This document shows positions 1 through 64,000 of a stretch of DNA of 64,000 nt, piece by piece. Source of the DNA: Bryoerythrophyllum caledonicum (lineage: Eukaryota > Streptophyta > Bryopsida > Pottiales > Pottiaceae); contig OZ020520.1 of the NCBI GenBank assembly GCA_963971425.1, forward strand, positions 9,342,553 to 9,406,552, in the 5' to 3' direction. The translations under genes and the position numbers were made by a program. Under the pieces are notes generated by a model. It was not told where the DNA came from. It saw only the letters and a list, made by a program, of their open reading frames with translations, and ran no database searches. The stretch's first letter is position 1. Each line of letters starts with the position of its first letter.

Positions 1-1948
1 TTTTCAATTTATTTTTTCTTCCATATCTTCCTCTATACTCCACTTGCAATCATTTTTTATATTTTTATATTTATTTTTTTCTTTTCACTTCATTCATCAT
101 TTTTCTCAAATTTAGAAAATTAGCAGTCATTAGTCCTCACATCTCTTGATTAGTAAATTAGTAGTGCATCCTCACAACTAATTACTAATCCTAGATTACT
201 AATTTTCTTTCCACACTCTTTTATTTCTATTTTTTCTAACTTGTGTGAGCTACCCTATCATACAATTCAAGTAGTGTGTGTATTACTTCACTACTAATCG
301 TGTCATCTATATCACTCACATTGTTTTCCATAGCCTTTTTGCTTTATCTCTCAATATTATCATATTCTTTCTTATTTTTCCCTTTCATGATACTCTCTCA
401 TTAGAATTATCATGTTCTCTCCCTCTTATTTTTTCCTTTCATGATACTCTCTCATTATAGTTATCATGTTCTTTCTTATTTTACCCTTTCATCTATATGC
501 CTTAATTATTATTAAAAAAAAAATTAATTTAATTTAATTTAAATTTTAAATTTTTTTTTTTATTAAATTTTTTTTTTAAAAAAAAAATATTATTATTTTT
601 TTTTTTACAAATTCAATTGAATTTGTTCTTTCCTTAAGACACTATCCCTCCACATATTCTTAAAACTCTCACTACATGTAAGTCTTAAGATTTTTTGTTT
701 TATCCAAAGTGTAACTGACTTTGGTTTTTAAGGGAACTGACTCAGAACAAGTTTTTAAAGAACTGACTTACTTAAGGAAAATAAGGATCTATCCTATTTG
801 TTCTTTTTCCTTAAGGAACTAAATTTCTCTTGCTTGTCTGGTTCTTAAGGTTCTAGTCTGCTCAAGGTTGTAACTCAAACTCTCCCTTTCCTTAAGGTCA
901 CTGAAAGAGATGATCTCACTCAAAACATGAATCTTACAAACTTGTACTTAAAGAGATCTTCTCTAAAATTTTGACTTAAGGAGGTTTACTACGTACTGTT
1001 TTTTTAAGTAGGAATTTTATGCAGTCCTTCATCTTGGTTGTTTCTTCTTGAGCTTGTTCTTAACCACGTACCAATAGAGCTCTGTCTGAAATGACATGTT
1101 TCTTATGTTGTAAGTCACAGACTCCGAATATCAGTCTTCTATTTTCATTCTTCCCTAAATTCCTTATAATTTTTCCTTCATTGTGAATCATCACACTTCA
1201 GATTGTAAAAATAGGTTGTGCATATGTCTCCAAATAATCGAAATAGTGAGAGAAGTTATTATTTTTCTGTATACTAGGTTCAGCATTTGTCCCATATCGT
1301 TTGGTAAGGCTCCTGCGGCTCACGATATATAGGCTGGCTAACCCCTGGCTTTCATCTAGCAGGCCTTCGTGGTCGGTTAACGTGTGCCGCGGGTACATAC
1401 TGTCGTGGCAACCTCCGGGTGCTAGTGCCGGGTATGTATCCATCACACGTGACTTATCCCACCACGCTTGACCAGAGTGTTGACTCCTGTAGTTATAGGC
1501 AGTTCAACATGGATTTTTTTATTTTTTTTTCATAACTTACTGCATAGTATTTCCTTCTTTGTGTGCAGACTTCCAAGTCACCGAACCTCCTTTCAGCTGA
1601 CTTCCTCTTGTATATTATTTATAGAACACTCATAGTTGTTCTTCATTCTCAGACAGTTATTCCTCTTAAGTAGTTGTTGACTCTTTTGTGATCATAATCT
1701 TATGACACTGTACAACATAATCTCATGGAGCCAATGTCAATCATATTTCTAGAAGAAGATTGCAACTTTTACAATTCTTTGGCCAGTCTTTCAAAATCTG
1801 CTATTAGCTCATTATACTGGCTTCCACAATAAGCCATATCATGAGTTCTCAAAGCTGCAAACTTCTAAGCTCAAGCTGCAATCACAAAATTCCATTATAA
1901 TCTTTACATTGTCTGCACAGAGCTTCTCCTAAAAAACCTCATGTCTAC
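1..1948. other. AT-rich non-coding end of E1
   Basis: No gene is recognised here. The stretch has long A/T runs around 500-610, several CTTAAG words between 630 and 980, and a GC-richer island at about 1310-1500 that on the minus strand includes a TATATAT box. It probably belongs to the 3' untranslated part of E1. Short ORFs here look like chance. Confidence 0.4.
355..492. repeat. Tandem repeat, about 54-bp unit, about 2.5 copies
   Basis: The phrase CATGATACTCTCTCATTA recurs at 386 and 440 with matching flanks such as TTATCATGTTCT. This gives a short direct tandem repeat inside the AT-rich end of E1. Confidence 0.7.
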
Positions 1949-3580
1949 TCAAGATCTTGGTCTGGCTTCGAGTCGAGGACGCTTATGCTTGTACGCATCC
2001 TTGAACTCACACTCCTGGAGAATCAGCTGCAGCTCAGCCATCTCCACATTACGACGAACATCTTCATCATGCTTGAAGAGATACGTCTCGTGTGCCTTCT
2101 GATAACTCAACCAGGCAACCAGCTGCTCTTGACGCTTGCTGGAATTCTCCAAGGCAAACACCGAGCTCGCACCGTGGAGGAAGTTGGTAATTACCATACA
2201 CTCCAAAGTCCTCATATGGCGACTTGGCATCTGTTGCATCTTCGTCCATAGGTGAAACTCGGGCTTGGTCTCGTCAAATCTGTTGACATTCACCACGCAC
2301 TTGTATCGCATACACATATGAGACAAAATGTTGCAGAACACTGCAACTCGAAAACACACAGGATCCGTGTGTCTTCGGTGAATCTCAAAAAGGGCTCGAT
2401 AGGAATCACTACATTCCTGGGGAGAAGAAAAACTCCCTGGAATCTGTGGCCAGTTGTAAGGCACTGTGTCGAGCTTACTCCAGGGCGCCCACTTGTAACG
2501 CCGATATCCCTTCAAGGGACACTGGTGATAACTCATCGTGATCGCTGCTGGCGGTACCGTTGACCAAGTCTGGGATGCCTTGGGATACAACTGATCCCAC
2601 TGTCTCCAGACCTGCGGTGACAAGGCGAAGTCCTCCAACAACCAATCTATGGCTTGCCATGAGGGAAATGGCACCTCCTCCTCGCTGTTAAACAGATTCT
2701 CGTATTCTCCGAGAAACCGCTGCTTGTTCAACGACCCGGTCACCGGTAATGGCAAGCCTCCCCAGATCGTGTGTCTATAATCTGGAGGTGGTGACATGAA
2801 AGTGGCCATCTGAACCGCATCTGCCACATCTACTGTTTTCTTCTTTGCTCCCTCGATTGCACGCTTAAGTCGGTGGTGAGCTCGGACCTTGGCGTAGAGA
2901 TACTGTCCCATGGTGATCTCACCCCGCTGAGCCAAGTCCTCGCGCTCTTGGACTTAAGCCATGCATCCCACGAAGCTCTGCTCATTTTATAATAGCTTCG
3001 TCAGCTTCTCCATCTGGTTCTTCCATTCTCCCAGGTAGTCCGTGGAGAGGGGAACGGTCTTAAGATCAACCTCAGGAATGACTACCATTCGTTGAGCTAC
3101 ATCTGGTTGATCATACTGCCTCCGCATCTGCAGCTGCCCCTCCAAGTGCCAATAATATAGTAGCACTCTGGCTCCAATATCACTGATCGGCACCAGCAAC
3201 TGTCTGGCGTCCTCCAGCTGAAGGTCCTGCCTCACGATCATTTCGCAAATCAAATTCTGCATGTTGGCGAAGTTCGCCACTGCGGTCCACAGGTTTTGGA
3301 ATTCCGCTCGGCTCAGCTTACTTCCAGCGCTCAAGCACATCATGCTGAAACAAGCATTCCTCTGCAACTCGTAAGCTCTGAAGAGTACAAAGGTTGGCGG
3401 ACTATGTAAGTCCTGACGCCAAATTGCCTCTTGGAGTTTGCTTTTCACTCCTCTATCTGTGGTCGTCTGTGCAGTCAACCGGGCATTAGCTTCGGTGACA
3501 TCTCGTACCTTCTCTTCCAACTCTGCTACCTGTGAAGAGTCGGGCGTAGCTACGGTCGACGCTTCCCTGCTCGCCTGCAC
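1949..3580 (-). CDS. E1 downstream ORF, C-terminal parts
   Basis: Two adjacent minus-strand frames (1949-2935, 328 codons; 2987-3580, 197 codons) follow the coiled-coil ORF in the same direction. The first is rich in W, Y, H and R and has no domain I recognise. The second begins with a helical coiled-coil stretch and continues into an alpha-helical region. Codon and base usage are more GC-rich than the E1 pol, but CTTAAG words occur here too, which links the stretch to E1. The product is probably a structural or DNA-binding accessory protein encoded downstream of integrase. Function is unknown, and this set of ORFs is broken. Confidence 0.5.
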
Positions 3581-3589
3581 CTCTCTCTT

Positions 3590-4105
3590 CTATTGTACTA
3601 GTGATGTCGCCAACTCCTTCGCCAGATTCTTCTCAGCCTGATACTGCTCCTTCACCAGCTGGTGTTGAGTCTTAAGACTCTCGATCTCAAGCAGATGTTC
3701 TTCCACTTGTCTCTCCTTCGCAGTGCAGAGGTCCTTCCAATGGGCAGCGCTACCGGAAGCTTGCCGGAGTTCTTCTTGCAACGTGTGCCAATCTCGCACC
3801 TGTGCTTCCTTGTCTCCAGCTAGAGCCGAATTCTCCTTCTCCGATTCCGCCTTAAGGCGATGGTACTCCTGCTCCATGTGGCTCAATTTCTTCTGCAACT
3901 CCTCGCATTGTTGTGCCTTCGTCGTCTGCTTGTTGCACAAAGTCTCCCAGCGCTGAACTTCTTCAGTTGTTTGGGCCAACTTCCCTCGCAGTTCACCCCG
4001 CTCCTTGTCCAGCAACTCTCTAGCTCGCTCTGCTTCCAAGAGCGCCTTTTCTAGCCGGAGCTTCTCGCGTTGGAAGTCCTTCTGCATCTGATCCTTAGCC
4101 AACAA
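3590..4105 (-). CDS. E1 downstream ORF, long coiled coil
   Basis: This 171-codon frame is almost entirely heptad-patterned and rich in E, K, Q and L, with repeated ELxxKL- and EExxR-type blocks, so a continuous coiled coil of about 160 residues is likely. It sits between the conserved N-terminal domain (4151-5413) and the C-terminal parts (1949-3580) and very probably belongs to one large product. Comparable coiled coils occur in the accessory ORFs of E6 and E2 in this window. An envelope function is not supported, since no signal peptide or membrane segment is visible. Confidence 0.55.
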   Translation of the reverse strand: MLAKDQMQKDFQREKLRLEKALLEAERARELLDKERGELRGKLAQTTEEVQRWETLCNKQTTKAQQCEELQKKLSHMEQEYHRLKAESEKENSALAGDKEAQVRDWHTLQEELRQASGSAAHWKDLCTAKERQVEEHLLEIESLKTQHQLVKEQYQAEKNLAKELATSLVQ

Positions 4106-4150
4106 GATGTCCTTGTTGGTGGCTTGGTATTGAGCTACGAGATCATCCTT

Positions 4151-5413
4151 CTAGATCACCATCAGCTCGAGATTCACCTTGTTCAACTCCCGAACATCAC
4201 CCTGTTTGGTGCTATCTGCCCCCTGCGATCTCTTCTCTGTTCGCTTGAGAGGAGCTTCATCTTCAGGGTCCTCCATTGTGGCAACCTCGGGAGCAGCGTA
4301 CGGAACAATCTGCTTGGATGGTGTCTTGGACAGCTTCGCTGCTGCTGGTGGACGTGGTTCCTGTCCTAAGGTGATACTCAAGACACCTCTAGTGGAGATC
4401 GGGGGCTTTACCTTCTTCTTCTGCACTTCCGCCAACGGTTTCTTTCCCTTGTCTTTCGCTGGTGCAAGGGCTTCAGGTGACCCTGGCGTCTCCTCTTCTG
4501 CGTCCTCCCTTGCTGGACTGGTCATGTCTTCATCTCCTACGTCTTCTTCTTTTTCAGAAGCCTCTTCCGGTTCCTCTTCTTCCTCCGGTTCCTCCACCAT
4601 CTTGCGCAATCTCTTCTTCTTGGAACTCCTCCCTGATTCTTCTTCCACCTCCTGTGCTCCTTCAGTCAAGCTCTTCCTCAGTGGGGGACAGATTGTTGAG
4701 AAGTACGTGGTCCTATGGAAGAAGATGTTGTGGCGGGTATTCTTCCCTGCTAGCTCCAGTCGGAGATGCGCGTACATGATCTTGGACCAATTGAGTCGCT
4801 CTCCATTCCAGCTCTTGTACGTTGCAGCCAATGCGCTGGGTGATAATACCTCCGTTCCATCAAAAGCCATCAAGAGTCGAAGGTTGATAAATTTTAGCCA
4901 TTCCTTCCACGAAGCCTTGGCCTTCCTGATCGAATATCCCCGTCCCACCTTGGCGTCGTCTGGCCTCTCGAACATCTGACTGAGCTCAGTCTTGGTTAGC
5001 AATGGCAATCCCACCAGCGTAGGTCCCATCTTTAGCAAGCTTGGGCAATGCTGCTAGACGACCTCTACGTCGAAGCGAACCACTTCACCGTTGATCAAAA
5101 ATTCGTTTTGTGCGCCTCGCTTGGAGTTCAGCATGAAGGCCAGCACTCGCGGTAGATCCGCCTCCGGCCATTGCTGCTCGATGAATTGTAGAAGACCTGC
5201 CTTCTCCAAATTCTTACGGTTGCCCTCATACACCTTCTTTGGCAACTCCCTCAGCGGAGAAGGATCGATCTCGAAATCCTTCTTCGTCTTCCGTTTCTGG
5301 CTCATCTTGATTTCTCTGTCTACTGTTCTCTTACAACCAACGCCACTCTGTGAATTTGGATTCACCATTTTGCACCTGTTTTTAGCAAGAAAACAGAGTT
5401 CATCTCCCTGCAA
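4151..5413 (-). CDS. E1 downstream ORF, conserved N-terminal domain
   Basis: Frames 5054-5413 and 4151-5038 together hold the start of the accessory ORF. A basic N-terminus (MSQKRKTKKDF) is followed by a helical domain with the LPRVLAFML and LSPSALAATYKSWNG motifs, a block ending around NIFFHRTTYF, and then an acidic and lysine-rich region with many E, K and P residues, typical of a disordered nuclear linker. The helical block resembles the plant retroelement accessory domain at 19185-19789 (E6) in layout: a short helix, a 'large-L-W' core, then a segment rich in H and Y. Function is unknown. Confidence 0.5.
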
Positions 5414-6886
5414 TGTCTACTTCGTTTGCGCAGTCTTCTTTACGCTACAAAACACTCTTAAGACATGCATCTACATTATAGAATTTTCTTTCATCTGTGC
5501 AGACTTATATCTGAAGATTACATGCAAAGTGGTTACAACAGTTATGCCGGTTCTTGATTTTCCTTAACAGATTCTTCTGCTTTTACTCTTGTAGATAGTT
5601 ATCTACTCTCAGTAAATTCTATTCCATTAATTTTGCACCTTGGCAAGGAAGATCAGTTAAATTATCCGTTCTTAAGCAACCTCATTCCCCACGAAATGGC
5701 ATAATTCAACAATCCTCTGTTCTGTGAACTCACATTCAGAATATCTTAACGACGAACTTACGAGCAAAAGTGTGACAACTTCTTCTCTGCTCTTGGTGAC
5801 ACCTCGCTTCCCGAATACAGAGCCACCAAACTCACGATTTGCAACAATTCTTCACGATACACTCCAACTCTCAACAATGCAACTGTCCTCTCAACTTCTG
5901 TTTCAGCGACTGAACAATGCACTTGTGAATACTCTCTAATGAGCCATAGCCAAGTTTGGCAGCTTGTTTTCTTAATGGCTCATCAAGTTTTGCCACTTGG
6001 TTTTAAGTCCCGTCCCCACTCGTCCTTATCATCACGTTTTTCAAGTCATTGCAATGATCCTTTTGACGTGATTGATTATTGTTCCCTCGAGTGAAGTGGC
6101 CACTTTTGTCCCTTCCATGGCACTTTAATTTGATCTTTCAACATGATGAGATTTCTCCACTTTATGACAAGGTCGCTTCTCACAGATTTCCTACCAACTT
6201 AATTATCATTTTTATTTTCTTAAGTTTTTTCATTTTCCATAATTTGCTTCGGCTTACTTCTGTCTTAAGGCATCTCCATTCTTAAGTTTATTATTGTCTC
6301 ACAATTTTACTTTTTAAGATGAACTTCAGGGACAACCCCAGACTTACTGTCTTAAAGTGTTCACTCAAGTTTTTAAGACAACTGGATTTCTGACATCCTC
6401 GCAAATAAGACACTCAAGTTCTTAAGTCATTTGTGTCTTTAAGACTATTTTGAGTTCTTAAGGCAACTATAGATTTGACGTCTCTTGAGTGCTTGAAGAC
6501 TTAAAACAGTTGTGTCTTTAAGAGCACTGAAGTTCTTTAAGACAAGTGGCATGATATCACACTTATGACCTTAATTCTGTGACTTAACTTGAGATGACTT
6601 CTTAAGTACTGTTCCTTTATGCAAAATGATTTAGCTCTTAAGAATTTTTATTTTTGAATTTTATTTTTTCAATAATACCTTATGACAAGGTTTCTCTCAA
6701 GAAAGTTTTTTGTGAATATTTTTTATGAATGATCATAAATTAACTATGACTTAAAACACAAAATTTTACACTTTCCCTTTGGTAGTTTAGTGTCGTTCCG
6801 GACTACTTAAAAATTCTTTCTTAAAATTTTCTTAAAATTTCCTTTAAGTAGGGGTGTAGCCCCCCTCTTAAAAAGGTAACTTGCCC
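5414..6886. other. E1 spacer between integrase and downstream ORFs, CTTAAG-rich
   Basis: No gene is recognised over about 1.5 kb. The segment 6240-6640 holds about six CTTAAG hexamers, usually as TTCTTAAG or TCTTAAG. Near 6850, next to the end of pol, is a G-run on the minus strand (AAGAGGGGGGC) that could be a polypurine tract. Confidence 0.5.
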
Positions 6887-7783
6887 TCAAGTTACGTACT
6901 TTTTGAGCCTGTAGCCATTATAGCGTGTTGCATGCACATTACCTGCAAAATCTTGTAATTCCACAGAACCATTAGGATAAGATTTAAGTATTTTGTATGG
7001 TCCAAACCATCGCATTTTAAATTTTCCGGGAAATTTCTGGAATCTACCGTCATAGAGTAAGACTAAATCATTTTCTTTTAGAGTTTTTGGTTGTAATTTA
7101 CTATCATAATAAGTTTTCCTTTGTTTTTGTATAGCTTCCATATTCATGTAGGCTTGACCTCTAATTTCATCTAGACGTTCTAGATTATCTAATCTTTCTC
7201 TTAGAGATTGTTCATCATCCAATCTTTCAGAAATTGCCACGCGTAGAGAAGGTAATGCCACTTCTATCGGGAGCATAGCCTCCAAGCCATACACTAATTG
7301 GAAAGGGGTCGCTTGAGTTGTAGTTTTTATTGTACATCTATATGCCCATAATGCATTATTCAACTCATAATCCCAATTAGATGCATTGCCTTGTAATGTC
7401 TTAGTGATAATCTTGCAGAGAATACCATTAGACTTCTCAGTCTGACCATTAGCTCTAGGGTGATAGGGTGACGACTTACGGTGCTTAATAAAATACTTTT
7501 GCAACATTTTCTCAATAGTATCATTGATGAAATGAGTCCCTCTATCACTTACAATTTCTTTTGGACACCCAAACCTAGTGATGATATGTTCATAAATGAA
7601 TTTTGCCACAGTGTCTGCATCATCATTTCTAGTGGCAAGGGCCTCTACCCACTTAGTCACATACTCGGTTGCAACCAAGATATAGCATTTTTGATCCTCA
7701 CGACTAGGTGGTTTAATGGGACCTACAAAGTCAATTCCCCATTTCTCAAAAGGAATTTGTGCTAAAATTGGTATTAATGGCAT
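6887..7783 (-). CDS. E1 integrase core and C-terminus
   Basis: Retroviral-type integrase, which inserts the cDNA copy into the genome. The catalytic triad context is clear: GIDFVGPIKPP with the first Asp, VSDRGTHF with the second, and GQTEKSNG with the Glu, followed by the WAYRCTIKTTT and TPFQLVYG blocks common to plant Ty3 elements. The C-terminus has the KFKMRWFGPYKI block (GPF/Y-like) and ends without a chromodomain. The zinc-binding N-terminal part lies in the adjoining ORF just upstream (7811-7960). Confidence 0.9.
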   Translation of the reverse strand: MPLIPILAQIPFEKWGIDFVGPIKPPSREDQKCYILVATEYVTKWVEALATRNDDADTVAKFIYEHIITRFGCPKEIVSDRGTHFINDTIEKMLQKYFIKHRKSSPYHPRANGQTEKSNGILCKIITKTLQGNASNWDYELNNALWAYRCTIKTTTQATPFQLVYGLEAMLPIEVALPSLRVAISERLDDEQSLRERLDNLERLDEIRGQAYMNMEAIQKQRKTYYDSKLQPKTLKENDLVLLYDGRFQKFPGKFKMRWFGPYKILKSYPNGSVELQDFAGNVHATRYNGYRLKKYVT

Positions 7784-7810
7784 AGCCTTAGTGGCTGTCG
7801 GTTTACCAAC

Positions 7811-10800
7811 TCACTGGCAAGGATCACATTTTTTAACATAATTAGTGGCATCGGCAAAAAGAGTGGGCCACCAATAGCCTGCTCGCAATGCTTTTTGAGG
7901 TGTAGCCCAGTCCGCAAAATGCCCTCCACAGACATCATCATGACATCCTATTAAAATCATTGACACTTCACTAGGATTTACACATCGTCGAAGTATATCA
8001 TCTTTGCCTCTCTTATAGAGAACACCACTAATCATGGTGTAAGGCAAAGATTGATGGACTAGTTTAATTTTATCTTTGCTAGTGTATTCAATAGGAAAAG
8101 TAGCCTTAGTTAAATAGTAGATGATGTCGGCATATTCTTTTGGAATTACATCAAGTACCTCCACACCCTCTTTAACAGAAAAGATGTGTGCATCTGGAAA
8201 GTTATCATCTATGGACTGTGGATTTATAGTCTCACTAAGTCTTGATAAAAAATCTGCGTTTTGATGTATTTTCCCCGGTCTGACATTAATGGTAAAATCA
8301 AACTCTTGTAATAATAAAATCCATCTTGCAATTCGACCACTTAATTGAGGCTTATTGATCATATACTTCAAGGCATCATGATCAATATGAAAAGTGAATT
8401 TATATCCCAATAAATAATGTCTATATTTTTGAACAGAGAAAATCATGCCAAGACCTTCTCTTTCAGTTACAGAATAGTTCCTTTCTGGGGCACTCAACTG
8501 TCTACTTGCAAAGTAAATTGGTCTATCATGACCTTTGGAATCTTTCTGGCTTAACACACTTCCAATTGCCATATTAGAAGCATCAACATATACTTCAAAG
8601 GTTTTTGTCCAATCTGGGGGAATTAGAACAGGTGCTTTACTAAGATGACGTTTTAACTTGTTAAAAGCTTTAGTGCAATCATCTGTCCATACCCCCGGTA
8701 GTAAAGTTTGTTTTGTTAAGACATTCAAAGGTGCTGCTATGAAAGCAAACCTATAAATAAATCTTCTATAATAACCTGTTGCACCTAGAAAGCCTTTTAG
8801 TCCCGTGAGATGTTTGGGAATTTCCATTTTAATAATAATGTCTACTTTATCTGGGTCAACCGATATTCCCTCTTTTGAAACAACATGACCTAATAACTTA
8901 CCACATACAGTGGCAAACTCAGACTTAGCAGCATTTATGGATATGCCATACTTTCTACATTGATCAAAACATTTCTTTAAATTTTGTGCATGATCTTTCT
9001 TAGAACCAAACACACAAAAATCATCTAAAAATATCTCCATAAATTTTCTAAGATATTTTGTGAAGGCTTGAGTCATAACTTTTTGGAATGTTGCCGGAGC
9101 ATTGCACAATCCAAATGGCATGACATTATATGCAAAAGTCCCCCAGTCCGTAGTGAAAGTGGTCAATGGTTTATCTTCTAGGGCAATTTGCACTTGATTA
9201 TAACCCGAGAATCCATCAAGGAAGGAATAACACTCATGAACCGCTACACCATCTAGGACTGCATCAGAAAATGGTAAAGGAAAGAAATCTTTCTTAGTGG
9301 CTTTATTCAACTGTCGAAAGTCCTGACAAATACGGATCTTACCATTCTTTTTAGGTACTATGACAATAGGTGACACCCACTCACTAAATGGCACGGGATA
9401 AATGAAATTACACTCCAGTAATTTATCAATTTCCTCTTTAACCATTAGAGAATACTTTGGGTTCATCCTATATTGCCTTTGCCTAATAGGTTTAGCATCC
9501 GCTTCTAGGATAATTCGATGTTGACAAACATCAGGAGGTATGCATTTCAAATCTTTATAAGTCCAAGCAAAGGCATCTTTCTCCTTCTTAAAGAATTCCA
9601 ACCATTCTTCATATTCTTTAGAACTTAATTCATCATATATTTTAATAGGCTTAGGATCTTCCGTAGTGCCTAAATTTATTTCTATAGTATTTTTTACTAA
9701 AGGTCGAACATTAGGTGTTTTCTTATCACCTAGCAACTCATCCGAGTGTGACACACAAGGAATTTCCTTATTTGACTCTCCCTCGGTAGTAATATTAAAA
9801 ATAGGAGCATTTTGCCATGCTTCAATAGCTGCATCCGAGTCATCAACTTGACTAGGAGGGACAAAATACTCTCCAGGACTTAAACCTTTAAACGTATGCA
9901 TGTCCTGGATAACATTAGTATCTTCAGGCTGAGATTCTAAGTTTGGATCAGTAGTCCAATCTGAAGCATCATCTTGAGTCTCACCATGATAGTTTGCAGG
10001 AAACATGGGAAGAATAATTTTACTTTTGCCCTTCCCAATTGTCAAAGTTCCCTTGCCCCAATCGTCTTTGGCTTTAGCTAATGACAACCAAGGTCTGCCA
10101 AGGAGAATAGGATATGTGGAAATAGACTCACTCACCTTAAAGACAATATAGTCAATTTTATAATCAATTCCACCAATTATTGTATTTAATTGTATCAATT
10201 TTCCCAAAGGTTTGACTCTACTTTGATCGGCCATTCTTAAAATAATAGAAGTAGGTGCTATGTTAGTTATGCCTAACTCTTTCATAGTATCAACACTCAT
10301 AAGGTTGACACTACTCCCACTATCAATTTGGACTCCATCAATAAAAGTTCCATCTATAATTACATCGACTGTAGGTGCACCTGGATCTAGAGAGATATCA
10401 TGAACGTTCACAATTTCGGGTTGAGATTTTCTTGTTTCCTTATTTATTTTTTGTTTAGTTTTTTTAACATTGTCCTCCTCTTGTATTTTTGCTCTCTTTC
10501 TAATTAGAGAAGAGGTTAACTCATTCTTACAATAAGGTGACAATGCAAGTAATTGTCTCAAAGAAATTTGAGGTTGTAATCTATCTAAATCTGTGAGAAT
10601 ATCATATGGATGCATACCCACTGCTAATCTCATAATTTTATTATGTTTTCTCTTTTTTAAAGACATAGATGATTCTTTCATTATCTTTTTTGAAGGCTTA
10701 TAAAAAGTAGGTTGTTCCAATGGTTTCATGGAAGTACTTGGTTTTTCCACATTTGGAATTATAGGTACAACTTTTTCTGGCAAAGGAGGTGTTATAGGTA

Positions 10801-11941
10801 CTTGAGTAGGATTTTCCTGAGAATCACTATTTGTTATTTCTATTAATTGTGGTGATGGTTTAAGAATTTCTGGTCTTTTTAGTATAGTTGGCATATTTCT
10901 AGCAAGCACAGGATTAAGTTTTACTTTGCTATAATCACTCTCTGAACTACTAACGGGTTCTTTTTCAAGGGCCTTCTTGGCTTGTGATCTTTTGATAAAA
11001 ACATCTTGAGGTGTATCAATTGCCATATAGTTTACATTTCTAGTATTAGAAGACTCTACTTCTTGAATTTGAACTTGTTTCCTAACATTAGGAAACTCAG
11101 TAATTATGGCTGTGCAAAAGGTAGAAACATGCCCCGTTTGCCCACATCTTCCACATAAGGGATTAAAACCAACTTGTTGGTGTGCATTTGTGCATTCCCT
11201 AGAATAATGACCTGGCTCTCCACATCTATAACATACTACTTCTTTGTTTCTATCTTGGTTAGGTTCTCTCCAAATTTGGTGTTGACTATAACCATTATTT
11301 CTTCTCGGATGGTTATTATTGTTTCCTGGTCTGGTAAAAGGTTGTTTGGATGTAATTCTATAAGGTTGTTTTTGGTTATTATTTTGAGAAGGTTGCTCTT
11401 GTACTAGGGCCTTTACTTCCTTGATATTTCTACAAGTAGTTATATCATGGCCCTTAGCACCGCAATAAGCACATTTAAGCTTAGGTGTTCCTCCTATTGG
11501 ATATTTACACTCGGTGGCCAAGTGTCCATGTCCCTTACAATTACTACACCAAATATTAGTTTGTTGATTAGTAGCCTTAGGTCGCTTATTTCTACCTTCA
11601 TTAACTTGGACTGACAATTCTCTAAATTGTTTTTGTAAGGCTTGGAGCTCATTTTCCTCATGACTTGGAGGCATCAACGCAAGTTGTTGCTCTCTAGGAT
11701 GAGGTGGTCCTTGTATAGTTAATTGGGGTTGACTAGATATTGACCTAGGATAATAATCTCTTCCACTATTATCCATCCCATATTGAGTAGTTATAGGCAA
11801 AAGATATGGATCCTGATATGGAATCCTTTTTGTCTGTAACAACATATTAGATCGCTGCATAGCAGCTTCCAAATTTCTAGCAGCTTCATATGCTGCATTT
11901 AAATTTGCCGGGTTGGAAAGTTTCACCTGGTATATACACAT
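7811..11941 (-). CDS. E1 nucleocapsid, protease, reverse transcriptase, RNase H, integrase zinc domain
   Basis: One long frame of 1376 codons. The N-terminal quarter has four CCHC zinc knuckles (such as CYRCGEPGHYSREC and CGRCGQTGHVSTFC). The aspartic protease shows IDSGSSVNLMS and LLGRPWL. The RT has VPKKNGKIRICQDFRQLN, SFLDGFSGYNQVQI, MPFGLCNAPATFQ and FLDDFCVFG. RNase H has VYVDASNMAIGSVLSQ, YSVTEREGL and a DALKYMINK block. The C-terminus holds the HHCC zinc domain of integrase (GGHFADW to CDPCQ). Four knuckles are more than the usual one or two in plant Ty3 gag. Family: Athila/Tat-like Ty3/gypsy. Confidence 0.92.
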   Translation of the reverse strand: MCIYQVKLSNPANLNAAYEAARNLEAAMQRSNMLLQTKRIPYQDPYLLPITTQYGMDNSGRDYYPRSISSQPQLTIQGPPHPREQQLALMPPSHEENELQALQKQFRELSVQVNEGRNKRPKATNQQTNIWCSNCKGHGHLATECKYPIGGTPKLKCAYCGAKGHDITTCRNIKEVKALVQEQPSQNNNQKQPYRITSKQPFTRPGNNNNHPRRNNGYSQHQIWREPNQDRNKEVVCYRCGEPGHYSRECTNAHQQVGFNPLCGRCGQTGHVSTFCTAIITEFPNVRKQVQIQEVESSNTRNVNYMAIDTPQDVFIKRSQAKKALEKEPVSSSESDYSKVKLNPVLARNMPTILKRPEILKPSPQLIEITNSDSQENPTQVPITPPLPEKVVPIIPNVEKPSTSMKPLEQPTFYKPSKKIMKESSMSLKKRKHNKIMRLAVGMHPYDILTDLDRLQPQISLRQLLALSPYCKNELTSSLIRKRAKIQEEDNVKKTKQKINKETRKSQPEIVNVHDISLDPGAPTVDVIIDGTFIDGVQIDSGSSVNLMSVDTMKELGITNIAPTSIILRMADQSRVKPLGKLIQLNTIIGGIDYKIDYIVFKVSESISTYPILLGRPWLSLAKAKDDWGKGTLTIGKGKSKIILPMFPANYHGETQDDASDWTTDPNLESQPEDTNVIQDMHTFKGLSPGEYFVPPSQVDDSDAAIEAWQNAPIFNITTEGESNKEIPCVSHSDELLGDKKTPNVRPLVKNTIEINLGTTEDPKPIKIYDELSSKEYEEWLEFFKKEKDAFAWTYKDLKCIPPDVCQHRIILEADAKPIRQRQYRMNPKYSLMVKEEIDKLLECNFIYPVPFSEWVSPIVIVPKKNGKIRICQDFRQLNKATKKDFFPLPFSDAVLDGVAVHECYSFLDGFSGYNQVQIALEDKPLTTFTTDWGTFAYNVMPFGLCNAPATFQKVMTQAFTKYLRKFMEIFLDDFCVFGSKKDHAQNLKKCFDQCRKYGISINAAKSEFATVCGKLLGHVVSKEGISVDPDKVDIIIKMEIPKHLTGLKGFLGATGYYRRFIYRFAFIAAPLNVLTKQTLLPGVWTDDCTKAFNKLKRHLSKAPVLIPPDWTKTFEVYVDASNMAIGSVLSQKDSKGHDRPIYFASRQLSAPERNYSVTEREGLGMIFSVQKYRHYLLGYKFTFHIDHDALKYMINKPQLSGRIARWILLLQEFDFTINVRPGKIHQNADFLSRLSETINPQSIDDNFPDAHIFSVKEGVEVLDVIPKEYADIIYYLTKATFPIEYTSKDKIKLVHQSLPYTMISGVLYKRGKDDILRRCVNPSEVSMILIGCHDDVCGGHFADWATPQKALRAGYWWPTLFADATNYVKKCDPCQ

Positions 11942-11946
11942 AGGAT

Positions 11947-13473
11947 CTAATAAACCTCTGGTAAGGTATTAGTGATCCATGCTTCTGGCATATTATGATC
12001 TCGCCATCTATTCAATAAGTTTCTAAGCCGAGTATAATATCCGGCTATAGTTTCTGTGGGATACATTTGAAAACTTTGCAACTGATCCTGCAAAGTATTA
12101 TGATAAGACTGGGGTCTAAACCAGGTCAAAAATGCTTCTTTTAAAGCATCCCAGTTTATTGGTTGAGGATCTAATGCCGCATACCACCTCTGAGCTTCCC
12201 CTAGTAAATTACCAGGAAAACTAGTGATATACTTATCAATTGCTAACTTATTAGCTATTGCTACTACTTGAAATCTTTCCAAGTAGGAATCTGGGTCTTC
12301 TCCCAAATCCCCATAGAATATGGGAAATGGAGCTATATTAAGCATCCTATGATGTGCCATAGCAAGGGGATTAACCAAAGGGTTGTCAGGAGTAGGAGGG
12401 GTTGAAGGTGGTGATGATAATGAGGACCTGCTAGAGGTAGAACTAGTAGAAGAAGAGTCAAAAGGAGAAGTCCTCCCAGAAGTATGTGAGAAGAGTCCAA
12501 CTGGACTCTCTTCTCGCACTGGTGGTTCTGAGTGCTCTTCTTCTTTACTTTCACTATTAAATAAACTTTCACCTTCTTTAGGCTCACTTTGCTCACCTAC
12601 ATCTAACTTTTTCTCTTTAATAGGATTATACTTAAATTCCGCTCCTTCCACACTAGATTGGTCAATCTCTTCTTATATGTCAAAGTTTAAAGTGGTAGGT
12701 CTAAGAATTTGGCTAAAAGCTTCTAATAACTCCTTACGAAACTTATGCTTTTCTTCTTCATTTTCCAATGGTCTATCATTCAGAAAATGGTCAATAGATT
12801 CTTTTGCTTCACTATGAGTAAATATTGGTATTTCCAATTTTGACTCAAATTCTTGGGCAAAAGGACTTGGATAGGGAGTTTCAAAGTTTGTTTGGTCTGA
12901 GGAGTTACCTACTTCGTATGTACGATTTATTAAAGAATGGGGTATGGGGGTTCTAAACAATCGCTCTAACTCATCAAGTTGTTGATCATGAATGTTAGGT
13001 TTTTCATCCACTTCTTCCTCTTCTGAGGATCCTTCCTTTTCTAAGGATTTAGACCAAACCTTCTCACTTTGGGGTCTCCCAATTTTCTTCTTCCGGGCTA
13101 CTAGAACAACAAGAGTGGCTGGTATATTTTTTATCTTTTTTTTTCTTATATATTTCTTCCTAGGATTTTTTAATGCTGCGAATACTAACTCTTCTGGGGT
13201 AAATTGTGGTGTCTTTGTGTCTGACTGAGGAGAATTTGGAGGATCGGGTAGTGTTTTATATGTTGTCTCCCTTTTTGTTTGTCTCAATGCCTTTTCTAAG
13301 GCTATTTCTATTTCCTCATCTAGTTTGAAGGGAGAAGGAGTTGTAACAGTGTTAAAGGTAGGATTATGTACTCCTAACACTATAGTTGGTTGTTTCCTCT
13401 CTACCCTTTTCTTATAAAGTTGAGCTCTTTCGACTTTTTGTTTTTCTCTTCTCTCTTTGTCTTTTCCTGACAT
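11947..13473 (-). CDS. E1 gag: charged N-terminal part and capsid domain
   Basis: Two consecutive minus-strand frames (12673-13473 and 11947-12651). The first is lysine-rich and basic with a KKKIGR block, probably matrix-like. The second has a serine-rich linker and then a Ty3 gag capsid domain: FYGDLGEDPDSYLERF, LLGEAQRWYAAL, FLTWFRPQ and the YYTRLRNLLNRW block. Capsid coats the RNA in virus-like particles. It sits directly upstream of the nucleocapsid-pol frame at 11941. Confidence 0.85.
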
Positions 13474-13516
13474 TAGTAATCCCCATAGGTTTTTTATTTT
13501 TATCCTTATTCTGAAC

Positions 13517-14958
13517 TTAATTTTTAAATTTTAAATTTAAACAAAGATAAATTGCTTCCTCTGTAAGTTTCATTCCCTCAACTTCCCATGCAATGTTTCG
13601 TGGATACTTATACATAGTTAATAAGGCTCCCATTTCATTTTCTCCCAACCATTCACTGGCTATACCTATTAAAAGGTCTATCTCATTTTCGGCTATTTTC
13701 AAATATTCCCCATCATATTAAGGTCCTATACGGTGATACGCACAAATTGTAGTGATTAATCTCCTAATTATTTTCCCACCATTAACTGGGGTACATAAAG
13801 GATCACTCTCTCGGTTCATTTTGTCATTGGGGGTACTTATTTGGTATTTCAAGGAATTATAAAGAGTTTTAACTTGAACAAAGGTGGAGAGCCTCCATAG
13901 ATAGGTTTAATTCCTTCTCTTTATTTATGGGGTAACCCAAATATGCCAACAATTCCCCTATCTCAAGTTCACTCAACCATTCTTTTGTTTGCTCAATTAA
14001 TCTTTCTATTTCAATTTCTATTATATCCGAATATTTCCTATCCTGACTAATAAAAGTTTCATAATAAGCTATTCTTGCATACAAGAATTTAAGAGACTTA
14101 TTTCTTTCACTTTTAGAATTTAGGCATTCAATTTTTCTCATTTGCTCCATTCAGGTAACAATAGTGTCGCCAATCAGTCAGTGTAAATGGTTCTATCTTG
14201 AATTCTCGTGACAACGGTTCTATTATTAATTCTCTTGGGTAATTGAATTTTTGTAAAAAAGTATTGATGATCTTTTTCCTATTAATGGAATGTTGGTTGT
14301 TTTCTTTAATACGTTCTATTTTTGTCCCCAAAAGTCTAAATAATTTCCCTTCATTGTATTGAATTTTAGAATAAATTATTAACAATCTTTTCAACCTTGT
14401 CCGTTGTTCCTTAAAAGTTTCATTTGAGGAACTCATTTTTTAAATACATAATAAATCAAAGGCTACACTCACGAGAACTTCTGGATCTTTAGATAAGAAG
14501 TCGGGAAAGAATACTTTGCTCTCTAAGTTTTGTTTACTATAAACAAAGATATAAGTTTCTTGATTAAACTTGTATCCGTTCCAAGCCCCTAAGCCTCTAG
14601 AAATTAATGGTTGTGTTTGAAGTTTCAATCTACCATATTGAGCAAAAAGGTAGTGTAGTTGATATTTTAAATATAAAGTCTTTCTCTTGACAATTACTTC
14701 ATTAAAACCCTCACCCTTATTCCACACTTTGTCTAAAATTAATTGTTCAATTTCTAAGGGTAGTTGTTCAAATTTTTCATTAAATGATTGATCAATTTTT
14801 AGGTGAGCCCCATAAAATTGAAATCCTTGTCCGTAATACACACCTCTATAGACACGATAAAGGGCGCTAAACAAATATGGACCAGTACAGAAGTCACTCA
14901 ATGCTTCTTCAGAAACCTCCCATGGAAAAGTAGACATGTTGTAACAACATGTCTTCAC
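13517..14958 (-). CDS. E1 leader ORFs upstream of gag
   Basis: Four small minus-strand frames (14440-14958, 14128-14436, 13869-14150, 13517-13702) lie between the primer-binding site and gag. The largest, 172 codons, is hydrophobic and aromatic-rich and matches nothing I know. The smaller ones share an EIDLLIG or EIERLIEQ plus EWLGENEMG/EWLSELEIG pattern, so the 13517 and 13869 frames look like two diverged copies of one small helical module. An extra ORF before gag is known for Ogre-type plant Ty3 elements. Whether these are translated is unclear. Confidence 0.45.
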
Positions 14959-14969
14959 TCTTTAATAAA

Positions 14970-15003
<34 letters not shown>

Positions 15004-15137
15004 TTTAATAAAAATTTTCAGTAATTCCAAAGTTTATAACTTCACAAAAAACTAAATGCTATGATAGTTTACTTAAGTAATTGACTTAAGTTTGACAGCT
15101 TTCCTAATTAAAATCACTTAAAAAAAAAAAACTTGAC

Positions 15138-15162
15138 GGTACCATCCCCAGCATGGTCGCCA
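15138..15162 (-). promoter_or_regulatory. E1 primer-binding site
   Basis: On the minus strand, TGGCGACCATGCTGGGGATG lies six bases inside the end of the 5' LTR. It has the TGGCG...GGGGA form of tRNA-derived primer sites in large plant Ty3 elements. The E2 site at 21825 shares the first dozen bases. Confidence 0.7.
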
Positions 15163-15168
15163 AAAAAA

Positions 15169-17160
15169 TGTAGAGTGATTTTTCACCACTCTAATAAAAC
15201 ACCCAAGTGTACCCACACCTCATAGGATTCGTTACGGGGATGATCATACGCCTAGTTTTAAGTAATTGAAGATTAATTGTGTCGTTAAAGCTATCTTTTT
15301 GGTTAATTCTTAAGGTTATCTATCTATTTTTAGGAAATTAGGGCTGTTAGCATCACTCTTAACGGATCCACAAACAAAGTCTAAACCCCAAGGATCTCTC
15401 GTGCCTTAAGACGGAACATTAGTCCTTTTAAGATTGTGCTTATGCCACTAATCCTTAAACACTTGCCACACTGGGCTAATGGAAGTTTCCATTAAGTCTC
15501 ATTGCATTAGTTCTTTAATTACAATCTTTAAAAATTCAAATTCTTCCCTCATGCAAAAACGCTCCACTTTTGACGTCCGTCCACTCGGTCCACGTGATCA
15601 CGTTCTTAAGACAATGGTTAGTCTCAAAAATCCCATACACAAGTTAACTTAAGTCTTAACGAGTTCACCTCTTAAGTCTCCACTTAAGTTCACTTACCCA
15701 CAATTATCCCTTAAAGACCACGGTGTTCCACACTTACTCGTACCACTTAGTCTTTAAGATGTCTGAATTTTACTTAAGACTTCTCTCTCGGTCGGGTCCA
15801 TGTTTTTAAGAACACAGTTTCTGTCTTTGAGTTCTTAAGCACTCACTTTTTCACTTAGGACTGATTCTTAAGAACCTGCACTGTCTAGACCAATTCGGTC
15901 CTACAGTGTTCTTAAGTTTCTGTCTTTAAGACTTCCAGAACCGGGAGTGCATCTCACTGAATGCAATTGTTGTCCCGTATTCTCACTCATACGAACCTTT
16001 AAGTCCAAGCCCTTAAACTTAAGAGTCTCATGGTACTTAAGGTCTCACTCTTCATAAGCTTATGTATCCAAACTTGGACTTAAGATTCTTAAGTTTCTAT
16101 GTTTTCTTCTTAAGTCTTTCTTTGGGATTTGTTCCTTATTTTCTCTCTTATGATAGATTCTTAAATACTCACAACTTAGCCTACCTTAGAGAATCCCTTC
16201 TATTAAGGCTATACTTAATGCTAATTTTTTGTATGCATAATATGACACTCTTGCCATGCATCAAGGTATGCCACTCTTGATGTTTATTGCATAAATTGCA
16301 TTAACATGAATAAGAACTCCACTCTTATTCTTATGATACTCAAGTTATGCTCACTCACACTTGAGATCTTATTAAGTACTTATGCATCACACATCTCATG
16401 CACTAAGTCACTTAATTTCACATTATCTCCATTAATCTTCACACTCATGATTAATGCTCCAACACACACACACACAAGGTCACACCCACGACCTTAGTAG
16501 TTAGGGTATTTCCCTATCTTATTCCATGAAGAATAAATATACAATGCATTCATGCATAGGAATTTTATCCACAATTATTACCTAATGCATGCACTTGCAT
16601 TTACACAACACAATGTCAAATTTATTCAATGAAGATCACATATTATTGCAATTATACATATGACTCAAGTCACACACAAGACTCTACACATGCAAATTCA
16701 ATAGTAATTATATATTCATATATAAAATTAAATACTCTTACAACATTAAGAGTCATCAACTAACTTTTTCACCTAAAGCTAGGGCTCACTCCAATCTTCC
16801 TCCAAGGAATTTCTATGGTAATGGCCAAGAATGCCAAAAATTCAAGCTAGTCATTCTACTCAACATCCAAGAGGTACAACTCTTGGAAAGAGGTTTTCCC
16901 TAGTATTAACCATTAAGATTAATTCCACTAAATCTTCACATCTCTTCATATCCATTCATGAAAAGGTACACCCTACCCAAAGGGTGTGAATTCAACCCTT
17001 TTCCTATTATTTTCTATTTCTTGGATATGAATAGGTACTTTCCAATTAATTAAGTACTTAGTGTAAACTTAATCATTAATTTTTTAATTCTCCATACATC
17101 TACAACCCTTTTTACACTTAATTTTTGAAAAAAATCTATTTTTGTCATTTTGGCTCTACA
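15169..17160 (-). repeat. E1 5' long terminal repeat (1992 bp)
   Basis: The segment starts TGTAGAG and ends CTCTACA, a 7-bp inverted terminal match with TG...CA ends. A primer-binding site follows on the inner side and the outer side abuts unrelated, CCGGA-rich E6 sequence. About a dozen CTTAAG hexamers lie between 15600 and 16110. The expected flanking duplicate is GGAAG (17161-17165), but its partner is off the window. The small ORFs inside (16062, 16306) look like chance. Confidence 0.85.
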
Positions 17161-17828
17161 GGAAGTACACCGGCATCGACCGGAATCGAGTTTATCACGG
17201 ATTCTTCCGTGAACTAGAGATTACCAGGAACACCTCTGCAGTTCATCTCTTCCCCTCCTGGCTACTTCCGGACCCTGGAGACTATCAGGAACACCTCTGC
17301 AATAGCTCTCTCCCGCTCTCCCAAGCGATCTCTTGACACTGACCTAGATAGTTTCCCCCTCCGGCAATACAATTGAGTTACACTATTCCGGAAAAACCCC
17401 TCAGACAACCATTCACAAAAGAATGGATCCGTCACTCACAAGTTCCACACATCACACCACAAGTACAAGATAGCAAGTCTAGTACAAAATGGTAACGTAT
17501 ATTTCCAGGTGAGAAGAGCAAGATCAAAAGGTTTTTCCCAAAACCTCTCTATTAAGTATTAATTAAGTTCCTTCTAAACTTAGCTTTCCTCCTAGCTATC
17601 CTATGGGAAGTGCGCTAGATCTTATCTAAAAGATCCGAGAAATCCAAAAAAGTTCCAGATCGGATCTCAGATCCAAAAATCACGGGACAGTTCCGTCTCC
17701 GGAATTTCTACTCTAAATACAAAACTGGTAGTCGATTCTGTCAGCCGTCGGGTGCACTTGGGGCCCCATCATTAATTGCTGTTGATCCGGAATCTAAAAT
17801 CCAAAAGGAATTACAAAACTTAACTAAC

Positions 17829-18830
17829 CTAAGTCGGAGCACCTGGGCCTCGATTTCTCCCACTCCGTCGGGAGGGAGAGATCTCCACCGGAACGCGCTG
17901 CTTGCCTTTTGCCTTCTTTGACATTGCAGGCAAAAGGTTGGTCCTCCGGGTCGATGGTCCGGTCGCTGGAGTAACACCAGCCATCAGAGTCCTGGCGTCC
18001 GCCGGTGGTGGGGGCTCCTCCGGTGATCCTTCGGGAATCGGAGGTGCTGGCTGTTCTGTCGCAGAAGCTGATCGGGTCTCCGGAATCAAATCTCTGTAGC
18101 TTCCGGATGGACTCCTTGGTCTGGGCGCCAACCTCCGGGACACAGACTTTGGTGGTACCGGGAACTCGCCTTCTGCCGGAGGATCTGGCAGGCGCATATT
18201 GGGTGGCGACAGAATATCCGGAAGCTTCTTCAGGATCTCACTCGTACTCGGATTGGGAGGTATGATACCCTCCGTTGGTGTCCGAGGTGACAGGGTGTCG
18301 AGAGACTCCGGATTTGCTGAGGTGCCCAGAGCGGGAGTGGTCTTAGTCGGTGGTTCCGGAGGGGCTGTAGTTCGTGTTGGGGTCGTGGTGCCTTCCGGTC
18401 CAGGTGCTGTTGGGTCTTCCGGAAGCTCCTCGGTGATGTTGTTGACCAACACCTTCATCTGCTCCCAGGTCCGACCCATCTTCTCCGCTTGATTTAGGAG
18501 GAACCGGATGATGTTGGCCTTGGTGACCTTCTCCTTCATCTCCACCAGTTCGGTGAAGAGCCGTCTCAGGTTGATTACGTCAACCCAAAATTCCAGGGCT
18601 GCCCGGACTTCTATCAGGGAAGCCGCGGAAGCATTGGCCTTTGCCTTAGCGAGCTTTCGGGCCGTCACCGCCAGAGATGCCTCTACGAGGTATTGCTTCA
18701 CCTTCTTCTCCATCTCCGTGTTGGCTTTGTACATGGAGGAAATTTGGAGATGCAGCGCCATCGTATCCATCTCCCTGCTCCGGAGTTCGTCCATCCTGTT
18801 GATGGCGTCCTCCAGCCGGTCGACGTCCAA
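17829..18830 (-). CDS. E6 accessory ORF: coiled coil plus proline/threonine-rich tail
   Basis: A 333-codon frame. Residues about 1-150 are helical and heptad-patterned (MDELRSREMDTMALHLQI and following). Residues about 150-330 are rich in P, T, S and R (PTRTTAPPEPPTKTTPALG-like) and end in a basic patch, KKAKGKQRV, which could act as a nuclear localisation signal. The layout parallels the accessory ORFs of E1 and E2. Function is unknown. Confidence 0.5.
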   Translation of the reverse strand: MDVDRLEDAINRMDELRSREMDTMALHLQISSMYKANTEMEKKVKQYLVEASLAVTARKLAKAKANASAASLIEVRAALEFWVDVINLRRLFTELVEMKEKVTKANIIRFLLNQAEKMGRTWEQMKVLVNNITEELPEDPTAPGPEGTTTPTRTTAPPEPPTKTTPALGTSANPESLDTLSPRTPTEGIIPPNPSTSEILKKLPDILSPPNMRLPDPPAEGEFPVPPKSVSRRLAPRPRSPSGSYRDLIPETRSASATEQPAPPIPEGSPEEPPPPADARTLMAGVTPATGPSTRRTNLLPAMSKKAKGKQRVPVEISPSRRSGRNRGPGAPT

Positions 18831-19184
18831 ACTCCGGAAGATTTACTCTATGCTGGTGGTGATGATGTAGTTGATCTCCTTAAGGAGCCCAACTCTCCAG
18901 CCAATATCCCGTGTGAGCTCATCCATCAGTTTGAGCTGACCCTTGGAGTCGTCCTGGTCAACCTTCCTCTTCTTCTAGCTGGTCCCTCCTGAGGGTCCGG
19001 ACTCCTTTTCTCCGAATGATGCGGAGGAGCTGCGGATGCCCGGACTCTCCGGCTTGGGCTCCTTTCCCCGAGGTCTCTTTGGAGCCTTCCGACCTTCCGG
19101 AGTGCCTGTGGTTGCTGCTTCTGGTCTAGGCTCCTTTCCTCCGGACTCTTCCGCCTCCGACTCGCCCCTCCATACCTTTGGAAG

Positions 19185-19789
19185 TTAAGAACTTCGTCGT
19201 ACTTCCTGATTTCCGCCGGAGTTAGCTACTAGTGGTGGGCATAGAGGTGCACCACATACGAGACCAGAGGTGTTGCTGATTTCCTCACCTTCTGGGAATT
19301 GGCCATGAGACGGTTGATCATCTCCGTCATCAACGACCCCCTGTCGACGACGATCTTCCCTCGGAGTGCTCCAAGGAAAGTGCAGGCCCACATTGCAAGT
19401 ACTCGTCTCGGCTTTTCCGGATGGAAGATAGGATTTAAAAACCTTAGCATGAGCTAGGCATCCAGGTGCCGAAGGTCTTTGAGGTTGTAGCCATCCTTCG
19501 GGTCCGCTAGTCCCCCGGATTCTTTAACCAGAAACTTGTCCCGCCGTTCCACCACCTTGGTGCGGCCGGCTCGGAAGTCGTATGCCTAAGACCATTCCGG
19601 AACTCCCCAGAGTTCCGGCTGGGCTCTCATCAGCCCCTTGTATTTCTCGTCCAGCGTCCTGACAAACTCCTGGACGTAGACCTCTTCTCGGATGCCCCAC
19701 GCAACTTTGAGCAAACCCTTACAATCCATAAACTTCAGGCTTTCCTTTAGCATGCTGAGTTCGTTTGGGTCTTCTGGAATAATAATGCC
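19185..19789 (-). CDS. E6 accessory ORF: conserved helical domain, broken
   Basis: Minus-strand coding-like sequence with FHPEKPRRVLAMWACTFLGA, GSLMTEMINRLMANSQKV and PLVSYVVHLYAHH. The pattern matches a helical domain I associate with plant retroelement accessory ORFs and with the E1 region 4151-5413. It is spread over more than one frame and is clearly decayed. Confidence 0.45.
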
Positions 19790-20963
19790 TTATGGACTAC
19801 TTCAAAATCATATTCTTGCAATAATAATGCCCACCTAGCTAACTTCCCTGTAAGCTTGTCTGATTCCATCAACCACTTAAGAGATTGATGGTCAGTCACA
19901 AGTGTAAAGCTTTGTCCATAAAGGTATGGACGGAAATGTGCCAGCGCCCATACTACCGCAAGACATTTTCCTTCATAGGATGAATACTTGTTACTTCGAG
20001 AAGCATATGCAATGACATACTCCTTCCCATCATCATTCTTTTGAATTAAAACAGCACCAATTCCGAACATACTCCAATTTGTATGGAGTTGGAATGGTCG
20101 TCTTGCATCTGGCCTCCTCAATACTAGTGCTGAACCTAGTGCTCCTTTCAAGGCCTCAAATGCTTCTTCTTGAGCAGGGCCCTACATCCATTCTTGATCA
20201 GAGCGTGTCAATAGAGTCAAAGGTTTAGCCAAAAGACTAAAACCACGAACAAATCGACGGTAATAGTTTACTAAACCCATGAAAGCTCTCAACCTTGACA
20301 CATCTCTAGGAGTTGGAATTCTATTTAAGGCTTCCACCTTCGCTTGTTGTACATCTAAACCTCCTGGCGTGATTATATGGCCCAAATAAGGTAATTGATC
20401 ATGGAAGAACCTGCACTTTCTATGATGCTAGCAAAGTTTCTATTGTTGCAGCCTTTCAAATACTTGCTCCAAATGTTTTACATGCTCTTGTGGTGTATCA
20501 CTAAAGATAATTACATCATCTATGAAACACTGAGCAAATGGCAAACCCTTAAGACTTGATCCATCACACGTTGAAATTCCGTTGGAGCATTCTTCAATCC
20601 AAAAGGTAAAAACTTCCAATGAAAGAGCATATCTCTTCCATCATCATCTACTCCCCAAATGTTGTCTTCACCCGATGTTCTTTTCTCAATGGCAATTGGT
20701 GGTACCCTGACCTCAAGTCCAAAGTACTAAAGACTCTTACTTTTCCAACTACATCAAATAACTTCTCAGGTGTAGGCATAAGGTAGCGATCTGATTTGGT
20801 CTTCTTGTTAACTGGCCGGTAGTCTCCACACATACGCTTTTCCGTCCAATTTCCAAGAATGTCCTTTGCTAGCATGACAGTCGCACATGCATATTCACCA
20901 TCTGAGAGCTCCACCAAACCTGCATCAAATAACTCCTTGCATCGCAGTTTGACCCCATTTCTC
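19790..20963 (-). mobile_element. E3, left part: reverse transcriptase and RNase H region
   Basis: The left part of a minus-strand Ty3 element interrupted by E2. RT landmarks are MCGDYRPVNKKTKSDRYLMP, FSTLDLRSGYHQLPL and LVNYYRRFVRGFSLLAKPL. RNase H landmarks are FQLHTNWSMFGIGAVLIQ, YASRSNKYSSYEGKCLAVVW and VTDHQSLKWLM. The RT differs clearly from those of E1 and E2, so E3 is another lineage. The element is broken, with several breaks. It ends abruptly in RNase H where E6 sequence begins. Confidence 0.85.
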
Positions 20964-21824
20964 TGTTAACTGGAGATTTAGGCTTATTCTAAGCTCCTGG
21001 TAGTAATTTTTTTGAGTTACTAAGTAGTTTTTATGGGTAAAAGTAAACAGTGGACGAATCCGGACTGTGGATGAAACTGCCCAGAATGACAGTGGATTAA
21101 ACTATTTAGACTTTGGATGAAATTGTCCGGACATGGATGACATCCATCCGGACAGCTTCCATCCATTATGGAGGATTAGAGTTTGGAGGGGTTAGAGAGC
21201 CACTCCCTAGGACTGGGCACTCTCTTCTCTTTGGTGTGGATCTCTCTTGGTGTGTTGAAGCTAGAGTGTGTAGGAGAGTTAGGGAGTTAGGAAGTAGACG
21301 TATGGTGTGGATCTTGAGTTGTATGGACTATGGAAGAGGTTTATGGAGGTTTGAGGAAGTAAAGCAATACTTGGACACTATCATTTGTGTGATTGTGTTA
21401 GTATTGTAAAGGTGTGAGTAGATTTTGTGGTTAGAAGATCATTTGGAGTTGCATTTGGTTGTGGGTATTAGAGATTCGGCTTGAATACACCAGATCTAGT
21501 ATAGATCTATGCCGATCTATTAAACCCAACATCATTTCTGTACTTAAGAGTTAGAATCAAGTCCCGAATTGTTGTGGATGTTGTCTGATTTGTTGTAATT
21601 GAGTGCGGAAACTTCAGATCTGTGAGTTAAACTTAAGCAAAACAGCAGAAACGCAATTCTAACTAACTCTAGACTCAATCTAGATTCAGATTTAGATCAA
21701 TTCTGGAGTTTTAGACCCAGTAAAGGTTCGAATCGGGACTTTTGTCTCATTGCCCTGAACTGCAATTTGAATGAGCGTAGAGAAGATTGTACATTTAATC
21801 TTGAGGTGAAATCTCCCTTTAACA
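20964..21824 (+). repeat. E2 5' LTR (861 bp)
   Basis: Starts TGTTAACTGGAG and ends CTCCCTTTAACA, with TG...CA ends. Nearly identical to 60830-61691. It contains an imperfect hairpin at about 21117-21150 built from GTCCGGA, ATGGATG and their complements. The 98-codon frame inside it is present in both LTRs and is not a gene I would call. Confidence 0.95.
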
Positions 21825-21845
21825 TTGGCGACCATGCATAAGTTC
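21825..21845 (+). promoter_or_regulatory. E2 primer-binding site
   Basis: TTGGCGACCATGC begins directly after the LTR end. It shares TGGCGACCATGC with the E1 site, so both families probably use the same tRNA primer. Confidence 0.7.
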
Positions 21846-22011
21846 GGATCAAGTGGCTCTTGTTGACCGGCAGCCCAAGACCGCAGCCTTCTGGAAGGTA
21901 GCAAGTGGTGGTTCTTCAAGCCCCAGAAAAACAGTACAGACACAGAGAGACGCAGACAACCACAGACAATATAGACAGCGACGAACAGAAGAAGTCCGGC
22001 ATATACCCGCG

Positions 22012-22200
22012 GCATACCCTGCTGGAGTGAAGTCTGGCGAATACCCTGTCGATACCCTGCTGGAGTAAAGTCTGGAGGATACCCTGTCAATATTCTGCTG
22101 GAGTTGAGTCTGGAGGATACCCTGTTGATAACCTGTTGGAGTGAAGTCTGAAGGATACCCTGACGATACCCTGTTGGAGTGAAGTCTGGGGATACTTTGA
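22012..22200 (+). repeat. Tandem repeat in E2 leader, about five 38-bp units
   Basis: Five diverged units, each with an ATACCCTG block followed by CTGGAGTGAAGTCTGG, lie between the primer-binding site and gag. They could be part of the RNA leader structure or packaging region. Confidence 0.75.
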
Positions 22201-23650
22201 GGAGATCCTGCACTATAGTCCAGCCCGGCGATGGACAGTACTTTCCAACACTGGTGATGCTCACTGCAGTATCTATAGCAGCCCCAGATAATTGAGCAAC
22301 TCTAGGTGAATGGGGTCAAGGAAGAACGAAGAGCCCAACAGTGCGGCGCAGCTCCCATTGGCACAACCCATTGCAGCCTTTGACCGTTACACCGGTAATC
22401 AACACTACTAGGGCTTTGAAGAGGAGGATAACTTCTACACTGCCCCAAACAGCCCTTCCGGCTGTGACCATCTCACACCTGAAGAATTACAAGGGGGCAT
22501 CTTGCGGCATCTGGAGTGTCCAGAGTCCTATCACCCTAATCAGAGTCTTCTCCGACCTACCCCACGATATCGGGAGACGTCCAGGATTACAATCCAGGAA
22601 TTGGAGTTGCACAACTCTCGATGACTACCTTTGGACCCTCCACCAGCAGATCCCATGTCTGCATCTAGACCCCAGCAACAGTCGGACAGTGGCGCACCCA
22701 GCCCCTTTGTTTACGACACCCGGACACCTATAGTGACTTAGGTACTCCCATTGGAACCTTGGAGCAGTGGTGTTGGAAACGATACACTGGAAGAGACAAC
22801 GTGCAACCAAGACTTGTCCAAATCTGGATCAGAGGACTGATCTTACGTCAAAAGGAGGATAGTCCAATGTTACTGAGGTAAGTTCCAAATCCAAACATTT
22901 CACAGTGCTGCAATAATTGGAATGGAAATGTTGTTTGACTGATTGTCATCTACCTATGTTAAAACAAATACCAGTAACTGAACACGGACAGTAACTGGAC
23001 GTTAACCATAAATCTGGACATGAACCAAGAATCTGGATATTTACTGGATATATCAGTGAAGAATCTGGGCAAAACTAGACATGAACTAGATGTAATCCTA
23101 GATATTCATTAGACATCTGGATATTCACTAAAAAATTACGATGAAAACATAAAACCATAAAAATTATAAAAAGGAAGAGCAAACAACAAAAACAACAAAT
23201 GTGTAGGGAGGAAAGAAAAACAAGAGGAGAAAACCTAAACGAGTTGAGAACAGTTAGGGCAAAACTGAGACCTAAGACTCAAAAGAATTAGGTAAGAAGA
23301 AAGGATGTAGCTGGAAATTAGATCTGGACATCCAGTGGGAAATGAACCAAAAAAGAAACAATGGCTCGACCAGTGTTATCCCAGGAGAATGTTGGCAGAG
23401 AATATTTGACGGCAAAACAAATGATCTAGAACCGGGAAAGGACCTAAGCTGAATGACGAGCATGTACTACTGACTACTGGTATGAGTGGGGTGATCTGGA
23501 TGTAGAAACAAGACAGTGGCAGAGACCGGAACAGGTGCAAGTGACAAGCACTTTGGAAGGAGGTAACTGACTAGAGGACCACACTCGAGTACTAGAGAAG
23601 CACACTACTGGAGTGATACAACAAAGAAATCGCAACATACAGTGGGAGCA
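22200..23650 (+). other. E2 leader and start of a gag-like region
   Basis: About 22290-22800 is coding-like and rich in S, P, H and N codons, but split between frames. From 22900 to 23650 the sequence is dense in CTGGA, TCTGGA and CTAGA words and has no clear frame. Solo LTR A interrupts it at 23651, and it resumes at 45952. Confidence 0.45.
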
Positions 23651-23814
23651 TGTGAGCCAAATAAACCACCCCCTAACGGGTGGCTTATCTTGAACACAAG
23701 ACCCTAAGTGTGGGATGCAGCGCCTTGTTCAAACATCCTTCAACCATTCATACAAGCACGGTGATCCAAGGTGTGGTCACTTAAGAAGGTTCGTTAATGA
23801 TTAGTGTTGTGATG

Positions 23815-23818
23815 GCTA
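23815..23818. other. G target-site duplicate, left (GCTA)
   Basis: GCTA directly precedes the left terminus of G and again directly follows the right terminus (43697-43700). The homologous site in solo LTR B (reverse complement) reads GTGACTTAATCCAGCC with no insertion. This supports the boundaries, although the exact duplicate length rests on one copy. Confidence 0.65.
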
Positions 23819-23844
23819 AACACCATATTCATTAAAATGAGACA
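23819..23844. repeat. G left terminal inverted repeat
   Basis: Begins AACACCATATTCATTAAAAT and continues to GAGACA. It matches the reverse complement of 43671-43696 at 25 of 26 positions, the difference being A versus G at position 4. A second GAGACA lies just inside. Confidence 0.85.
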
Positions 23845-24239
23845 AAATGTAAAAATTGAGACAAATACCCTAATATTTCGGAATAAAAACAAACGAAAAG
23901 TTACTGTAAACTCAAGCATACAACATACAACATAAGTGAAAACATCACAAATCCATCATATCAACAACATGATCAACCCAACACTCGACAACAGCATTAC
24001 ACACATATACTGGTAAAAGATAAGTACATTGACTGGAAAAATATGTTATTTCTCAGGGACTGGATCTAGTACAAAACCGAACCACTCAAAATATAATTCA
24101 AGTCACTGTTCACCTAAAGAACAAGGATAAACCACTACCTAATAATAGAATTAAAATATATTACTAATGTGTCTATAAGTAAGGGGAGAATTACCCAAGC
24201 GACTTCTATAAGACATCCAAAATGACACTATGACTATTA
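23845..24239. other. G left subterminal non-coding region
   Basis: AT-rich, with no gene. It holds the 3' flank of the minus-strand fusion gene. A degenerate GAGACA repeat lies near 23868. No palindrome copies were seen. Confidence 0.5.
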
Positions 24240-25032
24240 CTAAGACTTGGACAAATTTGATCCAACTCCACGTGCCTTCAAAAGCAACGCCTCTTGTGCT
24301 TTCACCTTTGCATATCCAATCATAATTTCTTTCCTCCGAGAGTAAGGTTTATACCAATCATCAACTTCCATGTACTTCACCTTCGTCGAAAGAGCTGATG
24401 GCGGACACTGATAACTATCGGGCCCAATACCATCACCTACATGGGACGACATAGACTTCCGACGATATTGTGCAGATGTTGAACTCGGACATCTTGGCTT
24501 AGTACCCAATGATTGAGTTTCCCACTCGCTTGGAGGAATAGGAGGTTTTCTAACTCCAAAAGCACCTTGAGATCGAGTACACTCTAGCCGCCGTTGCTTA
24601 ACAGGGGGGCAAGAAGGCTGAAGAGGCGTACAAGAAGATAGAATAGGATCAGAAGTATTATGCACAATTTCGTTCACCCGATTTCCTTCAACAGCTTCAT
24701 CCACATAAAGCTGCCGTTGAGAAGCACAATCGACTTTAGACTCTATAGAAGAGCACATCCGCTTGAGAGGAGAAGGGGATGCCACAGGAGTTATGCCAGC
24801 CCTACGCTCTGGAGGGCTATCCACGACACCATCATCGACCATTTGCTTAGAGAAGTCCATGATAGCAGAGGCAGCATCAGTTGCAGTGCACATAAGATAC
24901 GGCTTCGATTGATAGGACATGGCAATACCTCCATGAAGAGACCCCGAGTACTCAGAGAACAAGCCAACGTTGGAGGGTAGTACACTACAACCACTCTTGC
25001 ATGGGGTAGGAGTAATGCTAGCCTGCACAACC
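24240..25032 (-). CDS. G fusion gene, probable last exon
   Basis: About 264 codons ending GVGSNLSKS and a stop. A good acceptor (TTCTTATTGCAG) ends at 25033, directly upstream. The protein part is Ser/Pro/Cys-rich and mostly disordered, with a basic helical end (YKPYSRRKEIMIGYAKVKAQ). No known domain. It follows the HAD exon in the same direction across an intron of about 470 bp that contains degenerate palindrome halves and three copies of a 26-bp repeat (25035-25110). The phase with exon 5 is not cleanly matched, so it could also be a separate small gene. Confidence 0.5.
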
Positions 25033-25502
25033 TGCAATAAGAATGACATGACAAAAGAAGCAATAAGAATGACATGACAAAAGAAGCAATAAGAATGACA
25101 AATTTGCATTTAGGAAGAAAGCAATCCAACATAATGCTCGACCCAAGGATAATATACATGATCCAACGATAACAACTCTACTCGATCCACCGAAACATAC
25201 TAGCCTCGACTCAACCATATCTAGGAAGCCCGAAACCACAGTCAATAATAGGCTCGACACAAAAATAACTAAGAAGCCCTGAACCACATTCATAAGTATG
25301 CTAGATCCAACACTGAATAAACATCACCACGACTGAAACGAAGAGCATGTGAAATGACAATAGAAGACAAGACGGGAACAGTAAAAACAAACAAGACATC
25401 TATATATTCACTAATGAAAAATATATATACAAATTTCACAAAGGCGTATTGTTCGTCATTATAGAGTGTCTCTTGACGTACATAAAAATACACTTCTACA
25501 AC

Positions 25503-26293
25503 CTAGCTGATGATGCCGCATCATCTGGAATCTCAAACTCCGCACCAAGGTTCTTAGAGGAGAGGGCCATTCCATTCGTGATATACTTCATCGAAGGACT
25601 ATTAGGACTCAATGGACGACTGCCTATACGTTTGCTATTCACGTAATCCTTCAACTGCCCGACACCGCATTCAGATGTCAAACGTCGGAGCCATGGCAGG
25701 AGTTCTTGAATCAAAAACTTATCATTCTTAGCTCCGTGCCGCCATGAATGAAGGAAAATGGCATTGCCAGAAGGATTACAGACGCTCTTTTCCGGGTTGT
25801 CGTCCAAAAGTAGAGTGTTGTCGGAGTTCATGATACCGAAGTCATCTCGACGATTATACAACGAAGAAGACAACGTTTTTAAAAAGATCATCTTCTTCGA
25901 ATTATATTGAGACATCAAAAAAGTATTCTGCGACGTCTCAATCTTCCCACAACTCTCTTGACCAAGAATGAGATCTGGAGGAGACAGATCACGAAAGAGG
26001 TAATTTGCAATCTCCTCAACGGTGGACTTCATCATTGAGCTCCAGATGACAACAGAGTTTGAGAGATCTCTGATGGTCGCCAGAAACTCACGGACGCCAG
26101 GGCGAGTATATACAGCTTTAGGACCTATGTATGCAGGGATGGTGGGCGAAAACTCCACCCGACTCCCGGAGGACCTTGACGAGGCAGGTGCAAATGCTGC
26201 CTCGCACAAGATACCATTCAAATCCAGAACAATATTCAGCCACTTTTGGGGCCGATTGTTCTGGGCAATAGACACACTCCTAGAAGGATGATC
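25503..26293 (-). CDS. G fusion gene, exon 5: FCP1/NIF-like HAD domain
   Basis: The HAD phosphatases of the FCP1/NIF group remove phosphate from protein serine, classically the RNA polymerase II tail. Here the motif order is visible: WLNIVLDLNGILC (motif I), SVVIWSSM (motif II) and LLLDDNPEKS (motif III/IV acidic pair), then LIQELLPWLRRL, which matches the end of the NIF domain. Motif I reads DxN instead of DxD. DLNG variants occur in plant NIF-domain proteins, but the missing second Asp may lower activity. The acceptor ACCAG/GATCATCC at 26294/26293 is phase 0 and fits exon 4. The 3' end is either a stop just after ASSARL or a weak donor at 25502. Confidence 0.75.
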
Positions 26294-26347
26294 CTGGTAC
26301 ATGACCAACACAAAAAAGAGTCAATAAAAGGAAACATATGAATTTAC

Positions 26348-26488
26348 CTGATGAAATGCAGATTGAGCAACATGAGACGGAACTGTCACAGATTGCATGA
26401 TTTCCACTCCACAATGCGACTGCTGGAAAACATTTCCAATCCGAGGCTTCAGTGCAATGGGACGGTGGACAGTGTCATCCAAAGTGAT
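26348..26488 (-). CDS. G fusion gene, exon 4 (47 codons)
   Basis: A small exon with strong borders: acceptor TTTCCTCAG/ATC at 26489/26488 and donor CATCAG/GTAAAT at 26348/26347. It is open in one phase over all 141 bases and joins exon 5 in phase 0. The encoded segment (ITLDDTVHRPIALKPRIG and onward) has no recognised domain and acts as a linker before the HAD domain. Confidence 0.7.
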
Positions 26489-26728
26489 CTGAGGAAACAA
26501 TTGAGTAAAATTGAATTGTTAAACAATTCTATAGATTGATGAAAAAAACGTTTTACAAAAAATTTGTACATTCCTTCTAGTGTACATCAAAAACTGTAAG
26601 GATTCTACACCTGCAAGCCACCACAGAGAGAGATAAGACCTACTGTGCGCTAAAAGCAGTCATTAGAAAAAGACAGGGCTAGATAACATCAAGAAAATCA
26701 ATTAACAATTCCGAAAAGGCTAGCCAAC

Positions 26729-28397
26729 CTTATTTTCCTCTGCCGCGTTCTGCCCATTACCTTCTGGAGATGGTTCGTAGTCTACTCGATCTTCATCTGC
26801 AATGAGGACATCATCATGTTCCGAAGGCACATCCACCCTACAGGACTCTCCGACGCACTCCTCAGATCGTTTGACGCGAGCAGGTGATGGCTGTGGCGAC
26901 GACCTCGGAGCTGAAAGAGCCCCATGTTCAGCTCCTGCTAAAACCGCCGGAATATGGAGTACGCGACTGGGACTTCTATCCTCGGATCGAGGATACTCCA
27001 TTGATCCTCTTGCCGAGGAAGAGGGATCCACCGGAGCAAGGAGTACATCTTGATCGCTGGACGAGGTAGGATGGTAAGGATCTGCGTGGGAAGGGACCGA
27101 AGTCGGAATAGAAGACGAGCACCGCAGTAAAGCAGACGACGAAGGTACTGCAGGACAAAGAGCAAAGGCAGAACTATCCTCGATGCGAGGATAAATCGAG
27201 GTCTGAGGAATTGTGGACAACGTTGGACCCGATGAGGTTGACTGACTGAGTTGAACGGTTTGGGAAAACATTAAAGCCAACTCCGCTTTCATTAGAGCTT
27301 GAAGCTCAGCTCGAAGCTCAGTCGCCAGTCGGTCCTTCTCCAGAGCAGACTCTTCTCTCTGCTTCTCCAGAGCAGCCACCATCTCCACCTGCCTTTGCTT
27401 GGACGCTTCCAACTGGTCCAAAATGTCCTGCTTCTCCTTCTGCTCCCGAAGGCGCTTGTTGAGAATATGCCTAAAGTAGTCACCTCCAGGTTCATACTTT
27501 ACGGGCTCTCCAGGGGCAGGGGCTTCTCCGGCTGCGTTGAAGAAGAACGGATCGCCTGATCCGGAAGCGTCATCCAACCCCATTTCCACCAAAGGATCGT
27601 TATCATTCGGATTTGACGTCCAACTGGCTGGAATGGGTTCTCTTCCACCTTCGTCGTCACTCGAGTCCGACAGCAGAATGATGGAATCATCTGGCACATT
27701 GGGAGATGGTCCCCCAGGAGTCTCTAGAGCCGTTCGAGACTCAACCCCAACAAAGTCACGAGGCGTACTAGGAATACGGGAGGGCTCGACTTCATCACAT
27801 CTTTGCATATCCACATCTCTAGCACCAGGAGAGAGTGATCGAGATGATTCATTATTGTCGTTGAGCGCAGGGCGAGATGGACCTGCGTCATCACCGCGAA
27901 GGATCGAAAGATCCACACCCTCATTCGTACCATATGGATTAAAATCCAGTTGGTCCTCCAGGACAGACTGGTTTTCTGGGATTGGTGAATGGGGGGTAGG
28001 CCGTGGTGGAGGGGACTCCATGGTCTCATCTTGCTGGGGTAGAGCCGTTTCTGCATCCAATTGGGGAGTGGGGGCAGTACCAAGTTGTGCTCCGGTTCTG
28101 CGACTACGAAAACGATTTGGTGCAGTTCGAGAGGTCGAGGTAGTTCGTCCTACTGTCTGCGTGGTCCGTAAGTCCGAACTACTCCGGAGTGCTGCGTTCC
28201 GGGAGTTCCTACGAATTGAGGTGTCGCGAGGTTCAGCGGATTGCGGAACTCCGGTCACAGAAGGCATCGTCCCAGCGTACGCACAATCCCTATGAATGAA
28301 ATCATTCATGTCATACTTACATATCATTTTGGACTTGAACTTGTATGACAACCGGTAGTCTTTGTCAAATGACACCGTAGAATGAGGTTCCAAACAT
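26729..28397 (-). CDS. G fusion gene, exon 3: disordered and coiled-coil linker
   Basis: About 555 codons. Low-complexity S/T/P/R/D-rich sequence covers most of it. A coiled coil is predicted by eye around LREQKEKQDILDQLEASKQR and the following E/Q/L-rich 60 residues. The acceptor TTTATTTTGCAG at 28398 is strong. The end is tentative: AATAAG/GTTGGC at 26729 keeps phase 0 with exon 4, while the better-looking CCAGAAG/GTAATG at 26761 does not. Two palindrome copies lie in this coding exon and encode YPRIED and YPRSED. The long frame does not match the phase left by exon 2, so this copy seems to have a small frame change within the first 30 or so bases. Confidence 0.6.
26977..27193. repeat. Two palindrome copies inside exon 3 of the G fusion gene
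   Basis: Copies at 26977-26995 (spacer GAT) and 27175-27193 (spacer ATG). Both keep the full 8-bp arms TATCCTCG and CGAGGATA while lying in coding sequence. Confidence 0.85.
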
Positions 28398-28474
28398 CTG
28401 CAAAATAAAGAAAACAAATTTGTGAATGAGGTAAATGAGACAAACGCATTTAAACGGAAATGATGGTTATGAGT

Positions 28475-28631
28475 TTATCTTCGACCCGAGGATAATGAAC
28501 ATGATATCAAATAACTTTTACAAATTTGTCATAGAATAGGAAACGTTGATTTGAAGATATAGTAAACACGTAAGACACATCATGAATCCACAATACATAG
28601 TCAGATTAAGTTATCCTCGACCCGAGGATAA
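28475..28631. repeat. Two palindrome copies in intron 2 of the G fusion gene
   Basis: Copies at 28475-28495 (one arm mismatch) and 28611-28631 (perfect arms TTATCCTCG/CGAGGATAA), both with spacer ACC. They lie between the donor at 28660 and the acceptor at 28398. Confidence 0.85.
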
Positions 28632-28660
28632 ACTGAAATAATGAAGAGAGACTCAATTAC

Positions 28661-29983
28661 CTTGCTGGCCAACACAAACTTTGAGCCACAATAAACACCG
28701 AATACACGCTCTCCGTAATTGCAGAATTGTGAAATGAGATCGAGGTAGAACTCCATCCGCAATTCAGACCCGTGAACGGCGTAGCATGCCTCCAAGTACT
28801 TATTTTTCTCCGTGTAATAAGATGTATCCACGGCAGAGTAGCTTGGCATCACTTTCTCAACAAGAGAACTGACTTCTGGATGGTCACGTCGAATGAAGAA
28901 GAGCAAGTAAACCTCCGAACACTTGGACCTTGACGTCCCGAGGTTCAGTCGCTCGTACGCTGATGGCATGTACGCCGCCGAAATCGGGATGTACTTCTTC
29001 ATCCATTTCTCTGCATACCTTAGAGCATGCATCGCTCTGTCCTCAGAAGAGGTGATCCAAACCCAAACGGTAGGAGTGTTTAGAGTCGGGACCTTTTTCT
29101 GGGACAACAGTGTCTTCAGAAATGCGGAGAAGTATGGTTCCTCTGCAGAGTCGTCCTTGGACGACCACCCAGGGACCTGACGAAGGTCAAGCAGTCCAAG
29201 AGGCCACGGTCTGTCCTCCGGCGGTGGCTCAAAATACTCGCCAAATTTCATTTCTTCACCATCAAAGTCCCGAAGCTTGGATGGACCATCATGGTGAGAG
29301 AACTCGCTCTTAACGAAGAGAAACTTCGTGAAGAACGGAAGAACGTTGGGGAACTTCTCCACCAAGTGGGAAGCACGCTTTAACTTCCCCGCATTAGTCA
29401 ACCGCATGGAGAAGAACTCCTTGTCAGGACGACAAAGGAGCATGTTGTAAGTTGCAGAAGACACGCGATGATTTGCCTTCCACGACTTCCACACAACGTC
29501 GTCAACAAATCCGTCTGAAAGTAAAAACTTCAACAACGGGTCAATTGCGATCAACTCCTGCATGACTATGCGCTTCTTCTTCCGGCGGTCAACGCAGTCC
29601 TCGTAATGGAAGCAAGAGCCATGAACCACTGCCGTTCTTCGTAGAGTGACTTTTGGGTACCCATACGCTCGATCGCTGTCTACCAGGTAGGTAAACAAAT
29701 CTCTCAAGTCGTTATCGGTTAGGTGACCTAACCTCTTGAAGAATTCTCGATGGATCGGTGAAACTCTGCTTCCCTTGGCTTCGTTGTATGGAGCCATGGT
29801 GTCAGGGTTTATAATCTCACCCCTGCTGTGCAAGTCAAGGAAATCCTCCCACAATTTGAAGATGTCATCAGGAAGTGAGATAACCTTGATCTCATTTGTG
29901 AGGTCTGATGACTTGCTAACCTGCTTCCCTTCCTTTGTTGGATCAATATTCTGGAAGCGGTTTACAATGAGCTTGGAAAACAA
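28661..29983 (-). CDS. G fusion gene, exon 2: degenerate N6/N4-methyltransferase-like domain
   Basis: 441 codons with strong borders: acceptor TTTTCACTGCAG/TTG at 29984/29983 and donor CAGCAAG/GTAATT at 28661/28660, phase 0 at both ends. The C-terminal third resembles permuted DNA N6/N4-methyltransferases. A segment at LGLLDLRQVPGW occupies the place of the DPPY motif. TPTVWVWITSSEDRAMHAL is like the strand after it. GERVFGVYCGSKFVLASK is like the SAM-binding DPFxGSGTTxxAA motif, and exon 3 begins with a strand resembling its continuation (SFYGV). The catalytic DPPY is not preserved (DLRQ), so a binding role seems likelier than catalysis. The N-terminal two thirds is helical and charged, with no domain recognised. 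Confidence 0.45.
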
Positions 29984-30089
29984 CTGCAGTGAAAAAACAT
30001 GTTTTGTCAGGTCATTTTTAGACTGAAGAATCACACCACTCTAAAAAAATTGAGTCTTAATATTTTTCATACATCGCATTGCATACCAG

Positions 30090-30108
30090 TATCCTCGACT
30101 CGAGGATA
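30090..30108. repeat. Palindrome copy in intron 1 of the G fusion gene
   Basis: A perfect consensus copy, TATCCTCGACTCGAGGATA, inside the 146-bp intron 29984-30129. Confidence 0.9.
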
Positions 30109-30129
30109 ATCCTGAGGTGGATCACTTAC

Positions 30130-31506
30130 CAAGTACTTCTCAGTGTCGAATACAACGCCATTCATCCGAGTTGACCCTTCTTCTTGCTGGTAACTTGGAC
30201 GTCCGGAGTTAAGCCAAATTCGATGGCAACTAGCTATCTGATTACCCCAGGTAGGTTGCGCATGGTCGAGGTAGTTGGTGTCATTGTAGAACTTTGAGAT
30301 TCTTTGCAACTTTAAAGGATCTCTTGACCAGACCACGTATGCATCCCATCGCTGCAAGTCCCTCTTTCGAGATACTCCGCAATTTTCATTGTCTTGCAGT
30401 CTCTTGGATGCCTCAACGCTGTGTTGTCCGTTAATGAGCATGAACTTGCCATCCTTGATGGAATCCCATGAGATGGGCACAGCCTGAATCGGCTCACCAT
30501 GCTCATCAATTGGACAGATGCAGATCTTCTGACGTTGATTGACGTCGCCAAGCTGCACGAGGAAATCCATCGTGTTTAACACAATGGCTTCCTCCATCCC
30601 CCTGATTACGAACTGCGCCTTCGCGACAACGCACTGCTGAATTCGCACTGAATACGATGATTCTAATGGAAAGCAGCCTCTGCATTCCTCCCAAAACAGT
30701 CTTTGTGATTCCGTGATCTTCTGAAAGTCCACCTGCGGGTCATTTCTGGCTTTCTTTGGGGTCGTGGACCTCGTCATTGTGGATGAAGAGCTACCACCGG
30801 CTGTTGACTTCCGCTTCTTGTTTGAAGGTTCCCCCGGCGTAATAGGCGCAGTCGAAGGGCGCCTGGGAGGTGCACGACTTGAGGTACGGGGTGCGGTTGA
30901 ACCTGACGGATTTCCCTGGGCAGTTGATTTTCCTCGTGCTTGACGACGTGCACTGGCTTCGACTGGAATTGGTCGAGCCTCAAATGTTGACAGAAGTTGG
31001 TGAATCCGCGCTAATCGTCTATTTACTTTTTCAGCATCCACGTTCGTCCAGGGCTCATACTTTTCGAACGCCTCCCTTAGTGACCCCTGTCCGTTTCGCG
31101 TGACACTTTCAAGCAATTCGGAGAAGTCGAACTGACCGAGAGTGGGCCCAACTTTGACAACAATGGAGTGGCAATGTGGCAGATCCACTCCAGCTCCATC
31201 AAAAGCCTGAATTCCAAGAACTATGAAGTCTTGTCGTTGCTGCTCAACAAACGTAACTCTCTCTTTTCTGTTGAGTGGGACATAAGGGATTTCATCGTTC
31301 ACCTTGATGGTTATGTGAACAGACTTCCCAAACTTCGAGAACGACCAGCTTTTTACATTATTCTGGAACTCCCATAGAGTCCCATAGTTTTCAACGACAT
31401 CGTCAATGAACGGGGTTGGTGCTAGAGGATTCTCAAATCTCTGAATGAATATCTCGGAACCAGAGTAGTCGTAGGAATCCTCTTTTGGCTCAAGTGAAGA
31501 TGCCAT
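30130..31506 (-). CDS. G fusion gene, exon 1: ParB/sulfiredoxin-like domain
   Basis: 459 codons from an ATG at 31506 to the donor TACTTG/GTAAGT at 30130/30129. The ATG lies exactly at a probable intron acceptor (CATCTGTAG/ATGG). Residues about 1-180 are a globular region unknown to me. Residues about 185-260 are basic and low-complexity, with a likely nuclear signal (NKKRK). At about residues 340-370 is a ParB/Srx-type motif (DGKFMLINGQHSVEASKRL), matching the 'GxHR..A' core of ParB-like nuclease/NTPase domains, followed by WDAYVVW. ParB-like domains bind DNA palindromes such as parS, and phages fuse them to DNA methyltransferases, as seems to be the case here with exon 2. Confidence 0.65.
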
Positions 31507-31553
31507 CTACAGATGACACAATTTTGAACTGATTAGTACAATACTTTTACACG

Positions 31554-32043
31554 TATTCTCGAGTCGAGGATAACTGGTATCTTCTTATCTTCTTTATAAT
31601 TGACCACGGTTATGTTTTTTATCCTCGAGTCGAAGATAGCTTTCGTTTTGTTGTTAACAGGTTTCAGACTGTAACTAGGAAAAGCAAATATCACATATCG
31701 GTATTTGTAGGATTAAATTAGATGAGGTAGATTGATACCATGACGATGGTTATCGGTTCATGACTGTCAGCTCGACTGGTTAGAAAGTTTTGAATTACGT
31801 AAAGTAAACTTGACTTGTGCATGATTTGGGATGTTGGACTTGTTAGGTTGTTATTTAGGACTTTTATAGCAGCAAAATTTTCAAACAGACATTTTATCCT
31901 CGACTCGAGGATGAGCTACGACTCTTGTATGGTTGGATAACTCTTGTCCTGACCTTATCATACTTTCAGTAACGGTATAGTGATGTCAGACTTTATAATT
32001 TTGCACACTATCGTTAAGGGAGTTTATCCTCGACTCGAGGATA
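31554..32043. repeat. Four palindrome copies in the leader intron of the G fusion gene
   Basis: Copies at 31554-31572, 31620-31638, 31895-31913 and 32025-32043, with spacers AGT, AGT, ACT and ACT. Three have at most one arm mismatch. All lie between the leader donor at 32169 and the ATG at 31506. Confidence 0.85.
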
Positions 32044-32167
32044 AATTGCGCCTGCGGTATGGTTGTATACTGAAAGACACACTTTAATACCCTTGATTCT
32101 TATTATTAACAATATTAGATGTTCAACACTGGCCACTGCAAGTAGATTCATGATAGCTGGATTGCTC

Positions 32168-32400
32168 ACCTGTAAATTACCAACAAGTTTGTGGGTATGA
32201 TATGCAACTCAATGAGTTTCGAATCGCCCTGGAAAGCAAGTTGAAGTGGAGAACATCAGTTTCATGAGCAAAACTTAACACAACCAGACGCACACACACA
32301 AATGTACACATACGTTGGACCACACAAGCGTAAAACATCACATACATACTCATACTTTCAATAAACAATCTCAAAAGCAGAACTTAGTTGAAGTCGATTA
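32168..32400 (-). other. Probable 5' leader exon end of the G fusion gene
   Basis: On the minus strand TTTACAG/GTGAGC at 32170/32169 is a strong donor. Paired with the acceptor GTAG at 31507 it gives a leader intron of about 660 bp. The transcript start was not located; it may lie near 32400-33100. Confidence 0.45.
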
Positions 32401-32744
32401 CTTACTTGATGTGTATAGCGAATATCAATCGACAAGCTCCTCTACAGCACAACGACAGTATATGAAATCGGAGTTGAAATTCCTATCACTCGCAGAATCT
32501 AGGTACCCAGAAGCTTTGCAACACTAGAAGCACAATCTCCTGATTTGGTGAGACCTTCTTCAAAACCCTCGCAACACTCTACGCGATCTGCAAACCCTGA
32601 AATCTTGTACAAAACTCCTTTCAAATCAAACCCTAAGCTTGTACTTACTAATCACCTTCATTCTTACAATTACAACCGTAATCAGACCTCACAAAACCCT
32701 GGCGACACTCTTTCACACAGTGCTCAACGCAACCACAATTGACA

Positions 32745-33035
32745 ACGTATGTGTAGCACGCGCGCTCACACACACGCACTCACAAAGCAGCACTCACAAA
32801 GCAGCACTCACTCTCGCGCACTCACAAACATACACTGTCTCTCACGCACTCACAAACAAACGCTTACCCTAACGCACACACACCAACACACGACACACAA
32901 TGACACACACAAAAACCTAACACACCACCCTCACACAAAAACGAGCCCTCACGCACCCTCACAGCAAAACTCACCCTCATGCACCCTCATACAGAAACTC
33001 ACCGCACGCACCCTCATGCACATACAAGCACTCAC
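32745..33035. repeat. CACTCA/CACACA-rich simple repeat
   Basis: Repeated CACTCACAAA, CACACA and CACCCTCA words over almost 300 bp, just upstream of the minus-strand gene. On that gene's strand this is GTGAGTG-rich. The overlapping frames in several phases are a by-product of the repeat. Confidence 0.8.
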
Positions 33036-33039
33036 AGCT

Positions 33040-36000
33040 CGAACGAGGAGGAGGAGTGAGAAAGGCGGCGGCGGTTTTAGGTCAGGTTTGCGCCCATGAC
33101 CGCGCAATAGATATCATCCGTCGATCAACGGTTGCGACGGATGGATGACGAATCACATTAAGTTCAGAAGTTTCCTGGAAATGGTGCGTCGGTTTGTTTA
33201 ACACTTTGTAATTTTATTTTATATTTTCACCTTTTATCTTCATTGTCTTGCCTTTCCTTACTACTTTAGTTAACACCTATGGTACCGTATTAAGAGTTTG
33301 ACACCAATTCCCTTCAAACTTATTGGATTCTCTTGCTATAAAAAATGAAGGAGACGAAAACTTTTATTTTTAGTTTTGACCGTAGGATCTCAATTAACCC
33401 CTAAAGGACCACTACCACTTTCGCTCTAATACCAGTCCAAAACTGGCACTGCCAAAATGAGACATGAAAATCACATTTTAAAGTGAATTTCGGATTTTCA
33501 ACCGTAAGATCTTAAAATAGACTCGTACATGAACAAACCATTGAATTTTGGTTGCAATTCACTGCGCGGATTGATAGATTTAGTGTTTAAAGTCAAAACA
33601 ATTGTTCATTTTCTTTGAGTAGATAAGCAGAGTTTTACTTCATTTTGCATCAAATTTTTGCATTGTACAAGGTCTAAATCTTTTACCATTGTCTTAAGCA
33701 TGATGTTATTTCCCATTACACCTTTTTTTAGAGGTAAAAAGCGGTGTAGTATATTCAAAACAAGTGTGCAAGGAGTGGAGGTTCAAAAATTGCTATTTCA
33801 CGATTTTTTATTTTTGTGAACTACGTTTGTATTGAATGATAATCCAAACGGTCAAGATGAAGTTTTCACCACATATTGTTGTTGAAAAAATAAAAAGTGA
33901 AAAATATGTAAACCTTTAGGTTTTATGTAGAAAAGATGAATATTTTTTCCCCCCTTCCCCAACAATGTCTGAAAATGTTTGACTTGGAATAAAATGCCTT
34001 TTAACACTAAAGACAATAATTTTATTTAAACAATTCGAAAGAAGGAAATATTCTTTATTTGTGGGAAAAATCTCAATGTCAATAGAAACTTTTGTCAAAA
34101 ACTTTGGAAGTGCCGTGGTCCCCAGTTTTCGCTTTAAGTGATACTAACTTTCAAACCACAAATCCAAAAAATAAAATAATAATATCTCCACGAAGCTCTT
34201 ATCAGAGGCAATGTAGAATAAGAATTTTCTCCACTGTGTTTACTGCAGCTGCACAATTCGACTTCAGTTGGTGTCAAATTTTTGCAGTACACAACGTCTA
34301 AATCCATTACCATTTGTTAACCTCTAAAGGACCAAAGTCTCCTTCTAGGGGATTTTTTAATTTTTGGGCAGGCTCCTAAAATTCGGAAAAAATCAATTTT
34401 CTCTGAAATTTTTATTCTAGATTGCCTTTCATAAGAGCTTCGTGGTCATATTTTTATTTTATTTGTTGGATTTGTGGTTTGAAAGTTTGTACCACTTATA
34501 GTTTTTGAGGGAAATTGTCAAGGAACTTTAGGGGTTTAGCATGATGTTAGTTCCTTATACACCGAATTTTAGATGTAGAAGGGGAGTGTAGCATATTCAA
34601 AACAATTTTGCAAGGACTAGAGGTTTAAATTTGGCAAATCCACGCTTTAATCCTTCAAAACTTAAAATGTTAGAGATTGATAATCCAAATGGTCAAAATG
34701 AAGGGTTACACCACATATTGATTATTATGAAGAAATTAAAAAGTGAAAACTATAAAGATCTCTAGATTTGATGTTGAAAAGAAGAAGTATTTTTTTATAT
34801 CTCGCCCGACAATGAGTGACGATGTCTAAAAATGCTTCCCTTAGTTCTACGCTATTTCTCAATCAAGTCGCAATCATTTTTTTGATACAGAGAAGGAAAA
34901 TAATAGTACTTGCGAGTATTGAAATTCTCACATTCACTAGAGTGTCCTACCAAAGGTTTCTCGAGCATGGGGACGGAATTTATAAAATCCCTCCTCCCAT
35001 ATTCTCCATTTTCTAAGAAGCTCATTGTAAGGACTTAGGCTATTTATTAGCTAAATACAAGGACTGCTATCTCATATTTGTGGCACTGGTTGTCATAACC
35101 CCTAGAAATCTAAGCGTTTTTGGGACCTCCAAATCTAAAAGTTGCCATTTTCTACCACCTTGTAGAATTTGAGGTAAGGTCAAATATGTTTGAATGTTGG
35201 ATGTTTATCATATTATGTAAAATCATAACTTTCAAAGTTGATGCATATTATTTTATAGCTTAGAATATATAGTCTATCTTATATAAATGGAGACTTGATA
35301 ATTGTTACCCCATACATTTTGCTCATATTATATTTCTCTAAGAAGTAGATAAAGTTGAAATTTCACTTGCAAAATTGCAAAACCTCATAGAATTATTTCA
35401 ACATTCATCTAAATTGTTTTATAGAAGAATGTGTAAAATGATTGAATGTAATAAATTTGTGAATAATCTCAAGTTGTCTAATAAAAATAGTGTATTGTAT
35501 AAAATTTTCACACTATGAACGTCAAAAGCATGGAGGCGAACGTCCTTCCATTTACTGCATTTCCTAGTATGTTGCTGCAATAATGTTTCTTGCAAAGCTA
35601 TTCATGGCTCAATGTCCCAATATATTATTCGATTTTTACCTAATCCTGGTATGAAATGTGATTTTAGAAAGTATAATTCTACATAGAAATCTTACCAGAC
35701 CAATTAAGAATTTCATTTGTTGCATGAAACCAAAATCAATAAAAATTCGTTTTTGGCAACATCTTGGAATTAATTGATAATATATTTAAACCTTTATCTC
35801 TAAAAGAAGAAGGTGAAATATATTTAAAATTCATGCATTTTTTATGAAAGTGAAATATCATCTTGGGGTATGCACTAGCAAAAGTTGTAGAAATCACGTG
35901 TGATTAAAAGTACGGTCTAATTTATTCCTTACATTGGATAAATATTGTAACAAAAGCACATATTTATGACATTGCTATTTCATTATGAAACATGGTTATA

Positions 36001-37900
36001 AGCATGATAATAGCAAACTTTGATTCAATACTAAGGATTAATGTAATCAATTGTAAAGAAGAAGAAGAAGAAGAACGTCGGTCTCCAAAGGAGGCCGACG
36101 TGCATAAAGTGTCTGTTGGTTCCACTACTAAGACCATGCCCATCGGATTGGGAATTAGTGATCCACTATACATATTAAATATCATGGAAAATGGGGCATA
36201 GGGAGTGAATGATAGATTCTTATGAATATTGTTTGTCTACATTTCTAGAGCTTGAGCAGCTACATGTATAGTTTTTATGAATGTTGCATGTGTTAGATGC
36301 TTTGCAAATTTGAAATTTTTATACTCCTAGAATACATGCATCTTTGGTTGCACACTTTTCTAAAGTATTTAAGAGAACAATATGCTTTGATTTCTCCCAA
36401 AAACTCGTGGTTCTTGACTACGAAGACTTTTTAGATTCTTGGAATCTGTTTTTTCAACGCAGATTCATGTTTTTGTAGTGTTTGCAATGTGTGGATTTGT
36501 TTTAGCATTCATTATCTTGCCTTTCTTTTTGTTATATTTCTTCAACTTCTATGGACTTGCACTATTACGTTCAAGTGGTAAGAAGATATACATAAACAAT
36601 AATAGTTACTTTTTTTATGACCCAATAAAGAAATGATGAATACCTATGTAGTGCAAAACTTCACTATGATAAACAAACTTTATTTTAAAAAACACAATGC
36701 TATGTTATCTTTTCTAGTAGGTAAATAAATAGTCCTCCGACAAGACCGCAGTACTGCAGGTGTATACAAATTTGAAGGAGGAGTGCCCCCCCTCGAGAAT
36801 ATTATTTTTTTGGTCTTGTACATAGAAAGACACAAGTGAAAATGTATTTGTAGTTCTTTCAAAAAAATTATCCGTTTTGTAATTTCCATTTCCATTGACA
36901 ATTTGTTTGATGATTGTCACTTTCCAAGAGTGGCTTTTGATTTAGACTTTTATTTTATTTTATTATGTTAGTATAAATTTTTTAGATAAAGTTAAATAAT
37001 TTCAATTTTAGTTGAATATTTTTTAAAACGTGTGCTCGAACTAGCCATTAAGTAAATTTTGATTTGATATATTTTTAAATATTTGGCTTTTTGGTTTGTA
37101 AAAAAAAATTCTATTTATATATTTCCCTTGACTGATTTCAATTTAACAAGATTCAGAAGTCTTCCTTCATTTGGCAAATTCTATCGGAAATATATGTGTG
37201 AGACACAAGAAGTTATTCCCTTCATTAAAGTTCTTTGCATATTCAAGAGTAATTGAAATAGTGAAAATTGTAATGAATTTAAGTAGTTTCTATCTTGAAT
37301 GAAAATTAGATTTTGTTCAATGTTTAATTCACAAAGAATATTAAAACGATTAAATAAGATAAAATCTTCTGAAATTCTAATTACTTTTTATTCAAATTAT
37401 TTTAATTTACATAAAGTCAATTTTAGAGTTAATTCAATATATTTTTTCCCCTAATTTACCAATTTAAGATATGCTTTTAATCGATATTTATATAATCGTT
37501 TTTGTTTATTTTTAATTATTTTTAATTATGAGAATTGATATATTTGCTTTGTATTTTTTTTTTGGAATTTTTATTTAAATAAGAATATTAAAACGAATTA
37601 AAAAGTTATAATGTTTTAAAATTACAATTTTTTGTTATTTAAATTATTTTAAATTACATGAAGACAATTTTAGAATTCATTTAGTTTCTTTAATACTCTA
37701 ATTTAGTAATTTTAAAAGTATTTTCTATCGTTATTTTAATAATCGTTATTTTTTTCCAATTTAAAAAAAATTAATTAAGCAAGAGAAGTTTTTCTTTGCT
37801 TTATATTTTTGTTTTTTTTTTGGAACACAAATGATAAAGATTGGTAGCTAACTTTATTTTGTTTTATTTGGGTTGGTAGCTTTCTAAATTAGTGTGACCC
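33040..37900. other. G central AT-rich spacer
   Basis: About 4.9 kb with no gene I can support. It contains a GC-richer patch at 33040-33150 with a CATCCGTCG...CGACGGATG inverted repeat (33115-33143), which may belong to the fusion-gene promoter. A degenerate direct duplication relates 33650-33900 to 34270-34760. There is an inverted repeat at 34135-34500, and very AT-rich DNA from 36900 on. Short frames at 35992 and 36439 have no recognisable product. Confidence 0.5.
34135..34500. repeat. Inverted repeat with about 100-bp arms (MITE-like or foldback)
   Basis: The arms at about 34135-34232 and 34396-34500 are reverse complements with scattered mismatches. The shared core CCACGAAGCTCTTAT is followed by AGGCAAT.TAGAATAA. 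The loop is about 160 bp. No coding content. Confidence 0.7.
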
Positions 37901-37919
37901 TGATACCGAGAAATGCTCT

Positions 37920-38143
37920 TCGTCAGCTGAAAAGTAGTGACATCAATAAAGTATAATTTTTTTCCCTCCAAAAAATGTTGCCGTTGAAAATTTCCTTTCC
38001 CGCCCACCTCCGGTTTTCATGCACAGCTCCGCTCATGACTTTCATACTCAGTTCAAGAGTGTCATTTCGTACTCTCTCCTCTCTAAACATATCAGCATCA
38101 CCTCGGCTCCCTTGTTCGTGCATGAAGCATCTGCTTCTTCGGA
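37920..38143 (+). other. Possible 5' leader exon of the G transposase gene
   Basis: A pyrimidine-rich, GC-richer block (CTCTCCTCTCTAAAC and similar) interrupts AT-rich DNA and ends at a fair donor, TTCGGA/GTAAGA, at 38143/38144. Joined to the acceptor TTTTGTAG before 40008, it would give a leader intron of about 1.86 kb that holds nine palindromes. Confidence 0.4.
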
Positions 38144-38467
38144 GTAAGATACTGTATTTGTCGATATTGTTGACTTAGGGTTTAATGTAGAAGTGTAATT
38201 GTGTGCGACTGTGTTTCTTGTACGTTTGCTAGATTCATATTCTCCTATAGTATGCCATTGTCACACAGAACATTGATCTGTGGGGCGCTTCTTGTGTGCT
38301 CTCCTTGTTGCGGCCGTAGGCATTATGTTTATTACAGTTGTGTTGTCGGACCTCCGTTTATGGTGTGAAGTGCATAGAGAGTGATCTCCTTACAAAATGT
38401 TTCGAAAATTTCGGGAGCACTGTAGCATTGCGATCCTCCGTGATTATTGTGTGTCTGTTGAAATTGT

Positions 38468-39636
38468 TATCTTCGGGTCGAGGATACCAATATTTCACGT
38501 GATTGTATTAGAGGGTAACGTAACTATCTAGTTAGTAAAATTTTCATCACATATATCCTCGACTCGAGGATGCAACTTGAGTTAAATCATACTTTTCCAC
38601 ACGTGAATAATTATGTCATTACTCATAATTGGAAATAAGATCTTTTTAAAACAGGTAAGTTATCCTCGGGTCGAGGATAACTGAATCCAATTTGTTGCTA
38701 TTCAGAAATCAAAAATCTAAAAATTTCAGACACACTCATTCTATTCAGAATAATAATGACTGTTTGTAATTTCCTCAAACATATCTGATTGGTAAATTAT
38801 TTTAAGTATATTCTCTTGGTGAGGATATAATTTATTGGATGGAACAGATTCCTACACATATACTTCTGTGAATATCCTCGACTCGAGGATAACTGCATTC
38901 ATTTTTTGGATTTACGAATTGCATGACGAAAGTATAATATAAATTTATCTTTACTATGGCTACGCTTGTTTGTCGAATTTGATATAATATTTGTGCAGAT
39001 AATATTCATCTATTATCCTCGTGTCGAGGATAATTGGAAGTGTCCTAATTGAGAGAAGTATTATGTCATTGATGAGATATTCCAGACCTTTATGTATAAA
39101 TTGTGATGATTTCAGTCAGCTTGTAACTGTCTAGTAAGAAAATATTTCATCAAGTTTATCCTTGACTCGAGGGTAAAACTTTAGTAAAATCGTGCTTTAC
39201 CACACGTGATAAATGATGTCTACACTGACGATTAGGTGTCAGACTATTGAGTAAACATGTTAGTTATCCTCGACTCGAAGATATCTCTTCTCAACCAATT
39301 ACCTTTCAAAAATCTAAATCCAAAATATCACAGACATTCTCATTAAGTCCAATAGAATGATGACTGTTTTATAATCCTTGAATCAATGAGATTGGAATAT
39401 TATTTTTGGATTTTCTCATGCCGAAGGTAACTTTATTGGATGTTTTTAGTTTCCTATCGAAATGCTGTTTTGGTTATCCTCGACTCGAGGATAACTGGAT
39501 TCAACCTTCTTATCCAATATTGCATGACAAAGGTTTTGATCAGATTTATCTTGACTTTGGTTTTGCAATGGTATTGTCCATTTTGATCGACTCTGTGTGT
39601 ACACATTATTTACAGATTATCCTCGCGTCGAGGATA
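38468..39636. repeat. Nine-copy palindrome array in the leader of the G transposase gene
   Basis: Copies start at 38468, 38554, 38661, 38873, 39014, 39157, 39265, 39475 and 39618. Each is 19 bp, arms TATCCTCG and CGAGGATA around a 3-base spacer (ACT five times, otherwise GGT, GGT, GTG, CGT). Five or more have perfect arms. Each copy holds at least two CpG in DNA that is otherwise AT-rich and CpG-poor. Confidence 0.92.
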
Positions 39637-39725
39637 GTTTAAAGCGTCGTGATTAAGAAGAGAATAATATCATTGATGAGATATTCTAGGCTTTTCTGTG
39701 TCTATTATGATGTTTGTAGGGAGCA
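38520..39725 (+). repeat. Tandem duplication, about 604-bp unit, carrying the palindromes
   Basis: Palindromes pair up at a constant offset: 38554/39157, 38661/39265, 38873/39475 and 39014/39618 are 602-604 bp apart. The sequence between them also matches, for example the CCACACGTGA blocks near 38600 and 39200. The block arose by one duplication and has since diverged, while the palindromes stayed recognisable. Confidence 0.85.
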
Positions 39726-40007
39726 ACATTTTTGCGGAAGTTGTGATGACCACAATATTTTATGTGTTATATATATTTTGATTTTTTTTTTGGAGAACAA
39801 TTATATGTCTGTTGTTGTCCTAGAGTTGAGTAGGACATAAATGCCGTTGGAACTCATTTGAAGGTACAATTGAACTAGGGTTATTTTTGAGTCATTGGTA
39901 ATCGGTATTTGTTCTGTGTATTCCCTTTTTCTTCAAACTGTCTTCTGACATCTTTTCATACAACTGGTTAACCATTCCTTGATCCCTTCGAATGTGATCT
40001 TTTGTAG

Positions 40008-42821
40008 ATGGAAGAAGCGTCATTTGATAGCGGTTTTCAAGTGCGACCAACCTTGCCTCCAGGTGTTGTTGCATGTGAGGGTATTCCTCGAGCGTCTTGG
40101 TTTTCAAAGCGCGTTGTCCTTCGAAACTTATCAGGCGCTGATGTTGGAATTGGCCTCTGCCAGAGTGTTGATTCTGGTTTTGTTCCTGAAACTGGAGGTC
40201 AACCACTTGGAAGTGATCATGTTGCGGTTATGATTGCCGAGTCCTTAAATGAGGATGACATTCCTTTGAATTGGATGTTCGCTCTCCGAGCATGGCCAAT
40301 TCGACACGTCTTCCTTCGTAATGTGAGTTTGTATGACCAAGAACAAACGAGCATTTACAATGCTGCTCTTAAAGTATTTCGTCGTGGACCAAGAGTTGGT
40401 GTTCGACAGTATGAAAGCAATCGTCAAAGGGCAGAGCATCATTCCCCATCGCATAAGAAAGTCCTACTCACTACACAGTCGATTAACTCTGTGGCAAGCA
40501 CCGTCTGTTGTCTGAGAAACTGTACCCAACGATTTCCACGGTGTACAATTTCGGTACTTCGCTCTCAAATTTACCATGACATTGGAGGTGTTTATTTTCG
40601 GAAACATGTTTTGCTTGATGTGCATAGGCAGATGCACATAGATTCCAATGGAAACCGTGTGGTGACGCTTGATGGAATTGATGTTTGCCAAGATGCATGG
40701 TGTACTATCATGGGGGTTAGCCGAGCTACATTCTACCGGTACAAAAGTGATGCAAAGGATGAAGTTCGAGCAGGGCCTCATGGCAATAGTGGCACAAAGA
40801 AGCCCCGCACTCATACTCTACAGGCAATTGCTACTTTGCACAACATACTTGACGATGCTGCCGATCATAGTCCTAATAAGACTACTACACTTGGCAGTGG
40901 GGAGAAGGTCATCTCAAAACATCTTCCGTCATCCTTTCAGTGGAGTGCAGTGCTACCCAAAGTGAATGCGGTGAATGCTAGGTTTGGCCTCAAACCAGTA
41001 TCCTTATCAGGTCTTAGTCGAATTCGAAGCTCTGAATTTGAACAATTCTCCACTAAGAAGCCTGGTGACAACTTTGCTCGTTGTGGGAGATGCGACCAAC
41101 TTAAGCAATTGAAGAAGGCTACTACGCGAGGATCCTCCGCATATCAAATGTGGGAAGTCAAATTACAGTTACATCAAGCCTCTCAACAAACTCATCGTAT
41201 CCTATATTATGGCAACCGAAAGAACTCAGAGGAAAATCCAGATGAGGTTGTGTGCATCATTCATGATAAAATGGACCACAGCAAAACCGCATCTCCCCAT
41301 TTTTCTCATAAGAATAAAGCAACAGAGTCTTTTATGAAACTTCCTGTGGCTGTAACAGGGATGATTGCGCATGGACATGGAGATGTCCGCTATGCACATT
41401 ATAGTCTTGACATCTTTCCCACCGACTCGAATCACACAGTTGGATCCATTGCTAAGTTACTTCGGGACTTAGAGAGACCACCCGTGTATTCCTCTCGTCA
41501 ATTATTTGTAGGAGGGAGAGCTTCTCCTCTCTTTGAGGCAGTGCTTGCAGATGCTAATATGTGCTTTGGATCCCTTGCAGTTCAACCAGTTGAACCTATT
41601 CCTGCCAAACAATTGCCGCCAATTCTCCAGATGCAGTTGGATAATGCCACAGGGGACAATAAGAATAGATATTTATTTGCTTTCTTCTCCCTCCTTGTTC
41701 ATATGGGTATTTTCCGTGAAGTGTACGTCAACTTCTTGCTTGTTGGTCATACCCACGAAGATATTGATGCAATGTTTGGAAGATGGAGTACCAAACTTAA
41801 GTCAAATAGCTATCCAACGATCCCACTCTTGATGAAATCATTCATGGATGCTGAGGAGAAGCCAGTTATTCCACACCTCATTGAAGAGGTGCCTGACTTC
41901 AAGAGCTTTTTAGAAGGCTATTTGTGTGTTGGCAAGGAGGCCCTTACAGGTCATACAAAGGGCCAACAATTCAAGTTTTACAAGGACTCCGATGGTTTGC
42001 CCAAGATGCAGTACAAACTGCTTTGTACAGATAGGGATTGGTTGCCAATAGAGAATGGAGGAATTCAACTATGGAAGGTGGCGGCGGATGGTAGGCCAAT
42101 ATTGCCTCGTGGAGAGCCACTTCCCCTCATTCCACAACGTCATGAGAATTATGATGAGGTTATAAAGGGCATCTCTGGGTTTCTAAGTCTCTGGGAGTCT
42201 ATGGCAAACGAGGATCTCTCAGGTGAATACAGGAGGAAGAATGAACATATTATGTACTATTGGAGGGGTGTTAAGGCTGCTCTCGACGTGCCATTGGAAG
42301 AATCGCCTTCCCTACGAACGGGATTTTGGCCACTATCTAGATACGCACCATCAATGGTGGATGAATTTGAGATTGACGGTACATTGAGAGAGGATTACGC
42401 AGAAGACCGCCCATTCATTGGACAACGACGTCATTGTCCCCCTCCATCGTTTCGGGTCGGTAGAGATGTGCAGGAGGGCTATTTACTTGCGATACGTCCT
42501 GCTGATGGAGATTTGCGCCCATTTTGGATTGCCTTAGCATTGACAAATCCGCATCCAGATCGTGAACATTCTCATGAGATTAAAGTGCAATACTACAAAC
42601 CTGCATCCATGCGTCATGTGAGTCCGGACACATACGAAGGGTGGGATTCTAGTCATGGGAATAATTGGGTCGAAGAAACTGAATCTGAACCAACGTGGGT
42701 GTATACAGATTGTATTATAACTGCGTGGAAACCTAGGTTGCGTGGGAGCTTGAGCTCGTCTAGACCCAAAATTCCAAAATCACAGGTGGACATCATCAAG
42801 GCATCTTTAGCTGATTATTAG
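40008..42821 (+). CDS. DUF7869-like transposase of G (937 aa)
   Basis: One uninterrupted frame; the ATG directly follows an acceptor (TTTTGTAG/ATGG). Residues about 150-320 resemble an N-terminal DNA-binding region, with a helix-turn-helix-like VCQDAWCTIMGVSRATFYRY. A CxxC pair (ARCGRCDQLKQLK) lies near residue 365. The RNase H-like core follows: IIHDKMDHSK near residue 418, LQMDNATGDNKNR near 542 and LLVGHTHEDIDAMFGRW near 580. These match the spacing of the DUF7869 family, with three candidate catalytic Asp residues. The C-terminal 300 residues are less clear. DUF7869 proteins are widespread and repetitive in mosses, oomycetes and some animals. The transposase role is inferred from the fold-like motifs and from this protein lying inside a TIR-bounded element. 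The frame looks intact. Confidence 0.85.
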   Translation: MEEASFDSGFQVRPTLPPGVVACEGIPRASWFSKRVVLRNLSGADVGIGLCQSVDSGFVPETGGQPLGSDHVAVMIAESLNEDDIPLNWMFALRAWPIRHVFLRNVSLYDQEQTSIYNAALKVFRRGPRVGVRQYESNRQRAEHHSPSHKKVLLTTQSINSVASTVCCLRNCTQRFPRCTISVLRSQIYHDIGGVYFRKHVLLDVHRQMHIDSNGNRVVTLDGIDVCQDAWCTIMGVSRATFYRYKSDAKDEVRAGPHGNSGTKKPRTHTLQAIATLHNILDDAADHSPNKTTTLGSGEKVISKHLPSSFQWSAVLPKVNAVNARFGLKPVSLSGLSRIRSSEFEQFSTKKPGDNFARCGRCDQLKQLKKATTRGSSAYQMWEVKLQLHQASQQTHRILYYGNRKNSEENPDEVVCIIHDKMDHSKTASPHFSHKNKATESFMKLPVAVTGMIAHGHGDVRYAHYSLDIFPTDSNHTVGSIAKLLRDLERPPVYSSRQLFVGGRASPLFEAVLADANMCFGSLAVQPVEPIPAKQLPPILQMQLDNATGDNKNRYLFAFFSLLVHMGIFREVYVNFLLVGHTHEDIDAMFGRWSTKLKSNSYPTIPLLMKSFMDAEEKPVIPHLIEEVPDFKSFLEGYLCVGKEALTGHTKGQQFKFYKDSDGLPKMQYKLLCTDRDWLPIENGGIQLWKVAADGRPILPRGEPLPLIPQRHENYDEVIKGISGFLSLWESMANEDLSGEYRRKNEHIMYYWRGVKAALDVPLEESPSLRTGFWPLSRYAPSMVDEFEIDGTLREDYAEDRPFIGQRRHCPPPSFRVGRDVQEGYLLAIRPADGDLRPFWIALALTNPHPDREHSHEIKVQYYKPASMRHVSPDTYEGWDSSHGNNWVEETESEPTWVYTDCIITAWKPRLRGSLSSSRPKIPKSQVDIIKASLADY

Positions 42822-43670
42822 ATTTCAACGGGTTTTTGTGGATTGAAGTTATTCCTGAATATGAAATTGGTGGGAGTACGTGTGGTTATTTGAATTTGTT
42901 TTGCCCTTGGATGGAATATCCTTTTAAGGCTTGTAACAAACTCAATGTATCTAATATGTGATGCAATTGTAGACTGTTGCATGCGTAGCATATTTGCAGA
43001 CAAAATTTAATAACAAGTTGTTGTTTCATCAAGTGATGTATTGTGTTGCTTTCCATAATATAGAACGTTCCTATTATTTTGTTACATTGATGACAAATGA
43101 ACCTTGGTCCAGATTGTCACTGCAATTGATTGTGCATTTATCCTTGATGCTTTGATATTTCCTTTTAATAGTAAGTTCTTAATGAATTGCTACAATATAT
43201 GTTATCTTCTCAATGACCATTTTGGCTAGAAGTTGTATAAGCTTTTGAAATTTGAAAATATTTCTCTTCAATATGTGAAGATATGCATTCTAGGTGGTTG
43301 GTGAATGAGTGTATATGTGTATTTCAGTCCAATTTTGAGTCCAACTAGGGTTCCTAAAATTCATTGTCGCATGTGTTTTCATGAGGTCAAGTTTATTCTT
43401 GCTATGCAATTTTTTTCATGGTGTATTATTGTTCCTTAAATAATATGCTCCATATCTAAATATATTTTTTGATACTCTACTATCTTTACACACGAAATCA
43501 TATTAAATGGCCTACTCAATTAGATACGAAAATTATTCAACAATCTATGATATGTCCGGATTCTTCAAGATTTTGAAAAGAGTTTGAGTCTCAATTTAAT
43601 ATATAGTCTCAAATTAATGAAATAATGAAATGCCTAAAATTAGGTACCATGTTAAAATGAGACTCTGAAA
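42822..43670. other. G right subterminal non-coding region
   Basis: AT-rich 3' flank of the transposase gene with no further gene. A small hairpin AAAATGAGAC...GTCTCATTTT overlaps its inner border with the right TIR. No palindrome copies. Confidence 0.5.
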
Positions 43671-43696
43671 TGTCTCATTTTAATGAATATGGCGTT
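43671..43696. repeat. G right terminal inverted repeat
   Basis: The reverse complement begins AACGCCATATTCATTAAAAT and continues to GAGACA. It pairs with 23819-23844. GCTA follows at 43697. Confidence 0.85.
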
Positions 43697-44369
43697 GCTA
43701 GATTCAGCCTTAAATTAAACCCAACTTTTAAACAAGCATAAGTTCCACCTCAAAGCTCCGTTTTCAACGTTTTAAAGCTTAGATAGGTTCAATTCCACCT
43801 TGTGAACTTGATAAGAACCTCAGAAATCCATTCCAGACTTACATGCGACCCTGACAGCAGCGGCCAGTAGACATACTTCTTTTCTAGACACCAGAATTTG
43901 TATCCCCATTATCTCCTTGGTTATAACTTCGTTTCTGATGTTTTCTTTTTCAATCCTTACTGTTTTTTTGTGCTTAACACAATGGCAACATTCAATTAAT
44001 CAAACAAATTAAATTCGGACTCACAACCATGCGACCAGCAGTGAAACTTTCAATACATACATTCACTTAAGTCATGCACCATATGATTCATGCATACATC
44101 ATGCACATTCACAACCAGGGGTCTCACTCATGCATACGGCACGCATACTTATCAGTTGAATTTAACTCTTTGTATTGATCTAAACCGACTTAGGTTGAAA
44201 CCCTAATTCTCTTGTGATTTGGGCAGCGCTTCCGCGCGATCGTTGTAGATAGTAAAGTTAGGGTTCCTTCCTATTACATACACGAAAGGTAGTGAACAAG
44301 GTTGAGAGAGGAAGGAAGCTCCCTGATCCCACTTAATTCATCCTCTGCCCTTTGATGCTGACTTCGTGA

Positions 44370-45060
44370 TCGTGCTCGTCTTCTCTCCCTGGTGCTCTTC
44401 ACTCCGCAGCCCGTATCTTCGTCACCACAGCTTCGATCCGCACGCTCTTGAGCTTGTTGAAAAGCCAACGCTTAGATCAAGCTACTCCTAAAATCTTAGC
44501 TTGACTGGACCAAAACTCCGCAACTGACAAGGGGAAATCCGAGGCCGTGCGAGATCCACCGCCGATCCTCCAGCTGGTCGTCCTCGCTCCGCAGCTTGTA
44601 TCTTTGTTGTCACAACTTCGATCCGTATGCTCTTGAGCTTGTTAAAAAGCCAACGCTTAGATCTAACTACTGTAAGAAATTTAGCTTGATTGGACTAAAA
44701 CTCCGCGACTGAGAAGGGGAAGTCCGAGGCCGTGTGAGATCCGCCGCCGATCCTCTGGTTGTCCTTGCTCCGCAGCTTGTATCTTTGTTGTCACAGCTCT
44801 GATTTGCATGTTCTTGAGCTAGTTAAAAAACCAACGCTCTAATCTAAACTACGCCTTAAAATTCAGCTTGATTGGACAAAAACTCCGCGACAGACGAGGG
44901 AAAAACCGAGGCCGTGTGAGATCCGCCACTGATCCTTTAGCTGGTCATCCTCGCTCCACAGCTTGTATCTTCGTTGTCACAACTCCAATTCACATGCTCT
45001 TGATCTTCTTAAAAAGCCCACACTCTGATCTAACTACCCTACAATTTTCGTAACAATTGG
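44370..45060. repeat. Tandem array in solo LTR A, about 185-bp unit, four copies
   Basis: The phrase CTTGAGCTTGTTAAAAAGCC recurs with variations near 44450, 44633, 44813 and 45000. GAGGCCGTGTGAGATCC recurs near 44541, 44727 and 44910. Solo LTR B has an unrelated array at the same LTR position. Confidence 0.85.
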
Positions 45061-45951
45061 CTCAAAATCCAGCCCACACGAGGGAGAAATCTCAAACCCT
45101 ACCTCTTCTCTCTCTTTCCACACACCTCCTCTCGGTTTCCTAGCTCCTACCCTTCGAATGAGCGTCCTTCTAGGGGGTAACCCCAAGGCCCTCGCTTCCT
45201 TCTTCGTTCCCAAGGTCATTCCCTACCGCCTTTGCCTTCTTCCATTAATGACCCTGCTCAATAAAAAACCCATTAACCTATGACTAACTAATTCCGTGCG
45301 ACCCTTGCATTTAACAAAAGTGGGTGTCCCACTAACCAAGGAATATCTAAATCTCACTTCTACCCCATGCCACATGTGTGTGCATGATCTCCAATAAGTG
45401 AACCACTAAGCTAAATTCAAAGATGCTAAATCTAACTCATCTAATTAAATTGAATTTCCCTTGCTTGGGGTTAGGATTAATTTACCAAGTGATGGTGAGG
45501 GTTTTTTTCCCAAGCCTTTTGGACTTTTTAAACTACTTTTTTAAGGGCTTTTAAGCCTCCTTCTTTTCTTTTATTCTCCTCACCATCATTATTCTTCTTC
45601 TCTTAATTTTTTTCCCGTGGTTTCTTCACCGTGGCCAATTGTGGTCCCAGACTCGGTAGGAGGTAATTTCTTCTCCACCACTTCTATTTCTCCTTCTTTT
45701 CTATTGTTTTTGTTTTTTCCAAATCTTCTCTTCATTTTTCCCTTCCTAATTATTTTTTGGTTAACTTAATAAAATCCGTGGTTGCCATAAAGTGGCTCCT
45801 ATTAAGGAATCAGTGAATGGGAAGGCTAGTTCGCCATTTTGATCAAAAACCAAGAGCTAACCAATGGGATAACCCATTTCCACTACTTGTTAACCTTAAT
45901 GGACACGGTGCATGGTCCATTCGTCACCGTGAGCCGTTTTTTTGGCTCACA

Positions 45952-46837
45952 AAGCACTTGCTGCAAGATGGGGGGAGACTATGAAGGTCTAGACATGGAG
46001 CTCGCAGCAAGATTCCAAGCACAACAGGAGGGAAGACGAATTCTACCGAGGATTCAGGAGCAGAAAGTAGAGGCAGATGACACTACAGGATACCGGAACC
46101 CAAGCTCAGAGGAGAGTACGGCAAACCGAAGACATCCAGTAGACATGGAGGTGATTGGCGAGAATTTATCACATGGGGCATACAATTTGCCCCCGAGTAG
46201 ACCAGACGGACCCGGAGATCCAGGAGAGCTTCCGATCCGAACAACGCAGGACAATAGAGAAGCAGAGGGAGCACCAGAGATGAACCGGAGGGAGTTTGGA
46301 GTCCACGAAGGCACACTCCACCACTGATGGGAGCCGGTACAGACAAATATCAGCATGCTGGTCAATGATCCAGACCCAGAGGAGAGGATGGATCTTCGGG
46401 CATGGGAACGACCGCCAACTCCAAGACATGAAGCTCAAACTCCAAAAAATCTCCGTGCAAGTGTAGACGAAATGAACCAGAGGTTGGGGCATCAATATCC
46501 TAAGAGATACGGTCCAGACATGGGACGTTCGAGTCCAGTTCTGGGACATCCTGGTCCAGAACAGTACAGGAAACCAACCGTCCACTTCAGAAAAGAAGAG
46601 GATTTTGACCATGATCTAGAGTTCATATTGGAACAAAGGCGCATGCTAGACAAATTTAAGGCTTGTCAGAGAGCAGAGAAGGAGGCTAGACGTCAACGGA
46701 CACAAGGAGATCCAATTTAGCTGAACCGGAGTCAGTGGGGCTACCAGACAAGATCTGGACCTGAACTCCCGGAAGCTATGCGGCTACTACAAGAGCAGAC
46801 ACAACGTCAGGATGCAAAAAATGCATGGCACGATGAG
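45952..46837 (+). CDS. E2 gag N-terminal region between solo LTRs A and B
   Basis: Coding-like, charged and Gln/Pro-rich sequence in the sense of E2 (frames 45968-46327 and 46355-46720), with the CCAGA/TCTGGA-rich usage of E2. It continues the leader region cut at 23650 and is cut again at 46838. No zinc knuckle or capsid motif is visible here, so it is probably a matrix-like N-terminal part. It belongs to a broken gene. Confidence 0.55.
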
Positions 46838-49179
46838 TGTGAGCCGCCAAAACGGCTCCCGATGATGAATGGACCGCACATCGATTGTGTTAGGTTCAAC
46901 TAGTAGTTGAAGTGGTTAATCCAATAGGATTAACCCATGATTTTTGATCAAGATGGCTAAATGGCCTTTCCATTCACTAATTCCTTAAATAGGAGCCACT
47001 TTATGGCAACCACGGATTTTATTAAGTTAACCAAAAAATAATTAGGAAGGAAAAAATGAAGAGAAGATTAGGCAAAAACAAAAACAATAGAAAAGAAAGA
47101 GAAATAGAAGTGGTGGAGAAGAAACTACCTCCTACCGAGTCGGGGGCCGCAATTGGCCACGGTGAAGAAGCCACGGAAAAAATTAGGAGAAGAAGAAGAA
47201 TGATGGTGAGGAGAAGGAAAACAGAAAGAGGCTTAAAAAGCCCTTAAAAAAGTAGAAATATAGGTCCAAAAGAAGTGGGAAAAAACCCTCACCATCACTT
47301 GGTAAATTAATCCTAATCCCAAGCAAGGGGAGTTCAATTTAGGTAGATTAGTTAGATTTAGCATCCATGAATTTAGCGTAATAGCTCACTTATTGGAGGT
47401 CATGCACACCCATGTGGCATGGGGTCAAAGTTTAGATTTAGATATTCCTTGGTTAGTGGGACACCCACTTTTGTTAAATGCAAGGGTGGCACGAGATTAG
47501 TAGTCATAGGGTTAATAGGCTTTGTAAGAAGGGGTCATTAATGGAAGAAGGCGAAAGGCGGCAGAGAACTTTTTTGGAAACTCAAGGAGAACAAAGGTTG
47601 GGGGGTTACCCCCTGGAGAAGTCTCATTCGGGTAGCGTGCAAGGAGGTAGGAAAAGAGAGAACAAGGAGAGGAAGAAAAAAAAACGAGAGAGAGAGAACT
47701 GAGGGAAGGAGAGCCGGAAGCCCCGGCCACTAGGAGTGTGAGTTAGAATAGGCAGAACACGAAGAGGACGAGATCACGAAGAGCTGAATCACGAAGAGGA
47801 CGAGTTGAGTAGAACACGAAGAGGACGAGCTCACGAAGAGCAGAACACGAAGAGGACGAGATCTCAAAGAGCTGAATCACGAAGAGGACGAGCTGAGCTG
47901 AAGCACGAAGAGGACGAGATCACGAAGAGATGAATCACGAAGAGGACGAGCTGAGCACAACACAAAGAGGACAAGATCACGAAGAGCAGAACACGAAGAG
48001 GACGAGATCACAAAGAGCTGAATCACGAAGAGGACGAGATCACGAAGAGCAGAATCGCGAAGATCACGAAGAGCAGAACACGAAGAGGACGAGCTGAGTA
48101 GAACACGAAGAGGACGAGATCACGAAGAGCTGAATCACGAAGAGGACGAGCCGAGCAGAACACGAAGAGCTGAATTACAAAGAGGACGAGATTACGAAGA
48201 GCAGAATCACGAAGATCACGAAGAGCAGAACACGAAGAGGACGAGCTGAGCAGAACATGAAGAGGATGAGATCACGAAGAGCTGAATCACGAAGAGGACG
48301 AGGTGAGCAGAACACGAAGAGGACGAGCTGAGCAGAACACGAAGAGCTGAAGGAAGGAGGGTGAATTGAATCAAACCAGGGAGCCTCTCCTTTCCCCCGG
48401 CTAGTAGTCAATTCCTTGTGCATAAGGGAACCCTAATTTTCTAGTCACACACGTCACGCGGGAGCGCTGTCAAAATTTCACTAGAATTAGGGTTGCAATC
48501 AACTCAACTCAACCAAGTGATCAATCTACAAGAATAAGAGAACGCAGCTGGATGCTCATGCGTAGCTTAGTGTTAAGGTGGGGTTAATCATGTGAAGTAT
48601 CTGTGGCGTGCACTTGAAGGGTTGGTTACAATTTTTGAGTAAACATGTATGTTGAAGGTGCACTGCTGGTCGCTGGCTGTGAGGTCCAGGGTCGAGTCAA
48701 ATGATTAATTGAAGGCTGCCATCATGTTAAGCACAAAAAACTAATAAGATAAAAAAAAAAACAACCATACGAATCAGAGTTATAGTCAAGGAGATAAATG
48801 GTATTATAAGTTTGTAGGAAATATGGGGGCCTATCTGCTGCCGACTGATTCCAGGGTCACACCTAAGCCTGGAGCTGACCTTTAAGGGTCTAATCAAGTT
48901 CGTGATGCTGAATCGAACCCATGTGAGTTGAAAACGTTGGATTCGGAGCTCTAGAGCAAAAGTTACCTCTGTTCAACGGTGGGTGCAATTAAAAGGCTGG
49001 ATTAAGTCACCCCTCACTAATCAACCACAAGGAATCTAAGTAAGCATGAGATGTGTCACCATGCTCGTACAAGTTGTGTGTGAATGGGCTGAGGACTGGT
49101 TACACAAGGAACTAGGCCCCGTATTAGGATCTTGTGTTCAAGATAAGCCACCCTTTAGGAGCGGTTTATTTGGCTCACA
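46838..49179. repeat. Solo LTR B (2342 bp)
   Basis: Starts TGTGAGCCGCC, ends TTTGGCTCACA, and is flanked by a perfect 5-bp duplicate, ATGAG (46833-46837 and 49180-49184). Inverted relative to A. It provides the empty site that dates G as inserted into A only. Confidence 0.9.
47740..48350. repeat. Tandem array in solo LTR B built on CACGAAGAGGACGAG
   Basis: About twenty CACGAAGAG-type blocks alternate with GACGAGCTGAGCA, GAGATCACGAAGAGC and CTGAATCACG pieces, giving units of about 25-32 bp. The long minus-strand frame over it is a by-product of the repeat. A has no such array. Confidence 0.9.
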
Positions 49180-50378
49180 ATGAGCAACGATGCTTGGAAG
49201 TCCAGAGGGTCGAAGACATTCAACGGCGGAAAGAAGTAGCTCGGCGGAACACTTTCTAGTGGTGGGAAGAATGGTGGAGCGCTGCTGAGCCATCTACGGA
49301 AGCACCAAAACTGGACCTGTTAAGAAGATGGCGACACTTTTCAGAAACCGGCCCTCCAAACTATCTGGGAGGCTCATCCAGACTACCAGGTCCAGAAGAA
49401 TGGGTATATATGGACCAGAGGCCCCCCAAGACAATGGAAGCCGCATTAGTGTCCAGACCCAACAGTATAGAAGTAGGTCCAGGAGGGCCAGCCCATCCAA
49501 GTGGAAACTCACGAAGGCCACCATAGCCGGCGAACTATATGGAGCAGCCGTATGTGGACACTTATCCTATGGTTTATCCACCGCAGGTCAGCCGACTAGA
49601 GCCTAGACCCACGACAACAGAATTTGTCCGAATGGGCCCACCTCCTGGTCTGGCTCTGAAACCAAACCTCAGCTATCCACCAATGATGGATGACAGACTG
49701 CTAAACACTGGAGAAGCAGGCCACCGAGGACCTATCCAGACATATCCAGAACCAACGTATCGACCACCACGTTATTCGGCTGGACCTTCAGCAACAGACC
49801 GAGTCTGGCATACAGCAGGACCTCCAACAACAGCTCCTATCTGGAGAACCACAACACCCCCGATGGTGGTACGGAATAGGAAACCCGTACCGTATATCAA
49901 GAACAAAGAAGGGAGCAACCCAGATGCTCACATACTCCAGTTTGAGCGAACATTATGGCACAATGGAGAAATCGACAAACAAGTTATCATCAACTTGTTC
50001 GGAACAACATTGGGCGACAAGGTTGGGGCCTGGTATGAGACATACCTAGAGAATCACCTTTACTGTTCATGGGCAGACATCAAGGCAACATTTTGGAAAC
50101 GCTACAGGAGCCAGACTACTGATGAAGCCGTGTACCGGGAGCTGAAGTCTTTTGCCCAGCAGGTGGGAGAAAAAGTCCAGGATTATTATGACCGGTTCAT
50201 GACATTGATGAAATGTCTCCAGTCGGATCCAGGAGAGGGCTTCTGGATTACCAACTTCAAAGCTGGACTTTTGGAGTACATCAAGTTTACCACTAGTATT
50301 GCTCCAACCCGGACTTTGACGGAATTGCTTGATGCAGCACTTCGATGCGAGGAGAATCGTACGAACCTGAATGGTTAA
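49180..50378 (+). CDS. E2 gag capsid domain
   Basis: The frame at 49539-50378 (279 codons) has a Pro-rich N-terminal part and then a Ty3 Retrotrans_gag domain: SNPDAHILQFERTLWHNGEI, LFGTTLGDKVGAWYETYL, FWKRYRSQTT and VQDYYDRFMTLM. The 49180-49538 stretch is coding-like in other frames. Capsid forms the particle that packages the RNA. Confidence 0.85.
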
Positions 50379-50399
50379 ACAACAAGCATCAAGATCCGG

Positions 50400-51819
50400 A
50401 GAAACGACTCCAGTGGCAAAGGGGGGGGTACCACAAATAAGACGGTCACTCTAGAAGTTCCCAAGAAATTCTGCACCGGTCGCAAACGTGCAGGACATCT
50501 GGAGCCTGATTGCTGGTTTAATCCAGATAATCCGCAAGGACTGCCTCGTAGAACCACAGAAGGGGCATGAGTGAATGTCAATGAAGTCCGGATCCAGCCA
50601 CAGTCAAACTCAGGCACGCAACAAAATTCATCTGGAAGCTACTCCAGACCAGTGTATTCACGCTTTGGAGGTGGAGACTCTAATTATAACCGGCCTGAAG
50701 TTTGCCACTTGTGCGGTCAACCGGGGCACCGGAGATACAACTTCCCATGCAAGAAAGAGTGGGAAGAATTTTTGGCCACGACGGCTAAGACCAAGGCTAA
50801 TCTAGCCCATCACGTCAGCAACGTGGAGATCCAGCTGCTGGAGGAGGAAGATCCAGTTGTAGTAGCGAGCCTAACTAGAGCTCAACGTCTCAAGGCAGGA
50901 TTAGCAGCACCAGACAAGGAGGACCGAGCACCTGAACCTAGGAGTGCTTGGACTCAGGCGGACTGGAAAGAAGAGGAGAGATTGAGGAACGAGATGATGG
51001 ATACCATCAAGGAGATACAAAAGTGGGAACAGGCCGATCCAGGAACGACCTCTACCCAGTCCACTCTAGATCCAGACAAGGATGCTATACCTTCCTCTTT
51101 AGAAGATTGGTTCGAATTTCCAGACTCTGATGTCCTGGTACGTCCAAATCGAACCAAGGAGACCACACCAAGCGAGTTACCTACGTCCGGAGGTTCAACA
51201 AACATCATTCCTGGAGTTGGGAGGAAGATACTACAGAGTCCAGTAACGGTGACTCTAGGGCAACTACTGCACATGGCTCCCAACCTCAGGGACTTCATGA
51301 AAACTCATTTGTTTCCCTCTCCAGAACCACAGACAGCTCTAGACCCGAGTCCCACTCCGAAGACCAATCCAGATCTATCGAGGATACATCGTCCAGTTTC
51401 CAGTGCCGCAGTGGATGTCGACCGAAACCTGCCTATATTGCACGTACAAATTGGTACTGGAACTTTGGAAAATGTTCTATTGGATGGAGGATCTGGAGTT
51501 CATCTCATCACGGTCGAGGAGCGGAAGCGTCTGGGCCTGAGCGACCCACAAGCTGCACCATACAGATTACGTCTGGCAGACCAGATGGTTGTGGAACCAG
51601 TGGGACTTATCCGGAATGTCAAGATTCACAATCATGGAATCCCATACATGATCAGTCTTACGGTGATCAAGAACAAGGAGGTTAACAAAGCCTACAGTAT
51701 GTTGCTTGGAAGACCATGGCTGATAGATGCCAAAGTCCAACACGATTGGGGCAACAACCAGGTGACAATTCGAGGAGGCGGCATAGTAAAAACCATTCCG
51801 ATTAATCAGCGCACAGGTC
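50400..51819 (+). CDS. E2 nucleocapsid and aspartic protease
   Basis: One CCHC-type knuckle (CHLCGQPGHRRYNFPC) lies near 50700, with a possible degenerate one near 50475. The aspartic protease has the active-site block VLLDGGSGVHLI near 51480, where G replaces the usual S after Asp, and the LLGRPWL block near 51705. The frame is cut at 51820 by solo LTR D. Confidence 0.85.
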
Positions 51820-53082
51820 TGTGAGCCCAAAAAACCACCATGGAGGTGGTCTTTGGTCACAAGGGTTTATTTGAAAGAAATCACAAGAAGAGAGGATCAA
51901 GGGAGAAGAGGAGACAAGAAGAGGATGAAAAACAAGAAGGGGTTGAGTAGAAAACTGCTCCGCCGGATCACCTTGGAAGTGACCTCTAGCTTTTTGCTTG
52001 CCATTTCTTTGTCATAGCTCCGATTGGGGCGCGCCATAGCTTTTTGGAAAGCTAAGCCAATTGTGCATCCACCTCTAAAATCTCAGAAGCATAGGACCGA
52101 AACCCTAGGACTGATTGCTAAAAGACTGGGGCCTACTTTTCTACTGCCAGCGGGGAAAGCCCTTACTACACCCGTAACTTTGGAGGGGTGTATCTCACTC
52201 CCTATAACTCCGAATTAGACGCGCCATATACCAACGGAAAGCTACTGAAGAGATCTACTACCATCTCAAATCTTGATCTGTTTGGACAACAATTGAAGGA
52301 CTGATGAGCAATTGACTGAGAGACACTCCATGGAAATGAACAAAAACACCACACTATACTTGAGTACAATGCAAGTACAAACACAATGGAAGAGGGGATC
52401 AATATTAGAGAGAAGGAGGCCCATGGCCTTCCTTCTCTCAACAACTAAGCATAACAAAAGAAAGAGGGAGAGACACAAGATGAATCAAGATACAAAGAGA
52501 GGGATTGATTGAGAACTTGAGGGCTTGAGAATAGCTTGAAAACAAGCTCTTAAGTACAAAAAAAGGAGCCGCCAAAGAGGCGGCTCGCCCTAACCCTAAG
52601 GCCCTAACCCTAAGGCCTCCACGGATGAATGTTGCTCCCAACCTCCATGGAGCTCCATTCTTGACAAACCTCCACGAATGAATGTAACTCACAAACACCA
52701 CCACGAAGTTAAATGAACAAAACCAAGACAATCAAGCCATAAACACAACTATGAACATTACAAGCTAATTGCGCAAGGCCCATGGTAAAACACTCAACTC
52801 TAAATTAAGCAACTAACCCTATTCCTAATTTTAGGATTCACCAGGGGGGATCTTCCCTCCTCTAGTCCTTCTCCACTAAATCAAACCTAAAGCTTAAATT
52901 AGTGCCAAACATCCTACCCAAGGCCTTGCAACAACTATCCTCTAACATGCATATTGCATTCACGACTTAATTAACTTAAATTTCGTCAAATTACCTCAAG
53001 ATGACATTGCTTGTTAACATTACATTCATAAAAGTAACAAATGAACAATAACAAAACAAGAGAGCAATATTTTGCTCTCACA
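51820..53082. repeat. Solo LTR D (1263 bp)
   Basis: Starts TGTGAGCCC, ends GCTCTCACA, and is flanked by a perfect AGGTC duplicate (51815-51819 and 53083-53087). It shares only the terminal TGTGAG motif with A, B and C, so it is probably a different LTR family. It lies between the protease and RT of E2. No coding content. It includes a CCCTAACCCTAAGG doublet near 52585. Confidence 0.9.
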
Positions 53083-54526
53083 AGGTCCTAGACCAAAGCT
53101 CCCAGAAGTTGTGGTCGCCTATAGCTTTGAGGTTGGACTCACCGAGGAGGAGGAGTCCCGGTGGCTAGAAACAGAATCAGACATTTTGGTCGTTGGGACA
53201 ATAACACTACCCAGTTTCGGCCCAAGTTCAAATTTGAACTTGTTCTCCGACACTCCCAAGTTACAGGAGATGGAATTAGACCTGCAGGCCTCTTCCGCGG
53301 GCCAGACGAGTCCAGATGCCACGTACCCGGATCACTTCTACACATTTACGGAAGGTGACATTGATGTAGACGAAACTCCAGCGAGAGTCAAGGTCCAGAA
53401 CATGAAGGTGGCGGCTTGGACACTTCCCGAGTCAGAACAACTGCGGAAGGTCAATGTCGAGACAGAGGAGGACCCACAGTATTTAAGGATAAATGCTGAT
53501 CTGGATCCGGAACTGGTAGCACAAGCAGAGACACTCCTTCGAGAGTATAAGGATGTCTTTGCCTCGACGTACAAGGATTTGAAGGGAATTTCCCCTTCAA
53601 TAGCCCTGCATAGGATTGAGCTGGACAAGGATATTCCTCCAGCACATCAAGCCAGATACCAGATGAATCCTAACTATGCTTGCATTGTCAAGCGTGATCT
53701 GGACAAATTGCTACAGGCTGGATTCATCACACCTGTGGAAGATGCCACATGGCTATCACCAATAGTCATAGTGCCGAAGAAGAATGGAAAATTGCGTATC
53801 TGTATAGACTTTCAGAAGTTGAATGCCGCAACCAAGAAAGATCCATATCCGTTGCCTTTTACAAAGGAAGTGCTGGATACTGTCGCAGGACATGAGATGT
53901 ACTCCTTCCTGGACGGATATTCCGGATATCATCAGATCCAGATTGCCCCGGAGGATAGATACAAGACAGCATTTGTTACAGATTGGGGAGCTTTCGTCTG
54001 GATAGTGATGCCATTCGGACTCAAGAATGCTCCACCCACATACCAGAGGGCAGTAAACAGAGCTTTTCGGGAGTATATTGACGATTTCATGAAGCTGTTT
54101 CTGGACGATTTCAGCATCTATGGTGATATTTTCACTCACCTGGAGAAACTTCGGTTGTGCTTTATCAAGTGTCGGGAGTACGGCATAAGTCTGAACCCGG
54201 ACAAGTGTGCACTACTGGTGTACTCTGGAATCATATTGGGCCATGTCGTGTCTAGGGAAGGCAAATTTCCAGACCCGAAGAAAATCGAGGTCATTGCCAA
54301 CATGCCCAGACCAACAAAATCTGGAGATGTCCAGGTGTTTAACGGTTTTTCCCAATTCAACAGGTGCTATATCCGGTCTTATGCACACATCATGGAGCCT
54401 ATTACCAAGCTCATGCGCAAAACCGAGGAGTTCATCCGGACTGAACAATGCGCGAAGGCTTGGCTGGATATCAAGGAGAGGTATGAGAATGCTCCGATTC
54501 TCATTGTACCACACTGGGATTTGTAG
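53083..54526 (+). CDS. E2 reverse transcriptase
   Basis: RT landmarks in order: VPKKNGKLRICIDFQKLNAA, SFLDGYSGYHQIQIAPEDRY, VMPFGLKNAPPTYQ, FLDDFSIYG and ILGHVVSREG. It is Athila-like, close in sequence style to the E1 RT but a distinct family. It makes the cDNA copy. The frame is open over about 480 codons. Confidence 0.93.
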
Positions 54527-55024
54527 TTCCACATACATACAGATGCATCAAACATCGGAGTGGAAGTTATGTTGGCCCAGAATCCCACTAGGAAATGTAA
54601 CCAGCCGATCTCTTATGCTTCTCGGCTGTTGAATTCAGCCGAGAAGAATTACACCACGACAGAACGGGAAGCTCTGGCGATGGTATACGCTCTGAACAAG
54701 TACAGACACTATTTGTTGGGCAATAAAATTGTCTTTTATGTGGATCATATGGCTTTAGTGTACCTGGTCAATAAACCGCAGGTATCCGGGAGAATTGCAC
54801 GATGGCTCTTGTTGTTTCAAGAGTACGACTTCACCGTGGTTTACAAACCAGGCAAGACCCATGGCATAGCAGATGCGTTGTCCAGATTACCCAATGGGGA
54901 ACCACCCACTAGAGTTGAGGATCAGATTGGAGATGCCGGCCTGTTTTACGTGAACCCGGAGTGGTTACAAGATGTGACGGGCCGACGGCCTATCTCCGTA
55001 CTGGACATTTACGTCCAGAATTGA
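54527..55024 (+). CDS. E2 RNase H
   Basis: Landmarks: YASRLLNSAEKNYTTTEREA, FYVDHMALVYLVNKPQVSGR, FQEYDFTVVYKPGK and GIADALSRLP. It degrades the RNA strand of the hybrid during reverse transcription. Confidence 0.9.
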   Translation, partial: FHIHTDASNIGVEVMLAQNPTRKCNQPISYASRLLNSAEKNYTTTEREALAMVYALNKYRHYLLGNKIVFYVDHMALVYLVNKPQVSGRIARWLLLFQEYDFTVVYKPGKTHGIADALSRLPNGEPPTRVEDQIGDAGLFYVNPEWLQDVTGRRPISVLDIYVQN

Positions 55025-56151
55025 CCAAGGATGAACAACGAAAGCTCATCCTCAAATCATTGCCGTTCACCCTCATATCCGGAGTGCTGCGCAAAAGGGA
55101 GCAGGATCTAGTTATCCATCGAGTACTGGACCCGGTCCAGGCCAAACTGGTCATGCGGGAGCTACATGCTAGAGTTGGAGGCGGCCATTTTTCGCAGGAT
55201 ATCACAGCCCGGAAAATTCTGGATGCTGGATATTGGTGGCGAGCCCTACACAGGGACGTATCTGAATATTGTCGGACTTGTGACAAATATCAACGTGTGG
55301 GAGGGATGGCCAACACTAGACTGGCCCAACTAGTTACCAGCATGCCAGTGGAGCCCTTTACGAAGCGGGGTGTGGACTTTATTGGGCCCATCAAACCCAT
55401 GGCGTCTAGAATTGGATGTCGATACATTCTGGTGGCAACGGATTATGCTACCAAGTGGGTCGAGGCTCGGGCTTTGAAAACAAACTCCGTTGCTGTTAAC
55501 GCAAGGTTTCTGTACGAACAGATACTGACTAGGTACGGGTGTCCTTTGACACTTGTTAGCAACCAAGGCTCCCACTTTATGAATGAGGCAATAGAGTATA
55601 TGGTGGACCATTTTCTACTCCAGCACCGGACTTCTACAACATACTATCCATAGGGTAATGGTCAAGCGGAATCTACCAACAAGGTGATTGGCCATCTCCT
55701 CACAAAATTGGTGAATGAGAAGCACACGGACTGGGATGAACATCTCCATACTGTACTGTTTTCCTACCGAACAGCATACAAGGTGTCAACAGGACATACA
55801 CCATTCCAGTTGGTATATGGATTACATCTGATAATGCCAACGGAGTATTTGATCCCGACCCGGACATCGGAAGGTTCTCTGGACTATACAACTACACGTG
55901 TCTTGACAGCTCGGATTGCAGATCTGGAACAGGTGGACACATATTGGACAGTGGCCCAGGAGCAGGTTGGCAAAAGGTAGTGGGACCGAGCACTCTAGAG
56001 TCAACAACATTACAAGCAGAAGGACTTCCAGGTTGAAGATCATATTTTATGGTATCCAAAGGGCCATAAGGAGCACGCTGGCAAATTCAAGAGTCGGTGG
56101 TTTGGCCCTTACCAGATCCAATACAAGTTACAGAACAATACAGCTCTTCTG
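54961..56151 (+). CDS. E2 integrase
   Basis: The HHCC zinc domain is at GGGHFSQD to CRTCDKYQR. The catalytic core has GVDFIGPIKPM, VSNQGSHFMNEAIEY (N where Asp is usual) and GNGQAESTNK. Then come a WDEHLHTVLFSYRTAYK block and TPFQLVYGLHL. The C-terminus ends near KPYRFYEKDQ without a chromodomain. It belongs to a broken pol. Confidence 0.88.
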
Positions 56152-58374
56152 GTGAAGGTGGAAAATTTCGACCCCAACCTGATCCTGGTCAACATTAACA
56201 AACTCAAGCCTTATCGGTTCTATGAGAAAGACCAGTCACTCCCAGCAATTCCCGGTGACTCAATCCAGGGACGGATTGTGCAGCAAAAGGGGGATAGCGG
56301 TCTCGAAGACCAAGTGCAGGTTACTTTAACTTTTTTGGGAAGTTCAGATGCTACAACAACTCTAGCAAGAGAAAACCAGATAGCGCAAATGACCCACGAA
56401 GTCAATCTGGACTTGTCTGGACATGGTGGTCCAGAAGAGTTGAAGCTCTCTGAACATGGTGGTTCAGAGAATATGTCAACACCCGTAGAGAAAAACAGAC
56501 TAGTGCAGCCCAGAAGTCCACGAGAGCGCTTGAATCTTCAAGGAATGCAGATGAACCGTGAAGGACTTGGATGTCTAGAGTTTATAGAGGGAAGAGAATG
56601 CGGAATAGTGGCCCTAGAGAATCAGAACGAATTGCAAAGTCCATTGTTTACTTCAACACTGACAATATACAACGAGCTGGACACTAGCAACCTCGAGCCG
56701 GACATCCACACACGAGAAAGTCAACAGAAGGAGGAAGGCAACTCCAGAGGAAACCAACAACAGCAAGAGGAGAAAGAATGGAGACAGAAAATTGAGCAGA
56801 AATGGTGGGGACTGATGTTAGGATGCAACATGTGGCCATAGTGGAGAAAGAAGTTGGCCAAAGGAGTAGGGAAAAACTCAGTCCCAACATACAGCCTATC
56901 ACTAAAGTACAACCTCTTTGTGAAATGAATTTTACATTTCAATTAGAAGAAGGTAGTGAAAAAGCACAAGTTTCTTACAGTATGGAGGGAATTCGTTCAA
57001 AAAAACAAAAAATGTCCAGATCAGATGAAAATTGGGGGTTAGTAGCCACTTCATCCAATTTGGATGAAGATTTTTCGTTTCCACTAGAGATATCTAGCAA
57101 AAAGGAGGACTGTAGACAAGACCTAATTTCATCTAAAACGGATGAAAATTGGTGGACGGTGCCAGTCACAAAAATGAATGGGTCTATAAGGGAAATGTCC
57201 AAGAGGAAGGACATCGGGGGGACAACAAATGTTTTTTTTAAAACGGATAGAGTTTTTTGGATGGAGCAATTTTCATCCAACCGGGATGAAAACTGTCATT
57301 CAGAAAAAATGGAATCATATCCGGAGGATATTTGCCATAACAGACAGACTTTGCTCATGATGGATGAAAAGGTTGGGGTGAAAAACATGAAATTCAGACT
57401 GGATGAAAGTCCGGCAGACCACAACAGAGTAAGGACATTAGCTGTTGAACAAACCGAAGAACACGCACAGTCGGTGGCGAGGAAGGAGAGCGTGCAGGAC
57501 CCAGGTGGGAGGCACGAAGAGAGCTGATAGGGTTCCGGCAGCAAGCACCTCGGCAAGGGTGTCGGTCTCTGTGGAGGTACAACCCGTTATAGTAGAGACC
57601 ACGACACCAAGCACCGATACAGCAGGGATCCCAGGTGCAGTTGTGAATGGCGTGAAGAGGGCGTCCGCAGTCAGGGTGCAAGAATCAACGGCGACATCGG
57701 AAGCTGGACGAACGGAGCTGTTGGTACCGGAAGTCCCGGCGGAAGGGGCGAGAGAATTCCAGGGAGAAGCTGAAGATCAAGATACGAAGGAGGCAACGTA
57801 CACCGAAACGCCGGAGGAGACGACCTTCAACATCAACACGAAGACAGCGACTTCTAGCAAGACGGAGAAGAAACGTAGTAACCACGAGGAAGAGACGACA
57901 CGAGGATTCCAACTCACCGAAACAGAAGGGGATCGGGAGGTAAAGTTGGGGGCATCTGGGAGAAACAAGATCGCGTCCTACTCCACAGCTATCAAAACTT
58001 GCATCATAGCCATCACGGCTTCCGGCGCTCACTCCCAATACCAGCACCGTACCGTAGCCGGCACCAACGAGACCACCGCAACTCAAGGAGGGAGACAAGA
58101 GTGGAGGATGGCAGGAGAAACTTCCAGACTCCCGGGACACATCGAGCCAAGTCCAGAGATTCAGGACATGAGCCCCAACTTTCCAGTAAGTTGTCCGGAA
58201 CTATCAACCCCATGCCTAGTACCGCAGATGGAGTCCAGGACGGTCCAGACTACTCCTCGAGGCCGAGGAGCACCTCCAGAAGTCACCATAAATCCCGACG
58301 AGGATTCAGAGCCTCCAGCGTTTCCAGTCACTACTGCACCTTTTGAAGCAGTAATACAACTTGCAAGAGTCTAG
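56152..58374 (+). CDS. E2 region downstream of integrase, low-complexity ORFs
   Basis: Three overlapping frames (56152-56841, 56802-57527, 57445-58374), rich in E, K, S and T with no recognised domain. The middle one is dense in GGATGAAAA words and in hairpins of the type TTTTCATCC-GGATGAAAA. The last is Arg/Glu/Thr-rich and likely disordered. They fill the place where Athila elements keep an env-like ORF, but no signal peptide or membrane helix is seen. They may be partly non-coding. Confidence 0.35.
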
Positions 58375-58552
58375 ACTTGGAAAAATGGAAGATTGGAGCA
58401 CGGTTCGCCGGAAGGAGACGCAGCTGGATGCTAGGGCCCCCAGACAACTCCGAATTCAAAACAAGGTAAATCAAAAATTGAACCTCTAATTCGTTCCATT
58501 TAAAAGTTGGCAAAACTGGAAAGACATCCACGACGACGCTTGGGTTGCCTCC

Positions 58553-60717
58553 ATGGGATTGGGTTCATTTTATGAGTATACGTGGCCGTCACCGAGGGAG
58601 GAGCTCGTGCGGGACTTTGTGGAGGGATTCGTCCAGGAAAAACCCGACAGTTTTACTACAGAATCTCCAGTCCAGTCGATGATTCGGGGAGTTCCAGTGG
58701 CCATCTCTCTGGAGATTATCGAGGAGGCTTTGGGTATTGAAGGCAAACAGACACTAGTGATTTCAAGGGGCGCCAAGGAGGCACGAGAGCTTTATCAATG
58801 AAGATTTGGTCTAACTGCTTAGCATTTCACTTTAGATGGGGTTCACATTGCTGGTTTCCCGGAGTTATACCAGGTTGGTATCCAGGCTGGTATAGTGGAA
58901 GTTCTCTGTGTGAAAAAATGCTCTTCACACGCCAGAAATGAGCTTATAACTCATCTGTTCACGGCTCTGGAAAACAAGGATCGAGACTATGACTGGACAC
59001 CGTTAGTGTTTTCTGGACTCCGGCGGATGCTGACTAGAGTTCATCTTAGTGGAATGACTGAAATTCCAGGGGCAGAACTAATTGACACCCTACTTCGACG
59101 GTGGTTTCCAGATGAGAAAGAATATACAGACACTGAGGTCCAGATGGACCATAGGATCTCCTCTACTGGGATACCTTTGGATTTGCACACCGGGACCTCT
59201 CTCGGCCAGACCATGCACGCTCCAATTTCCCTATCTCCGGAGTTAGTACTTGCCACTTATCCAAGCCGAAGATCATCGAGACTACAGTCCCGAAAGTGGG
59301 CTTCTTTCCCGAGCCTCGTACGACCCTAAAAAAAATTAGACCAACTCACTTACCATCAACTCCTCAGACGTTAGCTACAGACTCAACTGAGGACTTAGAC
59401 TCTCGGGAGCTCCAAGAGATAGAGCGGGGTGTCGTGACATCCACTCAACGACAATCGTCACCAGCTGCCACCGAGAAAGGAGTAGCAATATCCAGCCCAC
59501 TCCCGAGGATCACCAGAAGTTTTCGAAGGTTGAAGAAGCATCTGGAGATGGCGGATGAGTCACCACCAAAATCACGACCAGCACCATCCACTGTACCGCA
59601 GGAATCTTGCGATACGACACCAGAAGAGGCAGCCCCGCCAGTTCTGGCAAAATCATCTCCAGACCTGGACACTCCGGTCCAGACAGCTAGTACTGACAAC
59701 CAGATGGGAGAGCCTCCGAGTAGTGTTGGTGAAAATTTGGAGATGGAACGAACCATTCTCCACATCCAGCAACAAAATCAAGACATGGTAGCAGGATTTC
59801 AGGAGGTATTTCACTATCTGGATCTTAGATCTATAGCTTTGTCCAGAACTCAAACATTGCGGGAGAAGTTGGATCAGGAACCGCCAACTAGGGAACAATT
59901 ACTTTAGGAGAACACCATACTTTGCAAGACCATCAAGGAGCTCCAACTCCAGATCTAGACGACTTCACAAATGGTGGCAGCTCAGCAGCAGGAGTTGGAA
60001 GCCTCTAGACAAGAAATGTCCAGATTGGATCCAGGTCGAGCGGCAGCAGCCCAGATCGAGAGAATAGAACGGGAGACCAAGCTGAGCGCTCGCCTCAGGG
60101 CATTCGACCAGATGGTGGTCGATAACCACCTGCTTTGCCGTCGACTGGAGCTAGCTGAGGGGCGCCAGTAGGCCTCATGTTGAGGGATAGTCCAGCCACT
60201 ACTGACAGCTTCACGCCGCCAAATTCAGAGCGAGGTAGGGGCTTATCAGGTCGATCTGGACCGTTTAAACTAATATCTTCTTCGCTTTGTTGATGCCTAT
60301 CCAGATTTCATCTATTTTTACGAAGAGGAGGCAGAAGAACTTCCAGATCAGGGAGTGATTTCAATTCCACGTGGCAAGGTATCTGGAGGTGGTTTTCCAA
60401 CTCCAGATTTTTCGATTTCAACTATTTCTTTTGGGAGTACGGCTTATCATTTCCAAGGAGGATCCAGTTTTGCAGCGGATCCGCGAATCGTCGGGACATC
60501 CATGCCACCTCCTAGGATGGCATTGTCCAGTGCCATCGAGCCACCAAGTGTTTTAGTAACCAAACCGATCACGGAGAAGCCATCAGTGTCCAGACCTAGA
60601 CTTGCAGTACAAGCAGAGACCCGTGTGGAGTCTGGAGTTGGTGTGCCCAACGTTGAAGACTTTCCAAGTGGGGTGTCTCTCCCTTCTAGTGGCAAGAGAT
60701 GTCCAGTTGAAGTCTAG
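58553..60717 (+). CDS. E2 accessory ORF: conserved domain, disordered region and coiled coil
   Basis: Frames 58553-58801, 58895-59329, 59296-59907, 59971-60171 and 60355-60717 form a decayed accessory gene. The start has GSFYEYTWPSPREELVRDFV and a helical domain continuing to PLVFSGLRRMLTRVHLS. A P/S/T-rich stretch follows, then a coiled coil around MVAAQQQELEASRQEMSRL. The layout (globular domain, disordered part, coiled coil) repeats that of E1 and E6. It ends about 100 bp before the polypurine tract. Function unknown; several breaks. Confidence 0.5.
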
Positions 60718-60813
60718 AGGTGACTTCCTAGTTTGGACTTCTAACCCATTATTTTGTATTTAGTTTTGTGTTTTACTCCAGTTTACCACTTGAACATCTG
60801 AGGACAAATGTTG

Positions 60814-60829
60814 TTCAAAAGGGGGATAA
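60814..60829 (+). promoter_or_regulatory. E2 polypurine tract
   Basis: TCAAAAGGGGGATAA directly precedes the 3' LTR, the standard place for priming of second-strand synthesis. Confidence 0.85.
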
Positions 60830-61691
60830 TGTTAATCGGAGATTTAGGCTTATTGTAAGCTCCTGGTAGTAATTTTTTTGAGTTATTAAGTAGTTTTTAT
60901 GGGTAAAAATAAACTGTGGATGAATCCGGACTGTGGATGAAACAGCCCAGAATGACAGTGGATTAAACTATCTAGACTTTGGATGAAATTGTCCGGACAT
61001 GGATGACATCCATCCGGACAGCTTCCATCCATTATGGAGGATTAGAGTTTGGAGGGGTTAGAGAGCCACTCCCTAGGACTGGGCACTCTCTTCTATTTGG
61101 TGTGGATCTCTCTTGGTGTGTTAGAGCTAGAGTGTGTAGGAGAGTTAGGGAGTTAGGAAGTAGACGTATGGTGTGGATCTTGAGTTGTGTGGACTATGGA
61201 AGAGGTTTATGGAGGTTTGAGGAAGTAAAGCAATACTTGGACACTATCAATTGTGTAATTGTGTTAGTATTGTGAAGGTGTGAGTAGATTTTGTGGTTAG
61301 AAGATCATTTGGAGTTGCATTTGGTTGTGGGTATTAGAGATTCGGCTTGAATACACCAGATCTAGTATAGATCTATGCCGATCTATTAAACCCAACATCA
61401 TTTCTGTACTTAAGAGTTAGAATCAAGTCCCGAATTGTTGTAGGTGTTGTCTGATTTGCTGTAATTGAGTGCGGAAACTTCAGATCTATGAGTTAAACGG
61501 AAGCAAAACAACAGAAACGCAATTCTAACTAACTCTAGACTCAGATCTAGATTCAGATCTAGATCAATTCTGGAGTTTTAGACCCAGTAAAGGTCCGGAT
61601 CGGGACTTTTGTCTTATTGCCTTGAACTGCAGTTTGAATGAGCGTAGAGAAGATTGTACATTTAATCTTGAGGTGAAATCTCCCTTTAACA
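60830..61691 (+). repeat. E2 3' LTR (862 bp)
   Basis: Starts TGTTAATCGGAG and ends CTCCCTTTAACA, and pairs with 20964-21824 at about 96.5% identity by hand count. E3 sequence resumes at 61692. Confidence 0.95.
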
Positions 61692-61959
61692 CTCTCTCAG
61701 AAATTCTCAACTTGTATGGACGTCTAAATATTGGATAATCGTCTTCCAGTTGTATTCTTATCGGCTTGCCCTTATAGCCGTCTAAATGAGTGAGCTTGAA
61801 AGCATAGCAGGCCTTGTACGAGCGAATGAAAGCTCGCACCTTCTGTGCCTCTGCACCCGTGAGTCCCATCCCTATATCCATCTCCCAATCTTTCTGAACT
61901 GGCAAGATTACATTCTTTCCTAAGGACTCCAATATAGGTGCTGGCACTCCTTCTAGTTG

Positions 61960-62274
61960 CTAGTTGGATGAAGATGCACCATTGCCCTTTTCCAAGGCAA
62001 TAGATGCTATCTTTTTATCATGAACATGAGCCAAAGGAGGTGCTTTCTTTATAAAAAATACCTTGCTAAAGACTTCCTTGGCATTCTCCTTACCCAATTC
62101 TTGGGCCAATGCCGCCAAGACCGTTTGACCTCTTAGTTCATCTTCTACAACCCATTCAAAGGCACCTCCATCCCGGGTCTTCATTCCTCTAAGGGTTGTA
62201 TCCGAGGCTTGCTTACTCTCTAGCCACACCTCTGCATCTGGATAAATCTTTTTTGAAATATCATGAGGTGTCAT
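61960..62274 (-). CDS. E3 segment between methyltransferase and RT
   Basis: 104 codons with ISKKIYPDAEVWLESKQASD and RDGGAFEWVVEDELRG. I recognise no protease active site and no known domain. It occupies the place where a protease or linker would be expected. Confidence 0.45.
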   Translation of the reverse strand: MTPHDISKKIYPDAEVWLESKQASDTTLRGMKTRDGGAFEWVVEDELRGQTVLAALAQELGKENAKEVFSKVFFIKKAPPLAHVHDKKIASIALEKGNGASSSN

Positions 62275-62289
62275 TCTACCCTGTGCCCC

Positions 62290-63350
62290 CTAGCTTGAAG
62301 ACTTGGCCCCCAGATGTCCATCCAAGCCACCATTTTGATGCGCTTGAGCTGCTAGACACACCCCCAGAAACCAAGTCATGGAGTTTAAATCCATGGCTTG
62401 TCCAAGGATGTGGCGGCGTTGAGACTCTGTAATTCCAGGGCCAGCTGTTGTACCTGTCAGAAAGCCCATGACTCTCTCCCGTTCATCAACACAAGGCTCA
62501 CGAAGACTTTGTGTACCAGTATCAAATACTAAGCCTGGTCCTCCTTCACGAAATGCAAAAGAACGAAGATAACTCATGAATGTAGACAAAGCCAAACGAG
62601 GCTCCTCTACATTATTTATCAAGGCAAATGGGGCTGAATCTACCTGCACCACTTGTTGAAAAATGCGTCTAACATCTAAAATGTGGTCAACATGCCTTCC
62701 TTGTGGACGTGTAAGTTGCATCAATGTTGCTGAAACTCTTCGTGCGCAAGCCAGGTTTGTCCATTTTCACCGCAACTGATGTGCATATGAACCAAGAGCT
62801 GCTGCATCCACTAGTATTGGTTCTCTAAGATGTATGCACACCTCTGCTGCAGCATTTCGAAATTGTGCATTGATCACCCCTAATGGTGGGACATTCTCAA
62901 AGATATAGGCTAGAGGAGTGGCTTGAAGGCGTTGCCACCAATTCAACAACCGCAATAGCTCCCAAAATAGAGCAGATCGGGGGTGTTGGAGGCCTTGACC
63001 TCGCCCAGCTCGGGAATGCCCTTGGCAAGGCCATCCAACTGTCACAAGGTCCACTCTTTCTAACATTTGAAGATCCTCTTGGCCAATCAAAGCAATGTCC
63101 GATGGTAAACGTGACATACAACCTTGTATGTCACTTGCGGGTAATTGCGTTGGATATCTCATCTGTAAGTGTTGAAGATGATGCTTTGGTGTTGTGCTAA
63201 CAATGGCATTATTATCCACATATGTATAACTTTGTATAGATAATCCAGCTTTTAAAGCAGCAGCCAATCCGTACCAAGTCCAGCAAATAGTTCCACAAGA
63301 ACTATGCCCCCAACCTCTTTGTGAAGCTCCACAAGCTTTTGCAAAGAAGG
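62290..63350 (-). CDS. C5-cytosine DNA methyltransferase domain of E3
   Basis: The motifs of C5-cytosine methyltransferases appear in order on the minus strand. Motif I is VLVELFAGLGT near 63280 and motif II is a YTYVDNN block. Motif IV is VTVGWPCQGHSRAG near 63030, with the catalytic Cys in PCQ. Motif VI is AYIFENVPP near 62895, and a motif VIII-like SYAHQLR lies near 62770. At the C-terminus are EPCVDERERVMGF and the motif X-like LGQAMDLNSMTWFLG near 62360. Such enzymes methylate cytosine in DNA. The domain lies in the same direction as, and upstream of, the E3 RT, so it is probably part of the E3 polyprotein. Cytosine methyltransferases captured by Ty3 elements are known from a dinoflagellate and a charophyte alga. 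This copy is broken. Confidence 0.8.
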
Positions 63351-64000
63351 TGTGAGCCACAAAAACGGCTCACGGTGATGAATGGACCTCACATCGGGTC
63401 CATTAAGGCTAATGAGTGGTGAAAATGGGTTATCCCATGGACTAGCTCGTGGTTTTTTGATTAAAATGGCCAAGTGGCCTTTCCCCTCACTAAAAGAGGA
63501 GCCATTTATGGGCAATCGCGGAATTTATGTAGTTAGCCAAAAATGAAGAAAAAAAAAGGGAATAAACCAGAAAAGAAAAGCAAAGAGAGAAGGGAAAAAA
63601 GACAAAAGAAAATTAGAAAAGAATTAAAATGAGTAGTGGTGGAGAAGAATTTACCTCCTATCGAGTTGTAGACCGTATTCGGTCACGATGAAGAAATCAC
63701 GAAACCAAAAAAATGGGAGAAGAAGAAGGAGGATGGTGAGGAGAAAAGAAAAAAGAATGGGGCGTTAAAAGCCCTTAAAAAAAAATAGTCAAAAGGGTTT
63801 AAAAAGAAGTGGAAAAGAATCCTCATCAATCACTAAGTAAATTAGGAATTCCCCCAAGCAAGGGAATTCAAGCTAGGTAGAGTTAGATTTTTTTTGCATC
63901 CTTGAATTTAACTTAATAGCTCACTTATTGAGATCATGCACACACATGTGGCATGGAGTCAAAGTTTAGATTTAGATATTCCTTGGTTAGTGGGACACCC
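63351..64000. repeat. Solo or flanking LTR C, start only
   Basis: Begins TGTGAGCCACAAAAACGGCT and continues like solo LTR B from its start (GATGAATGGACC, then ACCTCCTATCGAGTTG-type blocks). Same orientation as B. It runs out of the window, so whether it is a solo LTR or the edge of a full element is open. The expected duplicate is GAAGG (63346-63350). Confidence 0.8.

Follow-up and report, generated by a model that had tools for sequence, protein, structure and literature searches.

By what means a transposon can target its own copies while leaving its host undisturbed is an open question, for which VANC and the VANDAL elements, which are MULEs, provide a known plant case. In a moss, the same question is raised by a 64-kb stretch of the Bryoerythrophyllum caledonicum genome (contig OZ020520.1, hereafter the window), where the palindrome TATCCTCG-NNN-CGAGGATA (TATCC type) occurs 18 times at no more than two mismatches, always within a single inverted-repeat element of ~19.9 kb (Table 1). 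This agrees with the about eighteen copies announced in a preliminary description of the locus, although two of them (26977 and 27175) lie outside the range 28475..39636 given there, which holds the other 16. When three mismatches were allowed, 20 matches were found in the window (the two further ones at 25133 and 38809) versus 0.10 expected, the maximum over 100 shuffles being one. Perfect arms are present in 10 of the 18 sites; originally described as 8 bp long around a variable 3-bp centre, the arms are better given as 9 bp, TATCCTCGA-N-TCGAGGATA, the centre having A in 13 sites on one side and T in 15 on the other (19 window sites at up to three mismatches), and the flanks of these sites are of low information content. 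Half-site spacings of 0 to 11 other than 3 gave zero matches within two mismatches in the window.

Judging from its ends, the window element appears to be one copy of a large family of DNA transposons with terminal repeats of 22–26 bp. Elsewhere in this genome, further copies carry the 22-bp core of the repeat, with 0–2 mismatches, at their outer ends and are embedded in different flanks. The window element is bordered on both sides by GCTA, a possible 4-bp target duplication; a second copy (L028/L030) reads TTAT/TTGT. Exon 1 of the element has at least 89 matches in the genome, that of the window included, and five other copies are 98–99% identical to it, which points to recent activity. The element would combine a rightward gene for a DUF7869 protein, the putative transposase, with a leftward multi-exon gene or gene set, and the same divergent gene order was found at three other loci of contig C1. 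No paper on DUF7869 was found in the open-licence literature.

Table 1. Features of the palindrome-bearing element, in window coordinates
Feature	Position	Strand	Remark
Left terminal inverted repeat, AACACCATATTCATTAAAATGAGACA	23819..23844	+	25/26 complementary to right end
Last open frame of leftward gene(s)	24240..25109	-	No family; beside other genes in other copies
NIF-type phosphatase domain	25496..26320	-	PF03031, E 6.1e-15
Exon 3	26720..28397	-	Low-complexity and coiled-coil-like; palindromes 27175-27193 and 26977-26995 in open frame
Intron 2	28398..28660	-	Two palindromes (28612-28630, 28476-28494)
Exon 2	28661..29983	-	Methylase-like region, catalytic motifs changed
Intron 1	29984..30129	-	Donor GTAAGT; boundaries predicted from the sequence and from relatives
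Palindrome in intron 1	30090..30108	+	20 nt after donor
Exon 1	30130..31506	-	'ParB-like' part of the preliminary description (INGQHSVEAS motif); no family matched
Four palindromes 5' of exon 1	31554..32043	+	31554, 31620, 31895, 32025; window palindrome search
Nine palindromes (<=2 mismatches) and one degenerate (38809)	38468..39636	+	5' region of DUF7869 gene
DUF7869 protein, putative transposase	40008..42821	+	PF25273, E 4.8e-46
Right terminal inverted repeat	43671..43696	-	Pairs with left end
All 18 palindromes (<=2 mismatches)	26977, 27175, 28476, 28612, 30090, 31554, 31620, 31895, 32025, 38468, 38554, 38661, 38873, 39014, 39157, 39265, 39475, 39618

The leftward product or products would comprise an N-terminal domain without family, a methylase-like domain, a coiled-coil-like region and a NIF-type phosphatase. 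The palindromes had been read as parS-like sites of a ParB-like protein, and the likeness consists in palindromic sites accompanied by a protein with a GQHS motif in exon 1. The reading found no support in any profile search at the sequence level: Pfam gave no credible family for exons 1–3 of the window and neither ParB nor ParB-HTH, nor any other HTH family, in 17 exon-1 homologs, a few of which were also scanned for ParB with NCBIfam and PHROGs with the same outcome, and no ParA partner was recognized by Pfam among six open reading frames of the element. A further difference from ParB–parS systems is the location of the moss sites, in introns and 5' of genes. A phage origin of exon 1 was rejected, as tblastn against 50,697 phage records gave nothing at E up to 1 and the viral contigs contained no relatives of exon 1 or exon 2. 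PDB sequence searches with exon-1 and exon-2 alignments returned nothing meaningful.

The only match of the leftward gene to a known DNA-binding family concerns the methylase-like region. The spliced pieces of two relatives, L003 and L004, match the N6/N4 DNA methylases (PF01555) in their C-terminal part with E-values of 7.5e-4 and 0.013, their scores of 19.9 and 15.9 bits being below the curated cut-off of 26.7; the L003 piece had no match in NCBIfam or PHROGs, and scans of the unspliced exon 2 gave no methylase match. N6/N4 DNA methylases carry the motifs DPPY and GSGT, whereas in the moss element DL(R)- and G-K-like sequences stand in their places, with an invariant D285-L286 and a nearly invariant R287 at the presumed position of motif IV; the domain is probably catalytically dead. 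One exon-2 relative also matched 'Tugs' (E 3.6e-4), which was taken as chance.

Across the genome (437 Mb), the TATCC-type palindrome occurs exactly 1911 times, and its reversed control does not occur at all. Fifty places among the matches listed, all on contig C1, were examined. Of these, 44 lie in or adjoin a stretch with a gene of the window type (three adjoining only a weak 39% match), as expected of a palindrome confined to copies of the element, and the remaining six do not: one lies between two such stretches, three (L034) are without a window-type gene in their stretch, and two are in repeats that look satellite-like from about 300 bp around each site (L020/L021). Within the element the sites are found 5' of the two divergent genes, in introns and twice within an open frame. 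The site at 30090, formerly placed inside the exon-1 product, falls in intron 1 according to a splice donor common to the relatives, whose pattern was recognized in L002 and in 17 out of 20 other copies. These 20 copies were sampled by protein match, not by the palindrome, and all of them have an intron-1 site with at most two mismatches, at 19–20 nt after the donor in 17/17 copies with a recognized donor; a perfect site is present in 17 stretches. The perfect palindrome of L045 is a second, more distal one.

We consider it probable, on comparison of the copies, that the palindromes are sites bound by a dimeric protein of the element's own, by which its genes are kept expressible, each family reading its own copies. 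The cluster 5' of the DUF7869 gene bears on two other readings. All of its sites except 38468 are contained in a ~604-bp tandem duplication, in which the arms are identical at 60/64 positions and the centre at 9/12, compared with 357/539 of the remaining aligned columns, so the greater conservation of arms than of flanks is borne out. Near-identical palindrome spacings recur at C1:4766491-4767449, adjoining a DUF7869 gene of 92–95% identity. That the DUF7869 protein itself binds the palindromes, either in transposing the element or in repressing its own gene, would suit the position of this densest cluster immediately 5' of its gene, the like placement of a cluster of another type (TTAGC, see below) at a separate DUF7869 gene and a weak resolvase-type HTH match in the protein (E 0.043). 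We regard it as unlikely nonetheless: the palindromes are retained in the introns of the other gene, among sites with at most two mismatches, the nearest is ~3.1 kb away from the left terminal repeat and 4.0 kb away from its right counterpart, and the ends have repeats of their own with TGAGAC-type units. Because the ends carry other repeats and have no palindrome within 3 kb, the palindromes were not taken chiefly as terminal or subterminal transposase sites. Quite unlikely, too, is an element-encoded repressor that limits the element's own expression and hence its copy number. It would explain why operator-like palindromes precede both genes and shares the comparative evidence of the preferred reading, but sites in introns and in the exon-3 open frame are less usual for operators, and the abundance and near-identity of exon-1 copies speak of recent spread.

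Binding by a protein that keeps the element's own genes expressible is further addressed by the relatives of the window element. Those with ~25% identity in exon 1 have TCAGCTCGA-N-TCGAGCTGA (TCAGC type) in place of the TATCC type: L003 and L004 together hold 12 perfect TCAGC-type palindromes and no TATCC-type site within three mismatches. Genome-wide, the TCAGC type is found 825 times (control, 0). On C1 below 18 Mb, a TCAGC palindrome lies within 600 bp of 7/7 matches of the L004 protein (type B, two of the seven being beyond the last TATCC match listed), whereas the checked copies of the window type (type A, four of the five located via their TATCC sites) have TATCC within 40 bp in 5/5 and TCAGC within 15 kb in 0/5. 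Half of the 50 TCAGC places among the matches listed are more than 3.5 kb from all seven type-B exon-1 matches compared. A third variant, TTAGCTCGA-N-TCGAGCTAA (TTAGC type), stands 5' of another DUF7869 gene in one perfect and two one-mismatch copies. In the viral contigs, TCAGC and TATCG palindromes were absent; a lone TATCC palindrome there, in a stretch of 62% GC, was taken as chance.

A perfect palindrome with the core TCGA-N-TCGA can be encoded by 35 of 68 intron-1 read-through tails (shuffled mean 0.31, largest 2), a compatible palindrome being absent in the other 33. On a tree of exon 1 with the tails removed, the motif labels require 9 changes versus 23.3 when shuffled; the label TCAGA is unclustered (3 changes for 3 rows). 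The core is constant, and the outer bases mostly track the gene tree. That the elements exploit a host transcription factor binding the palindromes, as their placement in promoters and introns might suggest, is very improbable: families of one genome differ in the outer bases together with the gene clade, whereas one host factor should maintain a single motif. Least credible of all is that the palindromes are tiny parasites or satellites spreading within the elements and functionless for them. In its favour are the satellite-like repeats with a similar-looking palindrome seen at two places, yet the arms are conserved above the flanks, even distant copies keep the site at a fixed distance from the intron-1 donor, and changes in the outer bases are mostly paired between the two arms and follow the gene tree.

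What the sequences show is the sites themselves, their gathering at copies of the element, where they lie, how well they are conserved and the lineage-specific variants that accompany the gene clade; we infer that the palindromes are protein-bound, that the binder is most likely the product of the leftward gene, and that the outcome is activation rather than repression. Binding at 5' regions and introns would keep or render the element's genes expressible, through anti-silencing or activation, and a half-site made of constant TCGA and a lineage-specific outer part would let a family recognize only its own copies. That each family makes a protein recognizing only its own DNA is suggested by the use, in related families of one genome, of different palindromes on a common core. 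Only tentatively do we propose that the methylase-like domain, probably dead as an enzyme, has become a modular reader, one part of which reads the TCGA half-core (a CpG site) and another the family-varying outer bases, giving mutually blind codes in one genome, and that at bound sites the transcription machinery is the target of the NIF-type phosphatase, so that the element's own copies alone are freed from silencing.

The VANC-like self-recognition proposed in the preliminary description, apart from its ParB/parS component, is supported by the clustering at element copies, the intron and promoter placement, the arm conservation and the related family's own palindrome. PMC5735166 describes VANC motifs of Arabidopsis inside introns of both VANC21 and VANB21 and also upstream of VANA21; the moss shares with them an element-restricted short motif that is repeated in introns of one gene and 5' of another, is partly multiplied by tandem duplication and varies between related families (TATCC, TCAGC and TTAGC types in the moss). 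The motif is dense in the non-coding regions of its own element, with the exception of 2/18 sites in the exon-3 frame. In contrast to the 9-base VANC motif, arrayed in one orientation, the moss site is a 19-bp palindrome with a constant core; the moss element has DUF7869 instead of a MULE transposase, no family was found for exons 1–3 of the window, methylase-like and phosphatase domains are present, and the binding is presumed. Neither VANC protein homology nor a MULE-type transposase was found in the window by Pfam. The palindromes fit a system that would work like VANC/VANDAL, to which no kinship is claimed. Transposons with TET/JBP (KDZ, Plavaka and others), as presented in PMC12730594, resemble the moss element as DNA transposons with a relative of a DNA-modifying enzyme, but the moss element has a methylase-like domain with changed catalytic motifs, a palindrome code of its own and no TET/JBP dioxygenase domain in the six open reading frames scanned.

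Among the open-licence papers listed, judged by title and beginning of abstract, none concerned such a moss system, which is apparently independent of VANC/VANDAL. Its sites are long and easily counted, and three variants are distinguished at the DNA level. With genome-wide counts for two of these, the way in which specificity evolves becomes measurable and testable. The window copy itself need not make the full protein, since its exon 3 has a one-base frame disagreement near the start, where four near-identical copies are open.

The approximately eighteen palindromes of the preliminary description were confirmed in the window: 18 sites were found with at most two mismatches, 10 of them with perfect arms, where 0.10 would be expected even at three mismatches. 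The proposed 8-bp arms with a 3-bp centre gave way to 9-bp arms around one free base according to the information content, which is low in the flanks. All 18 palindromes lie inside a pair of terminal inverted repeats complementary at 25 of 26 bp, and none is located less than 3 kb from either repeat. The size of the element is about 19.9 kb, because the 22-bp core of its ends reappears with 0-2 mismatches and differing flanks in eight other stretches of the genome (L022, L026, L028, L030, L034, L036, L037 and L039). Repeats of TTAAAATGAGAC / AATTGAGAC near both ends possibly represent a transposase recognition unit apart from the palindromes.

Features of the window and placement of the palindromes
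Feature	Position in window	Remark
Retrotransposon region	6887-12651	gag, reverse transcriptase, integrase
Terminal inverted repeats	23,819-23,844 and 43,671-43,696	
TTAAAATGAGAC / AATTGAGAC repeats	23823-23870 and 43560-43692	
AT-rich stretch	33600-34800	between both genes
Inverted pair, 96 bp	34132-34227 / 34406-34501	in AT-rich stretch
Tandem array, 185-bp units	44402-45048	outside element
Tandem array, about 32/152-bp units	47752-48346	outside element
Second retrotransposon region	49539-54526	gag, reverse transcriptase
4 palindromes		5' of exon 1
1 palindrome		intron 1
2 palindromes		intron 2
2 palindromes		open frame of exon 3
9 palindromes and 1 degenerate		5' of DUF7869 gene

The rightward gene of the element encodes a DUF7869 protein of 937 aa. 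On the leftward side come exons 1 to 3, followed by a NIF-type phosphatase and one final frame, as parts of one gene or of several; the exon limits are predicted from donors and acceptors in the window sequence and in relatives. The ParB-like domain ascribed to the element was not borne out, as exon 1 (479 aa, intron read-through included) possesses an INGQHS motif, yet profile searches of Pfam, NCBIfam and PHROGs assigned it to no family. The sole Pfam match of exon 2 with the start of exon 3 was PF01555 (N6/N4 methylase), obtained with spliced pieces of two relatives at E-values of 7.5e-4 and 0.013, both below the cut-off; the spliced piece of L003 had no match in NCBIfam or PHROGs, and unspliced exon-2 rows gave no methylase match. 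Since D-L-(R) and G-K-like sequences replace the presumed catalytic motifs in the alignment, this part appears to be an enzyme inactivated long ago. In exon 3 the window copy has a frame disagreement of one base, where the frame is open in four near-identical copies (L060-L063).

Two relatives of exon 1 bear the name of Physcomitrium patens, and close ones occur in the ‘Synechococcales cyanobacterium’ bin AVDCRST_MAG81. Its contigs L002, L003, L004 and L019, with transposon genes resembling the window's, look like mis-binned moss DNA contaminating the bin, because these genes bear introns. In the moss's own genome (437,360,962 bp, 894 contigs) exon 1 had at least 89 scored matches, the window's counted, five others being 98-99% identical. 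The palindrome of the window, named TATCC by the outer bases around the constant core TCGA-N-TCGA, occurred there at 1911 exact places (reversed control, 0). The surroundings of 50 listed places were read, with 20 stretches around the first clusters on contig C1. Confinement of the sites to the element was supported for 44 of these 50, located within or adjoining stretches that bear a window-type element gene (three adjoin only a 39% phosphatase match in L031), and not for the remaining six: one flanked by a DUF7869 gene and by an exon-1 gene, maybe of one element, three in stretch L034 without a window-type gene, and two that occur singly among satellite-like repeats of a different palindrome. 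L020 (4658) and L021 (4389) on C1 are such repeats of GTTATCCCCGGGCCGGGGATAAC, as judged from about 300 bp around each site, and single units fit the TATCC pattern.

The arms proved better conserved than their flanks, as was demonstrated by a tandem duplication of ~604 bp in the DUF7869 5' region, in whose four paired sites the arms are identical at 60/64 positions and the centres at 9/12, versus 357/539 other aligned columns. In L002 (75% protein identity) upstream and intron DNA aligns poorly with the window, and nonetheless five perfect-arm sites are present, of which one is within intron 1 and the other four are upstream. Five other copies carry a palindrome near the intron-1 donor (L024, L028, L032, L035, L037), and in intron 2 it is perfect in L028, L035 and L037 and slightly altered in L024 and L032. 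Among 20 further copies, picked by protein match alone out of the at least 89 matches (the sample is not fully independent, since L040-L044 nearly duplicate the window), all had an intron-1 site with at most two mismatches. It was perfect in 17, counting a second, more distal site in L045, whose near site has one mismatch, and had one or two mismatches in L046, L049 and L053. Pattern matching identified the donor in 17 of the 20, and in these the palindrome begins 19-20 nt past it. Neither a TCAGC nor a TTAGC palindrome was found in these 20 intron-1 stretches.

Contigs L003 and L004, which share 25-26% identity with exon 1 and have the same order of exons 1 to 3 (L003 also has a phosphatase-like frame), contain no TATCC site within three mismatches and instead six perfect TCAGCTCGA-N-TCGAGCTGA palindromes each (TCAGC type) in introns 1 and 2 and elsewhere; all 12 places of this form in the bin lie in these two contigs. 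In the moss genome the TCAGC type occurs at 825 places (control, 0), and the L004 protein had at least 85 matches. A TCAGC site was present within 600 bp in 7/7 of those on C1 below 18 Mb (type B, 44-50% identical), but only 25 of 50 listed TCAGC places were within 3.5 kb of these seven, which counts against the link. For the five type-B copies below 16.27 Mb, to which the listed TATCC places on C1 run, the nearest of these was at least 28 kb off. In five copies of the window's own gene type (A) on C1, a TATCC site lay at most 40 bp away and TCAGC was absent for 15 kb around; four of these copies had been found via TATCC sites and hence were not sampled independently. A third form, TTAGCTCGA-N-TCGAGCTAA (TTAGC), stands 5' of the L019 DUF7869 gene (one perfect, two with one mismatch) and twice in L031. 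In L034, a DUF7869 gene 42-63% identical to the window's is surrounded by TCAGC-type sites, one of them perfect and several degenerate. In separate lineages, then, palindromes go with the leftward gene as well as with the DUF7869 gene.

These three types were seen in DNA; further ones are suggested by protein tails, as in many database relatives of exon 1 the reading continues into intron 1. Back-translation allowed a perfect 19-bp palindrome with the constant core in 35 of the 68 tails of sufficient length (97 rows in all, not independent, being partly near-copies and including the window and L002-L004 proteins) and none in 33, compared with a mean of 0.31 and a maximum of 2 in shuffled tails and 8 in the 38,204 residues before the donor. 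Peptide patterns labelled 39 of the 97 rows as TATCC, TATCG, TTAGC, TCAGC, TTAGA, TCAGA, TCAGG or TTCGG, more loosely than DNA would: TTAGA rows P0061, P0064 and P0069 and TATCG row P0010 miss the perfect form, and P0098 carries the TCAGA label but fits that form solely through a TCAGC site further along. On the exon-1 tree the labels required 9 changes versus 23.3 when shuffled, equally with tails removed: one each for TTAGC, TATCC, TATCG and TCAGG and two each for TCAGC and TTAGA. TCAGA required three for three rows and is not clustered, counting against the reading.

The palindromes are conserved and lineage-specific, and they cluster at element copies, where they stand 5' of genes and within introns; something would therefore read them, probably as a dimer, and change with the lineage. 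The simplest candidate would be an element protein, most likely the leftward gene's product, which would activate or unsilence the element. Such self-recognition seems to us rather probable on the strength of the sites, and not of the 25/50 TCAGC places, the TCAGA label or the NCBIfam outcome, all of which speak against it. The suggested VANC/VANDAL-like logic holds for motif placement and lineage difference: according to PMC5735166, the introns of VANC21 and VANB21 and the upstream region of VANA21 contain the VANC21 motif, which is unlike that of VANC6. Membership is not claimed, because the protein families differ.

The AT-rich stretch, whose direct repeats are spaced by about 842 bp, is possibly a nested element.
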